Below, piece after piece: positions 1 to 64,000 of a stretch of 64,000 nt of DNA. The translations under genes were made by a program, and so were the position numbers. The notes beneath the pieces were generated by a model. It worked only from the letters and a program-made list of their open reading frames with translations. It made no database searches and was not told the origin of the DNA. Source of the DNA: Streptomyces sp. TG1A-60 (GTDB taxonomy: Bacteria > Actinomycetota > Actinomycetes > Streptomycetales > Streptomycetaceae); assembly GCF_037201975.1 (NCBI RefSeq), contig NZ_CP147520.1:5766001-5830000 (forward strand), in the 5' to 3' direction. How positions within the stretch are numbered: the stretch's first letter is position 1; each line of letters begins with the position of its first letter.

Positions 1-80
1 ACGCGGGTGCCGGCGTGGGCGGTGTCCTGGTCGGCGGCGCGGAGCAGGCCGGTGTCGGAGAGGGCGGCGTAACGGAGTCC
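1..80 (-). other. Possible 5' end of a PP2C-like phosphatase gene running off the window
   Basis: Reading leftward on the minus strand, the frame ending at base 3 gives a stretch containing RYAALSDTG and QDTAHAGTR. This resembles the N-terminus of PP2C-type serine/threonine phosphatases, which carry an SDxG...NQD pattern close to the start. An AGGAGG lies just upstream, but no ATG, GTG or TTG is in frame after it, so the start is missing, non-standard or shifted by an indel. The rest lies outside the window. This is inference from about 25 residues; it could be chance. Confidence 0.3.
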
Positions 81-259
81 AGCGTCGTGGCGTCCTCCTC
101 GGACGGATGGTCGAGGCGATCCTGGCGGCGGCCACCGGCTGGCCCCGCAAGCCCCTCTCACCCGAAGAGGCGGGAAATCCGCGAAGCGCACGTCCCGCCC
201 GTGCCCGCTGCCTACCCTTCGGGGTTACACCAGCGCGTACGGGAACCACAACTGAGGGC

Positions 260-2569
260 GTGACCAGGGTCGTGGGCGGATCGGAGTCGCGGTGCACTTC
301 CGGTTTCCCGGCGGAGCTGACGAGCTTCGTGGGGCGACGGGACGAGACGGCGGATGTCAGACGGTTGTTGTCGGCGGGCAGGCTGCTGACACTGACGGGG
401 CCCGGCGGGGTGGGCAAGACCCGGCTCGCCGGACATGTGGCGGGACAGGTCGCACGGGCCTTCCCGGACGGGGTGTGGCTCGTCCCGCTGGCCGCGCTGC
501 GGGACGAGGCGTTCGTCCCGCACGCCGTGAACGACGCGTTCGGGGTCCGCAACGAGACCGTACGGCCCCCGCTGGAGATCCTCGTCGACCATCTGCGCGA
601 GCGGCGGTTATTGATCGTCCTCGACAACTGCGAGCATCTGCTGCGCAGTTGCGCTGTGCTCGCCGGGACCGTGCTGGCGGCCACCGAGGGCGTGCGGATC
701 CTCGCCACCAGCCGGCACCGGCTAGGGCTGGCCGGGGAACAGCTCTTCGAGGTGCCGCCGCTGCCCGCGCCCGCGCCGGAGGAGCTGAGCCCGTCGGCGG
801 TCGAGTCCTTCCCCGCGCTGCGGCTCTTCGCCGACCGGGCGGCGGCCGTGGTCCCCGGCTTCACCCTCGGCGAGGGCAATCAGCAGGCCGTGGCCCGGCT
901 CTGCCGACGGCTCGACGGACTGCCGCTCGCCATCGAGCTGGCGGCCGTCCGGGTGCGCGCCCTCGGCGTCGACCAGCTCGTCGAACGCCTCGACGACCGC
1001 TACCAGCTCCTCACCGGCGGCAGCCCCGCCTCCGCGCCCCGCCACCGCACCCTGCGCTCCGCCGTCGACTGGAGCCACGAACTGTGCACTCCGCAGGAGC
1101 AGTTGGTGTGGGCGTGGCTGTCGGTGTTCGTCGGCGGCTTCGACCTGGCCGCCGCCGAGGCGGTCTGCGCCGGGGCGGGCGTCGATCCGCCCGCCGTCGT
1201 GGACGCCGTCGCAGGGCTCGTCGACAAGTCGGTCCTCGTCCGGGAGGAGCACGCCGGCCAGGTGCGCTACCGGCTGCTGGTCTCCCTGCGCGACTACGGA
1301 CTGGAGAAGCTGCACGACCTGGGCGAGGCGACCGGCACCCGGCGCCGGCACCGGGACCACTTCACGCGGCTGGGCGCCGAGTACGAGCAAGCCTGGTTCG
1401 GCCCCGACCAGGTGGAGATCACCGAACGGCTGCGGATCGACCAGGACAACTTCCGGGCCGCGCTGGACTTCTGTCTCACCACCCCCGGCGAGGCCCAGCA
1501 CGGACTGCGGCTCGCCGCCGGCCTCTGGTTCCACTGGGCCGCGGGCGGCATCTGGGGCGAGGGCCGGCACTGGATGGACGGCGCGTTGCGGGCCGGGGCC
1601 CGGCCGGACGTGGCCCTGACCCGGGCCATGTGGGCGGGCGCCCTGACCTCGCTGGTCCACAGCCGCTCCGCCGCCGTCCTGGTCGGCCTCGACCCGGTGC
1701 GCACGGCGGCCGTCGCCGACAGGGAACTCCCGGTGCCCGTGCCCCCGCCGGTGCCGGCCGGCGCCCTCGGACAGGGCCGGGTCCCGGCATCCGCCGCCTT
1801 CATCGTGCTCACCCGCGTCGAACTGGCCTGCACCCTCGTCAGCCGGGGCCGCGCGGCGGACGCGATCCCGCTGTGCGCCGAGGCCGTCGCCCTCTGCGAG
1901 GCCCACGGCGAACAGTGGGCGCGGTCCTGGGCGCTGCGCACCCTCGCCCTCGCGCACTGGTCGACGGGCCGGTACGACCGTGCCGCCGAGCACGCCCGCG
2001 CCTGTCTCCGGCTGCCGTACACCGTGCGCCAGCACCAGAGCCTCGCCCGCACCCTCGACCTGCTCGCCGCCGCCGAGGCCCTGGCGGGCGACGCCGAGCG
2101 GGCCGGCGTCCTGCGCGGCGCCGTCGACCGTATCTGGCACGACATCGGCGGCAACCCCGTGGAGTCCCTCCGGCCGGGCCGCCCCCGCGCCGCCGAACAG
2201 CACGCCCGCCGCGCCCTCGGCGACCGTGCCTACGCCCTGGCCCACCGGCGCGGCGGCTGTCTGTCGGCGGAGGAGGCCGTCGCGTACGCCCTCGGTGAGC
2301 CGCGCGAGGGCGCCGCCTTGGCCGGGCGGGCCATGGGCGCGGCCCCGGCGGTGAGTCCCGACCCCCCCGCCGCCCCCGTCCCGCTCACCCGTCGTGAACT
2401 CCAGGTCGCGGCCCTCGTCGCCCAGGGCCGCACCAACAAGCAGATCGCCGACCATCTCGTGATCGCCCGGCGCACCGCCGAGGGCCATGTCGAACGCATC
2501 CTCGTGAAGCTGGGCTTCCACAACCGCAGTCAGGTGGCGGCCTGGTTCAGCGCGCGGTCGGGGTCGTAG
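260..2569 (+). CDS. LuxR-family regulator with NB-ARC-type ATPase domain
   Basis: Large STAND-type transcriptional regulator of about 769 residues. The N-terminus FPAELTSFVGR is the usual opening of this family. A P-loop GPGGVGKT follows near residue 45, and a Walker B-like LLIVLDNCEHLL near residue 120. A TPR-like helical region occupies the middle. The last 60 residues form a LuxR/GerE helix-turn-helix (LTRRELQVAALVAQG...NKQIADHL). The frame is open from 107, but the first 50 codons look non-coding; GTG at 260 or 272 is preferred, and neither has a good ribosome site. The 3' end overlaps the convergent ATP-binding gene by 23 bases. Ligand and targets are unknown. Confidence 0.85.
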   Translation: MTRVVGGSESRCTSGFPAELTSFVGRRDETADVRRLLSAGRLLTLTGPGGVGKTRLAGHVAGQVARAFPDGVWLVPLAALRDEAFVPHAVNDAFGVRNETVRPPLEILVDHLRERRLLIVLDNCEHLLRSCAVLAGTVLAATEGVRILATSRHRLGLAGEQLFEVPPLPAPAPEELSPSAVESFPALRLFADRAAAVVPGFTLGEGNQQAVARLCRRLDGLPLAIELAAVRVRALGVDQLVERLDDRYQLLTGGSPASAPRHRTLRSAVDWSHELCTPQEQLVWAWLSVFVGGFDLAAAEAVCAGAGVDPPAVVDAVAGLVDKSVLVREEHAGQVRYRLLVSLRDYGLEKLHDLGEATGTRRRHRDHFTRLGAEYEQAWFGPDQVEITERLRIDQDNFRAALDFCLTTPGEAQHGLRLAAGLWFHWAAGGIWGEGRHWMDGALRAGARPDVALTRAMWAGALTSLVHSRSAAVLVGLDPVRTAAVADRELPVPVPPPVPAGALGQGRVPASAAFIVLTRVELACTLVSRGRAADAIPLCAEAVALCEAHGEQWARSWALRTLALAHWSTGRYDRAAEHARACLRLPYTVRQHQSLARTLDLLAAAEALAGDAERAGVLRGAVDRIWHDIGGNPVESLRPGRPRAAEQHARRALGDRAYALAHRRGGCLSAEEAVAYALGEPREGAALAGRAMGAAPAVSPDPPAAPVPLTRRELQVAALVAQGRTNKQIADHLVIARRTAEGHVERILVKLGFHNRSQVAAWFSARSGS

Positions 2570-2963
2570 CGCGGGGCGAGGCCGCCGTTGCCGTGTCCGG
2601 CAGGGGTACGGTCAGGGTGGCCGTGGTGCCCCGGCGGGTGTTGCGGAGGCGGAGACGGCCGGTGCCGCCGATGAGCGACGCGGCGAGACGCAGCCCCGGC
2701 CCCTCGGCCCGCGCTGCCGGATCCCCGGGTCCCCGGTCCGTGACCGCGCAGCGCAACTCACCCTCCGCCACCCGAAGTTCGACGCTCCCGGCGCCGCCCC
2801 CGTGCACCACGGCGCTCGTCGCCGCCTCCAGTACGGCCTGTACGGACACACCTCGGTCGGCGGCGGCGAGACGACCCCGGATCGCGCCCTCCTCGACCAG
2901 GGCGCGGACCAGGGGAAGTTCGCCCGCACAGAACTCCATCCGCAGCACCAGTTCATCGCTCAC
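2547..2963 (-). CDS. RsbW/SpoIIAB-like ATP-binding protein
   Basis: Predicted 138-residue GHKL-type ATPase of the anti-sigma kinase kind. Visible features are an N-box-like stretch (VLEAATSAVVHGG), a G1-like segment (CAVTDRGPG) and a late glycine-rich part (GPGLRLAASLIGG). The N-box asparagine is replaced, so the domain is divergent. The GTG start at 2963 overlaps the stop of the upstream MEDS-STAS gene as GTGA, so the two are translationally coupled. A STAS protein next to an ATP-binding protein suggests partner switching that controls a sigma factor, or a signalling module; no sigma gene is adjacent. The 3' end overlaps the LuxR gene tail-to-tail. Confidence 0.7.
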   Translation of the reverse strand: MSDELVLRMEFCAGELPLVRALVEEGAIRGRLAAADRGVSVQAVLEAATSAVVHGGGAGSVELRVAEGELRCAVTDRGPGDPAARAEGPGLRLAASLIGGTGRLRLRNTRRGTTATLTVPLPDTATAASPRATTPTAR

Positions 2964-3910
2964 CCGACCCCGTCCTCCTCCCCTTTCCCGTCCCCTTCCC
3001 CGTCGTCCTCGTCCTCGCCCTCCACGCGGACGACCAACTGCGGCACCTCTTCGGCGCCCAACTGCTCCAGTACCAGCCCCAGCAGCTCGCCGCAGCGCAC
3101 GGTGACCTCGCTGCCGGCCGGCAGCGACGCGGCGACGCTGATCAGCTGCCAGGCGCAGTGGGCCTCCATGAAGCACAGATCACGGAGGTCGAGGACGACG
3201 TGGCTGGGGCCGGCGTCGTTCCGGTGTTCCAGCGCCTCGCGCAGCGCCTCGACGAACTCGGTCCGCGTGCTCAGCTCCGCGGTGCCGGCGAACCGGCCGC
3301 CGTCCGGGGTCTCGGTGACCTCCAGGGAGTCCAGCCGCTCCATGACCCGCAGCGGGTGCACCTTGCCGACGCGGGCGGCCAGGTCGTCGTCGAACCGCTG
3401 ACGGTCGTACCAGCAGATCGCGGTGAACAGCGGGTCCGCGAAAAGCGGCGCCACCGAGGCCTCGTAGTCCAGCAGCCGGTCGTGGCCGAGGTTCATCCGG
3501 GGCGCCCAGCTCATGTCGGCGGTGACCCGCAGCCCCGCCCAGCCCTCGTCGCGGGCGCGGTCGACCTCGGAGGCGTACGCGTCCATCGTGCGCCGTTCCT
3601 GGAAGCGGCCGTCGGGAACGTAGATCTCCGTGCTGCGTTTGAGTGACAGCTGGCCGCCCGCCCGCGCCGCCACGACCTGCCCGCTGCCCCGGTCCAGCAG
3701 CGCGACCACCTCGTCGTCGGTCAGGTCGTCCGGGTCCATGACCAGCAGGACCTTCTCCCCGCGCGCCAGACTCGTCCGGGTGTACGCCGTGAACACCTTC
3801 CACGGCGACTCCCCGGCCCCCTCGATGTCCCCCGGCCCCATGCACGCGTGGTCCCCCAGTCGTAGCCGCTCGACGGGCACGGTTCGCTCCGCGGGGTGCT
3901 GGGGCGTCAT
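2960..3910 (-). CDS. MEDS domain protein with C-terminal STAS domain
   Basis: 316 residues. The first 170 or so match the MEDS sensory domain (LRLGDHACMGP near the start, GEKVLLVMDP, MSWAPRMN, ICWYDRQRF), known from DcmR-type sensors. Residues about 205-295 form a STAS-like anti-anti-sigma domain (HVVLDLRDLCFMEAHCAWQL). The tail is a low-complexity acidic run of E, D and G. ATG at 3910 has GGAAGG eight bases upstream. The gene overlaps the ATP-binding gene by four bases, which suggests a coupled antagonist/kinase pair that responds to a small-molecule or redox cue (inference). Confidence 0.85.
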   Translation of the reverse strand: MTPQHPAERTVPVERLRLGDHACMGPGDIEGAGESPWKVFTAYTRTSLARGEKVLLVMDPDDLTDDEVVALLDRGSGQVVAARAGGQLSLKRSTEIYVPDGRFQERRTMDAYASEVDRARDEGWAGLRVTADMSWAPRMNLGHDRLLDYEASVAPLFADPLFTAICWYDRQRFDDDLAARVGKVHPLRVMERLDSLEVTETPDGGRFAGTAELSTRTEFVEALREALEHRNDAGPSHVVLDLRDLCFMEAHCAWQLISVAASLPAGSEVTVRCGELLGLVLEQLGAEEVPQLVVRVEGEDEDDGEGDGKGEEDGVG

Positions 3911-4238
3911 GGCGGTGCCTTCCCGTGAGGATCGGACTCTGCACGGACAGTAGGCCCCCAGGCGACGCCGACGGCCGGATGACCGCCAATCTTCTGCTTA
4001 GGCGGCTTTTGGGAGTGGTTGGCGAGAAGGCTGATCGAAAGCGAGCGTGACCTGACACCGTGCGACCACACCGCGCCCTGAAGGGACGCGGGCGGCGTGG
4101 CGCCGAACGCGGACGCCGCGCGGGAATTCCTCGGCCACGCCCCGTACCCGGGTGCGGCCCCGACGCCCAGCCCGCCCCGCCCCGCCCCGCCCGGCCTCGG
4201 ACCGGGACGGGGACGACATCGCAAGCCCTGACCCCCGC
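3911..4238. other. Intergenic region with short CCCGC tandem repeats
   Basis: This stretch lies upstream of the MEDS-STAS gene and at the 3' end of the envelope operon. I see no gene in it. About 4170-4192 holds a run of CCCGC units repeated roughly four times. The promoter of the MEDS gene should lie here, but no clear -35/-10 pair stands out. Confidence 0.5.
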
Positions 4239-4844
4239 TCAGGCGATCCGCTGCAACAACCCCCACGTGAACTCCGCGACGCACTCCCGCCGCACCCCCC
4301 GCCGGTCGGGCGCGACAAAGGCCAGCCCCCACCGGGTCGGCGCCGTCCCCTCCAACGGCCGCGCGGGCACGAAGGCCCGTGCCACCTCGTCGACCGTGCA
4401 GGACCAGGGCGTCAGATCCTCCAGAACCCGCGGCTCAGGCCCCGTCGCCCCCGGTGCCCGTACCAGCCACTCGTTCCACACCGCCCCGTTCGGCGCGAGC
4501 AGCACCTCGAAGCGGAGGTCCGGCCACAACGGCACCGACCACAGCCGGGCCTCGCAGTCCAGGTCACCGATACGGCGCCGGGCCACGGTCTCGGGCGCGC
4601 CCAGGACCGACCGGTACCGGGCGGCCGAGCCCCGCGCCCGGGGCGACCGCACCATCGCCTGCCACCGCTTGTTCGCCTCGCGCATCTGTGCGAGGGAGAC
4701 GCCCAGTTCACGCCGGGCCTCGTCGACGAGGTCCGGGTTGTGGTCGGCCATCCGGCGCAGCAGCACGAGCTGGAAGTCGAGCGGCGTGAACGGGCCGGAG
4801 GGCTTATCGGGGCCGGGGCGTTTCGGGGAGGGCATGCGGTCCAT
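4239..4844 (-). CDS. Conserved hypothetical protein
   Basis: About 201 residues from ATG at 4844 (MDRMPSP...; ATG at 4835 is also possible). The sequence is soluble and Trp/Arg-rich, with no signal peptide or membrane segment. Features visible are a helical N-terminal part (FTPLDFQLVLLRRMADHN) and a C-terminal part with repeated Trp (WNEWL, TPWSC, RWGLAF). I do not recognise the family. It is the last gene of the minus-strand envelope operon and overlaps the end of the FkbM methyltransferase gene by about 40 bases, so it is probably co-transcribed. Function unknown. Confidence 0.65.
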   Translation of the reverse strand: MDRMPSPKRPGPDKPSGPFTPLDFQLVLLRRMADHNPDLVDEARRELGVSLAQMREANKRWQAMVRSPRARGSAARYRSVLGAPETVARRRIGDLDCEARLWSVPLWPDLRFEVLLAPNGAVWNEWLVRAPGATGPEPRVLEDLTPWSCTVDEVARAFVPARPLEGTAPTRWGLAFVAPDRRGVRRECVAEFTWGLLQRIA

Positions 4845-5643
4845 CGTCGCGTACGGCGCCGGACGCGGGGGCCGGCTCACCCGGACGGCGCCCGTCCGGC
4901 AGGAACAGCACCGAGTTGACGTACCGGGGGCCGGCGAACGGCAGGACGCGGCGGAGCAGCCCCCGGGACGCCACGTACGACGTACGCGCCTGGTGGGCCT
5001 CCAGGACGGCCGGGTCGAGGCGGAGCCAGGTCCCGGCGGGCAGGACCCAGCCGGCGTAGCCGAGGCCGGCGAGGAGGTCGACGACCGGGGCGATCGGCTG
5101 GATACGGGACTCCAGCTCGACGAAGAGGGCCGGGCGGTCGCGGGCGAGGAGGCCGGACGCGCCGCGCAGGACGGCCAGTTCGTTGCCGTCCACGTCGATC
5201 TTGACGAACCCGACGTCCGTCAGGCCGAGACCGTCGAGGGTGACGCAGCGGACGTCCAGCGCGCGGGCGTGGATGTCCCGGCGGACCAGCGACGACACGC
5301 CCCGACCGCCGTCGTCGCCCGGCGGCAGCCAGAGTCGGGCCGTGCCCGGCTGGTCGGAGGCGGCGGCCTCGACGACGCGGACGTTGGCGGGGGAGGTGGA
5401 GGTGAGCAGCCGGGCCAGCCGGGGCACCGGCTCGACGGTCACCACGCGCCCGGCGCGCCCCGACAGCCGGCGCGTCCAGGGGCCGTACCAGCCGCCGACG
5501 TCCACCGCCGTGCCGCAGCCGGGCGGGCACAGTTCGTCGAGCCGGGACAGTTCCGGCTCGAAGCGCGGGTAGACGAGCCGGGCGGCCACGGCGATCACCC
5601 GGTCCGGCAGGAGCGGCGCGAGCCGTGCGGCGAGGGTGGTCAA
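4804..5643 (-). CDS. FkbM family methyltransferase
   Basis: SAM-dependent methyltransferase of the FkbM type, predicted to O-methylate a sugar or polyketide hydroxyl. It has a class I SAM motif (AVDVGGWYGPWTRRL), an acidic turn at the end of strand 2 (VVTVEPVP), and the FkbM signature VKIDVDGNELAVLRG. The frame is open further upstream, but TTG at 5643 is the best start. It overlaps the stop of the Trm112-like gene as TTGA, has AAGG about seven bases upstream, and gives 279 residues starting just ahead of the conserved part. It probably modifies the glycan made by its glycosyltransferase neighbours (inference). Confidence 0.8.
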   Translation of the reverse strand: MTTLAARLAPLLPDRVIAVAARLVYPRFEPELSRLDELCPPGCGTAVDVGGWYGPWTRRLSGRAGRVVTVEPVPRLARLLTSTSPANVRVVEAAASDQPGTARLWLPPGDDGGRGVSSLVRRDIHARALDVRCVTLDGLGLTDVGFVKIDVDGNELAVLRGASGLLARDRPALFVELESRIQPIAPVVDLLAGLGYAGWVLPAGTWLRLDPAVLEAHQARTSYVASRGLLRRVLPFAGPRYVNSVLFLPDGRRPGEPAPASGAVRDDGPHALPETPRPR

Positions 5644-5888
5644 GAGCTCGCCCTTCGGAGAAGTTCCTGGAGTTCCTGGTGCTCGTCCTCCGTCACCTGT
5701 TCGCCGGACGACGGCAGCAGTTGCGGAACGCCGTCGACGATCGGGTAACGACGGTGCAGTCTCGGGTTGTAGAGCGACTGCGACGCCTCGGAGGCGTCCG
5801 ATCGCTCCTTCTCGCGGACCACCAGGTGCAGCGGGCCCTTGTCCAGCGGGCACGCCAGGATCTGGAGCAACGGGTCGTCGGGATTCAT
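5640..5888 (-). CDS. Trm112-like (UPF0434) small protein
   Basis: 82 residues starting MNPDDPLLQILACPLDKGPL and containing RRYPIVDGVPQLLP, the hallmark of the Trm112/UPF0434 family. Family members are small zinc-ribbon-like proteins that often activate methyltransferases. Only one Cys is seen in the first motif, so zinc binding may be lost. ATG at 5888 overlaps the stop of the DMT gene (ATGA), and its own stop overlaps the FkbM start. Sitting between methyltransferase genes, it may act as an accessory subunit (inference). Confidence 0.85.
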   Translation of the reverse strand: MNPDDPLLQILACPLDKGPLHLVVREKERSDASEASQSLYNPRLHRRYPIVDGVPQLLPSSGEQVTEDEHQELQELLRRASS

Positions 5889-6814
5889 GGCGGTGTCAAC
5901 TCCTTGGCGGAAACGGGCTGTCGGGGTGGCGCGGACGGGGGACTGTCGTGCTTGGGCATGCTCAGCAGCACGGCGACCGCCAGTACCGTGCCCGACAGCC
6001 GCAGCGTCAGCCGCAGCGGATCGTCGGGCAGCGACTCGCCGAACGACAACGTGCCGAGCACCGCCGTGAACAGGCAGGTCACCGTCGTACAGACCGGCAC
6101 GATCAGCGAGGCCCGGCAGCGCTGCAGCGCCGCCTGCGACATCACCAGACCGAACGCGCCGGTGAAGAGAAGGAGATACGGGTACGGGGAGCGCAGCAGG
6201 CCGACCACCGTGTCCCCGAGCCCGCCGACGGTCAGATAGCTCGACACGCCCTTGATCGCGAGCGAGCTGACGCCGTACAGCAGGCCCACCGCCACGCCGT
6301 ACTCGACACCCGTCGTCGGCAGCCGGTGCCGGTGCCGCGCGCGCCGCTCGGCGGACCGGTACAGCCCCACACCCGCCGCCAGCGCGGGCAGGCAGATCGT
6401 CAGGACCAGCGCGTACGGCGCCTGACGGCTGACGGTGTCGGAGCTCTCGTCCAGCGACAGCACCACCATCAGCAGCGCGGCGAGGATGGCCCCGAGGGCG
6501 AACCGCTCCCGGCCCGTGGTCTGCTCGCCGAGCAGCCGCGCCGAGAGCAGGACGAGCAGCACCAGCCCCGACACGAAGATGCCCTGGGCGGCGGCGATCG
6601 GCAGCGTCCGGTACACGGCCAGCTGCGCGGCGAACCCGGCGGCCAGCGACAGCGAGCCCGCGATCCACAGGGGGCTGCCGACGACCAGCCGCAGCAGCCG
6701 CACGGGCTCCCGGACCGTCACCTGCGGCATCGCGGTGAGTGCCCGTTTCTCCAGGACGAATCCGGTGCTGTACAGCGCGTTCGCCAGCAGGGCCGCGGCC
6801 ACTCCCCACCACAT
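5885..6814 (-). CDS. DMT (EamA-like) family membrane protein
   Basis: 309 residues with nine or ten predicted membrane helices and the drug/metabolite transporter layout. The N-terminus reads ALLANALYSTGFVLEKRAL, and the middle contains LPIAAAQGIFVSGLVLLVLL and LLGEQTTGRERF. It resembles the EamA/NIPA branch. Members move small solutes, and some flip lipid-linked sugars such as undecaprenyl-phosphate arabinose. Its place among glycosyl- and methyltransferase genes makes a lipid-linked sugar or precursor flippase attractive, but this is inference. It starts nine bases after the preceding methyltransferase stop. Confidence 0.8.
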   Translation of the reverse strand: MWWGVAAALLANALYSTGFVLEKRALTAMPQVTVREPVRLLRLVVGSPLWIAGSLSLAAGFAAQLAVYRTLPIAAAQGIFVSGLVLLVLLSARLLGEQTTGRERFALGAILAALLMVVLSLDESSDTVSRQAPYALVLTICLPALAAGVGLYRSAERRARHRHRLPTTGVEYGVAVGLLYGVSSLAIKGVSSYLTVGGLGDTVVGLLRSPYPYLLLFTGAFGLVMSQAALQRCRASLIVPVCTTVTCLFTAVLGTLSFGESLPDDPLRLTLRLSGTVLAVAVLLSMPKHDSPPSAPPRQPVSAKELTPP

Positions 6815-6823
6815 CGTCGCCCC

Positions 6824-7615
6824 CTACGTCCGTCGGGTCGTGCGTGAGGCCGGCGGGGCGGGCCTGCGCGCGTGCAGCAGCAGGATCGACGCGGCCGACG
6901 GGGCCGCGCAGGCCAGCCGGTCCAGTGGACGCAGCGGGCGTGGTACGCCGTGGAAGGGCGCCCCGCGAAGTCGTACGACCTCGAAGCCGGACGCGGCCAC
7001 GAACTCCCTCAGCGCGCGGGCGGTGTAGAGCCGCAGATGGCCCACGACCTCCGTCCCCGGGCGGCCGTGGATGCCGCGCAGGCTCACCTCCGAGAACACC
7101 GGCTGGACGCCCGCGAGCAGCAGCGCGCGGTTGTACCAGGCCGCGAGGTTCGGGGTGGAGAGCATCAGATGGCCGCCGGGGCGCAGGACGCGGTGGATCT
7201 CGTCGAGGGCCGCGTCCGGGTCCACCAGGTGCTCGATCACCTCGCTGAACAGGACGGCGTCGGCCGACTCCGACCTGAACGGCAGCCCGCCGTCGGCCAG
7301 TTCGCCGCGGACCGCGTGCGGGATGCGGGTGCGGGCGCGTCTGAGGGCGTCCTGGGACCAGTCGACGCCGATGACGCGGTGGCCGGTGAGGAGGGGGGCG
7401 GCGGTGGCCGCGGCGGTGCCGTCGCCGCAGCCGATGTCGAGGACGGTGCGGGGCCCCGCGGTGACGGCCGGGCCCAGGGCCGCCGCCAGCATGCGGGCCT
7501 GGGCGAGGCTGCGGGGGGTGCCGGAGGCGACCGGCACGGACGGGTCCTCGTAGAAGTCCCGAAGTCCTCCTCGGGGCGCATGAGCCGGGGTGTCGGGGGG
7601 TGTCGTGGCCGGCAT
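6824..7615 (-). CDS. Class I SAM-dependent methyltransferase
   Basis: 263 residues. Motif I is VLDIGCGDGTAAATA near residue 58, an acidic residue follows in VIGVDWS, then SEVIEHLVDP and the post-II segment LRPGGHLMLSTPN. These are classic for the UbiE/Methyltransf_11 fold. Substrate is unknown; the operon suggests a lipid-linked sugar or polyketide-like moiety. ATG at 7615 shares a base with the TGA of the upstream condensation gene (TGATG), so translation is coupled. The ORF extends far upstream in frame, but that part overlaps the neighbour and has no coding character. Confidence 0.85.
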   Translation of the reverse strand: MPATTPPDTPAHAPRGGLRDFYEDPSVPVASGTPRSLAQARMLAAALGPAVTAGPRTVLDIGCGDGTAAATAAPLLTGHRVIGVDWSQDALRRARTRIPHAVRGELADGGLPFRSESADAVLFSEVIEHLVDPDAALDEIHRVLRPGGHLMLSTPNLAAWYNRALLLAGVQPVFSEVSLRGIHGRPGTEVVGHLRLYTARALREFVAASGFEVVRLRGAPFHGVPRPLRPLDRLACAAPSAASILLLHARRPAPPASRTTRRT

Positions 7616-9111
7616 CACTCGGGGTCCTCTTCCGTCGCGTGCAGGTAGTGCTCGAAGAGGTCGCGGAGGTGGGCGCCGTCGCCGTGGCCGAGCAGGGCCC
7701 GGGACCAGCGCAGGGCCAGGTGGAGGCGGCCCGCCGTGGAGGCGGTCGTGACGGTGAGGCCGCGCGGCATGCGGGCGGGGGCCGAGAACCACACGGCGTG
7801 GGCGCGGCCGGCCTCCTCGCCGAAGTCCAGCGCGTACGGGACGCGGCCGATGTTGCTGAGCAGGGTGGTCGACGTCCACGGCGCCGCCGCCCTGCGCAGG
7901 CCCCGGGTGAGGGCCGCGCGCCAGGCCACGGGAACCATGGGCGCCGTCAACAGGGATGCGCCATGCCCCAGTTGGGGCTTCTGAAGGGACTTCAGGGTGC
8001 GGGTGCGTTCCGCCGTGCGGCGCAGAAGGGTGGGCAGGGGGGTGCGGGCCGGGTCCACCTCGCTCGGCGAGAAGGGGACTTCGACGAGGCGGGTACCGTT
8101 CCCGATCGGCATGTCCGTGTCCCTCGTGCGGTCGTCCACGGGCATCGTGATGCGGAGGGGGCGGGGGCGGGCGCCGTGTTCCCGGTTCCAGTGGGCGAGC
8201 ATCAGGGCCGTGGTGACCATGAGCTGGTCGTTCACCGTGTACGGGGCGGACCTGGGGCGGCGGGGGACGGGGAGTTCGGTGACGAGCAGGCCGTTGCCGG
8301 GGGAGGGTTCGGGGGTGCCGGGGGCCACTCGGGCGGGGCGGGCCCAGTGGGAGGGAGGATCCGGCTCGGCCGGGGCCGCTTCGTCCGGTGTGGCGGTGCG
8401 GCCGGGGCGGACGGGTGGGGCCGTGGCGGAGTTGTCCTTGCCGCCGTACAGTTCCGCCGCGGTGGCGAGTATGCGGAGGCAGGCCGGGCCGTCCAGGGCG
8501 GTGTGGTTGATGGTGAGGACGAGGACTGTGCCGTTGCCTTTCGGACGTCCGGGGGTGGTGTCGGCCGGGGGGTCTTTCCGCTGCTCGGCGGTACGAGGCG
8601 CCGCCGTGCCCACCCGTGCCGCCCCGGCGGCGCCGCTGTCCGCGGCCGGGACGGCGGAGCGGGAGGCGTGGCCCACGTCGTCGCGGGCCGCGCTGCCCAC
8701 CGCCGGCCCGGCCCCCTCCACCACCGACAGGCGGATCGGTGGGGACATCGACAGCGGGGGCGCCTCCACCAGGGCTCTTGTTCTCGCGTCCCGCAGGGCG
8801 TGCGGCCCGGCCGGCGGAAAGGCCACCACCTCGGTTTCCGGCTCCTTGGTCAGTTCCCACTCGTAGCGGCGGCTGTACCAACGGCCCGGGACCTCACGCA
8901 TGAGGATGCGGGGGTGGCGGTGCAGGGCGCTGGTGAAGGCGGCGCGCAGGCGGTCGGGGTCGAGGCGGCCGGGGAGGTGGACCTCGATGTGCACGGTCTC
9001 GGGTTCCTCCTGCTGGAGGCAGTGCCGGGACACCTCGTCGACCACGGGGAAGGGGACGCGGACGGACCCGTGGGCGGCTTCGTCCCGTGCGGGGTGGTGC
9101 AGTGCGGTCAT
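7615..9111 (-). CDS. Condensation/acyltransferase-like protein with variant HxxxDG motif
   Basis: 498 residues related to NRPS condensation, PapA and wax-ester-synthase-like acyltransferases. The catalytic motif is present as NHTALDG: the second His, the Asp and the Gly are kept, but the first His of HHxxxDG is Asn. A DFGEEAG-like segment sits near the C-terminus, where the family has DFGWG. Residues about 130-185 are a low-complexity Ala/Arg/Pro insertion. Family members transfer acyl groups to hydroxyls or amines. Its start overlaps the end of the AftD-like gene (ATGA), which supports a role in acylating the glycan or its lipid carrier (inference). Confidence 0.75.
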   Translation of the reverse strand: MTALHHPARDEAAHGSVRVPFPVVDEVSRHCLQQEEPETVHIEVHLPGRLDPDRLRAAFTSALHRHPRILMREVPGRWYSRRYEWELTKEPETEVVAFPPAGPHALRDARTRALVEAPPLSMSPPIRLSVVEGAGPAVGSAARDDVGHASRSAVPAADSGAAGAARVGTAAPRTAEQRKDPPADTTPGRPKGNGTVLVLTINHTALDGPACLRILATAAELYGGKDNSATAPPVRPGRTATPDEAAPAEPDPPSHWARPARVAPGTPEPSPGNGLLVTELPVPRRPRSAPYTVNDQLMVTTALMLAHWNREHGARPRPLRITMPVDDRTRDTDMPIGNGTRLVEVPFSPSEVDPARTPLPTLLRRTAERTRTLKSLQKPQLGHGASLLTAPMVPVAWRAALTRGLRRAAAPWTSTTLLSNIGRVPYALDFGEEAGRAHAVWFSAPARMPRGLTVTTASTAGRLHLALRWSRALLGHGDGAHLRDLFEHYLHATEEDPE

Positions 9112-12100
9112 GCCCGCTCCTCCCTTCCCGTGCCGCCGTCCTCGCCCGGCGGCGTCGCCTTGGACTGCGGCTTGGTGAACCGGGTCCGCCGGGCCGGGGT
9201 GTCCGGCTCCTCGTGCGGGGAGCCGGGTCCGCGCGCGGAGATCGTCGGGCTCGCGAGGGATCCGCCTGCTCCTCCCGGTCCGTCCGGTCCGCCGTTCGGC
9301 GTCCCGTCCACGCGCCTCCGCCGCGGCAGCGGCTCCGTCGGCTCCTCCGCGCCCGGCGGTGCCTCGAACCGCCGCGTGGAACCGGGGCGGTCGGACGGGG
9401 ACCCGACGCCCGCACCCACGCTCACGAGTGCCGAGAACAGACCGGTCAGCGCGAGGAGTTGGGCCACATGGCCGAACGCTCCCTCGTCCGCCGCGACCGG
9501 CTCTCCCGCTCCGAGGGCGGCGGCGAGGCCGGCGCCGGCCAGGGCCAGGAAGGCGATCGGCACCAGCAGGGTGTGCCGTTTCCAGGCGAGGAGGGCCAGA
9601 AGGGGGACGAGGAGGGCGAGGAAGCCCGCGATGACGATGCCGACGAGGGTGAGGGCGATCGTGCCCAGCCACAGTCCGGGGCCCGGCGGGGCGGGCTGCG
9701 GCTCGTCGGGGTTGGGCTCCTGGCGGCGCCACAGGGCGAGGCCGATGAGGACCGCGAGGCCGACGCCGGCGCCGATCAGCCCGGCCTCGTACGTCACGGC
9801 CGGCTCGTACGACAGCTTGACGGTGCCGCCCGAGCCGCCGGGGACGCGCCAGCCCTGCTGCCAGCCGTCGAGCCGTACGGGCGTGAGTTCACGGCCGCCC
9901 AGCGTGGCCTTCCAGCCGTCGTTGAAGTTCTCGTACGTCGTCAGGTAGGAGGCCGCGCCGTCGCCGACGGTGACCTCGCGGCGGTCGCCGAGCCAGTCCC
10001 GTACGCGGAGGTCACGGCCGGTGGCGGTGGGCTCGGTGACCGTGCCCCGGGTGAGGGTCACGGTCGTGACGGCCAGGGCGCCCGAGTCCTCGGACTCGAA
10101 GGTGTGCCGGTCGGCCGCACCGAGCTCCAACTCCGCGTTCTCGCGGTCGTCCTGGCAGAGGGTCAGGTCGACGGGGCGCCGTTCGGCCAGGTCCCGTACC
10201 GTCCCCCGGGCGCTCGTCTGGTACGGCGTCCCGTCGACCTCGACCACCGGGCCCTCGCCGCACGGGAGCTCGAAGTCCCGGGTCGGCGCGGGCTGCGGGG
10301 TGCGGAACTGGTCGAGGGCCGGGACGTACGCCTCCGTGAGGCCGACGGGGAGTTGCAGGTCCTCGTCGGCGACGGGGTTGTGGACGGTCAGCGGGGCCGT
10401 CTCGGTGACGGTGATGTCGAGGCGGTCGGTCGTGATCGGGTCGAAGCGGACCCAGCCGTTCTCGTCGACACCGGCGATGGCGGCGCCGTCCGGTGAACTG
10501 ATCTCGACCTGCGTCGGGCGGGTCGACAGACCGCCCGCCGGGGCCAGGACGAGCGAGCTGATCGGCCACTTGTCGCCCCAGCTCAGATGGATCGTCGGCT
10601 CGTCGCCCGCGATCCACGCCGTCGTCAGGTCCCCGTCGGTGAGGTTGCGCGGCGAGAGGGACGCCCCGAGGGAGGCCGTGGAGTCGGCGGTCGCCGTGAT
10701 CCGCGCCTGCTGCTCGGGGGCGACCTCGTACAGCAGCTTGTCCAGCTCCTCGCCCGGTACGGGGACGGCCGTCGCCTTCATCTCGTACGACCCCGCCGTG
10801 GAGGTGGCGAAGACGCGGTGCAGCCCGGGTTCCGTGCCCGTGGGGGACAGGCCGGTCGGATCGGCGGCCCGCTGGAGCGAGACCACCTCGGCGGAGGCGG
10901 CCGTGACGTCGGGGTCCCGGGTGTCCGTCGGCAGCCGCAGCATCCGGGTGACCTCGACGCCGGGGATGTCGATCTCGGAGAAGCCCGCGCCGACGAGCCC
11001 GGTGTGCCGCTCGGCCGAGTCGAGGATCGTGATCTTCAGCCAACCGCTCTCTCCGGGACGGGCGTTGACGGTCTGCGTGGAGCCGTCGGTCCGGAGGTTC
11101 GTGGAGCGCGAGCCCCGCTCGGTCTCCACCTTGATCCGGGTCGGGGCCGACCGGACCCCGTCCCGCGGCAGCGGTGTGACCTCGAACGTCTCCGGGATGT
11201 CCTGGCCGCCGTCGAAGTCGATCCGCAGCCACTGCCCGTTCGCCGATCCGGCCGAGCCCTCCGCCCAGGCGGTGCTCCGGTCGCCGTCGAAGGCGTTGAC
11301 CGGATCGTACTGCGGCAGATGGAACAGCCAGTTGCCGCTGGTGGACGCGGTCACCGACTCGGCGCCCCGCAGCCGCGCCACCGTCTGATGGTCGAGGCCC
11401 GACACCGGCAGGATCTGTTTCGGCTGCTCACCGGGGTTCTGCACGCTCCCGCTGGGGTTCCGCTCGTCGGCCGTGTACGTGTACGACGTGTTGGCGTTGA
11501 CCAGGCCGAAGCGGGTGTCCGCGCGGCGCAGCCCGTCACCGACCACCTGCACGGCCGGGGTGCCGAGGCCGGGGTGGTTGTCGCCGGTCAGCACGGTGGC
11601 GCGGTCCCGCAGCTCCGGGTCGGCGGCCAGCGGCAGCAGCGACTCGGGGCCGCCGGAGACGACGGCGGTGTCGGCGATCGCCTTCAGCCCGGCCTGCCCG
11701 GGACGCGGCACGCCCTCGGCGGGCCGGTAGATCTCGACCGCACGCTGCCGCGCGTACAGCCCCTCCACCTGGAGCGGGGTGCCCTCCGCGATCCGCCCGC
11801 CGGTCATCACCGGTCCGAGCCCCGTCACCCGCTCGTACCCGGACTGCTCCAGGGTCCGCTTCACGGTCGTGGTCGGCACGTAGCCGATCTGGTCGGGGTC
11901 CAGGTCGTTGCGTACGACGACGTAGTACAGGCCCGCACGGCTCAAGTAGTCGGCCAGGCCCGGGACTTCGCCGCCGGTCAGCAGTGCCTGCTCGACGGCG
12001 TCCATCGCGCGCCGGTTGCCGGCGGTGCCGAAGGGGACGTAGTCGCGCTGCGCCCAGCGGGACTCGGCGAGCACGTCGAGCGGCTGGTCGACGGTGGTGC

Positions 12101-13529
12101 CCCAGGTGTGGATGCCGTGCGCGGTGGCCGGCACGACCAACGCCCGCGAATCCGGGGAGTTCTTGTCCAGCCAGTCGGCCGTGGCCTGCCAGTACCGGGG
12201 CAGCTCCTGGAACGAACCCGGTTGCAGCACCGATCCGTTGAGATACGGCCACAGCAGCCCGGGGACGACGAGGACGGCCGCGACGAGGGGTGCGAACCGC
12301 CGCCCCCGCACCCGACGGGCGCCACGCGACTGCGCGGCCACCCCCACCAGATGCGCGAGTCCCAGGACGAGCGCCAGCGCCAGCCCGGTCTGGAACTTGT
12401 AGATGTTCCGGAAGGGCGCGAGGCCCCCGTTCAGCCAGTCCTGGACCACCCCGTGGAAGGGTGCCCCGAACGCACCGCCGTACCCGGCGAGCGTGATCAG
12501 CGCGACCACCAGCACGGTCAGCACCAGCCACCGCCGCTCGGGCATGTCCCGTCGCGCGAGCCCGGCCAGACCCAGCCCCGCGGCGAACGCCGACGCCAGG
12601 ATCACGACGACGGACGCGGCGACGCTCCACCCGGCCGGCAGCCAGGGCTCACCGAAGTTCAGATACGCCACCCAGTTACCGGCGCCCCGCAGCGCCTCGG
12701 TGGCGGACATGGTGGCCGTCGTGGTCTGTGAACTCTCCACGTAGGGAAGGAAGTTCTCCCCGTGGATGCCGAGCAGCAGCAGCGGGACCACCCACCACGC
12801 GGTCGCCAGGATCACCCCCGGCACCCACCAGGCGATCAGCCTCCGCTGCCGTGTCCCCGGCGTCCGGGTGAGCAGATACAGCCCCACGGGCAACAGCGAC
12901 GCCAAGGTGGCGGCGGCGTTCACCCCGCCCATGAACGGAATGACGAGCGCCGACCTCAGGGCGGCCACCCGCGCGCCGTACCGCTCGTTCGTCAGCGGCA
13001 ACAGCACCCACGGCAGGAAGGCCCCCGGCAGCGCGGCGGCCGACGTCGACCCGACCACCGTGGTGAACACGGGCCACAGCGCGTAGGCGACGGCGGCCGG
13101 CAGCCGTGAGGCGGAACTCCCGACCCCCAGCCGCTCGGCCAGCCGCAGCGCACCCCAGAAGGCGACCGACACGATCAGCGACAGCCACAGTCGCTCCGCG
13201 AGCCACACCGGCAGTCCGACCAGATCGGTCAGCCCGTAGTACGGCAGCATCGGCCACAGGTAACCGACGTACTGGTCCTGGATCCCGCCGAACCCGCTTC
13301 GGTCGTGCCACAACTGACCGAGGTCGGAGACGAACTGCCAGGGGTCGGTGGTGACCCCGAGCTTGGTGTCGAAGGTCTGCCGCCCCGGCTGCGCGGCGAC
13401 CAGCAGTACGAACACCACGGCCCAGAACCCCAGCAGCCAGCGCCGCGACCGAGGGCCCTCGGGAGGCCTCCCGGTCGTGCCCGCCGGTCGTACCGGCGCG
13501 GGAGGTGGAGCCTGGACCGTGCTCGTCAT
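9108..13529 (-). CDS. AftD-like alpha-(1->3)-arabinofuranosyltransferase family protein (DUF3367)
   Basis: Giant membrane protein of 1473 residues. The first 480 or so residues hold many membrane helices with a GT-C fold, after an N-terminal helix in WLLGFWAVVFVLL. A long extracellular part contains two F5/8 type C-like carbohydrate-binding segments, around VNAFDGDRSTAWAEG and NLTDGDLTTAWI. The C-terminus has three or four more helices. Mycobacterial AftD (about 1400 residues) adds branching arabinofuranose to cell-wall arabinan from a polyprenyl donor. Streptomyces walls lack mycobacterial arabinogalactan, so the acceptor here is unknown. ATG at 13529 overlaps the upstream stop (ATGA); an earlier GTG is less likely. 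Confidence 0.85.
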   Translation of the reverse strand: MTSTVQAPPPAPVRPAGTTGRPPEGPRSRRWLLGFWAVVFVLLVAAQPGRQTFDTKLGVTTDPWQFVSDLGQLWHDRSGFGGIQDQYVGYLWPMLPYYGLTDLVGLPVWLAERLWLSLIVSVAFWGALRLAERLGVGSSASRLPAAVAYALWPVFTTVVGSTSAAALPGAFLPWVLLPLTNERYGARVAALRSALVIPFMGGVNAAATLASLLPVGLYLLTRTPGTRQRRLIAWWVPGVILATAWWVVPLLLLGIHGENFLPYVESSQTTTATMSATEALRGAGNWVAYLNFGEPWLPAGWSVAASVVVILASAFAAGLGLAGLARRDMPERRWLVLTVLVVALITLAGYGGAFGAPFHGVVQDWLNGGLAPFRNIYKFQTGLALALVLGLAHLVGVAAQSRGARRVRGRRFAPLVAAVLVVPGLLWPYLNGSVLQPGSFQELPRYWQATADWLDKNSPDSRALVVPATAHGIHTWGTTVDQPLDVLAESRWAQRDYVPFGTAGNRRAMDAVEQALLTGGEVPGLADYLSRAGLYYVVVRNDLDPDQIGYVPTTTVKRTLEQSGYERVTGLGPVMTGGRIAEGTPLQVEGLYARQRAVEIYRPAEGVPRPGQAGLKAIADTAVVSGGPESLLPLAADPELRDRATVLTGDNHPGLGTPAVQVVGDGLRRADTRFGLVNANTSYTYTADERNPSGSVQNPGEQPKQILPVSGLDHQTVARLRGAESVTASTSGNWLFHLPQYDPVNAFDGDRSTAWAEGSAGSANGQWLRIDFDGGQDIPETFEVTPLPRDGVRSAPTRIKVETERGSRSTNLRTDGSTQTVNARPGESGWLKITILDSAERHTGLVGAGFSEIDIPGVEVTRMLRLPTDTRDPDVTAASAEVVSLQRAADPTGLSPTGTEPGLHRVFATSTAGSYEMKATAVPVPGEELDKLLYEVAPEQQARITATADSTASLGASLSPRNLTDGDLTTAWIAGDEPTIHLSWGDKWPISSLVLAPAGGLSTRPTQVEISSPDGAAIAGVDENGWVRFDPITTDRLDITVTETAPLTVHNPVADEDLQLPVGLTEAYVPALDQFRTPQPAPTRDFELPCGEGPVVEVDGTPYQTSARGTVRDLAERRPVDLTLCQDDRENAELELGAADRHTFESEDSGALAVTTVTLTRGTVTEPTATGRDLRVRDWLGDRREVTVGDGAASYLTTYENFNDGWKATLGGRELTPVRLDGWQQGWRVPGGSGGTVKLSYEPAVTYEAGLIGAGVGLAVLIGLALWRRQEPNPDEPQPAPPGPGLWLGTIALTLVGIVIAGFLALLVPLLALLAWKRHTLLVPIAFLALAGAGLAAALGAGEPVAADEGAFGHVAQLLALTGLFSALVSVGAGVGSPSDRPGSTRRFEAPPGAEEPTEPLPRRRRVDGTPNGGPDGPGGAGGSLASPTISARGPGSPHEEPDTPARRTRFTKPQSKATPPGEDGGTGREERA

Positions 13530-14374
13530 GGTGGACACCGCCGGAGGATGAGAAGGAGGTTCCAGGTGGCGAACTCGCGAAGTCCCGGCGCTTTCACGAC
13601 GGTCTCCGCGAGAAACGGCCAGTAGCGGGAGCGCGCCGACACGACCGTCACGTCGTCCCGGCCGCGCACCTGCCGCAGAGTGCGTCCGATGTGCACGGCG
13701 AAGAGGTTCTCGCCGAGAGTGTGCTTGGCGTCCTGCCCGGTACGGCGCCGATAGCGGGCCCGCGCCCGCTCCGCGCCCAGGTAGTGCCACGGCGCCCACT
13801 CGTGCCCGCCCCAGGGGGACAGCCAGTTGGTGAACGACACATAGATCAGCCCGCCGGGCCGCGTGACCCGCACGAGCTCGCTGATGAAGGTCGGCGGATC
13901 GGCGACGTGCTCCAGCACGTTGGAGGTGAAGGTGACGTCCGCGACGCCGTCGCCCAGGGGGAGGAGGTACCCGTCGGCGACGACTGCCCCGTCCGGCGGC
14001 TTCGCCCCCAGCTCCCGCGGATCCGGCTCGAAGAGATATGCCCGCGCTCCGCGCCGCCGGAACTCCTCGGTGAAGTACCCGCTCCCACCGCCGACGTCGA
14101 CGATGGTCCGCCCGTCGACCGGACCGCCGTAGGCCTCGACCTGGTCGACGGCGTCACGAGCGAGCAGGGAGTAGCAGTACTCGGGATCGTCCTGCTCCCG
14201 CATGAAGGCCCGGAAGAGGGTGAGGGAGCGCCGCAAGGAGGGATCCTTCACGGCCGCCGGTCCGCTTGCGGGGCGCGGGGCCGTGACCTGTGCGGCTCCG
14301 CCGCGTGGGCGCGGCCGGCCTTGACGGTCCCGCAGCCACCGACGCCCCTGCGAGGCATCCCGCTTCGCGCTCAC
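13526..14374 (-). CDS. SAM-dependent methyltransferase
   Basis: 282 residues. SAM motif I is TIVDVGGGSGYFTEEF near residue 90, the acidic loop is YLFEPDP, then TFTSNVLEHVADP and VTRPGGLIYVSF follow. The GTG start at 14374 overlaps the stop of the glycosyltransferase gene (GTGA); the first 30 residues are Arg-rich and poorly conserved-looking. The C-terminus contains HEWAPWHYLG, typical of methyltransferases found in glycan clusters. It probably methylates a sugar or lipid intermediate made by the operon. Confidence 0.85.
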   Translation of the reverse strand: MSAKRDASQGRRWLRDRQGRPRPRGGAAQVTAPRPASGPAAVKDPSLRRSLTLFRAFMREQDDPEYCYSLLARDAVDQVEAYGGPVDGRTIVDVGGGSGYFTEEFRRRGARAYLFEPDPRELGAKPPDGAVVADGYLLPLGDGVADVTFTSNVLEHVADPPTFISELVRVTRPGGLIYVSFTNWLSPWGGHEWAPWHYLGAERARARYRRRTGQDAKHTLGENLFAVHIGRTLRQVRGRDDVTVVSARSRYWPFLAETVVKAPGLREFATWNLLLILRRCPP

Positions 14375-15521
14375 GGAGTCCAGCCCCGCACCGCTTCCGC
14401 GGCCACCGCCCGGAACTGCCGCACCGTGTGCCCCCAGCGGTAGAGCGCGGCCCGCTCCCGCGCGGCCTTGCCCATCCGCACCCGCCGATCGGTCGACAAC
14501 GCCAGCGCACACCAGGCCGCGGCGAACGAGGACTCCCCCGGGCCAGCACCCCGGTCTCCCCGTCCACGACGGAATCCCGCAGGCCGGGCACATCGAAGGC
14601 GACCGAGGGCGTCTCCCGCACGGCGGCCTCCGTGACGACGAGCCCCCACCCCTCGACGGCCGAGGGGTGCAGCAACAACCAAGCGGCGCACAGCAGTCGG
14701 TGCTTCTCGGCCTCGGAGACATGCCCGGCGAACTCGACACCGGGCCCGGCCATCGCTTCCAGCCGTTCCCGTTCGGGCCCGTCACCGACGATCACCAGCC
14801 GCCCGCCCGTGACGGGGCGCACCCGTTCCCACAGCCGCAGCAGCAGATCGATCCGCTTGTACTCGACGAGCCGTCCCACCGCCACGAACAGCGGCTCGGG
14901 AGACCGTTCGGCGCGAGGCCCCGGCTCCTCGACTCCGTTGTGCACGACCCGTATCCGCTCCCGCTCCACGCCGATCGCGCGGAGCGCGGTGGCCGTGGAG
15001 GAGGAGACCGCGACCATCAGGTTGCGACGTTGCGCGGCGGTGAGCGCCCAGTGTTCGAGTCTCCGGCCGAGCCGCGCGGCCGGCGCCAGCGGGCCGCCGA
15101 ACCGCAACTGCCACAGGTCCGTGTGCACATGGTTGACCAGGCACAACGTCGGACCGTGGTGCCAGAGCGGCGCGAGATAGGGCATGCCGTTGCAGACCTC
15201 GACGAGGAGGTCGCAGTCGCCGACCTGACGGGCGAGGGCCGACCTGGCGCGCAGATGGTGGCTCAGATCCCCGCCCGCCGACACGACCCGGTAGTCGCGG
15301 AAGGCGGCCGGGCCGCCGCACACCAGGGTGACCTGGTGGCCGAGTCGGGTCAGGCCTTCGGCGAGCCGGTCGACGAGGAGCTCGGAGCCCCCCGCCGCCG
15401 GATTACCGAGGTCACGGCGGGCGAGAAAGACGATCCGGCGCGGCTGCGGGGGGACTGCCGGCCGGTGCTGGTCGAGGCGTGGAAACGCCTCGACCAGCGA
15501 GAACGGCACGTGCTGGGGCAT
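14371..15521 (-). pseudogene. GT4 family glycosyltransferase with an apparent one-base frameshift
   Basis: GT-B fold glycosyltransferase of the GT4 family. The N-domain begins RRIVFLARRDLGNPAAGG, and the C-domain has EGWGLVVTEA (the E-x7-E donor-binding motif) and GLRDSVVDGETGVL. At about 14535-14543 the reading frame must change. Upstream sequence fits one frame up to GVLARG, and the remaining 55 residues (SSFAAAWCALALS...GHTVRQF) continue in another. One extra G in the five-G run would restore an intact protein of about 383 residues. The restored stop overlaps the methyltransferase GTG. Either a sequencing error or a recent inactivation; the domain itself is otherwise well preserved. Confidence 0.8.
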
Positions 15522-15759
15522 GGGTGCTCCAACTCGTCTCGGGGTGCGGAACTCAGCGGGGAGAAGGACGTTCGCTGTGGGGGATGTTCCGGAGGGAGGG
15601 GGGGGCCGGGTGGGTCGTCAGGGTCTCGGTTCTCGTAGGTGCTTGTGGGCGAGGTGTGGGTGGGTTGTGCTCAGGTGGGGTGGACAGTTTTCGCCCAGCG
15701 GTTCGAAGCTGCTACTCACCGGCGTGACAATTTCCGGGGTTTGTTGAGCTGACGCCCTG

Positions 15760-16737
15760 TCATATCGTGATCGGTTCCTGGGACGACTCGGGCGTATCGG
15801 GGCGCTGCCTGCCGCGCACGACCAAAACGGCACCCGTCGCGGCGAGGGCGAAACCGAGCACAGCGGTACCGATCGGCACCGTGCGCCCCACCAGCCGCAG
15901 CAGTCCGCTGTCCTTCTCCGCCTGGTCGACCGCGAACTGCTGTGTCGCGGGGGTGAACGCGAGCTTCCGGCTGTCGAGGAGGACCGCCGCGTCCCGGTCC
16001 CCGCCGGGCGCGCGCAGGGTCCGGCGGGGACCGGTCTGCGCGTAGACGACCCGGCCGGTGCTCTGGTCGACGACCAGCTCGACGCCGTGGTTGGCGTACC
16101 ACTCCTCGGCCAGCACCTGTGGCCGGTTCGGTTCGTCGACGAGGGCGCCGGGGACGAGCCGGGTGCCGGTCTTGGTGGCCGGGACCTTCGCGGTGAAGCG
16201 CAGCCCGTCGTAGCCCCGGATCTTCTTGCGGCCCTCGTAGTGGAGCGTCACCGTCGCGCCGAGGGTGTTGTCCCACCAGCGGTAGGAGCGTTCCTGCACG
16301 TCGAAGGGGAACTTCAGGTACGCCTCGCCCTCGATGTACGGCTTCTCGTCGCAGCAGTGCACCGGCCGGTTGGTCTTCCGGTCGCTGACCCAGCGGTGCG
16401 GGGTGAAGTCCAGCGCGTCGTGCGGGTCGGCCGCCGGCAGCGACTTGTCGGTGTCGACCGAGGTGACCACGTCCCACACCGCGGCCCCGCTGCGCTCGCT
16501 TTCGGCCACATCACCGCGTACCCGCTGGGTCACGGTGATCTTCTGGTCCGGCACGGTCCTCACCTGCTCCACGTCGAAGACGCTGCCCGTGCCGGTGTAG
16601 ACGGCGGTCGTGTCGATGTCGATGGGGTTCACCGCGGCCCGTGGCTTCACGTACCACGCGAGCAGGGGCGCGAGGACCAGCAGGAACGTACCGAGGCCCA
16701 GCAGGACCAGGGAGAAGGGCGAGGCTGTACGGCGCAT
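15760..16737 (-). CDS. DUF3068 (PorA-like) membrane-anchored protein
   Basis: 325 residues with one N-terminal membrane helix (FSLVLLGLGTFLLVLAPLLAW), a long extracellular domain, and a C-terminal helix (IGTAVLGFALAATGAVLVV) followed by a short charged tail. The pattern VNPIDIDTTAVYTGTG and the two-helix layout fit DUF3068. In mycobacteria this group lies near envelope genes. It is separated by about 240 bases from the glycosyltransferase gene on the same strand, so it may belong to the same transcription unit. Function is not established; an extracytoplasmic partner of the AftD-like enzyme is a guess. Confidence 0.8.
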   Translation of the reverse strand: MRRTASPFSLVLLGLGTFLLVLAPLLAWYVKPRAAVNPIDIDTTAVYTGTGSVFDVEQVRTVPDQKITVTQRVRGDVAESERSGAAVWDVVTSVDTDKSLPAADPHDALDFTPHRWVSDRKTNRPVHCCDEKPYIEGEAYLKFPFDVQERSYRWWDNTLGATVTLHYEGRKKIRGYDGLRFTAKVPATKTGTRLVPGALVDEPNRPQVLAEEWYANHGVELVVDQSTGRVVYAQTGPRRTLRAPGGDRDAAVLLDSRKLAFTPATQQFAVDQAEKDSGLLRLVGRTVPIGTAVLGFALAATGAVLVVRGRQRPDTPESSQEPITI

Positions 16738-16935
16738 CCGGGCACTCCAGGGGCGTTGGGAGGTGCGACTCGGGTAGACGTGCGGAAGGGGCGACGTCAA
16801 GGGGGGAATGTGCGCGTGACGTATGGGCCGGGAACCGTAGGCGGAGTCTTGACGCAGTGTCAATGCATTGCCGACACTGAGCCTGCGGGGTGCCCTGGGT
16901 GGGGACGACCTTTCGATGGAGAGGCTGACCCTGCG

Positions 16936-17088
16936 ATGTCCAGACTGCTCGCCGCCGCGCTGACCATGGTGGCCGCCGCCGCGCTCGCCGTGGGGGCCGC
17001 GCTCGGCATCGTCGCGCTGCTCGACGCGACGCCGGACCAGCCGAACAACCCCCTCATCACGTACGAGACCACCGGCCGGGAGCGCTGA
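16936..17088 (+). CDS. DUF2613-type small membrane protein
   Basis: 50 residues. One hydrophobic helix (LTMVAAAALAVGAALGIVALL) is followed by a short polar tail PNNPLITYE, which fits DUF2613. GGAGAGG lies about 11 bases before ATG at 16936. It probably sits in the membrane with the tail outside. It is followed at once by the PucR-type gene, so the two may be co-transcribed. Function unknown. Confidence 0.75.
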   Translation: MSRLLAAALTMVAAAALAVGAALGIVALLDATPDQPNNPLITYETTGRER

Positions 17089-17091
17089 GGC

Positions 17092-18333
17092 GTGGCCGGA
17101 GGCCCGGGAACCGTCACAGTCCGCTCCGCCTGGCACGACGTGCCGCGCCCGCAGGTGCGGGAGTTCGCCGCGATCGCCATGGCCGAGGCCCCCGCCCTCG
17201 CGGAGGAGATCCTTCGGGAGATCCGCCGCGAGTACCCGCACCTGCCCGTCGTCCTCGACGACTCCGGCGAGCCGATGGCCCTCATCGGTATCCGCCGTGC
17301 GATCGAGGTCTTCGTCCAGCACCTGGAGACGGCGGAGGGCCGGCCACGCGTCCCTCCCGGCGTCTTCCAGGAGTTCGGCCGCGGCGAGGGCCTGAACGGC
17401 CGCAGTCTCGACTCCCTCCAGGCGATCTACCGCCTCGGCGTACGCCTCGCCTGGCGCCGCTTCGCGGAGATCGGCCAGCGCGTGGAGATCCCGCCGCCCG
17501 CGATGTACGAACTCGTCGACGCCGGATACGAGTACCTGGACGGCCTGGTGGACCAGTCGGTGCGCGGCTACGCGGAGGCGGCGGCCCGGCAGGCGGGCGA
17601 GCGTCTGCGACTGCAACGCCGACTGACGGAACTCCTCCTCGCCGAACACCACCGGGGCGACCCGGCCGACGCGCTCAGCGAACGCGCGGCCCGGATCGGC
17701 TGGGCCCTCCCGGAGAAGGTCGCGGTCGGGGTCCTGTTGCGCCCGGCCCGTGAGGCCATGGCCCCCGCAGTCGGTCAGGGCGTCCTGCTCGACATGGAGT
17801 ACGAGCGGCCGCGCATGGTCGTCCCCGAACCGGACGCCGCCGGCCGCCCCGAACTCCTCCACCGTGCCCTGACCGGCTGGTCCGGTGCGATCGGCCCGCC
17901 GGTGCCGCTGGCCGACGCGGCGAAGTCGCTGCGCTGGGCGGAGGCCGCGGTGCGCCTGATGGAACGCCGGCTGCTCCCCGGCGGCGAGGTCCTGTACTGC
18001 ACCGAGCACACCGAGGCCCTCGTCCTCCTCCAGCCCGAGGAGCTGATCGACGACCTCGCCCTGCGCTGCCTCGCCCCGCTGGCCCACTGCGGCCCCACCC
18101 ACGGCCGCCGTCTCGCCGAGACCCTGCTCGCCTGGCTGGAGACCCGTGGCGGTGCCCCCGAGATCGCCAGCCGGCTCGGTGTGCACCCGCAAACCGTCCG
18201 GTACCGCCTCCGCCAGATCCGCGAACTCTGGGGCGGCGAGATCGACGATCCCGACCGCCGCTTCGAACTGGAGCTGGTCCTGCGCGCGCAGCGACTGCGA
18301 GGGGAGCTGGGAGACCCGCGCGGCAGACGCTGA
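17092..18333 (+). CDS. PucR/CdaR-type helix-turn-helix regulator
   Basis: 413 residues with a C-terminal PucR-type helix-turn-helix (APEIASRLGVHPQTVRYRLRQIREL at about 355-380) preceded by a GGDEF-like degenerate central domain. The N-terminal half (AIAMAEAPALAEEILREIRR; LDGLVDQSVRGYAEAAARQ) is helical. Family members usually control a nearby catabolic or biosynthetic gene in response to metabolites, but no obvious target adjoins. GTG at 17092 lies three bases after the DUF2613 stop. Confidence 0.85.
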   Translation: MAGGPGTVTVRSAWHDVPRPQVREFAAIAMAEAPALAEEILREIRREYPHLPVVLDDSGEPMALIGIRRAIEVFVQHLETAEGRPRVPPGVFQEFGRGEGLNGRSLDSLQAIYRLGVRLAWRRFAEIGQRVEIPPPAMYELVDAGYEYLDGLVDQSVRGYAEAAARQAGERLRLQRRLTELLLAEHHRGDPADALSERAARIGWALPEKVAVGVLLRPAREAMAPAVGQGVLLDMEYERPRMVVPEPDAAGRPELLHRALTGWSGAIGPPVPLADAAKSLRWAEAAVRLMERRLLPGGEVLYCTEHTEALVLLQPEELIDDLALRCLAPLAHCGPTHGRRLAETLLAWLETRGGAPEIASRLGVHPQTVRYRLRQIRELWGGEIDDPDRRFELELVLRAQRLRGELGDPRGRR

Positions 18334-18423
18334 AGGGCGCGCCCCGCGCGACAGACGCCGAGGTGTCCGGTGTCACGCGGGCCCGGCCCGGCAGGAGCCC
18401 GCCCCGCGCGACAGGCACGGAGG
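18315..18423. repeat. Three short direct repeats at and after the PucR gene end
   Basis: A CCCGCGCGRCAG core occurs at about 18315, 18343 and 18403; the second and third copies share GCCCCGCGCGACAG exactly, 60 bases apart. The first copy encodes the C-terminal PRGRR of the regulator. It looks like local duplication of the 3' end. No function is evident. Confidence 0.5.
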
Positions 18424-18714
18424 CTCCAGGACGGGCCTCGGCCTGACGGATGAACCCGCCGAGCGTCCGCGGCGCCGAGAGGCCCCCGCCCGGGGCGGCC
18501 GTCGCTCCCACCGTCCGCGCTGCCCACCCCGCTCCCCCGAGCCCCTCACTCCGCGGAGGGGCACCGCCCGCCCACCGGCTACGGGAACGCCGGAGGTTCC
18601 CGGCCATTGCCCGGTCATGGGCACTATGACTAGCCTGTGTTCGTTATGCCGATCGACCGTTGAAATTTCGAACACCCACCGCAGACACCGCAGACACAAG
18701 GGAGGGGGCCGACC
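18334..18714. other. Intergenic region upstream of the IclR gene
   Basis: No gene is seen. The left part holds the short direct repeats described separately. The right part is less GC-rich and carries the GTTCG...CGAAC candidate operator at 18639-18673, directly before the IclR start. The IclR promoter should lie here. Confidence 0.6.
18639..18673. promoter_or_regulatory. Candidate IclR operator GTTCG-N25-CGAAC
   Basis: GTTCGTTAT at 18639-18647 and ATTTCGAAC at 18665-18673 form an inverted pair spanning 35 bases, about 40 bases before the IclR GTG. Exactly the same geometry occurs before the GH51 gene at 24791-24825. IclR proteins often repress their own gene through such sites. The assignment is inferred from sequence alone. 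Confidence 0.5.
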
Positions 18715-19488
18715 GTGGGACGCCTAGTACCTGCCGTGACCCGGGCGCTCGACATATTGGAGCTCTTCCTGGACGGGGACGGCACACTCTCCGCCCCCGA
18801 CATCGTGCGCAAGCTCCAGCTGCCGCGCACCACGGTGCACGAGCTGGTCACCACGCTCGCCGCCCGGGGGTACATCGTCCCGGTGCAGGGGCAGCCGGGC
18901 CGCTACCGCCTCGGGGTCCGCCCGTACCAGCTCGGCAGTCGCTACGCCGAGCAGCTGGACCTGGCCGCCGAGGGCCTGCAGGTCGCCCGGTCCGTCGCCG
19001 AGACCTGCGACGAGACGGTGCACGTGGCGATCCTGGAGTACACGGACGTCATCTATATCGCCAAGGTGGACTCCACTCACGCCGTGCGCATGGTCTCCGC
19101 CGCGGGCCGCCGCCTCCCGGCGCACTGCACCTCCGTCGGCAAGATGCTCCTCGCCTCCCTTCCCGAGGTCGAGCTGAGCGCCCGGATCCCGGACGACGCC
19201 GACCTGCTCGCCATGACCCCCAACAGCATCACCGACCCGGCCGCCCTGCGCGAGGCCCTGGCCCGGATCCGTGAGCGGGGTCTCGCCGTGGAGAACCGCG
19301 AGTCCAACCCGGACGTCTCCTGCGTCGCCGCCCCGGTCCGCGACCGTACGGGCAGGGTCGTCGCGGCGCTCTCCATCTCCGTCCCCATGATCCGCTGGAG
19401 CGACGAGCGCCGCGTCGAGCTGGAGCAGCTCGCCGTCAAGGGTGCCGCGGAGCTGTCCGAGCGCCTCGGCCACCGGAGCGTGGCATGA
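18715..19488 (+). CDS. IclR family transcriptional regulator
   Basis: 257 residues. The N-terminal winged helix-turn-helix (AVTRALDILELFL...SAPDIVRKLQLPRTTVHELVTTL) and the C-terminal IclR effector domain (PAHCTSVGKMLLASLP; VSCVAAPVRDRTGRVVAALSIS) are both complete. The family senses small carbon-source metabolites. It overlaps the SMP-30 lactonase gene by ATGA, so it is likely to govern sugar-acid or sugar oxidation. The GTG start is followed immediately by conserved sequence. A candidate operator lies just upstream. Confidence 0.9.
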   Translation: MGRLVPAVTRALDILELFLDGDGTLSAPDIVRKLQLPRTTVHELVTTLAARGYIVPVQGQPGRYRLGVRPYQLGSRYAEQLDLAAEGLQVARSVAETCDETVHVAILEYTDVIYIAKVDSTHAVRMVSAAGRRLPAHCTSVGKMLLASLPEVELSARIPDDADLLAMTPNSITDPAALREALARIRERGLAVENRESNPDVSCVAAPVRDRTGRVVAALSISVPMIRWSDERRVELEQLAVKGAAELSERLGHRSVA

Positions 19489-20351
19489 GCGCGTACACGG
19501 ACTTCGAGATCGCCGTACGGGAGTACGCGACCCTCGGCGAGGGCCCCACCTGGGACGCCGACGCCCAGCGGCTGATCTGGATCGACATCCTCGGCTCCCG
19601 GGTCCACACGTACGACCCGGCGTCCGGCCGCCGCACGGTCCTCGTCACCGAACAGCACGTCGGCGCCGCCAAGCCCCGCGTGGGCGGCGGCCTCGTCCTC
19701 AACCTGCGGGACGGCGTCGGGCTGCACGACCCCGACGGCGGTTTCCGCTGGCTGCACCACGAGCCGGTCCCCGGCCGCCGCGCCAACGACGCGGCCGTCG
19801 CCCCCGACGGCTCCCTCTTCGCGGGCACCATGCGCTACGACGAGGCGCCGGGCGGCGGCACCCTGGCCCGCTTCACCGCCGGCGGCCTCGCACGGACCGT
19901 CCTCGACGACGTCGCCGTCAGCAACGGCACCGGCTGGAGCCCGGACGGACGGCTGATGTACTACATCGACTCGCCGACCCGCCGGATCGACGTCTTCGAC
20001 CACGCGGAGACAGAGGGTGGCCGGTTCCCCGCGGACCGGCGGCCGTTCGTGACCGTCGAGGACGGCGCCGGTTTCCCCGACGGCCTCACCGTCGACGCCG
20101 AGGGCTGTGTCTGGGTCGCCCTGTGGGAGGGCGGCGCCGTCCGCCGCTACACCCCGTCCGGCGAGCTGGACCGGGTGATCAGTCTCCCCACGCCCCGCCC
20201 CACGGCCTGCGCCTTCGGCGGCGCCGACCTCACCGACCTGTACATCACCACCGCCCGCACGGGCACAGAGACCCCGCATCCGCTGTCGGGTTCCCTGCTG
20301 GTGGTGCGGGGCGCGGGCAAGGGCTTGCCACAGCCGGCGTTCGCGGGCTGA
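19485..20351 (+). CDS. SMP-30/gluconolactonase family protein
   Basis: 288-residue six-bladed beta-propeller of the SMP-30/LRE family, which hydrolyses sugar lactones in a metal-dependent way. Family residues are seen: the metal Glu in LGEGPTWD near the start, NDAAVAPDGSLFAGT, SNGTGWSPDG with the Asn metal ligand, and DGLTVDAEGCVWVALW with the Asp ligand. It is coupled to the IclR gene by a four-base overlap. In a non-phosphorylative pathway it would open the aldonolactone made by a sugar dehydrogenase; the best partner in this window is the dehydrogenase/dehydratase pair at 35.4-37.6 kb (inference). Confidence 0.9.
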   Translation: MSAYTDFEIAVREYATLGEGPTWDADAQRLIWIDILGSRVHTYDPASGRRTVLVTEQHVGAAKPRVGGGLVLNLRDGVGLHDPDGGFRWLHHEPVPGRRANDAAVAPDGSLFAGTMRYDEAPGGGTLARFTAGGLARTVLDDVAVSNGTGWSPDGRLMYYIDSPTRRIDVFDHAETEGGRFPADRRPFVTVEDGAGFPDGLTVDAEGCVWVALWEGGAVRRYTPSGELDRVISLPTPRPTACAFGGADLTDLYITTARTGTETPHPLSGSLLVVRGAGKGLPQPAFAG

Positions 20352-20536
20352 GCCCCCGGGCCACAGCTCACGTCGGTCCGCCGCGGCGGTCGATCGCCGA
20401 GCCCGCCGCTCACCTTGTCTCCGCCGCGGCGACGCGCGACCACGACGGCGCTGTCCGGCGGTGCCGGGCGGGGCGCATGACTCTCGGCCGCCCCCTCGGC
20501 CGTCCCCCTCGGCCACGCGCGGCGGCCGAGCGGCGG

Positions 20537-21988
20537 TCAGATCCCGGCGGCCTTCCGCTCCTCCGCTGTCAGAGGTGCCCCCTCCAGTCTCGGCCGGAGG
20601 GGGCCGACGGCCGCCGCGAGCAGGACGCCCGGGGTGAGCAGCGCCGCAGGGCCGCGCTCCAGGGAGGTCACGTCGGTCAGGCGGCGGGCGATGCGGCCGT
20701 TGCCGGTGGCGGTGCGGAGCAACCGGTCGACGTACGCGGCCACCACCCGGTCGCGCAGGGCGGGGCCGGTCTCCGTCGCCCCCTCGTAGAACACGTCCTG
20801 ACCGGTGGCGAGGTCCCAGGCCACGCCCACCGGACGGGCCAGCGCCTTCTGGATCCGCCGGGCCAGACCCGGAGTGCCCCATCCCTGACGCCGGATCACC
20901 TCCCGGAGCACGAGGGCGCTTTGGGCGGCGATCGCCATGCCGTGCCCGTAGACCGGGTTGTACACGGCGAGCGCGTCGCCGACGACGGTGAAGTTCTCCG
21001 GCCAGCGGGACATCCGCTCGTAGAACCAGCGGCGGTTGGCGGTGGACCGGGTGAACGCCACGTCGCCCAACGGCTCGGCGGCGGCGAGCAGTTCACCGAT
21101 CACCGGGTGCCGCAGCTCCTCCCGGGCGAACCGAACGAAGTCGTCGTTGTCGGGGGAGGGCTCGCCGCCTCGCGTCCCGGACAGCATGACGATCCACTGT
21201 CCGTCCTCGATGGGCACCAGGAACGCCGAACGGCCGGGCCCGGGCTGCCGCGAGTCGGCCTGCACGGCGACGACCGGGAAGCCCCGCCGGGCCCCCTCGG
21301 GCGCCCGGTGGACCCGGCTGGCGTACGCGAGACCGGAGTCGATCTCCCGCTTCTCCGGTTCGGGCAGCCCGAGTTCCGCGAGCCACCGGGGCGCACGGGA
21401 GGAACGGCCGGTGGCGTCGACGACGAGACCGGCGTCCAGCGTGTGCTCGGTGCCGTCGTCGTGGCGGACCCGGACCCCGGTCACGGCGGTCCCGGTGCCG
21501 ACGAGCCCCAGCACCTCGGTGCACTCCAGCAGCTCCACCCGGTCGTCGGCCAGGACCGCCGTACGGACGGTCGCGTCCAGCAGGTCCCGACTGGCCAGGA
21601 GGTTGTGGTGGGACACGGGCCAGCGCCGGTACCAGCCCTGGGGCGACAGGACCACCATGTCCGTGGTGACCGCCTGGCGGTGCGCCCCGGCCGTCAGCAG
21701 CCGCTCGGTGGTGCCCGGCAGCAGCTCCTCCACCGCCCGGGCCCCGCCGGACCACAGCATGTGGGCGTGACGGGCCTGCGGCAGACCACGGCGCGGACCG
21801 GGCCGCTCGGGCAGCGTGTCCCGCTCGACGACGGTGATCCGGTCCGCGAGACCGGCCAGGGCACGGGCCGCGAGCATGCCGGCGAGGGAACCGCCGAGCA
21901 CGACGGCGGTCCGGCCGGCCCGGCCCGGCCGTAACGACCGGGGGGAGGGCCGGCCGGAGGTGGGGCGTTCACTCATGTGCGGGGACAC
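20537..21988 (-). CDS. FAD-dependent oxidoreductase (monooxygenase-like)
   Basis: 483 residues with a Rossmann FAD-binding start (AVVLGGSLAGMLAARAL), VVDATGRSSRAP, and the second FAD motif VVGDALAVYNPVYGHGM. This is the PHBH/geranylgeranyl reductase-like flavoprotein fold. No halogenase WxWxIP motif is visible. Start is GTG at 21988 or ATG at 21976; both overlap the end of the DUF6545 gene, so it is the last gene of the XRE operon. Substrate unknown. Such flavoproteins are common next to DUF6545/ImmA-type genes in streptomycetes, which hints at a signalling or small-molecule modifying role (inference). Confidence 0.85.
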   Translation of the reverse strand: MSPHMSERPTSGRPSPRSLRPGRAGRTAVVLGGSLAGMLAARALAGLADRITVVERDTLPERPGPRRGLPQARHAHMLWSGGARAVEELLPGTTERLLTAGAHRQAVTTDMVVLSPQGWYRRWPVSHHNLLASRDLLDATVRTAVLADDRVELLECTEVLGLVGTGTAVTGVRVRHDDGTEHTLDAGLVVDATGRSSRAPRWLAELGLPEPEKREIDSGLAYASRVHRAPEGARRGFPVVAVQADSRQPGPGRSAFLVPIEDGQWIVMLSGTRGGEPSPDNDDFVRFAREELRHPVIGELLAAAEPLGDVAFTRSTANRRWFYERMSRWPENFTVVGDALAVYNPVYGHGMAIAAQSALVLREVIRRQGWGTPGLARRIQKALARPVGVAWDLATGQDVFYEGATETGPALRDRVVAAYVDRLLRTATGNGRIARRLTDVTSLERGPAALLTPGVLLAAAVGPLRPRLEGAPLTAEERKAAGI

Positions 21989-23306
21989 CGCTCTCTGTTG
22001 GGGAGGCGACCGCGAGGGCGCGGACCGCTTCGATCTCGACGGGCTGGCGAAGCACCAGGGACACGGCTTCGATGTCCTGGAGCAGGTCCAGGGGGACTCT
22101 GGAAACCGCCAACTCGGGGAAGGCCGAACGGTCCGGGGAGGCCGAACGGTCCGGGAAGACGAGGGGCCCGGCCGTGAGCCTGGCCGGTGTCCCGCTGTCG
22201 GGCGACCGCTGCCGCGCGGCCACCGCGTCCTGGATCATGACGGCGGCGGCGAGGACCTTCGCGCGGCCGGGCTCGTGGCCGAGGCCCAGGGCGGCGTCGT
22301 ACGCGCGGCGGCGCAGGTCCTCGTCGAGGTGGCGGGTCAGCCGGAGCAGGGCGTCGCGGATGAAGGTCTCGCGGCGGGTGAGGCGCAGTTCCGGGGTGGC
22401 GCGCAGCGCGAACGGGACCCGGGAGTCGTCGACGGCCCGGGTCAGCCGGTACAGGGGCCGCAGCCGCAGGTGGCTCCTCCGCACCCGCCAGCGGTCGTGC
22501 AGGTACTGGCCGCCGTGCGGCAGGATGAAGCCGACCGCGATGAAGATGGCCGCCACGGCCACGACGGGCGGCGCCACATGGGTGCTCAGCCAGTCCAGGT
22601 CGCGCCCCGTCCAGCGGGCGACCACCGCCGTGAGTTTCGCGGCGTCGAACACCAGGTTGAGCGCGCAGCCGATGCTCAGCGCCCGCAGACCGCCGCGCAG
22701 CCACAGGTCGAGGCCGTCCGCGCGGACCCAGTTGCGGATCAGCCGGTAGGTGACCAGACAGGCCGCCGTGTGAGCGACGAGGTAGAGCAGGATCTCCTCG
22801 CGCATGAAGGGCGTGGTGGCGTAGTACGTGTCCAGGTCGCGCAGCCGCTCGCGGGGGACGTCCGCCAGCGCGAACAGCACCCACAGGACGACGATCACCG
22901 CCGCGTACACGGTGACGACCCGGCGCATGGTCCGGCGGGTCGCCGGCGAGCGGTCGGCCGGGCCGTCGCGCCAGGCGACGATCAGCAGCAGACACGACGC
23001 GCAGAACGCGGTGATCAGGGAGTACACCCAGGGTGCGGCGACGTTCGGCACGCCCACGACCCGGTTGGTCCACGCGATGACCGACGGCACCGCGAAGACG
23101 AACACGGCGCAGGCGAGGAGCAGCAGCCCGCCGACCGCCCGCAGCAGCGTGTCCCGCCACAGCTTCACGATGCTCGGCAGTTTGATCACCAGGGCGGCGG
23201 TCAGCACGGCCGACGGGATCCAGAACGAGATGTACAGGTCGCCGAAGAAGTCGGCGGGACTCACGGCCCCGGTCGTCGTCGCGGGCACGGCCGTCGTCCC
23301 CCTCAT
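21969..23306 (-). CDS. MAB_1171c-like (DUF6545) membrane protein
   Basis: 445 residues from ATG at 23306 (GTG at 23264 is possible). The N-terminal 250 residues hold about seven membrane helices, starting FGDLYISFWIPSAVLTAALVI and including LLRAVGGLLLLACAVFVFAV. The C-terminal cytoplasmic part (YLHDRWRVRRSHLRLRPLYRLTRAV...) fits the DUF6545 domain named from MAB_1171c putative transporters. It sits between an ImmA-like peptidase and a flavoprotein with overlapping ends. Transport has not been shown for the family as far as I know; a membrane receptor is equally possible. Confidence 0.8.
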   Translation of the reverse strand: MRGTTAVPATTTGAVSPADFFGDLYISFWIPSAVLTAALVIKLPSIVKLWRDTLLRAVGGLLLLACAVFVFAVPSVIAWTNRVVGVPNVAAPWVYSLITAFCASCLLLIVAWRDGPADRSPATRRTMRRVVTVYAAVIVVLWVLFALADVPRERLRDLDTYYATTPFMREEILLYLVAHTAACLVTYRLIRNWVRADGLDLWLRGGLRALSIGCALNLVFDAAKLTAVVARWTGRDLDWLSTHVAPPVVAVAAIFIAVGFILPHGGQYLHDRWRVRRSHLRLRPLYRLTRAVDDSRVPFALRATPELRLTRRETFIRDALLRLTRHLDEDLRRRAYDAALGLGHEPGRAKVLAAAVMIQDAVAARQRSPDSGTPARLTAGPLVFPDRSASPDRSAFPELAVSRVPLDLLQDIEAVSLVLRQPVEIEAVRALAVASPTESGVPAHE

Positions 23307-24021
23307 CCCCGAGCCTGCGATAGCCCAGGGACGCCTGGATGGCCTGCCCGACGGGGCCGGCCGGATCGGCCGGCCCGCCCTGCCCGGTGTCCACCCAGGA
23401 ACGGAAGGCGGTGGCGAGCCGGTGGCCGAAGTCCTCGGCCTCCTGCTCGTCCGACTCGTGCGAGCCGTTGCGGGCCGCGATGGGCGTCCCGCCCTGCCCG
23501 AGCGCGGCCGACAGCTCGGGGGAGAGCGGCGGGAGCCCGGTCGCGGGCCCGCCCGGTTCACCGGACAGTGCGAGCGCGGCGGCGTCCGCGCCCGGCACCC
23601 GGTGATGACAGTGCCCGGCGTGCATGTGCCACAACTCATGGCCCAGGATGACCAGTTGCTGCACCGTCTCGGCACGCTCCTCGACGATCACCAGGTCGAA
23701 GTCCGGGAACTCCATCCACAGCCCGGTGACCCCGATCCCGTCCGGGAACCGCTCGAACCACAGCTTCACCGGCCGCCCGCCCCGCCGGGCGCTCATCTCC
23801 GCGCACAGCGCCGCGCCCAACTCCCTTACGCCGACGGGCGCGTCGAACCTTCCCCGCACCGCTTTGCTCAGCCCGGCGGCCAGCTCACGCATCTCGGCGG
23901 TGGACCGGGAGGGCAGCAGCGCGGCACGGGCCCGGCCGGCGGCCCGCCGCAGACCCGCGATCCCCGTGACCCGGGCAACCCGCCCGGCGCGGCGGTCCCT
24001 CGCGCCCTCGCCACCGCTCAT
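23303..24021 (-). CDS. ImmA/IrrE-like metallopeptidase; no in-frame stop, probable one-base shift near its end
   Basis: About 239 residues. A zinc peptidase motif HELWH lies at residues 128-132 with more His just after (HAGHCHH), as in ImmA/IrrE (M78-like) peptidases, which often cleave the repressor encoded next door. ATG at 24021 overlaps the XRE stop (TGATG). The frame runs on without a stop to 21973 through the whole downstream membrane-protein gene. If one G is added to the GGGG run at about 23306-23309, a TGA at 23303-23305 ends the gene and overlaps the next ATG as ATGA. So an indel or base-calling error is likely; the 683-residue fusion is not. Confidence 0.7.
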
Positions 24022-24644
24022 CACCGGGCCTCCTCCACGTCGTCGACGTCGAGCAACCCTTCGAGCATGACGGCGAGGGCCTCCTGCTTGCGGCGGGTCA
24101 GCCGATGGCCGCGCAGCGCGAGCGTGACGACCCCGTGCCGGGTGGCGAACTCGAGCAGCGGCCCGTCGTCCGCGTCGCGCGCCTCGTACTCAAGTGCCGC
24201 CAGAACGCGCCCGAGTTCCCGGTTCAGGACGGTGGCGGCCGGGTCGGTGAAGAACCGGACACCCTCCTCGATCCCGAAGAATTCGGCGAGTCGGGTCAGG
24301 TCGGGCACGTTCGGCATCTTCCTGCCGAGCAGCAGCTGCCGGGCCCACTCGGGGCTGATCGCGAGCCGCGCCGCGACCTCCTTGCCGACCTCGCCGGCCC
24401 GCTTCCCGCTCCGCGCGACATACGCCTCGTGCAGCGCCCGTACCCGCCCGCGCACCCGGTCGTCGACCCGGTCGGCCGGCGGTTCGACCCCGTCGAGCAG
24501 CGCCCGCACCTCGTCCTCGCCGAGGGCGGTGCGTTCCGCCAACGCTCGTACGCCGAGGAGCCGGTCCCGGTCGGCACCGGTCCCGGCGATGCGGGCGTCG
24601 AGTCGTGTCAGGGTCTCGGCGAGGGTGTCGGGCAGCACGGGCAC
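24021..24644 (-). CDS. XRE-like helix-turn-helix regulator
   Basis: 207 residues. A helix-turn-helix lies at about residues 85-130 (VGKEVAARLAISPEWARQLLLGRKMPN...DLTRLAEFFGI), and the C-terminal region is helical. It is the first gene of a four-gene unit followed by a metallopeptidase, a membrane protein and a flavoprotein. By analogy with ImmR/ImmA pairs the peptidase may relieve repression by cleaving this regulator (inference). It is transcribed away from the GH51 gene, with the intergenic promoter region between. Confidence 0.8.
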   Translation of the reverse strand: MPVLPDTLAETLTRLDARIAGTGADRDRLLGVRALAERTALGEDEVRALLDGVEPPADRVDDRVRGRVRALHEAYVARSGKRAGEVGKEVAARLAISPEWARQLLLGRKMPNVPDLTRLAEFFGIEEGVRFFTDPAATVLNRELGRVLAALEYEARDADDGPLLEFATRHGVVTLALRGHRLTRRKQEALAVMLEGLLDVDDVEEAR

Positions 24645-24790
24645 GCGCCGACCCTACGTGGCCGGGAGCGCCCGCACCACGGGAATCCAACGATCGTTGA
24701 ATTCCGGAGAACGATCCTTGCGGGCCGTCTTCGGATGTGGGACGCCACACGGGCCCCATTGACGGACAGGTGCGACGACCTTAGCGTCCT

Positions 24791-24825
24791 GTTCGAGTAT
24801 GCGAGCGGTGTCCGGTATCTCGAAC
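24791..24825. promoter_or_regulatory. Candidate IclR operator upstream of the GH51 gene
   Basis: GTTCGAGTA at 24791-24799 and ATCTCGAAC at 24817-24825 form an inverted pair with the same 35-base span as the site before the IclR gene. It lies about 60 bases before the arabinofuranosidase start. Shared geometry at two sugar loci argues for one regulator. Confidence 0.5.
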
Positions 24826-24887
24826 GACCGCTGCCGCAGAAGCCCGGCACCCCGAGCACCGGCCTCCCGAACACGCGAAAGGGCCCC

Positions 24888-26402
24888 ATGTCCCGCACAG
24901 CCAGGTTCACCCTCGACCCCGCCTTCACCGTCGGCGAGGTCAACCCCCGACTTTTCGGCTCCTTCGTCGAGCACCTCGGCCGCTGCGTGTACACCGGGGT
25001 GTACGAGCCGGACCACCCGGCGGCCGACGAGGCCGGTCTGCGCACCGACGTGCTGGATCTGGTCCGGGAGCTGGGCGTCACCACGATCCGCTATCCCGGC
25101 GGCAACTTCGTCTCCGGCTACAAGTGGGAGGACTCCGTCGGCCCCGTCGAGGACCGCCCGCGCCGCCTCGACCTCGCCTGGCGCTCCACCGAGACCAATC
25201 GCTTCGGCCTGTCCGAGTACATCGCCTTCCTCAGGAAGATCGGCCCCCACGCCGAGCCCATGATGGCCCTCAACCTGGGCACGCGCGGTGTCGCCGAGGC
25301 CCTCGAACTCCAGGAGTACGCCAACCACCCCGCCGGCACCGCCCTCTCCGACCTCCGGGCCGCCCACGGCGACAAGGACCCCTTCGGCATCAACCTCTGG
25401 TGCCTGGGCAACGAGATGGACGGCCCCTGGCAGACCGGCCACAAGACGGCGACGGAGTACGGCCGCATCGCCGCCGAGACCGCCCGCGCGATGCGCCAGA
25501 TCGACCCCGGCGTCGAACTCGTCGCCTGCGGCTCCTCCAGCCAGTCCATGCCGACGTTCGCCGAGTGGGAGGCGACGGTCCTGGCGGAGACGTACGACCT
25601 CGTCGACTACATCTCCCTGCACGCCTACTACTGGCCCACCGACGGCGATTTCGACTCCTTCCTCGCCTCCGCCGTCGACATGGAGTCCTTCATCGAGAAC
25701 GTGGTCGCCACCGCCGACCACGTGGGTGCGAAGCTCAAGTCCAAGAAGAAGATCAACCTCTCCTTCGACGAGTGGAACGTCTGGTACCTCCAGGAGTGGG
25801 AGGACTCCGCCAAGGCCGACCCGCTGAACTGGCCCGAGGCACCGCGCTTGTTGGAGGACAACTACAGCGTCATGGACGCGGTCGTCTTCGGCTCGCTGCT
25901 CATCGCCCTGCTCCGGCACGCCGACCGCGTCACCGTGGCCTGCCTCGCCCAGCTCGTCAACGTCATCGCGCCGATCATGACCGAGCCGGGCGGGCCGGCC
26001 TGGCGGCAGACGACGTTCTTCCCGTTCGCCCAGGCCGCGAAGTACGGGCGGGGGGAGGTCCTCGACGTACGGGTGGACTCGCCGACGTACGAGACGAAGA
26101 AGTACGGCGAGGCGGATCTGCTGCACGCGACGGCCGTGCGGGCCGAGGACGGGTCGGTGACCGTGTTCGCGGTCAACCGGGGTCGCACGGACGCGCTGCC
26201 GCTGGAAGTCGCGCTGAACGGCCTGGAGCCGACCCGGGTCGTGGAGCACAGTGTGCTGGCGGACGCGGACCCGGACGCGCGGAACACGTTGGCGGAGCCC
26301 GAGCGGGTCGCCCCGCACGCGGGTGAGGGGGCTTCACTTCAGGACGGTGTGCTGAGCGCGGTTCTCGAGCCGCTGTCGTGGAACGTGATCCGGCTGGGCT
26401 GA
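24888..26402 (+). CDS. GH51 alpha-N-arabinofuranosidase
   Basis: 504 residues, full length for the intracellular GH51 arabinofuranosidases that remove L-arabinofuranosyl groups from arabinoxylan or arabinan oligosaccharides. The substrate-binding start is RLFGSFVEHLGRCVYTGVYEP, and RYPGGNFVSGY follows. The acid/base Glu176 is in LGNEMDGPW and the nucleophile Glu295 in FDEWNVWY. There is no signal peptide, so it acts on imported oligosaccharides. GAAAGG lies six bases before ATG at 24888; the upstream in-frame extension is not coding. The GTTCG...CGAAC site upstream links it to the IclR gene. It fits with the furanose importer at 40-45 kb. Confidence 0.95.
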   Translation: MSRTARFTLDPAFTVGEVNPRLFGSFVEHLGRCVYTGVYEPDHPAADEAGLRTDVLDLVRELGVTTIRYPGGNFVSGYKWEDSVGPVEDRPRRLDLAWRSTETNRFGLSEYIAFLRKIGPHAEPMMALNLGTRGVAEALELQEYANHPAGTALSDLRAAHGDKDPFGINLWCLGNEMDGPWQTGHKTATEYGRIAAETARAMRQIDPGVELVACGSSSQSMPTFAEWEATVLAETYDLVDYISLHAYYWPTDGDFDSFLASAVDMESFIENVVATADHVGAKLKSKKKINLSFDEWNVWYLQEWEDSAKADPLNWPEAPRLLEDNYSVMDAVVFGSLLIALLRHADRVTVACLAQLVNVIAPIMTEPGGPAWRQTTFFPFAQAAKYGRGEVLDVRVDSPTYETKKYGEADLLHATAVRAEDGSVTVFAVNRGRTDALPLEVALNGLEPTRVVEHSVLADADPDARNTLAEPERVAPHAGEGASLQDGVLSAVLEPLSWNVIRLG

Positions 26403-26525
26403 GAGCTGGGCCGGGACTTCTGCCGGCCGGGTGCGGCTTTCCTGTGGCTGCTCGCGCCCCCGCGCGGAGTCGTCCTGTGTGGCGGGTCGGAGGCGGCGTG
26501 TCGAGTGGTGGGCGTCCCCTGCGGC

Positions 26526-26993
26526 TCATTCCAGCCGCACAGCCAACGTCACCTCGGCGCCCGCTCCGCGCCTGTCCGTGGTGACGGTCAGGCGGTCGGT
26601 GACCAGATCGGCGAGCCAGAGGCCTCGGCCGCGGCAGCCCTCGGTGAGGCCGGGGAGGAGTTCGGGGATGGCTGGGACGAAGCCGGGGCCGTCGTCGGTG
26701 ACGCGGCACTCCAGTTCGTCCGGGAGGCGGCGGAGTTCCAGCCGGCCCTGGCCGCCGGCGTGCTCCACCGCGTTGGCGGCGATCTCGCTGACGGCGAGGG
26801 TGAACTCGCCGAGCCGTACCCCGCCGAGGCCCGCCGCGGCGGCCGTGTCCTCGACCTGGGCGCGCACCTGGGGGAGGTTCTCGCCGGTGAAGTGCCGTTT
26901 CAGCAAGAGCGTCTCGGTGGCGATGCCGGGGGCGTCCCCGCCCGGACCGCCGACCGTTCCGGCTTCGCCGTCCGTCTCCCCACCCGGCGTCAC
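26526..26993 (-). CDS. ATP-binding protein, RsbW-like anti-sigma kinase
   Basis: 155 residues with the GHKL fold of HATPase_c_2. The N-box is FTLAVSEIAANAVEHAG, the G1 box is CRVTDDGPGF, and the C-terminal GRGLWLADLVTDRLTV is typical. GTG at 26993 has GAGAGGAGG seven bases upstream. Streptomyces carry dozens of such orphan regulators; the partner sigma or anti-anti-sigma factor is not visible nearby. It is on the opposite strand to GH51 with converging ends. Confidence 0.85.
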   Translation of the reverse strand: MTPGGETDGEAGTVGGPGGDAPGIATETLLLKRHFTGENLPQVRAQVEDTAAAAGLGGVRLGEFTLAVSEIAANAVEHAGGQGRLELRRLPDELECRVTDDGPGFVPAIPELLPGLTEGCRGRGLWLADLVTDRLTVTTDRRGAGAEVTLAVRLE

Positions 26994-27310
26994 GGCCGCC
27001 TCCTCTCGATGGGTGTCGATGGGTCCGGGCACGGGGCGCTGGGCGTCAAGGGCAAACTGCCGCACCTCGCCCACGCTAGCCGTGCTCGCCGGATGAGTAC
27101 CCAGGAGATCGACCGGACATCGTGCCTGGTCGCAACCGCACGAATCCGACCGAACGGTGATCGTTTCGGTCCGACCTCGGTCGATCGGTTGGCGAGAAAC
27201 CGGCACACCGGGCCGACGGTGAGCCGCCCGGGGCCGACGGCGGCACGAGGTCGTCACTCCGGGGCCGAGCCGGACCAACCCCGCCCGGCCGGCCTCACCC
27301 CCGCTCGACC
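26994..27310. other. Intergenic region between ATP-binding and aminotransferase genes
   Basis: About 317 bases on the 5' side of the ATP-binding gene and the 3' side of the aminotransferase gene. No gene or strong hairpin is evident. The part 27110-27200 is less GC-rich and probably contains the ATP-binding gene's promoter, but I cannot place a clear -35/-10. Confidence 0.5.
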
Positions 27311-28990
27311 TCACCCCACCTGGTTGTACACCGCCCCCGCCGCGGGCCACCCCTGCGGCTCCTCCACCGGCTCCGGCTGCGTACGGCCGCGCACCTGGGC
27401 GGCGGTGAGGCCCTGGGCGGCGCCCACGGAGCGGCGGTCCTGGGCGGCGGCCGCGAGGCCGGGCATGCCGGTCTGGATGACGGGCTGGAGGCCGGGGGCC
27501 GGCATCGAGGCGGCCGGCGCGGCGGGCATCGGAGCCGGGACGGGAATCGGGGCCGGGGCGGGCATCGAAGTCTGGGCCGGGGCCGGGGCCGGGGCCGGGG
27601 CCGGAGCCGGGATGGGGGGTGTGAACTGGATGGGGGCGGCCGGGGCCGGGGGCGGGATGGGGGGTGTGAACTGGATGGGGGCGGCCGGGGCCGGGGCCGG
27701 GGGCGGGGTCGCGAACTGCATGGAGGACGCGGGGGCCGGGGCGGGCATGCTCATGGCCTGGGCGGCGATGCCCTGCATCCCGGTGCCGTTGCTCTCGCTC
27801 ATCAGCCGGTCCACGGCCGCCGTACCCGAGCTGTAGCTGGTCCCGGTGCTCAGCTCGGGTACGGCGGCTCCCCTCCTGGACCCGTAGAGAACCGACTCCA
27901 GGCCTGACACCAGGCGACGCACGTCCACCTGGGGCCGGACCACGAGTCGCAGGAAGCGACTGGACGAGCCGACCTTGTTGCCGCACTCGCGGACCAGGAT
28001 CCGGTGCTCGGAGAGGAGCCGGTCGCGGACCACGGTGCCCTCGGCGCCCACGGGCAGGCGCACGAAGAGGAAGTTCCCCTGCGACGGGTACACCGTCAGA
28101 CCGGGGAGGGCGGAGAGCTGACGGGCCATGTCCAGGCGGTCCCGGCGGACCTGGTGCAGGCTCTCCATGTACTCGGCGCCATGGTTCTTCAGCATGAACA
28201 CCACGTGCTCGGCGAAGGAGTTGAGGTTCCACTTCGGCAGCATCGAGCGGACCTTGCCGGCGAGCGCCGGGTTGGCGACCAGGTAGCCGAAGCGGATGCC
28301 GTGCAGACCGAAGTTCTTGCCGAGGCTGCGCAGTACGACGACGTTGGGACGCATCACCGCGTCCTGCACCGTGCTGGGCTCGGACTCGGCGTCGGCGAAC
28401 TCCAGGAACGACTCGTCGATGACGATCAGGTCCAGGTCGGCCATCGCGTCCATGAACTGCACCAGTGCGTGCCGGTGCAGAAAACCGCCGTCGGGGTTGT
28501 TCGGGTTGCAGATGACGGCGACCCTGGTGCCGCGGGCGCGGATGAACTCGGCGTACTGCGCGAGGTCCAGGGCGAAGCCGCTGGACTCCTGGAGGGGGAA
28601 CATGTCGACGCGCTTGCCCGTCTCCATCGGCTGGTCGGTCCAGCGGCCGAAGGTGGGGACGGGGACGGCGAGGGACTCCCGGACCAGCAGGTGGTCGAGC
28701 CACGTGATGAGTTCGGTCGAGCCGTTGCCCATCGCCACGCACTGCGGCGGCAGTTGGAGCAGGTTGCACAGCTCGGCCGTGATGGTGTCGGCGCTGCTCG
28801 GGTAGTACGTGATGATCTCCCGCAGCCTGCCCGCCATCTCGTCGAACATGGCGGGGGTGGGGAAGTAGGGGTTGCACGGGATACAGAAGTCCACCGGTCC
28901 CGCACCGTCGCCGCCCTCGCGCGTCAGCGCCGCCATCGAGGGGCTGTGCGCCGTCGTGCTGCGGAACAACGAGGTGACGTTGTCGGCCAT
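27311..28990 (-). CDS. PLP-dependent class I/II aminotransferase with repetitive Pro/Ala tail
   Basis: 559 residues. The first 380 form a fold-type I aminotransferase like histidinol-phosphate aminotransferase or CobD. Signs are CNPNNPDGG, the Asp of the pyridine-N contact in VIDESFLEF, and the PLP lysine in SLGKNFGLHGIRFGY. The last 150 residues are low-complexity Pro/Ala/Met, including a 15-residue unit PAAPIQFTPPIPxPA repeated in tandem. Most relatives end after the catalytic domain, so the tail is unusual. ATG at 28990 has GGAGG within eight bases upstream. Its true substrate is not evident, and no histidine or cobalamin genes adjoin. Confidence 0.85.
   Translation of the reverse strand: MADNVTSLFRSTTAHSPSMAALTREGGDGAGPVDFCIPCNPYFPTPAMFDEMAGRLREIITYYPSSADTITAELCNLLQLPPQCVAMGNGSTELITWLDHLLVRESLAVPVPTFGRWTDQPMETGKRVDMFPLQESSGFALDLAQYAEFIRARGTRVAVICNPNNPDGGFLHRHALVQFMDAMADLDLIVIDESFLEFADAESEPSTVQDAVMRPNVVVLRSLGKNFGLHGIRFGYLVANPALAGKVRSMLPKWNLNSFAEHVVFMLKNHGAEYMESLHQVRRDRLDMARQLSALPGLTVYPSQGNFLFVRLPVGAEGTVVRDRLLSEHRILVRECGNKVGSSSRFLRLVVRPQVDVRRLVSGLESVLYGSRRGAAVPELSTGTSYSSGTAAVDRLMSESNGTGMQGIAAQAMSMPAPAPASSMQFATPPPAPAPAAPIQFTPPIPPPAPAAPIQFTPPIPAPAPAPAPAPAQTSMPAPAPIPVPAPMPAAPAASMPAPGLQPVIQTGMPGLAAAAQDRRSVGAAQGLTAAQVRGRTQPEPVEEPQGWPAAGAVYNQVG
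27608..27697 (-). repeat. Two tandem copies of a 45-base unit in the aminotransferase tail
   Basis: Near-identical 45-base copies begin at 27608 and 27653 and encode the 15-residue unit PAAPIQFTPPIPxPA in frame. Further (GGCCGG)n sequence follows on both sides. The repeat keeps frame, so copy number could vary without breaking the protein. Confidence 0.8.
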
Positions 28991-29042
28991 GGAACCTCCG
29001 TAGGGGGCGGATCCGCTGGGGACGGCCGGATCCGACGACTAA

Positions 29043-29073
29043 GGGCGGCCCGTGCGGGGAGCACGGGCCGCCC
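29043..29073 (-). terminator. Hairpin terminator after the mutarotase gene
   Basis: A 13-base perfect stem (GGGCGGCCCGTGC) with a five-base loop lies about 80 bases beyond the mutarotase stop and before the aminotransferase start. No T-run is present, as is usual in streptomycetes. It would end the sugar operon that runs from 37.6 kb. Confidence 0.7.
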
Positions 29074-29154
29074 CTACATACGAAGGCTCGGGTGACTCCG
29101 TTCAACCGCCGAGAATTCGGTCGGAAATTGTGGACCAGCTGTGAAGGCGGGTCG

Positions 29155-30198
29155 TCAGGTGAATGAGTGGATCGTCGTGGAACGGTACGTCTGCCCAGGT
29201 CGGAGCAGCGTCGACGGGTACGACGGCTTGTTCGGAGAGTCCGGGAAGTGCTGGGTCTCCAGGCACAGCGCGTCGCCCTGCCGGTAGCTCCTGCCGGTGG
29301 GTCCGACCAGGGTGCCGTCGAGGAAGTTCCCGGAGTAGAACTGCAGACCGGGCTCGGTCGTGGCGATCTTCAGCGTGCGGCCGGACGCCGGGTCCGTGAG
29401 CGTGGCGACCCACTCGGGACCGGCCGTCGCGCCCTTGTCGAGTACCCAGTTGTGGTCGAAGCCCTTGGCGTAGAGCAGCTGCCGGTCGGCCTCGCGGAGG
29501 TCCGCGCCGACCGTCTTGCCCGTGCGGAAGTCGAAGGGGGTGCCCGCGACCTCGACCGGCTCACCGGTGGGGATCAGACCGGAGTCGACGGGGGTGTAGC
29601 GGGAGGCGGCGATGGTCAGTTCGTGGTCGTGGACCGAGCCGCTGCCCTCGCCCGCGAGGTTCCAGTACACATGGCTGGTGAGGTTGACGACGGTGGCCTT
29701 GTCCGTGGTGGCCTCGTAGTCGACGCGCCAGGCGCCCCGCCCGGTGAGGGTGTAGGTGACCCGCACATCGAGCGTGCCGGGATAGCCCTGCTCGCCGTCG
29801 GCGCTGGTGTGGCTCAGGCGCAGGCCGACGTCCGGGCCGTCGGTGAACGGCTCGACGTCCCAGACGGCCCTGTCGAAGCCGGCGGCCCCGCCGTGCAGAC
29901 TGTTGTCGCCGTCGTTGACGGAGAGCCGGTACTCCGTGCCGTCCAGTGTGAACCGGCCCGCGCCGATCCGGTTGCCGTACCGGCCGATCAGCGCGCCGAA
30001 GTAGGGGGAGCCGGCGACGTAGTCCTCGACGGTGTCGAAGCCCAGTGAGATGTCGGCGTACCGGCCCTCGCGGTCCGGGGTCCGCAGGGACTGCACGATC
30101 CCGCCGTACGACAGCACCTTCATGCGTGTGCCGCCGTTCTCCAGCGACCAGCGGTGGATCTCCGTCCCGTCGGCGAGCTTGCCGAAGAGCTCCTTCAC
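29155..30198 (-). CDS. galM: Aldose 1-epimerase (galactose mutarotase family)
   Basis: 347 residues of the GalM beta-sandwich. Family signatures are LIGRYGNRIGAGRF near the start, NSLHGGAAGFDR with the catalytic His, SHVYWNLAG with the second His, and FYSGNFLDG. The C-terminal Glu is in LCLETQHFPDSPN. It converts alpha and beta anomers of aldoses. GTG at 30198 has AGGA seven bases upstream. It is the last gene of the MmsA/MmsB transporter operon, with a hairpin between it and the permease gene, so it probably prepares imported pyranose for the dehydrogenase. Confidence 0.92.
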   Translation of the reverse strand: MKELFGKLADGTEIHRWSLENGGTRMKVLSYGGIVQSLRTPDREGRYADISLGFDTVEDYVAGSPYFGALIGRYGNRIGAGRFTLDGTEYRLSVNDGDNSLHGGAAGFDRAVWDVEPFTDGPDVGLRLSHTSADGEQGYPGTLDVRVTYTLTGRGAWRVDYEATTDKATVVNLTSHVYWNLAGEGSGSVHDHELTIAASRYTPVDSGLIPTGEPVEVAGTPFDFRTGKTVGADLREADRQLLYAKGFDHNWVLDKGATAGPEWVATLTDPASGRTLKIATTEPGLQFYSGNFLDGTLVGPTGRSYRQGDALCLETQHFPDSPNKPSYPSTLLRPGQTYRSTTIHSFT

Positions 30199-30229
30199 CG
30201 GGTTCCTGCCTCTCGTGGAAAAGCCGAGA

Positions 30230-30258
30230 GGTCCCGCGGACCAGCGGCCCGCGGGACC
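30230..30258 (-). terminator. Hairpin between permease and mutarotase genes
   Basis: A ten-base perfect stem GGTCCCGCGG/CCGCGGGACC with a nine-base loop lies between the permease stop and the mutarotase start. It may be a partial terminator or an mRNA-stabilising element that lowers mutarotase expression relative to the transporter. Confidence 0.6.
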
Positions 30259-30281
30259 CGACGACCTGCTTGACAACCTGT

Positions 30282-31526
30282 CTACGAACCGGACTTGCGC
30301 TTGTTCCACACGTCGAACCCGACGGCCGCCAGCAGGGCCATGCCCTTGATGACCTGCTGCCAGTCGGAGCCGACGTTGAGGAGGTTCATGCCGTTGTTCA
30401 GCACGCCGAGGACGAGACCGCCGATGATCGCGCCGAGGACGGTGCCGACACCGCCGCTCATGGACGCGCCACCGATGAACGCCGAGGCGATGGCCTCCAG
30501 TTCGTAGTTCAGACCCGCCTTCGGCCCGGCCGCGTTGAGGCGGGCGGCGATCGCCAGACCCGCCAGGGCCGCGAGCGCGCCCATGTTCAGGAAGACGTAG
30601 AAGGTGACCTTCTTGTCCTTGACTCCGGACAGCTTCGCCGCGGGCAGGTTGCCGCCGATCGCGTAGATGTGCCGGCCGAAGACGGAGTTGCGCATGACGT
30701 AGCCGTAACCGACCACCAGCAGACCGAGGATGATCAGGATGATCGGCGCACCCTTGTAGCTGGCGAGCAGCAGGGTGATGGTGAGCAGCGCGGCGACGAT
30801 CGAGACCAGCTTGAGCAGGAAGATGTTGGTCGGCGTGACGTCGAGCGAGAACTCCCGCTGGCGCCTGCGGTCCCGGATCTCCTGGAGGACCACGCAGGTG
30901 ATCAGGACGAGGCCGAGGAGCAGGGTGAGGTTGTGGTAGTTGGTCTCCGGGCCGGCCGCCGGCAGGAACCCGTTGCCGATCTTCTGCAGGCCCTCGGGGA
31001 AGGGGCCGAGGGTCTGGCCCTCCAGCAGGATCTCCGTCACACCGCGGAAGGTCAGCATCCCGGCGAGGGTGACGATGAACGACGGTATCCCGAGATACGC
31101 GATGAAGAAGCCCTGCATCGCGCCGGCCAGCGCGCCCACCATCAGGCACAGCACCACGGCGACGGGCCAGGAGACGTCGTGCTGCACGGTCAGTACGGCC
31201 GCGAAGGCGCCGACGAACGCGGTCAGCGAGCCGACCGACAGATCGATGTGACCGGCGATGATGACCAGCATCATGCCGATCGCGAGGATCAGGATGTAGC
31301 TGTTCTGCAGCACCAGGTTGGAGACGTTGCGCGGCAGCAGCAGGTCGCCGTCGGTCCACACGGCGAACAGCGCCACGATCACGCCGAGGGCGATCAGCAT
31401 GCCGTACTGCCGCATGTTGCGTCGCAGACCGTCCAGCATCAGCTGGAGCAGGCCTCCGCCCGCCGCGCCCCCGCTCTTGCCGGGCGGCCCGGGGGCCGGG
31501 CTCTTGGCGGTCACATCCGTGCTCAT
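30282..31526 (-). CDS. mmsB: Monosaccharide ABC transporter permease (MmsB/GguB type)
   Basis: 414 residues with about ten membrane helices. The signature [16 protein letters not shown] of RbsC-type sugar permeases is present, and later [23 protein letters not shown]. The long inserted cytoplasmic loop in the middle (REFSLDVTP...) is typical of the XylH/GguB/MmsB branch. The ATG overlaps the ATPase stop by four bases. It forms the channel of an importer with the ChvE-like binding protein and MmsA-like ATPase. Confidence 0.92.
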
Positions 31527-33073
31527 CGTGCTACCTCTTTGTCCTTCGTCATCTGACGCATCAGCGACTCCTGCGTGGCCTCGGCACGCGGGAACTCACC
31601 TGTCAGCCGCCCCGCGGCCATCGTGTAGATGCGGTCGCACATCCCGAGCAGTTCCGGCAGCTCGGAGGAGATGAAGACGACCGCCTTGCCCTCAGCGGCC
31701 AGCTTGTCGATGACCGTGTAGATCTCGTACTTGGCGCCGACGTCGATACCGCGCGTCGGCTCGTCCAGGATCAGCACATCCGGCCCCGCGAAGATCCACT
31801 TGCTGAGGACGACCTTCTGCTGGTTGCCGCCGGACAGCTTGCCCACCCGCTCGAAGACGGTCGGCGCCTTGATGTTCATGGACGTGCGGTACCGCTCGGC
31901 GACCTGCCGCTCCTCGTGCTCGTCGACCACCCCGTGCTTGGCGACCTTGCCCAGGGCGCTGAGCGAGATGTTCCGGTTGATGGTGTCGATGAGGTTGAGG
32001 CCGTAGTGCTTGCGGTCCTCGGTGACGTACGCGATGCCGTGCTTGACCGCCTCCGGGACGGTCTTCGTGCGGATCTCCTTGCCGTCCTTGAGGACCGTGC
32101 CGCCGGTGTACCGGCCGTAGGTCCGCCCGAAGACGCTCATCGCGAGCTCGGTGCGGCCGGCGCCCATCAGCCCCGCCACCCCGACGATCTCCCCGCGACG
32201 CACGTGGAGCGACACGTCGTCGACGACCTTGCGCTGCTGGTCGATCGGGTGGTGCACGGTCCAGTTGCGGATCTCCAGGGCCGGGGCCGCGCCCGCCTCG
32301 GCCTCGTGCGGGGTGCGCTCGGGGAAGCGGTGGTCGAGGTCGCGGCCGACCATGCCGGAGATGATCCGGTCCTCGGTGGTCTCCTCGGCCTTCACGTCGA
32401 GGGTCTCGATCGACTCCCCGTCGCGGATGATCGTCACCGAGTCGGCGACCTTGCGGATCTCGTTGAGCTTGTGGGAGATGATGATCGAGGTGATGCCCTG
32501 GCTCTTCAACTCCAGGATCAGATCGAGGAGTTTGCCGCTGTCCTCGTCGTTCAGGGCGGCGGTCGGCTCATCCAGGATGAGCAGTTTCACCTTCTTCGAC
32601 AGCGCCTTCGCGATCTCCACCAGCTGCTGCTTGCCCACGCCGATGTCGGCGACCCGGGTCTCCGGGTGGTCGTTCAGACCGACCCGGCGCAGCAGTTCGG
32701 AGGCGTGGCGCAGGGTGTCGTTCCAGTTGATGATCCCGCGCGTGGCGTGCTCGTTGCCGAGGAAGATGTTCTCCGCGAGCGACAGGAACGGCACCAGCGC
32801 CAGCTCCTGGTGGATGATGACGATGCCGCGCTGCTCGCTCGCCCGGATGTCCCTGAACGCGCAGACATCTCCCTCGAAGAGGATGTCGCCCTCATAGCTG
32901 CCGTGCGGATGGACGCCGGAAAGCACCTTCATCAAGGTCGACTTTCCGGCGCCGTTCTCACCGCAGATGGCGTGGACCTCGCCCTGGCGGACGGTCAGTG
33001 AGACGTCCGACAGCGCTTTGACACCAGGAAAGGTCTTGACGATCGAGCGCATTTCCAGGACGGGTCCCGCCAT
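31523..33073 (-). CDS. mmsA: Monosaccharide ABC transporter ATPase, two domains (MmsA/GguA type)
   Basis: 516 residues with two ABC domains. The first has [10 protein letters not shown], a Q-loop in [10 protein letters not shown] and [11 protein letters not shown]; the second has the signature SGGNQQKV and [11 protein letters not shown], with a degenerate P-loop ([10 protein letters not shown]), as is usual in this family. ATG at 33073 has GGAAGG seven bases upstream and is preferred to the in-frame TTG at 33088. It energises uptake through the MmsB-like permease. Confidence 0.93.
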
Positions 33074-33105
33074 GGTCGTGCCTTCCAATCCGTAAGGGGG
33101 GACGC

Positions 33106-34215
33106 CTACTTGAGCTGGTCGGCCGTGTAGTAGCCGCCCTCGACGAGGATCTTCTCGTAGTTGCTCTTGTCGACGCTGACCGGCTCCAGGAGGTAGGCCG
33201 GGACGACCTTCGAGCCGTTGTCGTAGGTCTTGGTGTCGTTGACCTCGGGCTTCTTGTCGTTCAGGGCCGCGTCGACCATGTTCGAGGCGACCTTGGCCAG
33301 CTCACGGAGGTCCTTGTAGACGGTCTGCGTCTGCTCGCCCGCCATGATCGACTTCACCGAGGCCAACTCGGCGTCCTGGCCGGTGAGGACCGGCAGCGGC
33401 TTGTTCTTGGAGCCGTAGCTGTCCGACTTCAGGGCCGACAGGATACCGATGGAGATGCCGTCGTACGGCGAGAGCACCGCGTCGACCGTCTCGCTCTTGT
33501 ACGACTTGGTGAGGATGTCGTCCATGCGCCGCTGGGCGGTGGCGCCGTCCCAGCGCAGGGTGGTGACCTGCGTGAGCTCCTCCTGGCCGGACCGGACGAC
33601 GAGCTTCTTGTCGTCGATGTACGGCTGCAGGACGCTCATCGCGCCGCCGAAGAAGTACTTGGTGTTGTTGTCGTCGTTGGAGCCGGCGAACAGCTCGATG
33701 TTGAAGGGGCCCTTGCCTTCCTTCAGACCGAGCTTGTCGACGATGTAGTTGGCCTGGAGCTCGCCGACCTTGGAGTTGTCGAACGAGGCGTAGTAGTCGA
33801 CGTTCGGGCTGTTGAGGATCAGGCGGTCGTAGGAGATGACCGGGATGTTCGCGTCCTTGGCCTGCTGCAGGACGTTGTCGAGCGACTTGTTGTCGATCGC
33901 CGCGATGATCAGTGCCTTGACGCCCTGGGCGATCAGGTTCTCGATCTGCGAGACCTGCTGCTCGGGCTTGTCCTCGCCGTAGACCAGCTGGGTCTTGTAG
34001 CCCTTGGCCTCCAGGTCCGCGACGACGTTCTTGCCGTCGGAGATCCAGCGCTCGGAGGACTTGGTCGGCATCGCGATGCCGATGGTGGCGCCCTTGGTGC
34101 TGCCCGAGGAGTCCTCCTCGCTGCCGCCCTCGGAGCTCTGACCACAGGCGGACAGGGTCAGGGCGAGGGAGGCGGCGGTGGCTATGGAGGCGAGAGCGGC
34201 TCGGCGGTTACGCAT
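33106..34215 (-). CDS. chvE: ChvE-like multiple-monosaccharide binding lipoprotein
   Basis: 369 residues. The N-terminus carries a lipoprotein signal ending [10 protein letters not shown], with Cys as the lipid anchor. The mature part is a periplasmic-binding-protein type I fold ([52 protein letters not shown]). It is closest to ChvE, MmsE and XylF-like binders of arabinose, galactose, glucose or xylose. It is followed 32 bases later by the ATPase gene. The exact sugar cannot be read from the sequence. Confidence 0.92.
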
Positions 34216-34314
34216 GGCATCTTCCTTGATGTACGACGGGACCCGGTCGGGCGAGGATTTGTGTCGGAGTCTGTGTGACTGCGTCGGGTTCTGTGAAGGG
34301 TGGTTTCCGGAACG

Positions 34315-35283
34315 TTATGAGGGAGTTCCGAATCGTTTCAGGGTGCCCGGCAGACGGGAGCCCAGCGGCGCCATGTCGCCGTCCGCTCCGTGGCGCGCGA
34401 GCAGGTCCAGGGCGAGCCGGCCGCGCCGGACCCGTTCCTTGGCGGTGGCCAGCGTCAGGTCCCGCATGTGGTGCCCGTAGGGGTAGATCCCCGGGGCCTT
34501 CGAGAGGCCGAACTTCAGATAGAGCGGCGCACCGCGCCGGATCAGCTCGGCGACCTCGTACATCCGCACATAGCCGCCGAGGTCGTCGGGGGCCTCGATG
34601 TACATGTCCATCGGGGCGCCGGAGACCCGGCGGATCTCGGTGAGGTGGTCGAGTGTCAGGTCGCTCGGCACGTTGATCGAGTCGCCGCCCAGGTTCTCGT
34701 ACACGGCGTACGCGGTCGGGTTGACCGGACCGATCAGCGCCGACACCTTGAAGGTCGTGCCGGCCGGCAGGATCCCCGCGACACGCGCCCGGTGCAGCGT
34801 CCACAGCACGCCCTCGTCGGCCACGAGAAGGCACTTCACACCCAGCTCGGTCGCGCGGACGGCGTCCTCGACGCACCCGGCGACCGCGTCGTGCCCGCGG
34901 GCCCGCAGCCCGGCGCCCTTGGAGTCGGTACGGGTGGAGGCGCCGATGTCCCACGTGCCGCGCGGGCCGGTGAACAGGCACAGCTCGATGTCGCGCTCGG
35001 CGGTCGCCTCCACCATCTCGGTGATCTCGGCGTCGGTGAGCATCCAGACCCCGCTGCCCTGGCTGATCCGGTGGATCGGCACATCGAGCCGCGAGGCCTC
35101 CTTCAGGACCACGGCCAGCGCCTCGGGCCCCTCGACGGAGGGAACCTCGGTGCGCCAGCGGCCACCGCCGGGGAAGGAGTGCGGCGAGGCGTCGGAGGGG
35201 TCGAGGGCGGGCGCGTTCAGCCCGAGCGCGGCGAGCGCCTGCTCGCCGGGCCGGCGCGGGGCCGGAGCGGGGGTCTCGGTCAC
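34315..35283 (-). CDS. Uncharacterised protein, possible TIM barrel, in the sugar operon
   Basis: 322 residues. I do not recognise a named family with certainty. Alternating beta/alpha pattern suggests a TIM barrel distantly like the peptidase U32 collagenase group: VPIHRISQGSGVWMLTD, IELCLFTGPRGTWDIG, VKCLLVADEGVLWTLHRA, INVPSDLTLDHLTEIR, MDMYIEAPDDLGGYVRM, APLYLKFGLSKAPGIYP. Several Asp, Glu and His at strand ends could be catalytic. There is no signal peptide. It lies between the zinc dehydrogenase and the binding-protein gene on the same strand, so a catabolic role such as an aldolase, epimerase or lyase step is plausible but unproven. Confidence 0.75.
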   Translation of the reverse strand: MTETPAPAPRRPGEQALAALGLNAPALDPSDASPHSFPGGGRWRTEVPSVEGPEALAVVLKEASRLDVPIHRISQGSGVWMLTDAEITEMVEATAERDIELCLFTGPRGTWDIGASTRTDSKGAGLRARGHDAVAGCVEDAVRATELGVKCLLVADEGVLWTLHRARVAGILPAGTTFKVSALIGPVNPTAYAVYENLGGDSINVPSDLTLDHLTEIRRVSGAPMDMYIEAPDDLGGYVRMYEVAELIRRGAPLYLKFGLSKAPGIYPYGHHMRDLTLATAKERVRRGRLALDLLARHGADGDMAPLGSRLPGTLKRFGTPS

Positions 35284-35406
35284 AAGCTGTCCTTCGCATT
35301 CGGTGTTTCGGACGAGGTTCGCGGCTCTGGGTACGGCAGGGCTCTTGGGTGTACGCCGGTACGAAGTCGTCAGGTACCCCGCACCGGCGTACGGCTCAGG
35401 GGTGGG

Positions 35407-36428
35407 TCATGGCCGCAGCAGGACCTTTCCGACCGCCGGGTCACCGGACCCCACCAGCTCGATGGCCCGGTGGAACTCCGCCAGCGGCAGCTCGTGTGTG
35501 ACCAGCGGCAGCGGATCGAGGAGCCCGGCCCCGAAGACCCGCACCGTGTGCGCCCAGGCGTCCGGCGCCGCGCCGAACACGGTGTGCACCTCCAGTTGCC
35601 GTACCACGAGATCCGTCGGGTCGAGCCCGTCCGCGCCCGGCGCCGGGATCCCCGTCAGGACCAGCCGGCCGCCGCGCCGCAGCAGGGCGGCGGCGGTGCG
35701 CGCCGCGTCCGCGGATCCGGCGGTCTCGATGACGACGTCGAAGTCGTCCGGCAGTTCCTCGTCCTTGGTGCGGAAGTCCGTGCCGCCGAACCGCTTCGAC
35801 AGCTCCGCCCGGTCCCGGCGGGTGCCCACGACGAGCAGCTCGGCCGGGGACGCCGCCTTCAGGAACTGAACGGCGAACATCCCCAGCGTCCCGGTGCCCA
35901 CGACGGCGACCCGCTCGCCCGGGACGGCGTTCGCCTTCAGCGCGGCGGCTGCGATGCACGCGGCCGGCTCCAGCAGTGCCGCCGCCGTCAGGTCCGCGTC
36001 GTCCGGCAGAACGTGCAGCAGGCGGGCGGGGAGCGTGAGGGTGGTGGCCATGGCGCCGGGCTGGGTGAACCCGGTCTCCTCGTACCCGGCCGTGCACAGC
36101 GTGGTCTCGCCCGCGTGACAGCGGTCGCACACCTGGCAGTTGCGGAAGCCCTCGCCAACGACCTTGCGGCCTGCAAGACTTGAAGGAACCCCGTCGCCGA
36201 CCGCCGCGACCGTCCCGGACCACTCATGGCCCGGGGTGAGGGGGTAACGGACGTACCCCTCCGGCCGGTTGCCCTGGTAGACCTCGCGGTCGCTGCCGCA
36301 GATCCCCGAGGCGTGCACCTGGACCAGGGCCTCGCCCGCCTCGGGCTGCCGGGGCTCGTGGGGACGAGCCGGTGCTCGCCCGGAGCCTCGATGACGACGG
36401 CGGTGGCCGCGTCGGACGAGGCGGTCAC
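35407..36428 (-). pseudogene. Zinc-dependent alcohol/sugar dehydrogenase with an apparent one-base frameshift
   Basis: MDR-family dehydrogenase. It has GICGSD with the catalytic Cys, TPGHEWSGTV with the His-Glu pair, a structural zinc cluster FRNCQVCDRCHAGETTLC, and the NAD-binding motif VVGTGTLGMFAVQ. The N-terminal 24 residues (from GTG at 36428, GTGA overlap with the dehydratase stop; ...APGEHRLVP) read in one frame and the rest (EPRQPEAGEALVQVHASG...) in another. One extra base in the GGGG run at 36360-36363 joins them into about 340 residues. If intact it would oxidise a sugar to its lactone. Sequencing error and true inactivation are both possible. Confidence 0.8.
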
Positions 36429-37582
36429 TGGGTCCCCTTCGGCTTGCGCTGCTCCCAGCCCTCGGCCCACAGGTCGAACCGGGCCTGCTGCTGCGGGAAC
36501 TCCGCCGCCGCGTCCACGTCCAGCTCGACCCCGAGGCCGGGCTTGTCGGAGAGGTGGAAGTAGCCGTCCACGACCTCCGGCGCCCCGGAGACGACCTTCT
36601 TGATCTCCGCGTCGGCGAAGTCGTTGAAGTGCTCCAGGATCTTGAAGTTCGGGGAGGTGAACCCGACCTGGAGGGAGGCGGCGGTCAGTACCGGCCCGCC
36701 CACGTTGTGCGGCGCGACCAGCACGTAGTGGGTCTCGGCGGTGGCGGCCAGCTTGCGGGTCTCCCAGATGCCGCCGATGTGGCCGACGTCGGGCTGGATG
36801 ATGTCCACGGCCTGGCTCTCGAAGAGCTCCCGGAACTCGATCCGGTCGTGGATCCGCTCACCCGTGGCCACCGGGATGTCGACCTTGGCGGCGACCTTCT
36901 CCAGCGCCTTGAGGTTCTCCGGAGGGCACGGCTCCTCCAGCCACGCGGGCTTGAAGGGCGCCAGGTCCTTGGCCAGCCGCACCGCGGTGGCGGGCGAGAA
37001 CCGGCCGTGCATCTCCAGCATCAGCTCGGCGTCCGGCCCGATGGCGTCGCGCACGGCCTCGATCAGGGAGACCGCGTAGAGGGACTGCTCGTGGTCCAGC
37101 TCGAAGTGGCCGGTGCCGAAGGGGTCGATCTTGAGCGCCTTGTAACCGCGCTCCATGACCCCCTGGGCCGCCTTGTGGTACGCCTCGGGTGTGCGTTCCG
37201 TGGTGTACCAGCCGTTGGCGTACGCCTTGACCCTGTCGGTGACCTTGCCGCCGAGCAACTGCCACACGGGGACCCCGAGGGCCTTGCCCTTGATGTCCCA
37301 GCACGCCATCTCGATCACGGCGATGCCGGACATCACGATCTCGCCGGCCCGCCCGTAGTCGCCGTACTTCATGCGACGGACGAGATCCTCGACAGCGAAC
37401 GGATCCGACCCGAGAATGTGATTGGTCTCTGCCTCGCGGAGATAGCCGAGCAGTGCGTCGGTGTGGCCCAGCATGCGGGTCTCGCCGACGCCGGTGAGTC
37501 CCTCGTCGGTGTGCACCTGGACGTAGGTCAGGTTTCGCCACGGCGTCCCGACCACGTGCGTGCTGATTCCCGTGATGCGCAC
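36425..37582 (-). CDS. Enolase-superfamily sugar-acid dehydratase (mandelate racemase/muconate lactonizing group)
   Basis: 385 residues. The N-terminal capping domain and barrel domain are complete. KALKIDPF gives the KxD pair on strand 2; metal ligands are in MLEMHGRF, WLEEP and ATGERI; the catalytic His is in VAPHNVGGP with GHIGGI before it. This pattern is close to D-galactonate and related aldonate dehydratases, with Glu in the position where galactonate dehydratase has Asp of the DxH motif. GTG at 37582 has GGGAG five bases upstream. It is the first gene of the operon and would convert an aldonate to a 2-keto-3-deoxy sugar acid. Confidence 0.88.
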   Translation of the reverse strand: MRITGISTHVVGTPWRNLTYVQVHTDEGLTGVGETRMLGHTDALLGYLREAETNHILGSDPFAVEDLVRRMKYGDYGRAGEIVMSGIAVIEMACWDIKGKALGVPVWQLLGGKVTDRVKAYANGWYTTERTPEAYHKAAQGVMERGYKALKIDPFGTGHFELDHEQSLYAVSLIEAVRDAIGPDAELMLEMHGRFSPATAVRLAKDLAPFKPAWLEEPCPPENLKALEKVAAKVDIPVATGERIHDRIEFRELFESQAVDIIQPDVGHIGGIWETRKLAATAETHYVLVAPHNVGGPVLTAASLQVGFTSPNFKILEHFNDFADAEIKKVVSGAPEVVDGYFHLSDKPGLGVELDVDAAAEFPQQQARFDLWAEGWEQRKPKGTQ

Positions 37583-37606
37583 GGTACTCCCTGTCCTCTT
37601 CGGTCT

Positions 37607-37634
37607 GTTCGAAATATCGGCACTCGTTCGAAAT
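37607..37634. promoter_or_regulatory. Two GTTCGAAAT half-sites upstream of the dehydratase operon
   Basis: GTTCGAAAT occurs at 37607-37615 and again at 37626-37634 in the same direction, 19 bases apart, just before the enolase-superfamily gene. Its complement ATTTCGAAC is the right half of the site in front of the IclR gene. The expected partner half at the 35-base span is missing, so binding by IclR is only suggested. Confidence 0.4.
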
Positions 37635-37853
37635 GCTGGTCGCGACAGTAAGGACGACCCGGTCGGAGTGTCAATGGGTCGAACGCACAACGGTCTCGGA
37701 GCGACGGGGTGACGGCGGGGGCGGCGCGCGAGTGATCCGGCCTGTCCTCGCCCCGGCGCCCGGTCCCCGGAGCCCCGGTCCACGGGGTTCCTACACAACT
37801 TTCACGGGCCCGCCCGGGAACGTCACCGGTGCGGAACATAATCTTCCGGCGTC

Positions 37854-38570
37854 ATGGATTACTGCCACCCGTGCCAACGGCACCTCAATGGCGCCTTCTC
37901 CTGCTCGGGGTGCGGCGCGTCGGCCGATGAGTGCCGGGCCTATGCGGACTCGCTGTCGGGCGGGGGCGACGCGGCCGTGGACGAACACGACGACACCTCC
38001 GTCGGCGACACCCGGGAGGACGGCGGACGCCGGTCCCGGTCCCGGGGCCGCGGCCGTGCCCGTGACGCGCGGACCGGCCGGCGCGACCGCAAGGCCGCGG
38101 CACACCGGCGTCGGCGCCGACGGGCGCTGATGATCGGGACGGGACTGCTGCTCGCCGCCGGCGGGCTGAGCCTCGCCGAACTCGGTGCGGAGGCGCCGCC
38201 GGCGGACCCGCGCGCCACCACCGTGGACGACGACGCCGACGCGTCCCCCTCGGCCTCGGCGACGGGCGCCGCGAAGCCCGACGGGGAGTCCGCGGACCCG
38301 GCCGACGCCGAGGAGGCCGACGCGTCGCCCGAGGAGTCGGCGTCGCCCTCGGCCTCGGGGTCCGAGAAGCCCGAGCCCGACGCGGACGAGGGCGGGCCCA
38401 CGGACCGCTCGGACTCCAGGGCGACGGCGGACCCCGCCCCCTCGGCTCCCGCGCCGACCTCCGGCCCCGGAGACGCCGGCACCCCGACGGCCGGCCCCAC
38501 CGTGGACCGCCCGACCCCGCGACCGAGCCCCTCGGAGACGTGCACGCGCTTCCTGTGGTGGTGTTCGTAG
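37854..38570 (+). CDS. SCO2400-type protein with N-terminal Cys/His motif and one membrane helix
   Basis: 238 residues. It begins MDYCHPCQRHLNGAFSCSGC, a likely zinc-binding knuckle of four Cys with His. An Arg-rich stretch (HRRRRRRA) comes before one membrane helix (LMIGTGLLLAAGGLSLAELG). The outer part is a long acidic, Ser/Pro/Ala-rich linker ending in TCTRFLWWCS. The layout, with an inside zinc motif, a helix and a disordered outside tail, fits the actinobacterial SCO2400 family. Function unknown. Confidence 0.8.
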   Translation: MDYCHPCQRHLNGAFSCSGCGASADECRAYADSLSGGGDAAVDEHDDTSVGDTREDGGRRSRSRGRGRARDARTGRRDRKAAAHRRRRRRALMIGTGLLLAAGGLSLAELGAEAPPADPRATTVDDDADASPSASATGAAKPDGESADPADAEEADASPEESASPSASGSEKPEPDADEGGPTDRSDSRATADPAPSAPAPTSGPGDAGTPTAGPTVDRPTPRPSPSETCTRFLWWCS

Positions 38571-38812
38571 GGCTCCGGACGCCCTCCCGTGTCACACGTG
38601 TCCATGGCTTGCGCGTCGACTCGGCCACGGTCCGGCCGCCCTGCCCCGCGCCTCGCTGCCAGTCGGTGAACCCCCAGGCCAGAGCCCCCGGATCGGAGTC
38701 CGCGCCCAGGGGCTCGGCCGTGTCACGGCAGGCCGTCACCGCACCTGGCACCGGACGTCGCGTTATTCAACCGTGACGCCTTCCCTGTTGCAGCCCTCTT
38801 GACCGCCGTGAA

Positions 38813-38828
38813 TTGTTAGCGCTCACAA
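38813..38828. promoter_or_regulatory. LacI-family operator
   Basis: TTGTTAGCGCTCACAA is a 16-base near-perfect palindrome centred on the CpG in AGCGCT, the usual core of LacI/GalR-family operators. It lies about 200 bases before the LacI gene and 55 bases before the small ORF. Autoregulation of the LacI-transporter unit is the likely use. Confidence 0.75.
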
Positions 38829-38883
38829 TGACCTCCGCGTTCACCAGTCCACGCCCGAGGTCATCCGAGGAGGTACGAGCGCC

Positions 38884-38949
38884 GTGTCAGCACCGCTCCA
38901 ACTCGCCTTACCAGCGGTTGCCCTGGGACTTTCCGGAATCCCGGTGTGA
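38884..38949 (+). CDS. Possible 21-residue leader peptide or gene remnant
   Basis: GTG at 38884 is preceded by GAGGAGG with good spacing and opens a hydrophobic 21-codon frame (VSAPLQLALPAVALGLSGIPV) ending in TGA. It lies between the LacI operator and the LacI gene. It could be a translated leader, or the N-terminus of a gene lost by deletion. The only evidence is the ribosome site and position. Confidence 0.35.
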   Translation: MSAPLQLALPAVALGLSGIPV

Positions 38950-39020
38950 GGCCGGCGACGCGGAACCATCCGCCCGCAGCACAGGACTTACCGGCAGGCG
39001 ATCGCCAAGGAGGTGCGGCC

Positions 39021-40067
39021 GTGACCCACTCACAGCTCAGGCCGCCCACCATGGCGGACGTGGCACGCCAGGCCGGCGTGTCCCACCAGACCGTGTCCCG
39101 CGTCCTGGGGGACCACCCCAATGTGCGTGAGGAGACACGGGCCAGGGTCCAGCGCGCCATCGAGGAGATGGGCTACCGCCGCAACTCCTCCGCGCGCGCC
39201 CTGGTGACCCGGCGCACCCGCACCCTGGGTGTGGTCGCCTCCAACACCACGCTCTACGGCCCGGCCAGCACGTTGTTCGCGCTGGAGGAGGCGGCACGGG
39301 CCGAGGGGTATCTCGTCTCCACGGTCAGTCTGCGCAGGCTGACCGTCGAGACGCTGTCCGAGGCCCTGGACCACCTCAGCGAGGGCGGTGTGGAGGGGGT
39401 GATCGCCATCGCTCCGCAGCGGTCGGCGGTCAAGGCCCTCGCCGAACTCCGCCAGCCCTTCCCGGTGGTGGCCGTGGGCACAGGCTCCGGCGCGGAGGTC
39501 CCCAGCGCCAACGTGGACCAGCGACTGGGCGCACGGCTGGCCACCGGCCATCTGCTGGCCGCCGGCCACCGTACGGTCTGGCATCTCGCCGGACCCGAGG
39601 ACTGGCAGGAGGCGGCGGACCGTGCGGACGGCTGGCGGGCGACCCTGGAAGAGGCGGGCGTCGAACCGCCGCTGCCGCTGAGGGGTGACTGGAGTCCGTT
39701 GTCGGGCTACCGTGCGGGTCAGGAACTGGCCGGCTGGGTGGGCCGCGGCCTGACAGCCGTCTTCGTGGCCAACGACCAGATGGCACTGGGGGTGCTGCGC
39801 GCGCTGCGGGAGGCGGGCGTACGCACTCCCCAGGACGTCGCGGTGGTCGGCTTCGACGACATCCCGGAGTCGGAGTTCTTCGCCCCGCCGCTCACCACGG
39901 TCCGGCAGGACTTCTCCACGGTGGGCAAGCGGAGCATCGCCCTGCTGCTCGACCTCATCGAGGGCCGGACCCCCTCCGGGACGTCCACCGTCGCCATCGA
40001 ACCCCAGCTCGTCGTCCGCGCCAGTACCTTCCCGTACCACCCTCAACCGGGGACCCCTCCCGGTTGA
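39021..40067 (+). CDS. LacI family transcriptional regulator
   Basis: 348 residues. The helix-turn-helix reads TMADVARQAGVSHQTVSRVLGDHPNV, followed by the hinge YRRNSSARALVTRR and the periplasmic-binding-like effector domain (GVVASNTTLYGP; VFVANDQMALGVLRAL; GFDDIPESEFFAPPLTTV). GTG at 39021 has AAGGAGG eight bases upstream. It lies directly before a furanose-type ABC importer on the same strand, so it probably represses that operon until arabinose or galactose appears. A LacI-type operator lies 200 bases upstream. Confidence 0.92.
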   Translation: MTHSQLRPPTMADVARQAGVSHQTVSRVLGDHPNVREETRARVQRAIEEMGYRRNSSARALVTRRTRTLGVVASNTTLYGPASTLFALEEAARAEGYLVSTVSLRRLTVETLSEALDHLSEGGVEGVIAIAPQRSAVKALAELRQPFPVVAVGTGSGAEVPSANVDQRLGARLATGHLLAAGHRTVWHLAGPEDWQEAADRADGWRATLEEAGVEPPLPLRGDWSPLSGYRAGQELAGWVGRGLTAVFVANDQMALGVLRALREAGVRTPQDVAVVGFDDIPESEFFAPPLTTVRQDFSTVGKRSIALLLDLIEGRTPSGTSTVAIEPQLVVRASTFPYHPQPGTPPG

Positions 40068-40083
40068 CGCGGCACCACCCCAC

Positions 40084-40118
40084 GTTCTCCCTCCCTCAAC
40101 GTGGCCGACATATCGAAC
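40084..40118. promoter_or_regulatory. Near-match to the GTTCG-N25-CGAAC site before ytfQ
   Basis: GTTCT at 40084 and ATATCGAAC ending at 40118 give the same 35-base span as the IclR and GH51 sites, with one mismatch in the left half. It is about 85 bases before the binding-protein start. Weaker than the other two sites. Confidence 0.35.
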
Positions 40119-40203
40119 AATGATCGACAGGTTGGACGTAGTGCGGCCGGCCCATCGAGTACAAACGGTCCATCCCCGGGCCGGCTCTTCAAAGGAGAAA
40201 AAT

Positions 40204-41214
40204 ATGCTCAACAGACGGAACTTCCTCACCGCGGCGGTCGGCGTCGCGGCAGCGACCGGTCTGACGGCCTGCGCCAAGGACGACGGCAGCACGTCCAGCT
40301 CCTCCTCCTCTTCCGACGGCGGTGGCGGCAAGATCACCCTCGGCTTCTCCCAGGTCGGCTCGGAGAGCGGCTGGCGCTCCGCCAACACCGACTCGGTGAA
40401 GTCGGCGGCCAAGGAGGCGGGTTACACCCTCAAGTTCTCCGACGCCCAGCAGAAGCAGGAGAACCAGATCTCCGCGATCCGCAGCTACATCGCGCAGAAG
40501 GTGGACGTCATAGCCTTCTCGCCGGTGGTCGTCACCGGCTGGGACGCGATCCTCAAGGAGGCCAAGGCCGCGAAGATCCCCGTCGTCCTGACCGACCGGT
40601 CCGTCGAGAGCGACGAGTCCCTGTTCGTCACCCTGGTCGGCTCCGACTTCACCGACGAGGGCCGACGCGCCGCCAAGATCCTGGAGAAGGTCCTGGACAA
40701 GGCCGGCCACAAGGGCAAGGTGAAGATCGCCCAGCTGGAGGGCACCACCGGTGCCGCCCCCGCGATCGAGCGCGCCAAGGGCTTCAAGGAGGTCATGGAC
40801 GCGGAGCACAAGGACGACTGGGAGATCGTCGTCAGCCAGACCGGTGACTTCACCCGCGCCGGCGGCAAGCAGGTCATGGCGGCCTTCCTGCAGTCCAACC
40901 CGGACATCAACGTCCTCTACGCGCACAACGACGACATGGGCCTCGGCGCCATCCAGGCCATCGAGGCGGCCGGCAAGAAGCCCGGCAAGGACATCCTGAT
41001 CGTCACGGTCGACGGTGTGAAGGACGGCTTCATCGCCATGTCCGAGGGCAAGATCAACGCGATCGTCGAGTGCAACCCGCTGCTCGGCCCCCAGCTGATG
41101 GAGGTCGTGCAGAAGGTCAAGGACGGCGAGAAGGTCGAGCGCTGGATCAAGACCGAGGAGAGCGACTTCATGCAGGACCAGGCCAAGGACGCCCTCCCGA
41201 CCCGCAAGTACTGA
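40204..41214 (+). CDS. ytfQ: YtfQ-like furanose-binding lipoprotein
   Basis: 336 residues. Signal MLNRRNFLTAAVGVAAATG leads to the lipobox LTAC, so it is a lipoprotein; the RR also fits a Tat motif. The mature part closely follows E. coli YtfQ: LGFSQVGSESGWR, QQKQENQISAIRSYIAQ, FSPVVVTGWD, LEGTTGAAPAIERAKGF, SQTGDFTRAGGKQVM, YAHNDDMGLGAIQAI. YtfQ binds galactofuranose; the nearby arabinofuranosidase makes arabinofuranose another candidate ligand. AAAGGAG lies six bases before ATG at 40204. Confidence 0.93.
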   Translation: MLNRRNFLTAAVGVAAATGLTACAKDDGSTSSSSSSSDGGGGKITLGFSQVGSESGWRSANTDSVKSAAKEAGYTLKFSDAQQKQENQISAIRSYIAQKVDVIAFSPVVVTGWDAILKEAKAAKIPVVLTDRSVESDESLFVTLVGSDFTDEGRRAAKILEKVLDKAGHKGKVKIAQLEGTTGAAPAIERAKGFKEVMDAEHKDDWEIVVSQTGDFTRAGGKQVMAAFLQSNPDINVLYAHNDDMGLGAIQAIEAAGKKPGKDILIVTVDGVKDGFIAMSEGKINAIVECNPLLGPQLMEVVQKVKDGEKVERWIKTEESDFMQDQAKDALPTRKY

Positions 41215-41221
41215 CCCACCG

Positions 41222-41268
41222 GCAGGGAGCCTCCGGCCGGCCGAGATCTCGGTCGGCCGGGCCCCTGC
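41222..41268 (+). terminator. Hairpin between binding-protein and ATPase genes
   Basis: A 14-base palindrome centred on AGATCT (41233-41260) is flanked by GCAGGG/CCCTGC, giving a long stem right after the ytfQ stop. In sugar ABC operons such hairpins usually trim downstream expression and protect the upstream message, so the binding protein is made in excess. Confidence 0.65.
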
Positions 41269-41452
41269 GGGCCTGCAGCGATTCGACTCCATGAGGAGCG
41301 CTGCCGTGACTCCGCCCCGTGTGAGGGCTTCCCACCCGAAGGTTGCGGTCCCAGCCCGAACCGACCCCTTTTGGGGCGGAACGAACACAACACAGCCCAG
41401 GTAAGTGAATTTCCCCCACCGGACGAAGCCGGTGGTCCTCGCTAGGAGACTT

Positions 41453-42985
41453 ATGGCAGAGCCGCGGCCCGTCCTGGAGATGACGGGCATAGTCAAAGAG
41501 TTTCCGGGGGTACGGGCTCTGTCGGGCGTCGACTTCCGGCTCTTCCCCGGCGAAATACACGCTCTGATGGGCGAGAACGGTGCCGGGAAGTCCACCCTGA
41601 TCAAGGTGCTGACCGGGGTCCACTCCCTGGACGGCGGCACGATCACCCTCGACGGTGAGTCCGTGCGCATCGCCAGCCCGCTGCAGGCGCAGCAGGCCGG
41701 AATCAACACGGTCTACCAGGAGGTCAACCTCTGCCCCAACCTGTCGGTGGCGGAGAACATCTTCATCGGCCGTGAACCCACCCGCTTCGGCCGCATCCAG
41801 TGGAAGCGGCTGCGCAAGGAGGCCGCGGAGCTGGTCGACCGGCTCGGCCTCGACATCGACGTGACGGCGCCCCTGTCCTCGTACCCGCTGGCCGTACAGC
41901 AACTGGTCGCGATCGTACGGTCGGTCAGCAGCGGCGACGGCGAGGGAGCGGGCACCAAGGTGCTGGTCCTGGACGAGCCCACGTCCAGCCTCGACCGCGA
42001 CGAGGTCCTCGAACTCTTCCGTCTGATGCGGCGGTTGAAGGACGAGGGGGTGGCGATCCTGTTCGTCTCCCACTTCCTCGACCAGATCTACGAGATCTGC
42101 GACCGGATGACCGTCCTGCGCAACGGCACCCTCGTCGGCGAGCACCTGGTCAGCGAACTCGACCAGGTCGGACTGATCCAGCTGATGATCGGCAAGGACC
42201 TGGACCAGCTGGACGAGCTCCACGAGCACCAGCTGCGCGCCGACGTCGGCGACACCCTGCTCCACGCCGACGGCCTCGGCCGTACGGGCGGCGTCGCCCC
42301 CTTCGACCTGGAGATCAAGAAGGGCGAGGTCGTGGGCCTCGCCGGCCTGCTCGGCTCGGGCCGCACCGAACTCGCCCGGCTGCTCTTCGGCGCCGACCAG
42401 CCCGACAGCGGCAAGGTCACCGTGGGCGGCAGGCAGATCCCGATGAACGCCCCGAACGACGCCATCGGCGCCGGAGTCGCCTTCTGCTCGGAGAACCGCA
42501 AGACCGAGGGCCTGGTCCCCGACCTGACGGTGCGTGAGAACATCATCCTCGCCCTCCAGGCGGCCCGCGGCTGGGTCCGGCCCATCCCGGCCGCGCAGCG
42601 CGACGAACTCGTCGCCAAGTACATCAAGGCACTCGACATCCGGCCCGCCAACCCCGAGGCCCGCGTCGGCCAGCTCAGCGGTGGCAACCAGCAGAAGGTG
42701 CTGCTCGCCCGCTGGCTGATCACCCAGCCGAAGCTGCTGATCCTCGACGAGCCCACGCGCGGCATCGATATCGGCGCCAAGGCCGAGATCCAGAAGCTCG
42801 TGGTGTCCCTCTCCGAGGACGGCATGTCCGTGCTCTACATCGCGGCCGAGCTGGAGGAGGTACTCCGCCTCAGCCACACCATCGGCGTGCTGCGCGACCG
42901 CAAGCTGGTGGCGCGGCTCACCAACGGGCCGGAGATCACCACCAGCAAGATCCTGGAGACCATCGCGAGCGGAGAACACCAGTGA
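41453..42985 (+). CDS. ytfR: YtfR-like sugar ABC transporter ATPase, two domains
   Basis: 510 residues with two ABC domains. Domain 1: [35 protein letters not shown]. Domain 2: degenerate P-loop GLLGSGRTEL, signature [28 protein letters not shown] at 41453 has AGGAG five bases upstream. It ends in a GTGA overlap with the first permease gene. It pairs with two separate permeases, as in the YtfQRT-YjfF galactofuranose importer of E. coli. Confidence 0.93.
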   Translation: MAEPRPVLEMTGIVKEFPGVRALSGVDFRLFPGEIHALMGENGAGKSTLIKVLTGVHSLDGGTITLDGESVRIASPLQAQQAGINTVYQEVNLCPNLSVAENIFIGREPTRFGRIQWKRLRKEAAELVDRLGLDIDVTAPLSSYPLAVQQLVAIVRSVSSGDGEGAGTKVLVLDEPTSSLDRDEVLELFRLMRRLKDEGVAILFVSHFLDQIYEICDRMTVLRNGTLVGEHLVSELDQVGLIQLMIGKDLDQLDELHEHQLRADVGDTLLHADGLGRTGGVAPFDLEIKKGEVVGLAGLLGSGRTELARLLFGADQPDSGKVTVGGRQIPMNAPNDAIGAGVAFCSENRKTEGLVPDLTVRENIILALQAARGWVRPIPAAQRDELVAKYIKALDIRPANPEARVGQLSGGNQQKVLLARWLITQPKLLILDEPTRGIDIGAKAEIQKLVVSLSEDGMSVLYIAAELEEVLRLSHTIGVLRDRKLVARLTNGPEITTSKILETIASGEHQ

Positions 42986-44109
42986 GCACCCCATCCGTGG
43001 CCACGACCTCCCGCTGGCGAGAGCTGACGCGCCATCACCTGTTCTGGCCGGTCGCGGTCCTGGTGGCCCTGCTGCTCGTCAACGTCCCCTTCACCCCCGA
43101 CTTCTTCTCGATCCGGATGACGGACGGCCACCTCTACGGCAGCCTCGTCTCGATCGTGCTGTTCGGCTCGCCGCTGATCCTGGTGGCGGTCGGCATGACC
43201 CTGGTCATCGCCACCGGCGGCATCGACCTCTCCGTCGGCGCGGTCGTCGCCATCACCGGCGCCCTGACCTGTTCGTACATCAGTGACCAGGCCGACCAGA
43301 ACGCCCTGTCCGCGGTCTTCCTGGCCATGGGCATAGGACTGGTCGCCGCGGTCGTCTGCGGCCTGTGGAACGGCTTCCTGGTCGCCCGGATGGGCATCCA
43401 GCCGATCATCGCGACCCTCATCATCATGGTCGCCGGCCGCGGTGTCGCCCAGCTGATCAGCGACGGCCAGATCATCACGATCAACAGCGAGCCGTACAAG
43501 CTGATCGGCGGCGGCTACTGGCTGACGCTGCCGTTCTCCATCTTCGTGGTCGCCGCGGTCGTCGCCGTCACCGTGGCCCTGACCCGCAAGACCGCGCTCG
43601 GCCTGCTCGTCGAGTCGGTCGGCGGCAACGCCGAGGCCAGCCGTCTGGTCGGCATCAGGTCCCGCCGCATCAAGATCATGGTGTACGTGTTCTGCGCGCT
43701 GTGCGCCGGCATCGCGGGCCTGATGATCAGCTCCAACACCTCGGCTGCGGACGGCAACAACGCCGGCCTGTGGATCGAGCTCGACGCGATCCTCGCCGTG
43801 GTGATCGGCGGCACCTCGCTGCTGGGCGGCCGGTTCTCCATCGGCGGCACGGTGGTCGGCGCCCTCGTCATCCAGACCCTGACCACCACGATCTACACCA
43901 TCGGCGTGCCGACCCAGACCAACCTGGTCTTCAAGGCCGTCGTCGTCATCGTCGTCTGCCTGCTGCAGTCCCCGAAGTTCCGCGCGAAGGTCTTCGGCGC
44001 CAGGTCCGGCTCCAAGCCCGGTGCGACCGGCGGCGGCACGCCGTCCGCGACCCCGGCGAAGACCGCCACGACGCCCGCCGAGGCAGCCCCCAAGATGGAG
44101 GTGTCGTGA
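42982..44109 (+). CDS. ytfT: YtfT-like sugar ABC transporter permease
   Basis: 375 residues with about nine membrane helices. The permease signature IATGGIDLSVGAVVAITGA and IGGTSLLGGRFSIGGTVVGAL are present. The C-terminal 40 residues are a Lys/Ala/Pro/Thr-rich tail not usual in the family. The GTG overlaps the ATPase stop, and the TGA shares a base with the next ATG (TGATG), so all three are translated in series. Confidence 0.92.
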   Translation: MSTPSVATTSRWRELTRHHLFWPVAVLVALLLVNVPFTPDFFSIRMTDGHLYGSLVSIVLFGSPLILVAVGMTLVIATGGIDLSVGAVVAITGALTCSYISDQADQNALSAVFLAMGIGLVAAVVCGLWNGFLVARMGIQPIIATLIIMVAGRGVAQLISDGQIITINSEPYKLIGGGYWLTLPFSIFVVAAVVAVTVALTRKTALGLLVESVGGNAEASRLVGIRSRRIKIMVYVFCALCAGIAGLMISSNTSAADGNNAGLWIELDAILAVVIGGTSLLGGRFSIGGTVVGALVIQTLTTTIYTIGVPTQTNLVFKAVVVIVVCLLQSPKFRAKVFGARSGSKPGATGGGTPSATPAKTATTPAEAAPKMEVS

Positions 44110-45149
44110 TGACCGCGACCACCAAGACCCCGACGGCCCAGGACAGCCGTACGACATCGACCTCGACGCCGGTGTCCACGGCGGCGCGGCTGCTCGGCGA
44201 CCGGCGGCTGCCCGTCCTGGTGACCGCCGCGCTCTTCCTCGCCATGTACATCGGGGGCCTGAGCCGCTATCAGAACTACGGCTTCGGCGAACCGCAGGTC
44301 TTCCTGAACCTCTTCATCGACAACGGCTACCTGGTGGTCGCCGCCGTGGGCGCCACCTTCGTCATCCTCTCCGGCGGCATCGACCTCTCCGTCGGCTCGG
44401 TCATCGGCTTCACCACCATGTTCACGGCGTGGCTGGTGGAGCGTCAGGGCCTGCCCATCCTGCTCGTCATCCCCATCGCACTGGGAGTGGGCGCGTTCGG
44501 CGGCTTCCTGATGGGCTATGTGATCCACAACTTCGAGATCCAGCCCTTCATCGTGACGCTGGCCGGTCTCTTCCTCTTCCGGGGCCTGTGCCTGGTCATC
44601 AGCAAGGAGTCCATCGCCATCGGCGACTCCACGGTGAGCAGTCTGGCGCAGGCGCAGGCGTCGCTCGGGTTCGGCTTCCTGTCGATCGGCGCCATCATCG
44701 CGCTGGTCGTCCTGGCCACCGCCTTCTTCGTGTTGCACTACAGCCGCTTCGGCCGCCGGGTCTACGCCATCGGCGGCAACGAGCAGTCGGCCATGCTGAT
44801 GGGCCTGCCCCAGGGCGGCACCAAGATCGCCGTCTACACGGTGAGCGGCTTCTGTTCGGCCCTGGCCGGTCTGCTCTTCACCCTGTACATCCAGTCCGGC
44901 GACCCCCTCCACGCCACCGGCATGGAGCTGGAGGCGATCGCCGCGGTGGTCATCGGCGGCACCCTGCTCACGGGCGGTTCCGGCTACGTCCTGGGCACCC
45001 TGTTCGGCGTCCTCGTCCTCGGCCTCATCAAGAGCATCATCCAGTTCGAGGGCACCCTCAGCTCCTGGTGGACGAAGATCGCCACGGGTGTGCTGCTGTG
45101 CGCGTTCATCCTGATCCAGCGGGCGATGACGGCACGCAGACAGACCTGA
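44109..45149 (+). CDS. yjfF: YjfF-like sugar ABC transporter permease
   Basis: 346 residues with an N-terminal Thr/Ser-rich leader and about nine membrane helices. It has ILSGGIDLSVGSVIGFTTM and VVIGGTLLTGGSGYVLGTLFG. The residue pattern SRFGRRVYAIGGNEQSAMLMGL is typical of the second permease of YtfQRT-YjfF systems. It is the last gene of the importer operon and is followed by a strong hairpin. Confidence 0.92.
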   Translation: MTATTKTPTAQDSRTTSTSTPVSTAARLLGDRRLPVLVTAALFLAMYIGGLSRYQNYGFGEPQVFLNLFIDNGYLVVAAVGATFVILSGGIDLSVGSVIGFTTMFTAWLVERQGLPILLVIPIALGVGAFGGFLMGYVIHNFEIQPFIVTLAGLFLFRGLCLVISKESIAIGDSTVSSLAQAQASLGFGFLSIGAIIALVVLATAFFVLHYSRFGRRVYAIGGNEQSAMLMGLPQGGTKIAVYTVSGFCSALAGLLFTLYIQSGDPLHATGMELEAIAAVVIGGTLLTGGSGYVLGTLFGVLVLGLIKSIIQFEGTLSSWWTKIATGVLLCAFILIQRAMTARRQT

Positions 45150-45182
45150 CCGGCAGGAAGACCCCGCCGACCTCCGAGTGAC

Positions 45183-45225
45183 CCGGGCGGTCCGCCACGC
45201 GACACACGCGTGACGGACCGCCCGG
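45183..45225 (+). terminator. Hairpin terminator after the furanose importer operon
   Basis: A 12-base stem CCGGGCGGTCCG/CGGACCGCCCGG encloses a second inner stem CACGCG/CGCGTG with one mismatch between. It lies about 35 bases after the yjfF stop and serves as terminator; the MarR gene converges from the other side. Confidence 0.8.
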
Positions 45226-45329
45226 TCGTTCGCCGCTCCCCGGACGGGACACAAGAGCCGGGGAGCGGCCGAGCGCGGAGCGAGGAGACCGGCGCCGGGT
45301 CCCGCCCAGTGTGCGGATCGCCCGGCGCG

Positions 45330-45767
45330 CTACGCCTCCAGCATCCGCCGCAGAAGATCCCGCAACGACTCCCGTTCGGCCGTGCTCAGCGCCGCCAGGG
45401 GCTCGCGGGCGAAGTGCAGGGAGTCCCGCAGGCCGCGGGCCACCCGGCGCCCCTGAGCCGTCGCGGCGGCCAGCTTCACCCGGCGGTCGTTGGGGTCGGG
45501 GCGGCGCTCCACCAGGCCCCGGGCCTCCAGCCGGTCGACGATGCCCGTCACGTTCGACGGCTCGCAGCGGAGTTTCCGGGCGAGCTGACGCATGGGCAGC
45601 GGTTCCAGGGAAAGGAGGCCGAGGAGGCGGGCCTGGGCGCCGGTGAGGGCGTGTTCGGCGGCGGCTTCCTCGTACTCCTCGTGGTAGCGGGCCACCACCG
45701 TGCCGATGAGTTCGACGACCTCCATGGTCAGCGGGTCGACGCGGGGGGTCGGCTTCTGCGTGGGCAT
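45330..45767 (-). CDS. MarR family regulator
   Basis: 145 residues with a winged helix-turn-helix (MRQLARKLRCEPSNVTGIVDRLEARGLVERRPDPNDRR) typical of MarR proteins. It is divergent from the CurA-like reductase gene across a 222-base gap with an AT-rich inverted repeat. Such pairs usually respond to electrophiles or aldehydes and repress the reductase gene. ATG at 45767. Confidence 0.9.
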   Translation of the reverse strand: MPTQKPTPRVDPLTMEVVELIGTVVARYHEEYEEAAAEHALTGAQARLLGLLSLEPLPMRQLARKLRCEPSNVTGIVDRLEARGLVERRPDPNDRRVKLAAATAQGRRVARGLRDSLHFAREPLAALSTAERESLRDLLRRMLEA

Positions 45768-45788
45768 GGATCCAGGCTACCTCTTTAC

Positions 45789-45809
45789 TTGACAATATGA
45801 AATATTCAA
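45789..45809. promoter_or_regulatory. MarR operator and promoter region
   Basis: TTGACAATAT and AATATTCAA form an imperfect AT-rich inverted repeat between the MarR and reductase genes, an unusual composition for this genome. TTGACA at 45789 could also be a -35 box for the reductase. Binding by the adjacent MarR protein is the simplest reading. Confidence 0.6.
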
Positions 45810-45989
45810 GCGCATGGTTGTTTCAGGTGATGAAGTAACCGGCCGGTGTGCGCGGCGGGCAGCGCCGTGCATGCGGTACGGGGCGATCGGCGCGTATGTA
45901 TCACGCCACATGCGTGCGTCGGTGGCCGGTCACCGGTAACACGACAGGCAGAACAACCCGAACCACCCGCGAGTCTCAGGAAGGCCCCC

Positions 45990-47012
45990 ATGCCCGACAT
46001 CACCGCCCTCCCCGCCACCAGCCGCGAATGGCACCTGCTGAGCCGTCCCGTCGGCTGGCCCAAGGACGAGGACTTCGCGCTGGTCGAGGCGGAGATCCGG
46101 CAGCCCGGCCCGGGTGAGGTCCTCGTACGGAACACGTACCTCTCCGTGGACCCGTACATGCGGGGCCGCATGAGCGACGCGAAGTCGTACGTCGCCCCCT
46201 TCGAGCTGGGCAAGGCCATGCAGGGCGGTGCCGTGGGCGAGGTCGTCGCCTCCGAGGCCGAGGGCGTCGCCGTCGGCGACCACGTGCTGCACTTCGGCGG
46301 CTGGCGCGAGTACGCCACGATCGACGCCAAGCAGGCCGTGAAGGTCGACCCGGACGCCGCGCCCCTCTCCACCTATCTCGGCGTCCTCGGCATGACGGGC
46401 CTGACCGCCTACGCGGGCCTGCTGCGCGTCGGTGCCTTCAAGGAGGGCGACGCGGTGTTCGTCTCCGGTGCCGCCGGTGCCGTCGGCAGCCAGGTCGGCC
46501 AGGTCGCCAAGCTCAAGGGCGCCTCCCGGGTCATCGGCTCCGCCGGCTCCGACGAGAAGGTCAAGCTTCTCGTCGAGGAGTACGGCTTCGACGCCGCCTT
46601 CAACTACAAGAACGGTCCCGTCTGGGAGCAGCTCAAGCAAGCCGCCCCGGACGGCATCGACCTCTACTTCGACAACGTCGGCGGCGAGCACCTGGAGGCC
46701 GCGATCGGCGCGCTCAACCTGCGCGGCCGGGCCGTGATCTGCGGAATGATCTCCCAGTACAACGCGACCGAGCCGGCTCCGGGCCCGCGCAACATGGTCA
46801 AGATCCTGCAGAACCGGCTCCGCGTCGAGGGCGTTCTCGTCGGCGACCACTACGACCTCCAGCCCCAGTTCGTCCAGGAGGTCGGCCCCTGGGTCGCCTC
46901 GGGCGCGCTCAAGTACCGCGAGACCGTCGTCGAGGGCATCGAGAACAACCTGGAGGCCTTCCTCGGCGTCCTGCGCGGCGACAACACCGGCAAGATGATC
47001 GTCAAGGTCTGA
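45990..47012 (+). CDS. NADP-dependent oxidoreductase (zinc-free MDR, CurA/leukotriene B4 dehydrogenase type)
   Basis: 340 residues. The MDR fold without zinc ligands has VDPYMRGRM near the start and the cofactor motif VFVSGAAGAVGSQVGQVAKLKG. DLYFDNVGGEHLEAAI and GMISQYNA mark the alkenal/one oxidoreductase group, which reduces carbon-carbon double bonds next to carbonyls. ATG at 45990 has AGGAAGG six bases upstream. The divergent MarR gene probably controls it. Role: detoxification of unsaturated carbonyls (inference). Confidence 0.92.
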   Translation: MPDITALPATSREWHLLSRPVGWPKDEDFALVEAEIRQPGPGEVLVRNTYLSVDPYMRGRMSDAKSYVAPFELGKAMQGGAVGEVVASEAEGVAVGDHVLHFGGWREYATIDAKQAVKVDPDAAPLSTYLGVLGMTGLTAYAGLLRVGAFKEGDAVFVSGAAGAVGSQVGQVAKLKGASRVIGSAGSDEKVKLLVEEYGFDAAFNYKNGPVWEQLKQAAPDGIDLYFDNVGGEHLEAAIGALNLRGRAVICGMISQYNATEPAPGPRNMVKILQNRLRVEGVLVGDHYDLQPQFVQEVGPWVASGALKYRETVVEGIENNLEAFLGVLRGDNTGKMIVKV

Positions 47013-47073
47013 GCCCGCCGCCGCGCTCGTCTCCGGGCTCGCCACCGTGACGGACGCCCGCTCACGTTCGTTG

Positions 47074-47124
47074 CACACGGCGGAGTCCGCACCCCTGGAC
47101 GTGGGGTGCGGACTCCGCCGTGTG
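47074..47124. terminator. Long bidirectional terminator hairpin
   Basis: A perfect 22-base stem (47074-47095 with 47103-47124) and a seven-base loop TGGACGT lie between the converging reductase and serine hydrolase genes. It is one of the strongest hairpins in the window and should stop transcription from both sides. Confidence 0.9.
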
Positions 47125-47145
47125 TGCGGGAGGAGGTGTGCGCTC

Positions 47146-48324
47146 TCAGGCCGCCAGCGCCGCCGAGTGGACCGCACGCACCAGACCCGTGTTCTCCGGT
47201 GCCGACCCGCCCGGGTAGGCCATGCGGCGGCGGGTGTAGCCGTAGGCGAGTCCGCTGCGGGGGTCGGCGAAGGCCTGGGAGCCGCCGGCGCCGCTGTGGC
47301 CGAAGGCGCCGGCGCCGAGGAACGGGTACAGGATCTCGGCGGTGGCCTGGAAGCCGAGCCCGAAGGCCTTGGGGGCACGGGCGACGAGATCGTGGCCGAA
47401 GGAGTGGATCTGGCCGATCTCGGCGATGGTGTCGGGCTTGAGCAGCGGCGGCCGGCCGTCCACCGTGCTGATGGCCGCCGCGTACATCCCGGCGAGCCCG
47501 CGCGCGGAGGCGATACCGCCCGCCGACGACTGCCCGCTCGCGCGCACGATCCGGGCGTTGGGGAAGTCCGTCAGCTCTCCCGGCTCCGGCACCTGGTTGT
47601 TGAACGCGATCGACGCCAGCGTGTGCGGGCCGTGCGGCACGGCGTCCAGCTCGGCCTGCTGCGCGGGCGTCGGCAGCATCGGCAGTACGGTCCGGAAGCG
47701 TGGCTCGTGCTCGGCCGGCAGCCCCAGGAAGAGGTCGAGCCCGTGCGGGGCGCGGACCCGCTTCTCGTACACCTCCTGGAGCGTGCGGCCCGTCGCCCGC
47801 CGGACGACCTCTCCGGTGAGCGCCCCGATGACGAGCGCGTGGTAGCCGAAGGCACTGCCCGGACGCCAGAACGGCCGCTGCGTGGCGAGGCGTTCGGCGA
47901 TGAAGCGGTCGTCCGCCAGTTCCTCCAGGGTGAACCCGGCGTCGGTGCCCACGAGCCCCGCCCGGTGCGCGAGCAGGTCCCGCAGAGTCACCGAACCCTT
48001 GCCCTCGGCCGCGAACTCCGGCCAGTAATGGGCTACTTCACGGTCCAGTTCCAGCACGCCGTCCTGGACGAGGAGCGCGACGACGAGATGGGCGGCGCCC
48101 TTGGTGGAGGAGAACACGCCGTGCAGCGTGTCGCCGCCCGTCTGCGCGTCCGACTCCGGGCCCGCCCACAGGTCGACGACCCGCCGCCCATGCACATACG
48201 CGGTCAACTGCCCCTCGTAGTCGGACCGTTCGGCGGCCACGAACGCGGCGAACCCCTCGCGCACCGCCTCGAAGCCGTCAGCGACCGTGCCGTGGACGGT
48301 GGCCCCTTGTCTCCGCTGTGTCAT
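47146..48324 (-). CDS. Serine hydrolase, beta-lactamase/EstB esterase family
   Basis: 392 residues. The serine-lysine motif SxxK is SSTK near residue 82; the Tyr motif is in FGYHALV; and HSGAGG near the C-terminus corresponds to the third beta-lactamase-like motif. No signal peptide is seen, so a cytoplasmic class C-like esterase is more likely than a secreted beta-lactamase. ATG at 48324. No operon partner; it converges with the reductase gene. Confidence 0.88.
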   Translation of the reverse strand: MTQRRQGATVHGTVADGFEAVREGFAAFVAAERSDYEGQLTAYVHGRRVVDLWAGPESDAQTGGDTLHGVFSSTKGAAHLVVALLVQDGVLELDREVAHYWPEFAAEGKGSVTLRDLLAHRAGLVGTDAGFTLEELADDRFIAERLATQRPFWRPGSAFGYHALVIGALTGEVVRRATGRTLQEVYEKRVRAPHGLDLFLGLPAEHEPRFRTVLPMLPTPAQQAELDAVPHGPHTLASIAFNNQVPEPGELTDFPNARIVRASGQSSAGGIASARGLAGMYAAAISTVDGRPPLLKPDTIAEIGQIHSFGHDLVARAPKAFGLGFQATAEILYPFLGAGAFGHSGAGGSQAFADPRSGLAYGYTRRRMAYPGGSAPENTGLVRAVHSAALAA

Positions 48325-48622
48325 CGCGCTCCCGTCTGAATCGGCCGATGGGTCGTAACATCGTGAGCAACGCCAGGCCCACCTGCGGGAATTCCCCCGG
48401 TCGGGCGGTCGCGGAGGAGGGGTTCCGTGCCGTCTTGGCCGACCAGCCCGTGGGTGGCGGGAAACCGGACGAGCCGGAAGATGCGCGGGAAGTCGGTCGT
48501 GCGGACGTCCGGACCTTCGCCGGTTGGACATGCATTCCGCTGGGAACGCGTCCTCGACGCCCTCGACGCGCTGCTGTGCACCTGGCCGGCCCCTCCACCC
48601 CACCGACCCGAAGGTTGAGGCC

Positions 48623-49798
48623 ATGCAGACCCACCACGACTGGATCACTACCCCCCTCACCGACGAACTCCTGCGCGGCGCCCTGGAGTTGGAGCACACC
48701 GAGCACGGCGTACTGCCGCACCGGCTGCCCGCCCGTGCCCGCGTCCAGTGCACCGACCCGCAACTCGCCGTGGTGGAGTCCCAGCCCTCGGGCGTACGCC
48801 TGGTCTTCCGCACCCGTGCCACAGCCGTCGAACTGGACGCACTGCCCACCAAACGAGCCTACGTGGGCGCCCCGCCCCGCCCGGACGGCCTGTACGACCT
48901 GGTCGTGGACGGTGTGCTGACCGACCGGGCGAGCGTGCCGACCGGCAACACCGTGACGATCGACATGACCGACGGGTCGACGCGGTACCGCGCCGGCGCA
49001 CCCGGCACGGTGACCTTCTCAGGCCTGCCCGCCGGCCCCAAGACGGTCGAGATCTGGCTCCCGCACAACGAGACCACCGAACTCCTGGCCCTGCGCACCG
49101 ACGCCCCCGTCGAGCCCGCCCCGGCCCCGGACCGCAGGGTGTGGCTGCACCACGGCAGTTCGATCAGCCACGGCTCCGACGCCGCGGGACCCACCGGTAT
49201 CTGGCCGGCCCTCGCCGCCTCCCTCGGCGGCGTCGAACTCATCAACCTGGGCCTCGGCGGCAGCGCCCTTCTCGACCCCTTCACCGCCCGCGCCATGCGG
49301 GACACCCGAGCCGACCTGATCAGCGTCAAGATCGGCATCAACCTGGTGAACCACGACGTGATGCGCCTGCGTGCCTTCACCCCCGCCGTCCACGGCTTCC
49401 TCGACACCCTCCGCGACGGCCACCCCACCACCCCCCTCCTGGTGATCTCCCCGATCCTCTGCCCCATCCACGAGGACACCCCCGGCCCCAGCGCCCCCGA
49501 CTTCGACGAGATCACCGAGGGCCGCCTCCGCTTCCGCGCCCTGGGCGGTCCCCAGGACGGCACCCCCGGCAAGCTCACCCTCCGAGTGATCCGCGAAGAA
49601 CTCTCCCGCGTCGTGGCCCAGCGAGCGGCCGACGACCCCCACCTCCACTACCTGGACGGCCGCGCACTCTACGGCACCCCCGAATCGACCACCCTCCCCC
49701 TCTCCGACGACCTGCACCCCGACGCCCGGACCCACCGTCACATAGGGGAACGCTTCGCGGAGCTGGCCTTCACCGCCGATGGCCCCTTCGCCCCGTGA
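48623..49798 (+). CDS. SGNH/GDSL hydrolase, two-domain
   Basis: 391 residues. The N-terminal 170 residues form a beta-rich accessory domain. The hydrolase domain starts VWLHHGSSISHGSDA, where GSSI replaces the usual GDSI block I. Block III-like GINLVN and the C-terminal catalytic pair in DDLHPDARTH follow. Cytoplasmic, no signal peptide. Relatives act on acetylated sugars or lipids. ATG at 48623 has GAAGG and GAGG upstream. Confidence 0.85.
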   Translation: MQTHHDWITTPLTDELLRGALELEHTEHGVLPHRLPARARVQCTDPQLAVVESQPSGVRLVFRTRATAVELDALPTKRAYVGAPPRPDGLYDLVVDGVLTDRASVPTGNTVTIDMTDGSTRYRAGAPGTVTFSGLPAGPKTVEIWLPHNETTELLALRTDAPVEPAPAPDRRVWLHHGSSISHGSDAAGPTGIWPALAASLGGVELINLGLGGSALLDPFTARAMRDTRADLISVKIGINLVNHDVMRLRAFTPAVHGFLDTLRDGHPTTPLLVISPILCPIHEDTPGPSAPDFDEITEGRLRFRALGGPQDGTPGKLTLRVIREELSRVVAQRAADDPHLHYLDGRALYGTPESTTLPLSDDLHPDARTHRHIGERFAELAFTADGPFAP

Positions 49799-49853
49799 CA
49801 GGGCCGCGGCCCCGGAAACCCGCTCCCCGCTCCCGCTGGGTAAAGTTCGCCCC

Positions 49854-50681
49854 ATGCGCGATCTAGGGGTGGGCTTCCAGTACCTCGTCCAGGGCCAACG
49901 CTGGGTGGCCCGGCACGGCAGGCAGTACGGTTTCGGACTCATCCCGGGCCTGATCACACTCGTCCTCTACCTCGGCGCCCTGGTCGCCCTGGCCGCCTGG
50001 GGCCCGGACTTCGTCACCTGGGCCACCCCCTTCGCGGACGACTGGTCCAGCCCCTGGCCGGGCCTCTTCCGCGGCTTCGTCACGGCCGTACTGTTCGCCC
50101 TCGCCCTCCTCCTCGCGGTCATCACCTTCACCGCCATGACCCTCCTCATCGGCCAGCCCTTCTACGAGAACCTCTCCGAGAAGGTCGACCGGGACGTCTC
50201 GCCCGACGGCACGGCACCGGAGTCCGGCCTGCCGCTGACGCGGGAGTTGTGGATCTCGGCCTGCGACAGCCTCCGTATCGTCGCGCGGGCGTTGCTGTGG
50301 GGCGTGCTGCTCTTCTCCCTGGGCTTCGTGCCGTTCCTCGGCCAGACGGTCGTCCCGGTGATCGGCTTCTTCGTCACCGGCTTCTTCCTCACCGAGGAAC
50401 TGACGGCCGTCGCCCTCCAGCGCCGCAGCGTCGAACTCCGCGACCGCCTCGCCCTGCTCCGCTCCCGCAAGACGCTCATCTGGGGTTTCGGCACCCCGCT
50501 GGCCCTCGCCTTCGTGGTGCCGTTCGTCGCCGTCTTCCTGATGCCGGGCGCGGTCGCGGGCGCCACCCTCATGGCCCGCGACCTGCTGGGCGAGGACCCG
50601 AACGGCGAGGACGAGCAGAGCCCGGCCGCCTCCGCCGGCCGGCCGGACACCATGTTCCAGAAGCCGGGGCCCGGCGCCTGA
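49854..50681 (+). CDS. EI24 domain-containing membrane protein (CysZ-like)
   Basis: 275 residues. Four or more membrane helices are present (GLIPGLITLVLYLGALVALAAW; FVTAVLFALALLLAVITF; VPFLGQTVVPVIGFFVTGFFL; LALAFVVPFVAVFLMPGAVAGA). The block IGQPFYENLSEKVD is the EI24/CysZ signature. CysZ members transport sulfate, but in actinomycetes the role is not settled. The C-terminal 30 residues are acidic and disordered. ATG at 49854. Confidence 0.85.
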   Translation: MRDLGVGFQYLVQGQRWVARHGRQYGFGLIPGLITLVLYLGALVALAAWGPDFVTWATPFADDWSSPWPGLFRGFVTAVLFALALLLAVITFTAMTLLIGQPFYENLSEKVDRDVSPDGTAPESGLPLTRELWISACDSLRIVARALLWGVLLFSLGFVPFLGQTVVPVIGFFVTGFFLTEELTAVALQRRSVELRDRLALLRSRKTLIWGFGTPLALAFVVPFVAVFLMPGAVAGATLMARDLLGEDPNGEDEQSPAASAGRPDTMFQKPGPGA

Positions 50682-50766
50682 CCGGGCCCGGACACGAACC
50701 GCCCGCCCCCGTCGGCCGGCGGGCTTCACGACGGTCGAGGCCTCTCCCGGTGAAGCGAACCCCGCC

Positions 50767-51666
50767 TCACGACCGCTCCTCGCTGATGATCCGGTACGCG
50801 ATCTCCGCCAGCCGGGCCTGTCCGTCCACGCTCGGGTGGAACCAGTCCCACGGGCTGAGCTGGGCCTGCCCGAAGCGGTAGTCGAAGACGGCGTCCCCGT
50901 CGTAGCGGCAGTGACGGTCCTCTGCGCACACCTCGCGCAGCACGTCGTTGTACGCCTCCACCCGGGCCCGGACGGCGTCGCGCCGCTCGGTGGCCGCCGC
51001 GGTGAGGAGGTCGGGGTCGGCCAGCATCGACGGGCAGATGCCCAGCTTCCAGACCTGCTTGCCGACCGGGCTCGTCCGGCCCTCGGACCACAGCCGCTTC
51101 AGGTCCGGCACGCTCGCCACGAACACCTGCGCCTTGGGCAGGGCGTCCCGCAGGGTCGCCATCGCGTCCTCGAAGTCGGTGCGGAAGTCGGCGACCGGGG
51201 TCATGGCGGTGGCGGTGGCGCGGCACGCGTCGTTCGCGCCGATCATCACCGTGACCAGCTCCGGCTCACGGGTCACCGCCCGCGCCACCTGGTTCGGCAG
51301 GTCGGCCATCCGGGCGCCGGTCACCGCGTAGTTCCAGCTCCGCCGGGCCGCCCCGGACGCGCCCAGCAGCCGTACGGCGAGACTGTCGACCGAGGCGTCG
51401 CCGCCGGTCGCCCACGACACCTCGGGGCAGTCGGACAGCACCTCGCACGCGTCGAAACCGCGGGTGATGGAGTCGCCGACGGCGACCAGCGACTCCGGGG
51501 TGCTGTCCCAGGCGGGGGCCGGCGACGCGGAGGGCCCGGCCTTCGTCCCCGTCCCCTCGGGGCCGGGGGAGTTGCCGCCGGTGGCGTCGCAGCCGGTCAC
51601 GGCCAGCAGCGCCGCCGCCAAGGCCGCGCCGAACACCGCCCTCGAACGGTGGCGTCGCTTCCGCAT
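50767..51666 (-). CDS. SGNH/GDSL hydrolase lipoprotein
   Basis: 299 residues. A signal peptide ends in the lipobox LLAVTGC, and a Ser/Pro/Gly linker follows. Catalytic blocks are LVAVGDSITRGF (block I Ser), VMIGANDAC (block III Asn) and the late DWFHPSVDG (Asp and His). This is the complete set for a secreted esterase or lipase of the SGNH group, anchored to the outer face of the membrane. ATG at 51666. It is divergent from the DUF3145 gene. Confidence 0.9.
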   Translation of the reverse strand: MRKRRHRSRAVFGAALAAALLAVTGCDATGGNSPGPEGTGTKAGPSASPAPAWDSTPESLVAVGDSITRGFDACEVLSDCPEVSWATGGDASVDSLAVRLLGASGAARRSWNYAVTGARMADLPNQVARAVTREPELVTVMIGANDACRATATAMTPVADFRTDFEDAMATLRDALPKAQVFVASVPDLKRLWSEGRTSPVGKQVWKLGICPSMLADPDLLTAAATERRDAVRARVEAYNDVLREVCAEDRHCRYDGDAVFDYRFGQAQLSPWDWFHPSVDGQARLAEIAYRIISEERS

Positions 51667-52032
51667 CCCCTGGTCCCCTCGTCGGTCACACACGTGCACG
51701 TTCCCACCCATGACAACGCGCGAGAGTTCCCGGAAGAGGAAAGCCCCCGGGCCGACGCGGCAGAAGGCGCGACTGTTCGATCCGGGTCGGCGTCCTCTCC
51801 AGTGGCCGTGGTTTCCCACAGGACGCGTCTGCGATGTGTGGCCGCGCCGCGTGCCGTGCCCCCGGTCGAGGGTCGGACACGCGTCCCGCCGGGTGAAACA
51901 GCGCTGCTTCCCGGCGTTGGCTCCGACGGTACGTCACACTCCTTGCCCCGCCGCACGGTAGCCTCGCCACGTGGCCGCTCCGCCACTGCCGTTCCATCAA
52001 ATGACAAGACGTCCTGCTCTGTGGAGGCCCCG
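51667..52032. other. Intergenic region between SGNH lipoprotein and DUF3145 genes
   Basis: About 366 bases with divergent promoters expected. A TAGCCT at about 51959 could be a -10 for DUF3145. No gene, hairpin or repeat of note is seen, although the stretch reads open in several frames because of base composition. Confidence 0.5.
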
Positions 52033-52527
52033 GTGACGACACGTGGAGTCTTGTACGTGCACTCCGCGCCGCGTGCGCTGTGCCCGCACGTCGAGTGGGC
52101 CGTCGCGGGGGTTCTCGCGACACGCGTGAACCTCGACTGGATCCGGCAGCCGGCCGCCCCGGGTACCTGGCGCTCCGAGTTCTCCTGGCAGGGCCAGACC
52201 GGTACCGCCTCCAAGCTGGCGTCCGCGCTCCGCGGCTGGCACCTCCTGCGCTTCGAGGTCACCGCCGAGCCCTGCGCCACCGCCGAGGGCGAGCGCTACA
52301 GCTGCACCCCCGACCTCGGTATCTTCCACGCCGTCACCGGCATCCACGGCGACATCCTCATCCCCGAGGACCGCCTCCGCGCCGCCCTGACCCGCTCCCA
52401 GCGCGGCGAGACCGACCTGGAAGCCGAGATCGCCAAGCTCCTCGGCAAGCCCTGGGACGACGAGTTGGAGCCGTTCCGGTACGCGGGAGAGGGCGCCCCG
52501 GTGCGCTGGCTGCACCAGGTGGTGTGA
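52033..52527 (+). CDS. DUF3145 protein
   Basis: 164 residues. The opening TTRGVLYVHSAPRALCPHVEWAV and the end PFRYAGEGAPVRWLHQV are typical of DUF3145, an actinobacterial family of unknown function that sits beside the fatty acid synthase genes. GTG at 52033 has GGAGG five bases upstream. It converges with fabF across a strong hairpin. There is no signal peptide or membrane helix. Confidence 0.92.
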   Translation: MTTRGVLYVHSAPRALCPHVEWAVAGVLATRVNLDWIRQPAAPGTWRSEFSWQGQTGTASKLASALRGWHLLRFEVTAEPCATAEGERYSCTPDLGIFHAVTGIHGDILIPEDRLRAALTRSQRGETDLEAEIAKLLGKPWDDELEPFRYAGEGAPVRWLHQVV

Positions 52528-52545
52528 GCACCGCCCAGCACGGAC

Positions 52546-52577
52546 GAAGGGCCCCCACCGTCCGGTGGGGGCCCTTC
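52546..52577. terminator. Bidirectional terminator between DUF3145 and fabF
   Basis: A 14-base perfect stem (GAAGGGCCCCCACC with its complement) and a four-base loop GTCC lie between the two converging stops, 18 bases from each. Confidence 0.9.
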
Positions 52578-52595
52578 ACCTCGTACGACGGGACA

Positions 52596-53867
52596 TCAGA
52601 CCGTCCGGAACGCCAGCACCACGTTGTGCCCGCCGAACCCGAACGAGTCGTTGAGGGCGGCGATGCGGCCCTCAACCGGCAGCTTGCGGGCCTCGCCCCG
52701 CACGATGTCGGCGTTGGCCTCGGCCTCGGGGTCGAGGTCGTTCACGTTGATCGTCGGCGGAGCGACCCGGTGGTACAGCGCGAGCACCGTCGCCACGGTC
52801 TCCACCCCGCCGGCACCACCGAGCAGATGCCCGGTCATGGACTTCGTCGCGGACACCGCGAAGTGGTCGGTGTCGTCACCGAACACCTTCCGCAGCGCCT
52901 TCAGCTCGGCGATGTCACCGGCCGGCGTCGACGTCCCGTGCGCGTTGACGTGCATGATCTCCGCCGGGTCCAGGTCGGTCCGGTCCAGCAGGTTCTGCAG
53001 GGCGTGGGCGATGCCGCGCCCCTCCGGCTCCGGCTGCACGATGTCGTGGCCGTCGGCCGAGATGCCCTGGCCCACGGCCTCGGCGTAGACCCGGGCACCC
53101 CGCGCCGCCGCGTGCTCGGCGGACTCCAGGACGACGACACCGGCACCCTCGCCGAGGACGAAGCCGTCACGGCCGGTGTCGTACGGACGGGACGCGCCCT
53201 GCGGGTCCTCGTTGTTCTTGGACATCGCCATCATGTTGCCGAACGCGGCGATCGGCAGCGGATGGATGGCGGCCTCGGTGCCACCGGCGACCACCACGTC
53301 GGCGCGGCCGGTGCGGATCATCTCGATGGCGTAGCCGATGGCCTCGGCGCCCGACGCGCAGGCGGAGACCGGGGTGTGCACACCGGCGCGGGCGCCGACG
53401 TACAGACCGACGTTCGCGGACGGGCCGTTGGGCATCAGCATCGGCACGGTGTGCGGGGAGACACGGCGTACGCCCTTCTGCTTCAGCACGTCGTACTGGT
53501 CGAGCAGCGTCGTCACACCGCCGATGCCGGAGGCGATGACCGCGCCGATCCGGTCCGCGTCGACAATGCCCTCGTCGGCCGAGGTCTCCGTGTAACCGGC
53601 GTCGGCCCACGCCTCCTTGGCCGCGATCAGCGCGAACTGCGCCGAGCGGTCCAGGCGGCGGGCCTGCGGCCGGGGAATGACCTCGGTCGGTTCCACGGCG
53701 ATCTGCGCGGCGATACGGACCGCCTGGTCGGCGGCCCACTCCTGCTCCAGGGGACCGACACCGGACCTGCCGGCGATCAGTCCCTCCCAGGTGGAAGTCG
53801 CGTCGCCACCCAGCGGTGTGGTTGCGCCGATACCGGTGACGACCACGGTGCGATTGGTCGAGCTCAC
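52596..53867 (-). CDS. fabF: Beta-ketoacyl-ACP synthase II
   Basis: 423 residues. The catalytic Cys is in VSACASGAEAIG, and the two His in VNAHGTSTPAGD and GHLLGGAGGVE. FGFGGHN ends the enzyme. It elongates acyl-ACP with malonyl-ACP in fatty acid synthesis. GTG at 53867 is preferred; the upstream in-frame TTG adds five residues only. It is the last gene of the fabD-fabH-acpP-fabF operon, as in S. coelicolor. Confidence 0.97.
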   Translation of the reverse strand: MSSTNRTVVVTGIGATTPLGGDATSTWEGLIAGRSGVGPLEQEWAADQAVRIAAQIAVEPTEVIPRPQARRLDRSAQFALIAAKEAWADAGYTETSADEGIVDADRIGAVIASGIGGVTTLLDQYDVLKQKGVRRVSPHTVPMLMPNGPSANVGLYVGARAGVHTPVSACASGAEAIGYAIEMIRTGRADVVVAGGTEAAIHPLPIAAFGNMMAMSKNNEDPQGASRPYDTGRDGFVLGEGAGVVVLESAEHAAARGARVYAEAVGQGISADGHDIVQPEPEGRGIAHALQNLLDRTDLDPAEIMHVNAHGTSTPAGDIAELKALRKVFGDDTDHFAVSATKSMTGHLLGGAGGVETVATVLALYHRVAPPTINVNDLDPEAEANADIVRGEARKLPVEGRIAALNDSFGFGGHNVVLAFRTV

Positions 53868-53966
53868 GGGAATGTTCTCCAACGTTTACGAGGATTCAGC
53901 GGCGCCACCGCCGGGTGGCGGGGCAAACGACTGCTCCGAGGGCCGGGCCGGGCCCGGCCCGCCGGA

Positions 53967-54215
53967 TCAGGCCTGGTGCTTGAGGATGTACTCGGTCGCG
54001 TCGCCGACGGTCTTGAGGTTCTTGACGTCGTCGTCCGGGATCTTGACGTCGAAGCGCTCTTCGGCGGCGACGACGACCTCGACCATGGACAGGGAGTCGA
54101 CGTCCAGGTCGTCGGTGAAGGACTTGTCCGGCTGGACGTCCTCGACCGGGATGCCGGCGATCTCGTTCACGATGTCGGCGAGACCGGCGACGATCTCTTC
54201 CTGAGTGGCGGCCAT
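53967..54215 (-). CDS. acpP: Acyl carrier protein
   Basis: 82 residues. The phosphopantetheine Ser lies in DLDVDSLSMVEVV, and the flanking acidic helices are complete. It carries growing fatty acyl chains between FabD, FabH and FabF encoded beside it. AAGGAG lies nine bases before ATG at 54215. Confidence 0.97.
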   Translation of the reverse strand: MAATQEEIVAGLADIVNEIAGIPVEDVQPDKSFTDDLDVDSLSMVEVVVAAEERFDVKIPDDDVKNLKTVGDATEYILKHQA

Positions 54216-54316
54216 GTCAGGCGCTCCTTCGTAGATTCCAGAGGGTGGGCGGCCCGCCGCGTCAGCGGCAGGTTGTGCGTTTCCCCGCGCCGGACCACAA
54301 GATCCGAAGCGGTTGC

Positions 54317-55348
54317 CTAGGGGAGGGTAACGACCGTCGCGGCGTACACGAGACCCGCCCCGAAGCCGATGACGAGCGCGGTGTCGCCGCTCTTCGCCTC
54401 GCCGGTCGCCAGGAGCCGCTCCATCGCGAGCGGGATCGAGGCGGCCGAGGTGTTGCCGGTGGTGCGTACGTCACGGGCGACCGTGACGTGCTCCGGCAGC
54501 TTGAGTGTCTTCACCATCGAGTCGATGATCCGCTCGTTGGCCTGATGCGGAATGAAGACGTCCAGGTCGTCCGAGGTGATCCCGGCCGCGTCCAGCGCCT
54601 GCTGCGCGACCTTCGCCATCTCGAACACGGCCCAGCGGAACACCGCCTGGCCCTCCTGCGTGATCGCAGGGAACTTGACATTGCCCTCGCTGTCGAGCGG
54701 GAGCTTTTCGACGTCACCGGTCCGGAACTCGTTCCACGGGACGGTCTGCTTGATCGTTCCGGCTTTGTCGCCCTCGGAACCCCACACCGTGGGGCCGATG
54801 TGCGGCTCCTTGGAGGGGCCGACGACGACCGCGCCGGCACCGTCGCCGAAGAGGAAGGCCGTGGCCCGGTCCTCCAGGTCGGTCAGGTCGGACAGCCGCT
54901 CCACACCGATGACGAGGACGTACTCCGCCGAGCCCTCGACGACCATGCCCTTGGCGAGGGTGAGGCCGTAGCCGAAGCCCGCGCAGCCGGCCGAGATGTC
55001 GAAGGCGGCGGCCTTGGCGGTGCCGAGCTTGTCGGCGATCTCGGTGGCGACGGCCGGGGTCTGGCTGAAGTGCGAGACGGTCGAGACGATGACACCGCCG
55101 ATCTGCTCGGCGGAGATGCCGGCGTCGGCGATCGCCTTGCCGGACGCCTCGATCGACATGGCGGCGACGGTCTCCTCGTCGTTCGCCCAGTGCCGGGTCT
55201 CGATGCCGGAGCGGGAGCGGATCCACTCGTCGGAGGAGTCGATCCTCTCCAGGATCACGTCGTTGGGCACCACCCGGACCGGGCGGTAACCGCCCACGCC
55301 GAGGATACGTGCGTACGGGGCGCCCTTGCTCGGCCTGATCTTCGACAT
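54317..55348 (-). CDS. fabH: Beta-ketoacyl-ACP synthase III
   Basis: 343 residues. The catalytic triad is visible: Cys in DISAGCAGFGYG, His in FIPHQANERI, and Asn in TTGNTSAASIP. It starts fatty acid synthesis by condensing acyl-CoA with malonyl-ACP; in Streptomyces branched acyl-CoA starters are used. ATG at 55348 lies 12 bases after the fabD stop. Confidence 0.97.
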   Translation of the reverse strand: MSKIRPSKGAPYARILGVGGYRPVRVVPNDVILERIDSSDEWIRSRSGIETRHWANDEETVAAMSIEASGKAIADAGISAEQIGGVIVSTVSHFSQTPAVATEIADKLGTAKAAAFDISAGCAGFGYGLTLAKGMVVEGSAEYVLVIGVERLSDLTDLEDRATAFLFGDGAGAVVVGPSKEPHIGPTVWGSEGDKAGTIKQTVPWNEFRTGDVEKLPLDSEGNVKFPAITQEGQAVFRWAVFEMAKVAQQALDAAGITSDDLDVFIPHQANERIIDSMVKTLKLPEHVTVARDVRTTGNTSAASIPLAMERLLATGEAKSGDTALVIGFGAGLVYAATVVTLP

Positions 55349-55360
55349 GCTCCAGGGCTC

Positions 55361-56284
55361 CTAGTTCAGGTGCTCGGCGATGAGCGCGCGAGCGGCGTCG
55401 AGGTCGTCGGGTGTCTTGAGTGCCACCGTCGCGACACCCGGCAGCGCGCGTTTGGCGAGACCGGTGAGCGTGCCGCCGGGGCACACCTCGACGAGCGCGG
55501 TCACCCCCAGCTCCTTGAAGGTCTCCATGCACAGGTCCCAGCGGACCGGGTTGGCGACCTGACCGACCAGACGGGAGAGCACCTCGGCGCCGGTGGCGAC
55601 GGCCTGCCCGTCCTTGTTCGAGACGTAGGTGAGCTTCGGGTCCCCGGGGGCGAGGTCCTCGGCGGCCTTGGCGAGGGTGTCGACGGCGGGGGCCATGTGG
55701 TGTGTGTGGAAGGCGCCGGCCACCTTGAGGGCGACCACGCGGCGGACGCCCTCGGGCTTGTCCGCCTCCAGGGCGGCCAGTTGCTCCAGGGTGCCGGCGG
55801 CGACGACCTGGCCCGCGCCGTTCACGTTCGCCGCGGTCAGCCCCAGCTTCTCCAGGTGAGGGATCGTCACCTCGGGGTCGCCGCCGAGCAGCGCGGACAT
55901 ACCGGTCCCGGTCACCGCGGCGGCCTCGGCCATGGCCAGGCCCCGCTTGCGGACGAGGGCCAGCGCGGCCGTGTCGTCGAGGACACCGGCGAACGCGGCG
56001 GCGGTGATCTCGCCGACGCTGTGCCCGGCGACGGCGACGGCGCCGGGTACGGCGTCCAGGGCGGCGGCGGACAGCAGCCCGGCCGCCACGAGCAGCGGCT
56101 GGGCGACGGCGGTGTCGCGGATCGCGTCGGCGTCGGCCTCGGTGCCGTAGTGGGCGAGGTCCAGCCCGATGGCGTCCGACCACGCGCCGAGGAGGTCGGC
56201 GGCACCGGGGAGGTCGAGCCAGGGAGTCAGGAAGCCGGGCGTCTGGGCGCCCTGGCCGGGAGCGACGAGTACGAGCACTCTCAC
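55361..56284 (-). CDS. fabD: ACP S-malonyltransferase
   Basis: 307 residues. The start APGQGAQTPGF and the nucleophile elbow GHSVGEITA are the malonyl-CoA:ACP transacylase signatures; the second-site His is in AGAFHTHHMAP. It loads malonyl groups on AcpP. GTG at 56284. A palindrome that probably binds FasR lies about 60 bases upstream. Confidence 0.96.
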   Translation of the reverse strand: MRVLVLVAPGQGAQTPGFLTPWLDLPGAADLLGAWSDAIGLDLAHYGTEADADAIRDTAVAQPLLVAAGLLSAAALDAVPGAVAVAGHSVGEITAAAFAGVLDDTAALALVRKRGLAMAEAAAVTGTGMSALLGGDPEVTIPHLEKLGLTAANVNGAGQVVAAGTLEQLAALEADKPEGVRRVVALKVAGAFHTHHMAPAVDTLAKAAEDLAPGDPKLTYVSNKDGQAVATGAEVLSRLVGQVANPVRWDLCMETFKELGVTALVEVCPGGTLTGLAKRALPGVATVALKTPDDLDAARALIAEHLN

Positions 56285-56341
56285 ACTCTCTCTTGGGGAC
56301 GGCTACGGCCGCCCGTGGGGACAGGGACGAAGAACACGAGG

Positions 56342-56368
56342 GGGTTTTGTAGCCCTCCGACAAAACCC
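56342..56368. promoter_or_regulatory. Palindrome upstream of fabD, likely FasR operator
   Basis: GGGTTTTGT and ACAAAACCC form a nine-base inverted repeat with a nine-base spacer, touching the fasR stop codon. FasR of S. coelicolor is known to activate the fabDHPF promoter by binding an inverted repeat here. The AT-rich arms stand out in this genome. Confidence 0.7.
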
Positions 56369-57570
56369 TAGAACTGAGGATCCCCATCCACCAGGCGCCC
56401 CAGGATCAGCGCGATCCGCAGGGTGAAGGCAGAGCGTACATCTGACGGTGACCAGCCGGTGACGTCAGTCACACGTCGAAGCCGGTAGCGCACGGTGTTG
56501 GGGTGGACGAACAGCATCCGGGCCGCTCCCTCAAGACTTGAGGCTTGTTCGAGATAGACGCTCAGCGTCTCCAGGAGCGCGGAGCCGGCCTCCTCCAGTG
56601 GTCTGTAGATCTCCTCCACCAGTTGCTCACGCGCACTGGGATCACCCGCGATCGCGCGCTCCGGAAGAAGATCGTCCGCCAGAACCGGGCGGGGCGCGTC
56701 CTGCCACGCCGAACAGGCCTTGAGTCCCGCCGCCGCGGCCTGTGCGGACCGGGTCGCGGCCAGCAGGTCGGGCACGATCGGGCCGGCCACCACGGGGCCC
56801 GCCGCGTACGGTCCGATCAGCGACTTCGCGACCTGCAACGGGTCGTTGCTGCCGCCGGCGATCACCACCAGCCGGTCGCCCAGCACACCCGTGAGCACCT
56901 GGAGCTTGGCGTGCCGCGCCGCGCGCCGGATGGCCTCCACGGTCAGCTCGCTGTCGCCGTTCGGGGCGGTGCCGAGGAGCACGCAGACATGGTCGGGGGA
57001 GTTCCAGCCGAGGGCGGCGGCACGGGAGACGGCCCCCTCGTCGGCCTCGCCGCTGAGCACCGCGTTCACGACCAGGGACTCAAGGCGGGCGTCCCAGGCG
57101 CCGCGTGCCTCGGCGGCCTGCGCGTACACCTGGGCGGTGGCGAAGGCGATCTCGCGCGCGTAGACGAGCAGGGCCTCGCGCAGCACGCTCTCGTCGCCGG
57201 GGGCGGCCACCTCGTCGATGGCGGACTCCATGACCTCGATGGTCGTGCGCACCATCTCCACGGTCTGCCGGAGCGTGATCGCCCGGGTCAGTTCACGCGG
57301 CGCGGTCCCGAACACATCCGTCGAGATGGCCTGCGGGGCGTCCGGGCGCCGGAACCACTCGGTGAACGCGGCTATACCGGCCTGGGCGACCAGCCCGATC
57401 CACGACCGGTTCTCCGGTGGCATCGCCCGGTACCAGGGCAGCGTCTCGTCCATCCGCGCGATGGCCTGCGCGGCGAGGCTTCCGGACGACTTCTCCAGCC
57501 GCTTCAACGTCGCGACGTGGGCGTGTACGGGCGGTGCGGGCCGGGCCTTGCTGGTTTCTGGTTCGGGCAC
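56368..57570 (-). CDS. fasR: PucR-type fatty acid synthesis regulator FasR
   Basis: 400 residues. The C-terminal helix-turn-helix (SLEGAARMLFVHPNTVRYRLRRVTDVTG) belongs to the PucR type, with a degenerate central domain. Position directly before fabD on the same strand matches FasR (SCO2386), which activates the fab operon in S. coelicolor. GTG at 57570 (VPEPETSKARP) is preferred over the in-frame ATG at 57588. The whole unit is separate from the divergent pirin gene. Confidence 0.93.
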   Translation of the reverse strand: MPEPETSKARPAPPVHAHVATLKRLEKSSGSLAAQAIARMDETLPWYRAMPPENRSWIGLVAQAGIAAFTEWFRRPDAPQAISTDVFGTAPRELTRAITLRQTVEMVRTTIEVMESAIDEVAAPGDESVLREALLVYAREIAFATAQVYAQAAEARGAWDARLESLVVNAVLSGEADEGAVSRAAALGWNSPDHVCVLLGTAPNGDSELTVEAIRRAARHAKLQVLTGVLGDRLVVIAGGSNDPLQVAKSLIGPYAAGPVVAGPIVPDLLAATRSAQAAAAGLKACSAWQDAPRPVLADDLLPERAIAGDPSAREQLVEEIYRPLEEAGSALLETLSVYLEQASSLEGAARMLFVHPNTVRYRLRRVTDVTGWSPSDVRSAFTLRIALILGRLVDGDPQF

Positions 57571-57632
57571 GGGACAAGACTGCCTCATCGGGGCGCCCAC
57601 ATGCGGCGCGGGTCGCTACCGTGGAGTACGTG

Positions 57633-58292
57633 ATGGACGTACGGCGCGCGGACACGCGCTACCGCGGAGGGGATCCGGAGGCCGGCACAGCCAGCCTGCA
57701 CGCCTTCTCCTTCGGGTCGCACTACGACCCGGACAACCTCCGTTTCGGCGCGTTGATCGCCTGCAACGAGGAGCGGCTCGCCCCGGGCGCGGGCTTCGAG
57801 GAGCACCGGCACAGCCACACCGAGATCGTCACCTGGGTCGTCGAGGGCGAGCTGACCCACCGTGACACCACGGGTCACCAGACGGTCGTCCGCCCCGGGG
57901 ACGTCCAGCGGCTCAGCTCGGCGGAGGGCGTACGGCACGTGGAGCGCAACGACGGCTCAGAGCCGCTGACCTTCGTGCAGATGTGGCTGGCCCCGCTGGA
58001 GTCGGGCGGCGACCCGGCGTACGAGATCGTCCGAGGCATCGCCGACCCCACGCCGTACGCCGTCCCGGAGGCGGGGGCGATGCTGCACGTACGGCGGCTG
58101 GGCACGGCGGGGGAGCGGACGGCCGTGCCGGACGCGGCGCGGACGTATCTGCACGTCGTGCGGGGTGCCGCGCGGCTCGGGCCGCATGAGTTGGGGCCCG
58201 GGGACTCGGTGCGGGCCGAGGGGGAGAAGGGGCTGGAGCTGGTGGGGGTGGCAGGGCCGGCGGAGGTGCTGATCTGGGAGCTGTCCGAGTGA
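57633..58292 (+). CDS. Pirin family protein
   Basis: 219 residues with a bicupin fold. The metal motif EEHRHSHTEIVTWVVEGELTHRD supplies His ligands in the N-terminal cupin. The C-terminal half is a degenerate cupin. Pirins bind iron; some have quercetinase activity, others act as cofactors of regulators. ATG at 57633. It is divergent from fasR; a GTG 12 bases upstream is also possible. Confidence 0.9.
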   Translation: MDVRRADTRYRGGDPEAGTASLHAFSFGSHYDPDNLRFGALIACNEERLAPGAGFEEHRHSHTEIVTWVVEGELTHRDTTGHQTVVRPGDVQRLSSAEGVRHVERNDGSEPLTFVQMWLAPLESGGDPAYEIVRGIADPTPYAVPEAGAMLHVRRLGTAGERTAVPDAARTYLHVVRGAARLGPHELGPGDSVRAEGEKGLELVGVAGPAEVLIWELSE

Positions 58293-58298
58293 GCGGGC

Positions 58299-58470
58299 TC
58301 AGCTGCCGTCGTCCGGCTCCTCCGCGTTGCGCCACAGCCTGAGGTCCACCGTCACGTAGTCGCTGAGGTCGCTCTCGGGTGCGCTGCCCTGGTAGATGAC
58401 CTGGTGCGATGTGCCCGGAGCCGGTGTGCCCTCGCTCGGCGTTCGGTCCAGCACGGCGGGACCGATGGCA
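58299..58470 (-). pseudogene. C-terminal remnant of an unidentified gene
   Basis: On the minus strand a frame with normal codon use gives TSHQVIYQGSAPESDLSDY and ends LWRNAEEPDDGS, with a stop at 58299. The frame is blocked by a TGA at about 58500, and no start is seen, so it is a fragment. The family is not recognised. It abuts another fragment on the plus strand, which suggests a deletion that joined two genes. Confidence 0.35.
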
Positions 58471-58605
58471 ACGTGCGACGTCCGTACCCGACCTGAACAT
58501 CACGCTGAGCGACATGGCACTTGGTTCGCCGCGCGTCAACGACACTCCATCGTGCGGGATGGCACGGTCGTCCACGGCTTATCTCAGCGCCTGCTGTCGC
58601 CGTGC

Positions 58606-58803
58606 GCGAGCAGGCTGGTGACTTCGGCGTTCGCCTCCGCCGACGGGTGGAAGCAGCGCCGAACGTTCGAACTCGCCGAAGGCGGGCGTGGCCTGCTCAT
58701 CGTCGAGGCGGTCACCGACCGGTGGGGGGTGGATCCGCACCCCGACGGGAGGGGCAAGACGGTGTGGCTCGAGTGCCTGGCCAAGACGCCGGGCGTAGGG
58801 TGA
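58606..58803 (+). pseudogene. C-terminal remnant of an RsbW-like ATP-binding protein
   Basis: The C-terminal 65 residues include RTFELAEGGRGLLIVEAVTDRWGV and DGRGKTVWLEC. This is the characteristic end of Streptomyces HATPase_c_2 regulators. The N-box and most of the ATP-binding fold are missing; the ORF upstream to 58396 has no family character. It is a truncated gene, probably inactive. Confidence 0.6.
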
Positions 58804-58827
58804 TGCCTCCCGGTGATCAGCAGTACC

Positions 58828-59649
58828 TCAGCCTCGCAACTCCGCGAGCACGGCGTCCGTGAACGGCGTCCACGCCTCGATGGCCCACGGTCCGAACGCC
58901 CGGTCCGTCAGCGCCACACAGGCCGCCCCGGCCGCCGGGTCGATCCACAGGAACGTCCCCGACTGCCCGAAGTGCCCGAACGTCGCCGGCGAGGACGAAG
59001 TCCCCGTCCAGTGCGGCGACTTGGAGTCCCGGATCTCGAAGCCGAGGCCCCAGTCGTTGGGGTTCTGGTGCCCGTAGCCCGGCAGGACGCCCTTCGTGCC
59101 CGGGTACTGCGCGGTCATCGCCTCCGCGACCGTACGCGGGTCCAGCAGCCTCGGCGCCTGCACCTCGGCGGCGAACCGCACGAGGTCGTCGACGGTCGAG
59201 ACGCCGTCCTTTGCCGGGGACCCGTCGAGCGAGGTGGCCGTCATCCCCAGGGGGGCCAGCACCGCCTGCCGCGCGTACTCCGCGAACGGGATGTCCGTCG
59301 CCTTGGCCACATGCTCCCCGAGCGCCTCGAACCCGGCGTTGGAGTACAGCCGCCGCTCCCCGGGCGGCGTCGTCGCCCGGTGCTCGTTGAAGGCCAGCCC
59401 CGAGGTGTGCGCCAGCAGATGCCGCACGGTCGATCCCGTCGGTCCCGCCGGTTCGTCCAGCTCGACAGCCCCCTCCTCGTACGCCACCAGCACGGCGTAC
59501 GCGGCGAGCGGCTTGGTCACCGACGCCAGCGCGAACCGCTGCCCGAGCGGGCCGTGGGTCCCGAGGACGGTGCCGTCCGCCCGTACGACGGCCGCGGCAG
59601 CGGTGGGGACCGGCCAGTTCTCGATCAACGCGAGGCTCTGCAGAGACAT
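58828..59649 (-). CDS. Serine hydrolase, beta-lactamase-like family
   Basis: 273 residues. SxxK is in ASVTKPLAAYAV near residue 45; the Tyr motif is in LYSNAGFEALG; and FGHFGQSGTFLWIDP gives the third motif. No signal peptide is found. It probably hydrolyses esters or D-amino peptides in the cytoplasm. ATG at 59649. Confidence 0.9.
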   Translation of the reverse strand: MSLQSLALIENWPVPTAAAAVVRADGTVLGTHGPLGQRFALASVTKPLAAYAVLVAYEEGAVELDEPAGPTGSTVRHLLAHTSGLAFNEHRATTPPGERRLYSNAGFEALGEHVAKATDIPFAEYARQAVLAPLGMTATSLDGSPAKDGVSTVDDLVRFAAEVQAPRLLDPRTVAEAMTAQYPGTKGVLPGYGHQNPNDWGLGFEIRDSKSPHWTGTSSSPATFGHFGQSGTFLWIDPAAGAACVALTDRAFGPWAIEAWTPFTDAVLAELRG

Positions 59650-59738
59650 GCCCACGAGCCTAAGGGGTCCTTGCACTGTGAGCGCCCGGGTCGAGCGGCC
59701 TGGCACCGCGCCTCGCCGTGTCGCCGAAAAGCCCTGGT

Positions 59739-59785
59739 GGCTCCTTCCCCACGCTCGACTTCGCTCGCGCGGGAGGGGCCCCATC
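59739..59785. repeat. Possible Streptomyces intergenic palindromic repeat
   Basis: The stretch around CTCGACTTCGCTCGCGCGGG between CTCC and GGAGG-like ends looks like a degenerate copy of a CTCGGCTTCGCTCGAG-type hairpin widespread between genes in Streptomyces. It lies in the 220-base gap between the serine hydrolase and GNAT genes. The assignment is from memory of the motif. Confidence 0.35.
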
Positions 59786-59869
59786 GAGGGCTCTCCGGCG
59801 CCTTGCGACGCACGGCACCGGACCACGCGACCTCATCGGGCGCTCATAGCGCAAGGATCCCCAAGCGCC

Positions 59870-60340
59870 TCAGAGGCGCAGCCGCATCGAGGGGTCCGGC
59901 TTACGTACGAAGCCCAACGAGGCGTAGAGCGGCTCGGCCTCGGCGGAGGCGTTCAGGTCGACCTGCGCGACACCCCGCTCGCGGAACCAGTCGAGGACGG
60001 CCTCCATACAGGCACGGGCGTGGCCCCGGCGCCGGCAGTCCGGGTCGGTGGCCACGCTGAAGACATGGCCGACCGAGCCGTGCGGGTTCCCGGTCCGGCC
60101 GATCCGGTACTCGATCGTCCCCGCCACCAGCGCGGCGAGCGCGCCCGGCCGCTCCGGATGGTCGATGACGAAGGCCGCGAACTCCCCGTCAGGGTCGGCG
60201 AGTCGGTGGCGTACGGTCGGCAGGGACTCGGCGTGCCAGTCCGTGGAACCACCCGTGCTCGCCATCGAGTCGATCAGCACCTGTCGCAGCCGGAGCACTT
60301 CCGCCGCGTCCGTGGCCGTGGCACGTCGTACGAGACCCAT
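59870..60340 (-). CDS. GNAT family N-acetyltransferase
   Basis: 156 residues. The acetyl-CoA pyrophosphate-binding motif is CRRRGHARACMEAVLDWFRERG (Q/RxxGxA pattern), and beta strand 4 GHVFSVATDPD precedes it. The C-terminal LNASAEAEPLYASLGFV is the standard end. Substrate unknown. ATG at 60340. It is divergent from the MerR gene. Confidence 0.92.
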   Translation of the reverse strand: MGLVRRATATDAAEVLRLRQVLIDSMASTGGSTDWHAESLPTVRHRLADPDGEFAAFVIDHPERPGALAALVAGTIEYRIGRTGNPHGSVGHVFSVATDPDCRRRGHARACMEAVLDWFRERGVAQVDLNASAEAEPLYASLGFVRKPDPSMRLRL

Positions 60341-60400
60341 GCCCGCACGTTAACGAGCGCGATCACGTCGTGTCCGCGGGTTTTCTCACCTGTTCGCTTG

Positions 60401-60418
60401 CTTGGAGCGCACTCCAAG
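60401..60418. promoter_or_regulatory. MerR-type operator
   Basis: CTTGGAGCGCACTCCAAG is a perfect seven-base inverted repeat with a four-base centre, between a TTGCTT-like -35 and TTTAGCGT -10. Dyads inside a long promoter spacer are the MerR-family hallmark. It lies about 20 bases before the MerR ATG. Confidence 0.85.
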
Positions 60419-60435
60419 GTTTTAGCGTGGTGGGC

Positions 60436-60909
60436 ATGACGGTGATCGAGACCACAAGTACCACCAGTACGGCCGGTACCGACAGTTGTGCCGGTCCGCC
60501 ACGCCAGTCCCGGCGGCCGGACGGGCAGGACCGGTACACGATCAGCGAGGTCGTCGACCTCACCGGTCTGACGGCGCACACACTGCGCTGGTACGAGCGG
60601 ATCGGGCTGATGCCGCACATCGACCGCTCCCACACCGGCCAGCGCCGCTACCGCAACCGCGACCTCGACTGGCTCGACCTCGTCGGCAAGCTGCGGCTGA
60701 CCGGCATGCCGGTCGCCGACATGGTCCGGTACGCGGAACTGGTGCGCGAGGGCGACCACACCTATACCGAGCGCTTCGAACTGCTCAAGGCGACCAGGCA
60801 GGACGTCCGGTCCCGGATCGCCGAGCTCCAGGACACCCTGAACGTGCTCGACCGAAAGATCAACTTCTATGCGGACACCGGGCGGGACCTGCCGTCTGAA
60901 AGGGCCTGA
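60436..60909 (+). CDS. MerR family transcriptional regulator
   Basis: 157 residues. The MerR helix-turn-helix is RYTISEVVDLTGLTAHTLRWYERIGL, then a wing with HTGQRRYRNRDL, and a long dimer helix (AELQDTLNVLDRKINFYADTG). No Cys metal site is visible, so it is likely to sense redox or small organic ligands. ATG at 60436. In other streptomycetes such genes pair with an aldo/keto reductase; here that partner is a ruin (next feature). Confidence 0.92.
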   Translation: MTVIETTSTTSTAGTDSCAGPPRQSRRPDGQDRYTISEVVDLTGLTAHTLRWYERIGLMPHIDRSHTGQRRYRNRDLDWLDLVGKLRLTGMPVADMVRYAELVREGDHTYTERFELLKATRQDVRSRIAELQDTLNVLDRKINFYADTGRDLPSERA

Positions 60910-61137
60910 TGACGGACGACAGGATCGCGCGGACACGGCTGGGAGCCGACCGGCCCCGAGGCCGGCGTACAGGGCCTCGGCTGCATGGGCACGAGCTCGC
61001 GTACGGCCCCTCGGACGCGGGGGAGCCGAGGGCACCCTGGAGCGCGCGCTGGAACTGGGTGTGACCCTCTACGACACGGCGCACGCGTACGGCGGAGCGG
61101 AGAACGAGAGTTCCTCTCCCCGTTCTTCAAGGCACAC
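60909..61137 (+). pseudogene. Truncated, multiply frameshifted aldo/keto reductase
   Basis: Starting from an ATG overlapping the MerR stop, the reading MTDDRIARTRLGAD, then GVQGLGCMG, then LAYGPSDAGEP, then TLERALELGVTLYDTAHAYG, then EFLSPFFKAH can be followed only by changing frame four times (one insertion, three deletions). These are the first 75 residues or so of a typical 330-residue aldo/keto reductase, with the catalytic Asp and Tyr region intact. The remaining 250 residues are gone. It is a decayed gene. Confidence 0.85.
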
Positions 61138-61138
61138 C

Positions 61139-61987
61139 CTAGAGCTCCGCCAGGAGTTCCGCCTTCTTCGCACTGAACTCCTCGTCCGTGACCAACCCCG
61201 CCTCGTGCAACTCCCCGAGATGCCGGATCCGGTCGGCGATGTCGGCCGGATCCCGCCGGGGCACGGCCCCGGCCAGGGCCGCACCCGCGGGCCCCGCGGA
61301 GCGCACCGCCGCCAACACCGCCGCGGCGAACGGCAACGACTCGTGCACCGGCCCGTACCCGAGCCCGAACACCACGGTCGCGGGATCCTGGTCAGGCTGC
61401 GGCTGCTGCCCCGCGTCGCGCGGGAGCAGCCGCAGATACCCCTCGAAGATCTCCGGCGACCGCCACTCCACCCCGCTCAGCGCACCGACCGGAAACGTCT
61501 GGTCACCGGCCTTCCACTTCGCCGAGGAGGCCCCCGTCCAGGACCACCGGAACGATACCGACCGCCCGTCGAACGACGCCTTGCCGTCGTAGGCCTTGAA
61601 CTGCAACGGCACTTCGGGCGCGGCCACGAGGAACCGCTCGGCCGGCCCGGACTCGGTCAGCCGTGCCCGCAGCTCGTCGGCGTAGTACTCCGCGAGTGTC
61701 TCCTGCTCGGCCGGCAGCACCAGCCGGTACGGGTCGGAGCCCTCCTTGAGCTGGTCGGCCGCCGTCTCCATCAGTGGATCGGCGCCCGGTCGCGGTGCGG
61801 CACGCAGAACCACGGTGCCCCGCTTCCCCCGTGTCAGAGTCACCCCCGCGATCGCTTCCAGGGGGATGCGCCGCTCACCGAGCGCCTGGAAGAGCTTCGG
61901 CGTGCGAATCCCCCGTTCGAAGCGGATGAGCACGGAGTCGGACCCGAACTCCCAGGCGGCATGAAATCCGGCCAGTACGTCACCCAT
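61139..61987 (-). CDS. DUF4429 protein with C-terminal SHOCT domain
   Basis: 282 residues. Two DUF4429-like halves (VLAGFHAAWEFGSDSVLIRFERG; LQFKAYDGKASFDGRSVSFRW) are followed by a SHOCT domain at the end (IADRIRHLGELHEAGLVTDEEFSAKKAELLAEL). SHOCT segments are short oligomerisation modules. Function unknown. ATG at 61987 fits relatives that begin MGDVLAG; ATG at 61996 is possible. Confidence 0.88.
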   Translation of the reverse strand: MGDVLAGFHAAWEFGSDSVLIRFERGIRTPKLFQALGERRIPLEAIAGVTLTRGKRGTVVLRAAPRPGADPLMETAADQLKEGSDPYRLVLPAEQETLAEYYADELRARLTESGPAERFLVAAPEVPLQFKAYDGKASFDGRSVSFRWSWTGASSAKWKAGDQTFPVGALSGVEWRSPEIFEGYLRLLPRDAGQQPQPDQDPATVVFGLGYGPVHESLPFAAAVLAAVRSAGPAGAALAGAVPRRDPADIADRIRHLGELHEAGLVTDEEFSAKKAELLAEL

Positions 61988-62062
61988 GCGGCTCATCGTA
62001 TGCGTGCGACGCGGCGAAGTCCCGACCGAGGCGAACCGCACTTTTTCGCTCCTCTACGCGCG

Positions 62063-63271
62063 TCAGGCCGCAGCGCTGTCGGAGAGACCCGTCAGACACG
62101 CGTCGTCCTCCCGCGCACAGTGCACCGACTGATACGTGCCGATGCCGATCTCGGCGAAGTTGTACAGGCTCTCGGTGCCCGGCTCGAAATAGCCGCTGTG
62201 TCCCTCGGCGTCGGCCGCCGACAGGATGCGCGCACCGAACTCCGCGGACATCGGGTCGGCGCCGTGGCCGAGCCCGCCGACCTCCAGGTAGGGCACGTCC
62301 TGGACCCAGTCGTCGGCGTCCCGCATGGCCCACACCCGGGCAGCCGTGCGCAGTTGGGCGGCCGTGTCGGCGCGCATGCCGGGGCTGCCCGCGACCGCTA
62401 TGTCGGTGACCCGCGACGGCAGCGAGCGAGCGGCGACCCCGCACACCACGGAGCCGTAGCTGTGGCACACCAGCGCGACCGTGGAGCTGCCGGGCAGGCT
62501 GCGCACCAGCGCGTTCAGCCGGATCGAGCCCTGCTCGGCGCGGAGCGCGGTGGCCGAGTCGAGGCCGAGCCCGCCGGGCGCGGTGTAGTCGGCCCAGGCG
62601 ATCACGGCCGTACGCGTCACGGGGCTCGCCGCGCGCTCGGCCTTGTAGAGCGACTCGGCCATGCCGACGGGCGCGGAGTACCGGCGGTTGGTGCGCTGGA
62701 AGTTGATGACGTTGGTGTCGACGCCCGGGACGACGACCGAGACGCGCTCGGCCCGGTCGAGGTCACCGAAGACCTCGGCGACCCGGCCGGTGCCCTCGGG
62801 GTCGAAGGCGAGGATCTGCCGGTTCACCGCGGCCAGCATGTCGAAGCGGTGCATCCGGCGGCCCGCCTGCTGTCGGCCGGTCCCGGAGAGCCGCTTGTCG
62901 TGCATGCGCTCGCGTTCCCGCCCGCTCTGCTCCTTCAGCGCGATGCGGTTGGCCCGGTAGCGCAGCTCGACGGGGGCGCCGTTCATGTTGCCGACCGCGA
63001 GCGGATAGCGGTGGACGAGCCCGGTGCGCTGCCGGTCGGTGAGCGAGGTGAAGAAGGCGGCCAGGCGGTGCGGGGAGGCGTCGGCGTCCGGCAGTTCACG
63101 GCCGTCGAGGTGGCCGCGCTGCCACGCGGAGAGCGACGCCTGGAGCGGCGGCTCCGCTCGATGACTGCGGATCGCCGTCCAGCCGGTGGTCGCCAGCATC
63201 ACGAAAACCACGGCCAGCGCCAGCAGTAGGCGCCAGACGTTCGGTTGCGGGGAGGTGTCGAAGGAAGTCAC
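62063..63271 (-). CDS. Secreted or membrane-anchored alpha/beta hydrolase (DUF1023)
   Basis: 402 residues. An N-terminal helix VWRLLLALAVVFVMLATTGW anchors or exports the protein. The nucleophile elbow is CHSYGS, with Gly-rich surroundings; the Asp is likely in the DADDWVQD region, and a His in GHSGYFEPGT. It fits the DUF1023 alpha/beta hydrolases found in actinomycetes. GTG at 63271. Substrate unknown. Confidence 0.85.
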   Translation of the reverse strand: MTSFDTSPQPNVWRLLLALAVVFVMLATTGWTAIRSHRAEPPLQASLSAWQRGHLDGRELPDADASPHRLAAFFTSLTDRQRTGLVHRYPLAVGNMNGAPVELRYRANRIALKEQSGRERERMHDKRLSGTGRQQAGRRMHRFDMLAAVNRQILAFDPEGTGRVAEVFGDLDRAERVSVVVPGVDTNVINFQRTNRRYSAPVGMAESLYKAERAASPVTRTAVIAWADYTAPGGLGLDSATALRAEQGSIRLNALVRSLPGSSTVALVCHSYGSVVCGVAARSLPSRVTDIAVAGSPGMRADTAAQLRTAARVWAMRDADDWVQDVPYLEVGGLGHGADPMSAEFGARILSAADAEGHSGYFEPGTESLYNFAEIGIGTYQSVHCAREDDACLTGLSDSAAA

Positions 63272-63736
63272 TGAAAGGACACACTAAGAGAACGGAAGGG
63301 TCTCGCGTTAGCCGAGTGAGGGGGATCACGTTTCGATCACACCCGTTCAGCGTGCTGCGCAGAGAACCTCCGGATGCTGCCGGTACGGGTGCGCTTCAGT
63401 CACCAAGCGCGGCGAGAACGCCGAGGCGGTGCCGGAGGGGCGCACATCTAACAGCCACCGCTCCGCTCCGTGCACGGGTTTGCGCCCACGTTCGCCTATC
63501 AGGGTGACAAGACCGAAGACCGCTTCCACCCGGTGCGCGTCGCAGGTCACAGTAAGTCAAGTCCTCCGCACGGCATGGTCCATCGACGGCGGAGTGACCC
63601 GGGAGTCTGCGGCGCGCTGCCGGAGGGGGCAGCGCGCGCAGACAGACCCGACAACTCTCCCCGGTTTCAACCACACCGTAGGGGTACTCGCCGTTCTGTA
63701 CGCGAACTGACCGCGAGGTTCAGGGAGTTGTTGACG
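63272..63736. other. Intergenic region upstream of the alpha/beta hydrolase gene
   Basis: About 465 bases, less GC-rich than the neighbours. No gene, tRNA or repeat is recognised. Short frames here have Cys-containing segments but no family match. Divergent promoters for the hydrolase and the membrane-protein gene should lie here. Confidence 0.5.
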
Positions 63737-64000
63737 ATGGCGGGCTTCGGACACGGTACGCGCAGGCACCCCCGATCACGTGGCCGGACGTGGTCACGGA
63801 CCGGGCCGGATCGCGCGACCCTCGGCATCATCGGAGTCATCTGCGCGGTCGCGGGCTTCTTCGTCCTGGGCATCATCCTCGGCCCTGTCGCGATCCTCTG
63901 CGGCTGGCTGGCCATGAACCGCAGCTGGTCCGGCGCCCGCCCCGTCCCCGCGGTCATCGCGGTCGTCCTGGGTGCCATCGACACCGTCCTGGCCATCGTC
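63737..64000 (+). CDS. Small membrane protein, DUF4190-like, cut by the window end
   Basis: The first 88 residues are visible. An Arg-rich N-terminus is followed by two hydrophobic helices (LGIIGVICAVAGFFVLGIIL and VIAVVLGAIDTVLAIV) with GPVAILCGWLAMNR between, which fits the DUF4190 small membrane family. AGGGAG lies about 11 bases before ATG at 63737. The stop lies beyond the window. Confidence 0.7.
   Translation, partial: MAGFGHGTRRHPRSRGRTWSRTGPDRATLGIIGVICAVAGFFVLGIILGPVAILCGWLAMNRSWSGARPVPAVIAVVLGAIDTVLAIV

Follow-up and report, generated by a model that had tools for sequence, protein, structure and literature searches.

Gene content and conservation of the operon

The window, a 64,000-nucleotide stretch of DNA from Streptomyces sp. 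TG1A-60, carries a run of closely packed minus-strand genes. The first of these encodes PgfA (15760..16737; DUF3068, the PorA family of Pfam) and is followed by genes for a GT4-family glycosyltransferase with a frameshift near 14540 (14371..15521; PF00534/PF13439), the class I methyltransferase MT1 (13526..14374; PF08241) and a 1473-aa homologue of AftD, a GT-C membrane glycosyltransferase with discoidin/CBM domains (9108..13529). Beyond AftD lie genes for a condensation/PapA-like CoA-dependent acyltransferase, a weak assignment (7615..9111), a second class I methyltransferase, MT2 (6824..7615; PF13489 and PF08241), a DMT-type multi-span membrane protein (5885..6814; NF038012 DMT_1, 36.7 bits, below the cut-off of 50), a Trm112-like small protein that could be a methyltransferase partner (5640..5888; PF03966, 46.9 bits), and an FkbM-family methyltransferase whose TTG start overlaps the Trm112 stop (4804..5643; PF05050, 54.2 bits). 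A gene for a conserved 213-aa hypothetical protein (4239..4880) is peripheral to the operon and overlaps the FkbM gene by 77 bases; the protein had no family match in the profile search and no PDB relative. On the plus strand, a divergent PucR/CdaR-type gene (17092..18333; PF13556) is a candidate regulator of the operon.

The initial annotation had described the minus-strand genes with their domains, and ORF and profile checks bore this out, with corrections to the GT4 frame and to details of the FkbM and acyltransferase genes. The junction overlaps that it had placed at 13526, 9108, 7615, 5885 and 5640, together with a GTGA at 14371, were likewise found, and the DUF3068 gene that it had noted just upstream is PgfA, ending 238 bases before the GT4 start (the median gap in 51 relatives with long flanks is 225). 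Chance overlap of the genes was ruled out, since the overlaps are conserved in relatives: with start codons picked by a heuristic, the median junction in the 51 long-flank relatives was -4 bases for GT4/MT1, MT1/AftD, AftD/acyltransferase, acyltransferase/MT2, DMT/Trm112 and Trm112/FkbM, and +3 for MT2/DMT.

All 51 named Streptomyces loci for which long flanks were available keep the order PgfA-GT4-MT1-AftD-acyltransferase-MT2-DMT-Trm112-FkbM. As far as the genes were found, this order also holds in 13/13 more varied Streptomyces loci, 11 of which have just 64-70% identity in AftD. In an S. violaceoruber strain (L056) the genes of the operon are present as far as the end of the contig. The co-conservation expected of a single operon was thus observed in both sets. 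MT2 was present throughout (51/51 long-flank and 13/13 varied loci), the DMT protein in 50/51 and 12/13, and FkbM in 50/51 and 9/13, whereas the peripheral hypothetical gene was present in 51/51 close loci and only 5/13 varied ones. The divergent regulator sits beside the operon in 50/51 long-flank loci and adjoins PgfA in 13/13 varied loci. A scan of the locus for sigma-70 promoters and terminators gave no match and is uninformative here. The Streptomyces loci sampled are the 80 closest relatives of the window AftD out of 232, so their conservation overstates that of the genus, which is partly offset by a survey of AftD-positive genomes (n=50) and by the varied loci (n=13).

Relation to the aftD/tmaT locus of Corynebacteriales

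The window AftD scored 755 bits against PF11847 (cut-off 26), carries C-terminal PF24607 and PF00754 (CBM/discoidin) domains, and matched PDB entries 6wbx and 6w98 with an E-value of 2e-142. It agrees at every column that is invariant in 29 other AftD proteins, 26 of them from outside the genus, with residues such as E265, R374, D481 and R495 retained. In its GT-C fold family, accessory domains and family-invariant residues it resembles the AftD arabinofuranosyltransferases (PDB 6w98 and 6wbx; C. glutamicum NCgl2757), although the Streptomyces homologue has no known arabinogalactan context and an intact supply of decaprenyl-phosphoryl-arabinose (DPA) in some carriers only; its activity is a prediction. 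Arabinose is not known from the walls of Streptomyces, nor are the polymers that the aftD locus serves in mycobacteria.

PgfA scored 315 bits against NCBIfam NF053601 (equivalog cut-off 160) and 265 bits against PF11271, and is predicted to be an extracytoplasmic lipid/glycolipid trafficking partner. At 47 of 52 AftD loci a PgfA gene lies no more than 8 kb away from AftD; this set leaves out one weak second AftD match (G382, 32 bits). A second, general PgfA copy is encoded elsewhere in the window's genome, the operon copy being an operon-linked paralogue.

GT4 and MT1 were sought in seven distant AftD-bearing genomes. Using the intact GT4 of a relative (L032) as query, the best matches fell within about 20 kb of AftD in 7/7 of these genomes, with a large gap to the next best match. 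MT1 was 43-50% identical to a methyltransferase in the AftD locus in 5/7, with the next best match at or below about 40 bits, while G016 and G110 carry AftD and GT4 and yielded no MT1 orthologue. By these matches, MT1 is an orthologue of the MtrP-type methyltransferase of the aftD/tmaT locus.

In the Corynebacteriales locus (NCgl2757 to NCgl2764; about Rv0224c to Rv0236c), PgfA, GT4, an MtrP-type methyltransferase and AftD occur together, and PgfA-GT4-MT1-AftD of the window match this core, GT4 and MT1 by orthology and PgfA and AftD by family. A Mycobacterium-like genome (G038) holds in one region the methyltransferase, GT4, a 570-aa membrane protein that we took as MmpA, PgfA, an acyltransferase-3 gene that we took as TmaT, and AftD, a layout that agrees with the one set out for Corynebacterineae in passages of PMC8698533, PMC7775120 and PMC6034362. 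One of these papers, PMC8698533, describes the exact role of MtrP as unknown.

The Streptomyces operon also departs from this arrangement. MmpA was found neither in the window nor at any of 64 Streptomyces loci searched. TmaT was likewise absent from the window and beside AftD at none of the 64, with weak matches at five of them about 7-9 kb beyond AftD (26-29% identity in four). No PF04602 arabinosyltransferase was found in four Streptomyces genomes searched. Unlike the aftD/tmaT locus, the Streptomyces operon adds acyltransferase-like, MT2, DMT, Trm112-like and FkbM genes in one tight unit. Judged from sequence, that Streptomyces has such an operon and that it is homologous to the aftD/tmaT locus is nearly certain. 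The initial annotation had overlooked this kinship.

A methyltransferase-rich set with an acyltransferase also looks like the tailoring genes of a secondary-metabolite glycosylation cluster, here with an AftD-type enzyme. However, none of the ten proteins is a core enzyme of the polyketide, peptide-synthetase or terpene type, gene order is constant across varied Streptomyces, and the core is shared with an envelope locus, which makes this explanation very improbable.

Donor supply and the identity of the sugar

Many Streptomyces encode UbiA-PAP2-DprE1-DprE2, a four-gene cassette for DPA whose proteins are 41-48% identical to the G038 enzymes and which resembles known DPA biosynthesis (UbiA/Rv3806c, DprE1, DprE2). 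Unlike the known system, the Streptomyces cassette is unlinked to the operon and is broken in the window's genome. Of 48 named genomes with the operon, 39 have a strong UbiA, compared with 19 of 71 Streptomyces lacking AftD. After phylogenetic correction this association was borderline (p 0.03-0.05, one-gene trees), and the estimated rate of UbiA loss was 3 to 4-fold lower in the presence of AftD (p about 0.03). Because many operon-bearing Streptomyces also carry the DPA-synthesis cassette, arabinofuranose becomes a more plausible substrate.

A strong, full-length UbiA is missing in 21 of 50 AftD-positive Streptomyces, including the window's (weak or partial matches occur in 4 of them), and no UbiA match was found in 5 of the 19 AftD carriers surveyed in other parts of the phylum. 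In four of these five (G082, G133, G198 and G260) the AftD locus is present and neither UbiA nor full-length DprE1 nor PF04602 was found; the other, G235, has AftD and no UbiA match. These AftD carriers weaken arabinofuranose as the donated sugar, and the 19 AftD-less Streptomyces that retain UbiA imply that DPA has other uses. All three observations favor a reading in which the same machinery handles another sugar: AftD would use a different polyprenyl-phosphate sugar, such as mannose or some other pentose, and the cassette for DPA would serve an unrelated pathway. Against it, the operon and the cassette co-occur, and UbiA is by estimate lost more slowly where AftD is present. We regard this alternative as a serious one with roughly a one-in-three claim. 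Arabinofuranose itself we place slightly under an even chance. The methylated, possibly acylated arabinofuranose-type product suggested in the initial annotation thus held up insofar as AftD sits in one co-conserved operon and many carriers have the DPA cassette, and lost ground in that 21 of 50 lack a strong UbiA.

A putative envelope glycolipid pathway and its state in the window's strain

Our preferred reading, to which we assign a probability of about 0.55, is that the operon is the form which the actinobacterial aftD/tmaT locus takes in Streptomyces, and that it directs extracytoplasmic polyprenyl-phosphate-sugar glycosylation leading to an envelope glycan or glycolipid with methyl and acyl groups. 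That the product is an envelope glycan or glycolipid, whatever its decoration, is probable. The cytosolic GT4 would start or extend a lipid-linked sugar, which MT1, MT2 and FkbM would methylate, possibly aided by Trm112, and the PapA-like enzyme would acylate. The DMT protein would help the intermediate cross the membrane, its role as a flippase being a guess. Outside, AftD, as a GT-C enzyme using a polyprenyl-phosphate sugar donor, would add a further sugar, and PgfA would carry the finished product. In strains that have the cassette, the most plausible sugar for AftD to add is D-arabinofuranose donated by DPA. TmaT and MmpA may be replaced here by the acyltransferase and the DMT protein. In its fullest form, the proposal is that many Streptomyces make DPA and use a rebuilt aftD/tmaT locus to attach D-arabinofuranose to an envelope glycolipid that is also methylated and acylated; this is tentative and somewhat less likely than not.

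The acylation step would depend on an enzyme that the initial annotation had called condensation/acyltransferase-like. Condensation/PapA acyltransferases have an active site of the HHxxxDG type, and the window protein has an NHxxxDG motif in which N202, H203 and D207 are invariant in 28 orthologues and the G is kept in 90% or more. The tie of this protein to the condensation/PapA clan is weak: the PapA5 profile gave 21 bits, far below cut-off, and weak PapA_C, WS_DGAT_C or Condensation matches occurred in a minority of orthologues and not in the window's own protein, for which no PDB relative was found.

MtrP, PgfA and AftD have been studied in mycobacteria and corynebacteria mainly via mycolic-acid transport, lipoglycans and arabinan, and Streptomyces is not known to make mycolates. 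If the proposal is true in its fullest form, the PgfA-GT4-MtrP-AftD core would predate mycolic acids and arabinogalactan or be independent of both, and its mycobacterial role would need rereading as a general step in glycolipid assembly and transport. An easily grown genus that has this core, with a DPA cassette in many of its species, offers a tractable system for studying the function of the core where mycolates are absent. It is also predicted to have a surface glycolipid that contains arabinose or is new in some other respect.

In the window's own genome, part of this machinery looks damaged. The initial annotation had treated GT4 as a single gene from 15521 to 14371, missing a one-base frameshift near 14540: the frame opening at 15521 does not end until 14154, and a different frame contains the stop at 14371. 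The frameshift was absent from 9/9 relatives compared. A programmed frameshift was rejected, as GT4 reads straight through in 8/8 relatives examined for this, judged from the frames alone. The DPA cassette is damaged as well: UbiA is a C-terminal remnant, DprE1 lacks about 90 internal residues, DprE2 is intact, no PAP2 match was found at the cassette, and no other strong UbiA was found anywhere in the genome. The three named relatives that are closest have an intact UbiA. The close relative L099 gave no UbiA match.

These lesions could mean that the operon is decaying in this genome, with GT4 knocked out, DPA synthesis lost and the remaining genes passengers. Against this, the genes for AftD, MT1, the acyltransferase, MT2, the DMT protein, FkbM and PgfA have open frames and are well conserved, the operon is kept without UbiA in other species, and the GT4 frameshift lies in a G-rich stretch, so that it could be either a real mutation or an assembly error. 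We consider decay a reasonable possibility, though not the favored one. With breaks in GT4 and in the cassette for DPA, the product of the putative pathway may be missing or changed in this strain.

Conservation of the operon and state of its GT4 gene

Ten genes lie in a row on the minus strand of this 7.83-Mb, single-contig genome, running from PgfA (16737-15760; 315 bits to NF053601, cut-off 160) to a hypothetical protein (4880-4239). Family matches were obtained for GT4 (starting at 15521), the class I methyltransferase MT1, AftD (755 bits to PF11847, with CBM domains), the second methyltransferase MT2, a DMT-like membrane protein, Trm112 and FkbM. Between AftD and MT2 lies an acyltransferase-like gene with weak profile support; its product retains an NHxxxDG motif, presumably a variant of the condensation clan's HHxxxDG. 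In an alignment with 29 further AftD sequences, many of them incomplete and 26 of them from other genera, the window's protein conserves all positions that never vary in that set, E265, R374, D481 and R495 among them; D54 is near-invariant. A PucR/CdaR-type regulator (17092-18333) is encoded divergently upstream of the operon. On the downstream side lie genes for a MEDS/STAS-type sensor (2960-3910, minus strand) and a LuxR-type ATPase regulator (107-2569, plus strand); within the available flanks, the MEDS gene was also found at loci L032, L033, L079, L099, L103 and L145.

The gene overlaps on which the initial annotation had based a tightly coupled operon are all present in the sequence, and its proposed comparison of gene order across Streptomyces returned an identical order in all 51 loci longer than 20 kb, drawn from the best 80 of 232 AftD relatives (nearest relatives 87-90% identical). 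GT4, MT1, AftD, the acyltransferase, MT2, Trm112 and the hypothetical protein were each present in 51/51 loci, DMT, FkbM and the divergent regulator in 50/51, and PgfA in 47/51, being missing from the locus in L072, L075, L076 and L078. All ten genes were called as reading frames in 45 of the 51 loci, the median distance was -4 bases at six of the nine junctions, and MT1 and AftD overlapped in every locus. We also compared 13 more varied Streptomyces loci, in 11 of which AftD is 64-70% identical to that of the window. The order was unchanged, and the regulator, PgfA, GT4, MT1, AftD, the acyltransferase, MT2 and Trm112 were present in all 13, DMT in 12 and FkbM in nine. The hypothetical gene, counted earlier as an operon member, holds that place among close relatives, but its presence in only 5/13 varied loci makes it peripheral.

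The operon carries a dedicated PgfA. A PF11271 gene occurs in 95/121 Streptomyces genomes, and TG1A-60 has two, one in the operon and one (G000:C1:6304688-6305587) of a general PgfA/DUF3068 type that also occurs in Streptomyces without AftD. PgfA lies within 8 kb of AftD on the same contig at 47/52 AftD loci; among the exceptions, a second PgfA sits on another contig in G351, G353 and G362, and the single PgfA does so in G324 and G383. Of the AftD-less genomes, only three had an additional PgfA match, which was strong in G396 (252 bits) and weaker in G172 and G402.

GT4, initially annotated without a break, is disrupted in the window. Read from 15521, the frame stays open beyond the expected gene end, as far as 14154; the stop codon at 14371 belongs to a different frame. 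A one-base frameshift lies near 14540; none was present in the nine relatives compared, eight of which were confirmed to have a full open frame. The operon copy in this strain is possibly decaying. Since the break falls within a G-rich stretch, the frameshift could also be an assembly error.

Relation to the aftD/tmaT locus

As judged from sequence, the operon is real, conserved and homologous to the well-studied aftD/tmaT envelope locus of Corynebacteriales. Streptomyces is not known to have mycolates or wall arabinose, and the operon's interest lies in this mycolate-free setting of the homologue. The Corynebacterineae locus is described as conserved; TmaT, MmpA and MtrP are reported to take part in the transport of acetylated trehalose-corynomycolate, and NCgl2760 (PgfA) in the synthesis of lipomannan/LAM (PMC8698533; PMC7775120). 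PgfA and MmpL3 are assigned to one pathway in M. smegmatis (PMC9678360), and AftD is reported to be an alpha-1,5 arabinofuranosyltransferase (PMC6034362).

With MT1 as query, the best match lay at the AftD locus in 5/7 distant genomes (170-227 bits; runner-up at most ~40), with no such match in G016 or G110, the most distant of the seven. An intact GT4 query found its best match within ~20 kb of AftD in all seven (133-194 bits; runner-up at most 62). In the mycobacterium-like genome G038, which has three PF04602 genes, PgfA and GT4 cluster with a methyltransferase, a membrane protein of 570 aa and an acyltransferase-3 gene, and AftD is ~10-20 kb off; from their positions in the published locus, we took the membrane protein as MmpA and the acyltransferase-3 gene as TmaT. 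The G038 methyltransferase and GT4 each matched 64/64 Streptomyces loci and its PgfA 59/64. In contrast, searches of the same loci found MmpA in 0/64 and TmaT, weakly, in 5/64, the four detailed matches lying ~7-9 kb beyond AftD. The Streptomyces acyltransferase and DMT genes may be replacements for TmaT and MmpA.

MmpA-, TmaT- and PgfA-like genes lie beside AftD at four non-Streptomyces loci (L152-L155, in G082, G133, G198 and G260); MmpA is said in PMC8698533 to have no homology outside corynebacteria and mycobacteria. Searches of these four genomes for UbiA, full-length DprE1 and PF04602 found none. Possession of AftD, or even of the complete locus, is thus not bound to decaprenyl-phosphoryl-arabinose (DPA).

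Our search of mostly open-access literature found no study of this operon or of DPA in Streptomyces, passages of PMC2610374, PMC10699116 and PMC7688586 included. PMC6437091 lists a gene annotated aftD as one of those that recombine most often in S. rimosus, so the gene as such had been noticed, without a function. For S. hygroscopicus, PMC3196553 reports lipoteichoic acid, not a lipoglycan.

DPA genes and their possible association with AftD

AftD is patchily distributed, occurring in 50/121 Streptomyces genomes and in 47/296 sampled across the phylum (46 above cut-off). Two genomes, G388 and G341, each have two strong AftD genes; the copies at L140 and L141 share ~65% identity with the AftD of the window and sit within a similar operon.

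UbiA, the PAP2 phosphatase, DprE1 and DprE2 occur together in AftD-positive G123 (L138) and AftD-less G172 (L139), at 41-48% identity to G038. Among the first 12 Streptomyces searched, eight had a near-full-length DprE1 match (39-47% identity), three had none, and in TG1A-60 the match is split. The cassette of TG1A-60, outside the window at G000:C1 about 3076220-3078650 (L137 about 8222-10653), is broken: UbiA is a C-terminal remnant, DprE1 lacks ~90 internal residues, DprE2 is intact, and no PAP2 match was found there, nor another strong UbiA in the genome. The close relatives with loci L031, L032 and L033 retain an intact UbiA. The genome of L099, which keeps the full operon, has no UbiA match.

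Strong UbiA (E at most 1e-80, with 12 weaker or partial matches scored absent) was present in 48/121 Streptomyces genomes, 29/50 with AftD versus 19/71 without (Fisher p 0.0007), and among 48 named operon-bearing genomes it was strong in 39, weak in one and unmatched in eight; these contrasts are inflated by shared ancestry. On pheT trees, a dependent gain/loss model was favoured (p 0.041, nucleotide; 0.030, protein; 0.052 with three partial tips removed), with UbiA lost at a 3- to 4-fold lower rate when AftD was present (p 0.030-0.035). The phylogeny-corrected dependence is suggestive only. Outside the genus, UbiA was found in 14/19 AftD-bearing genomes.
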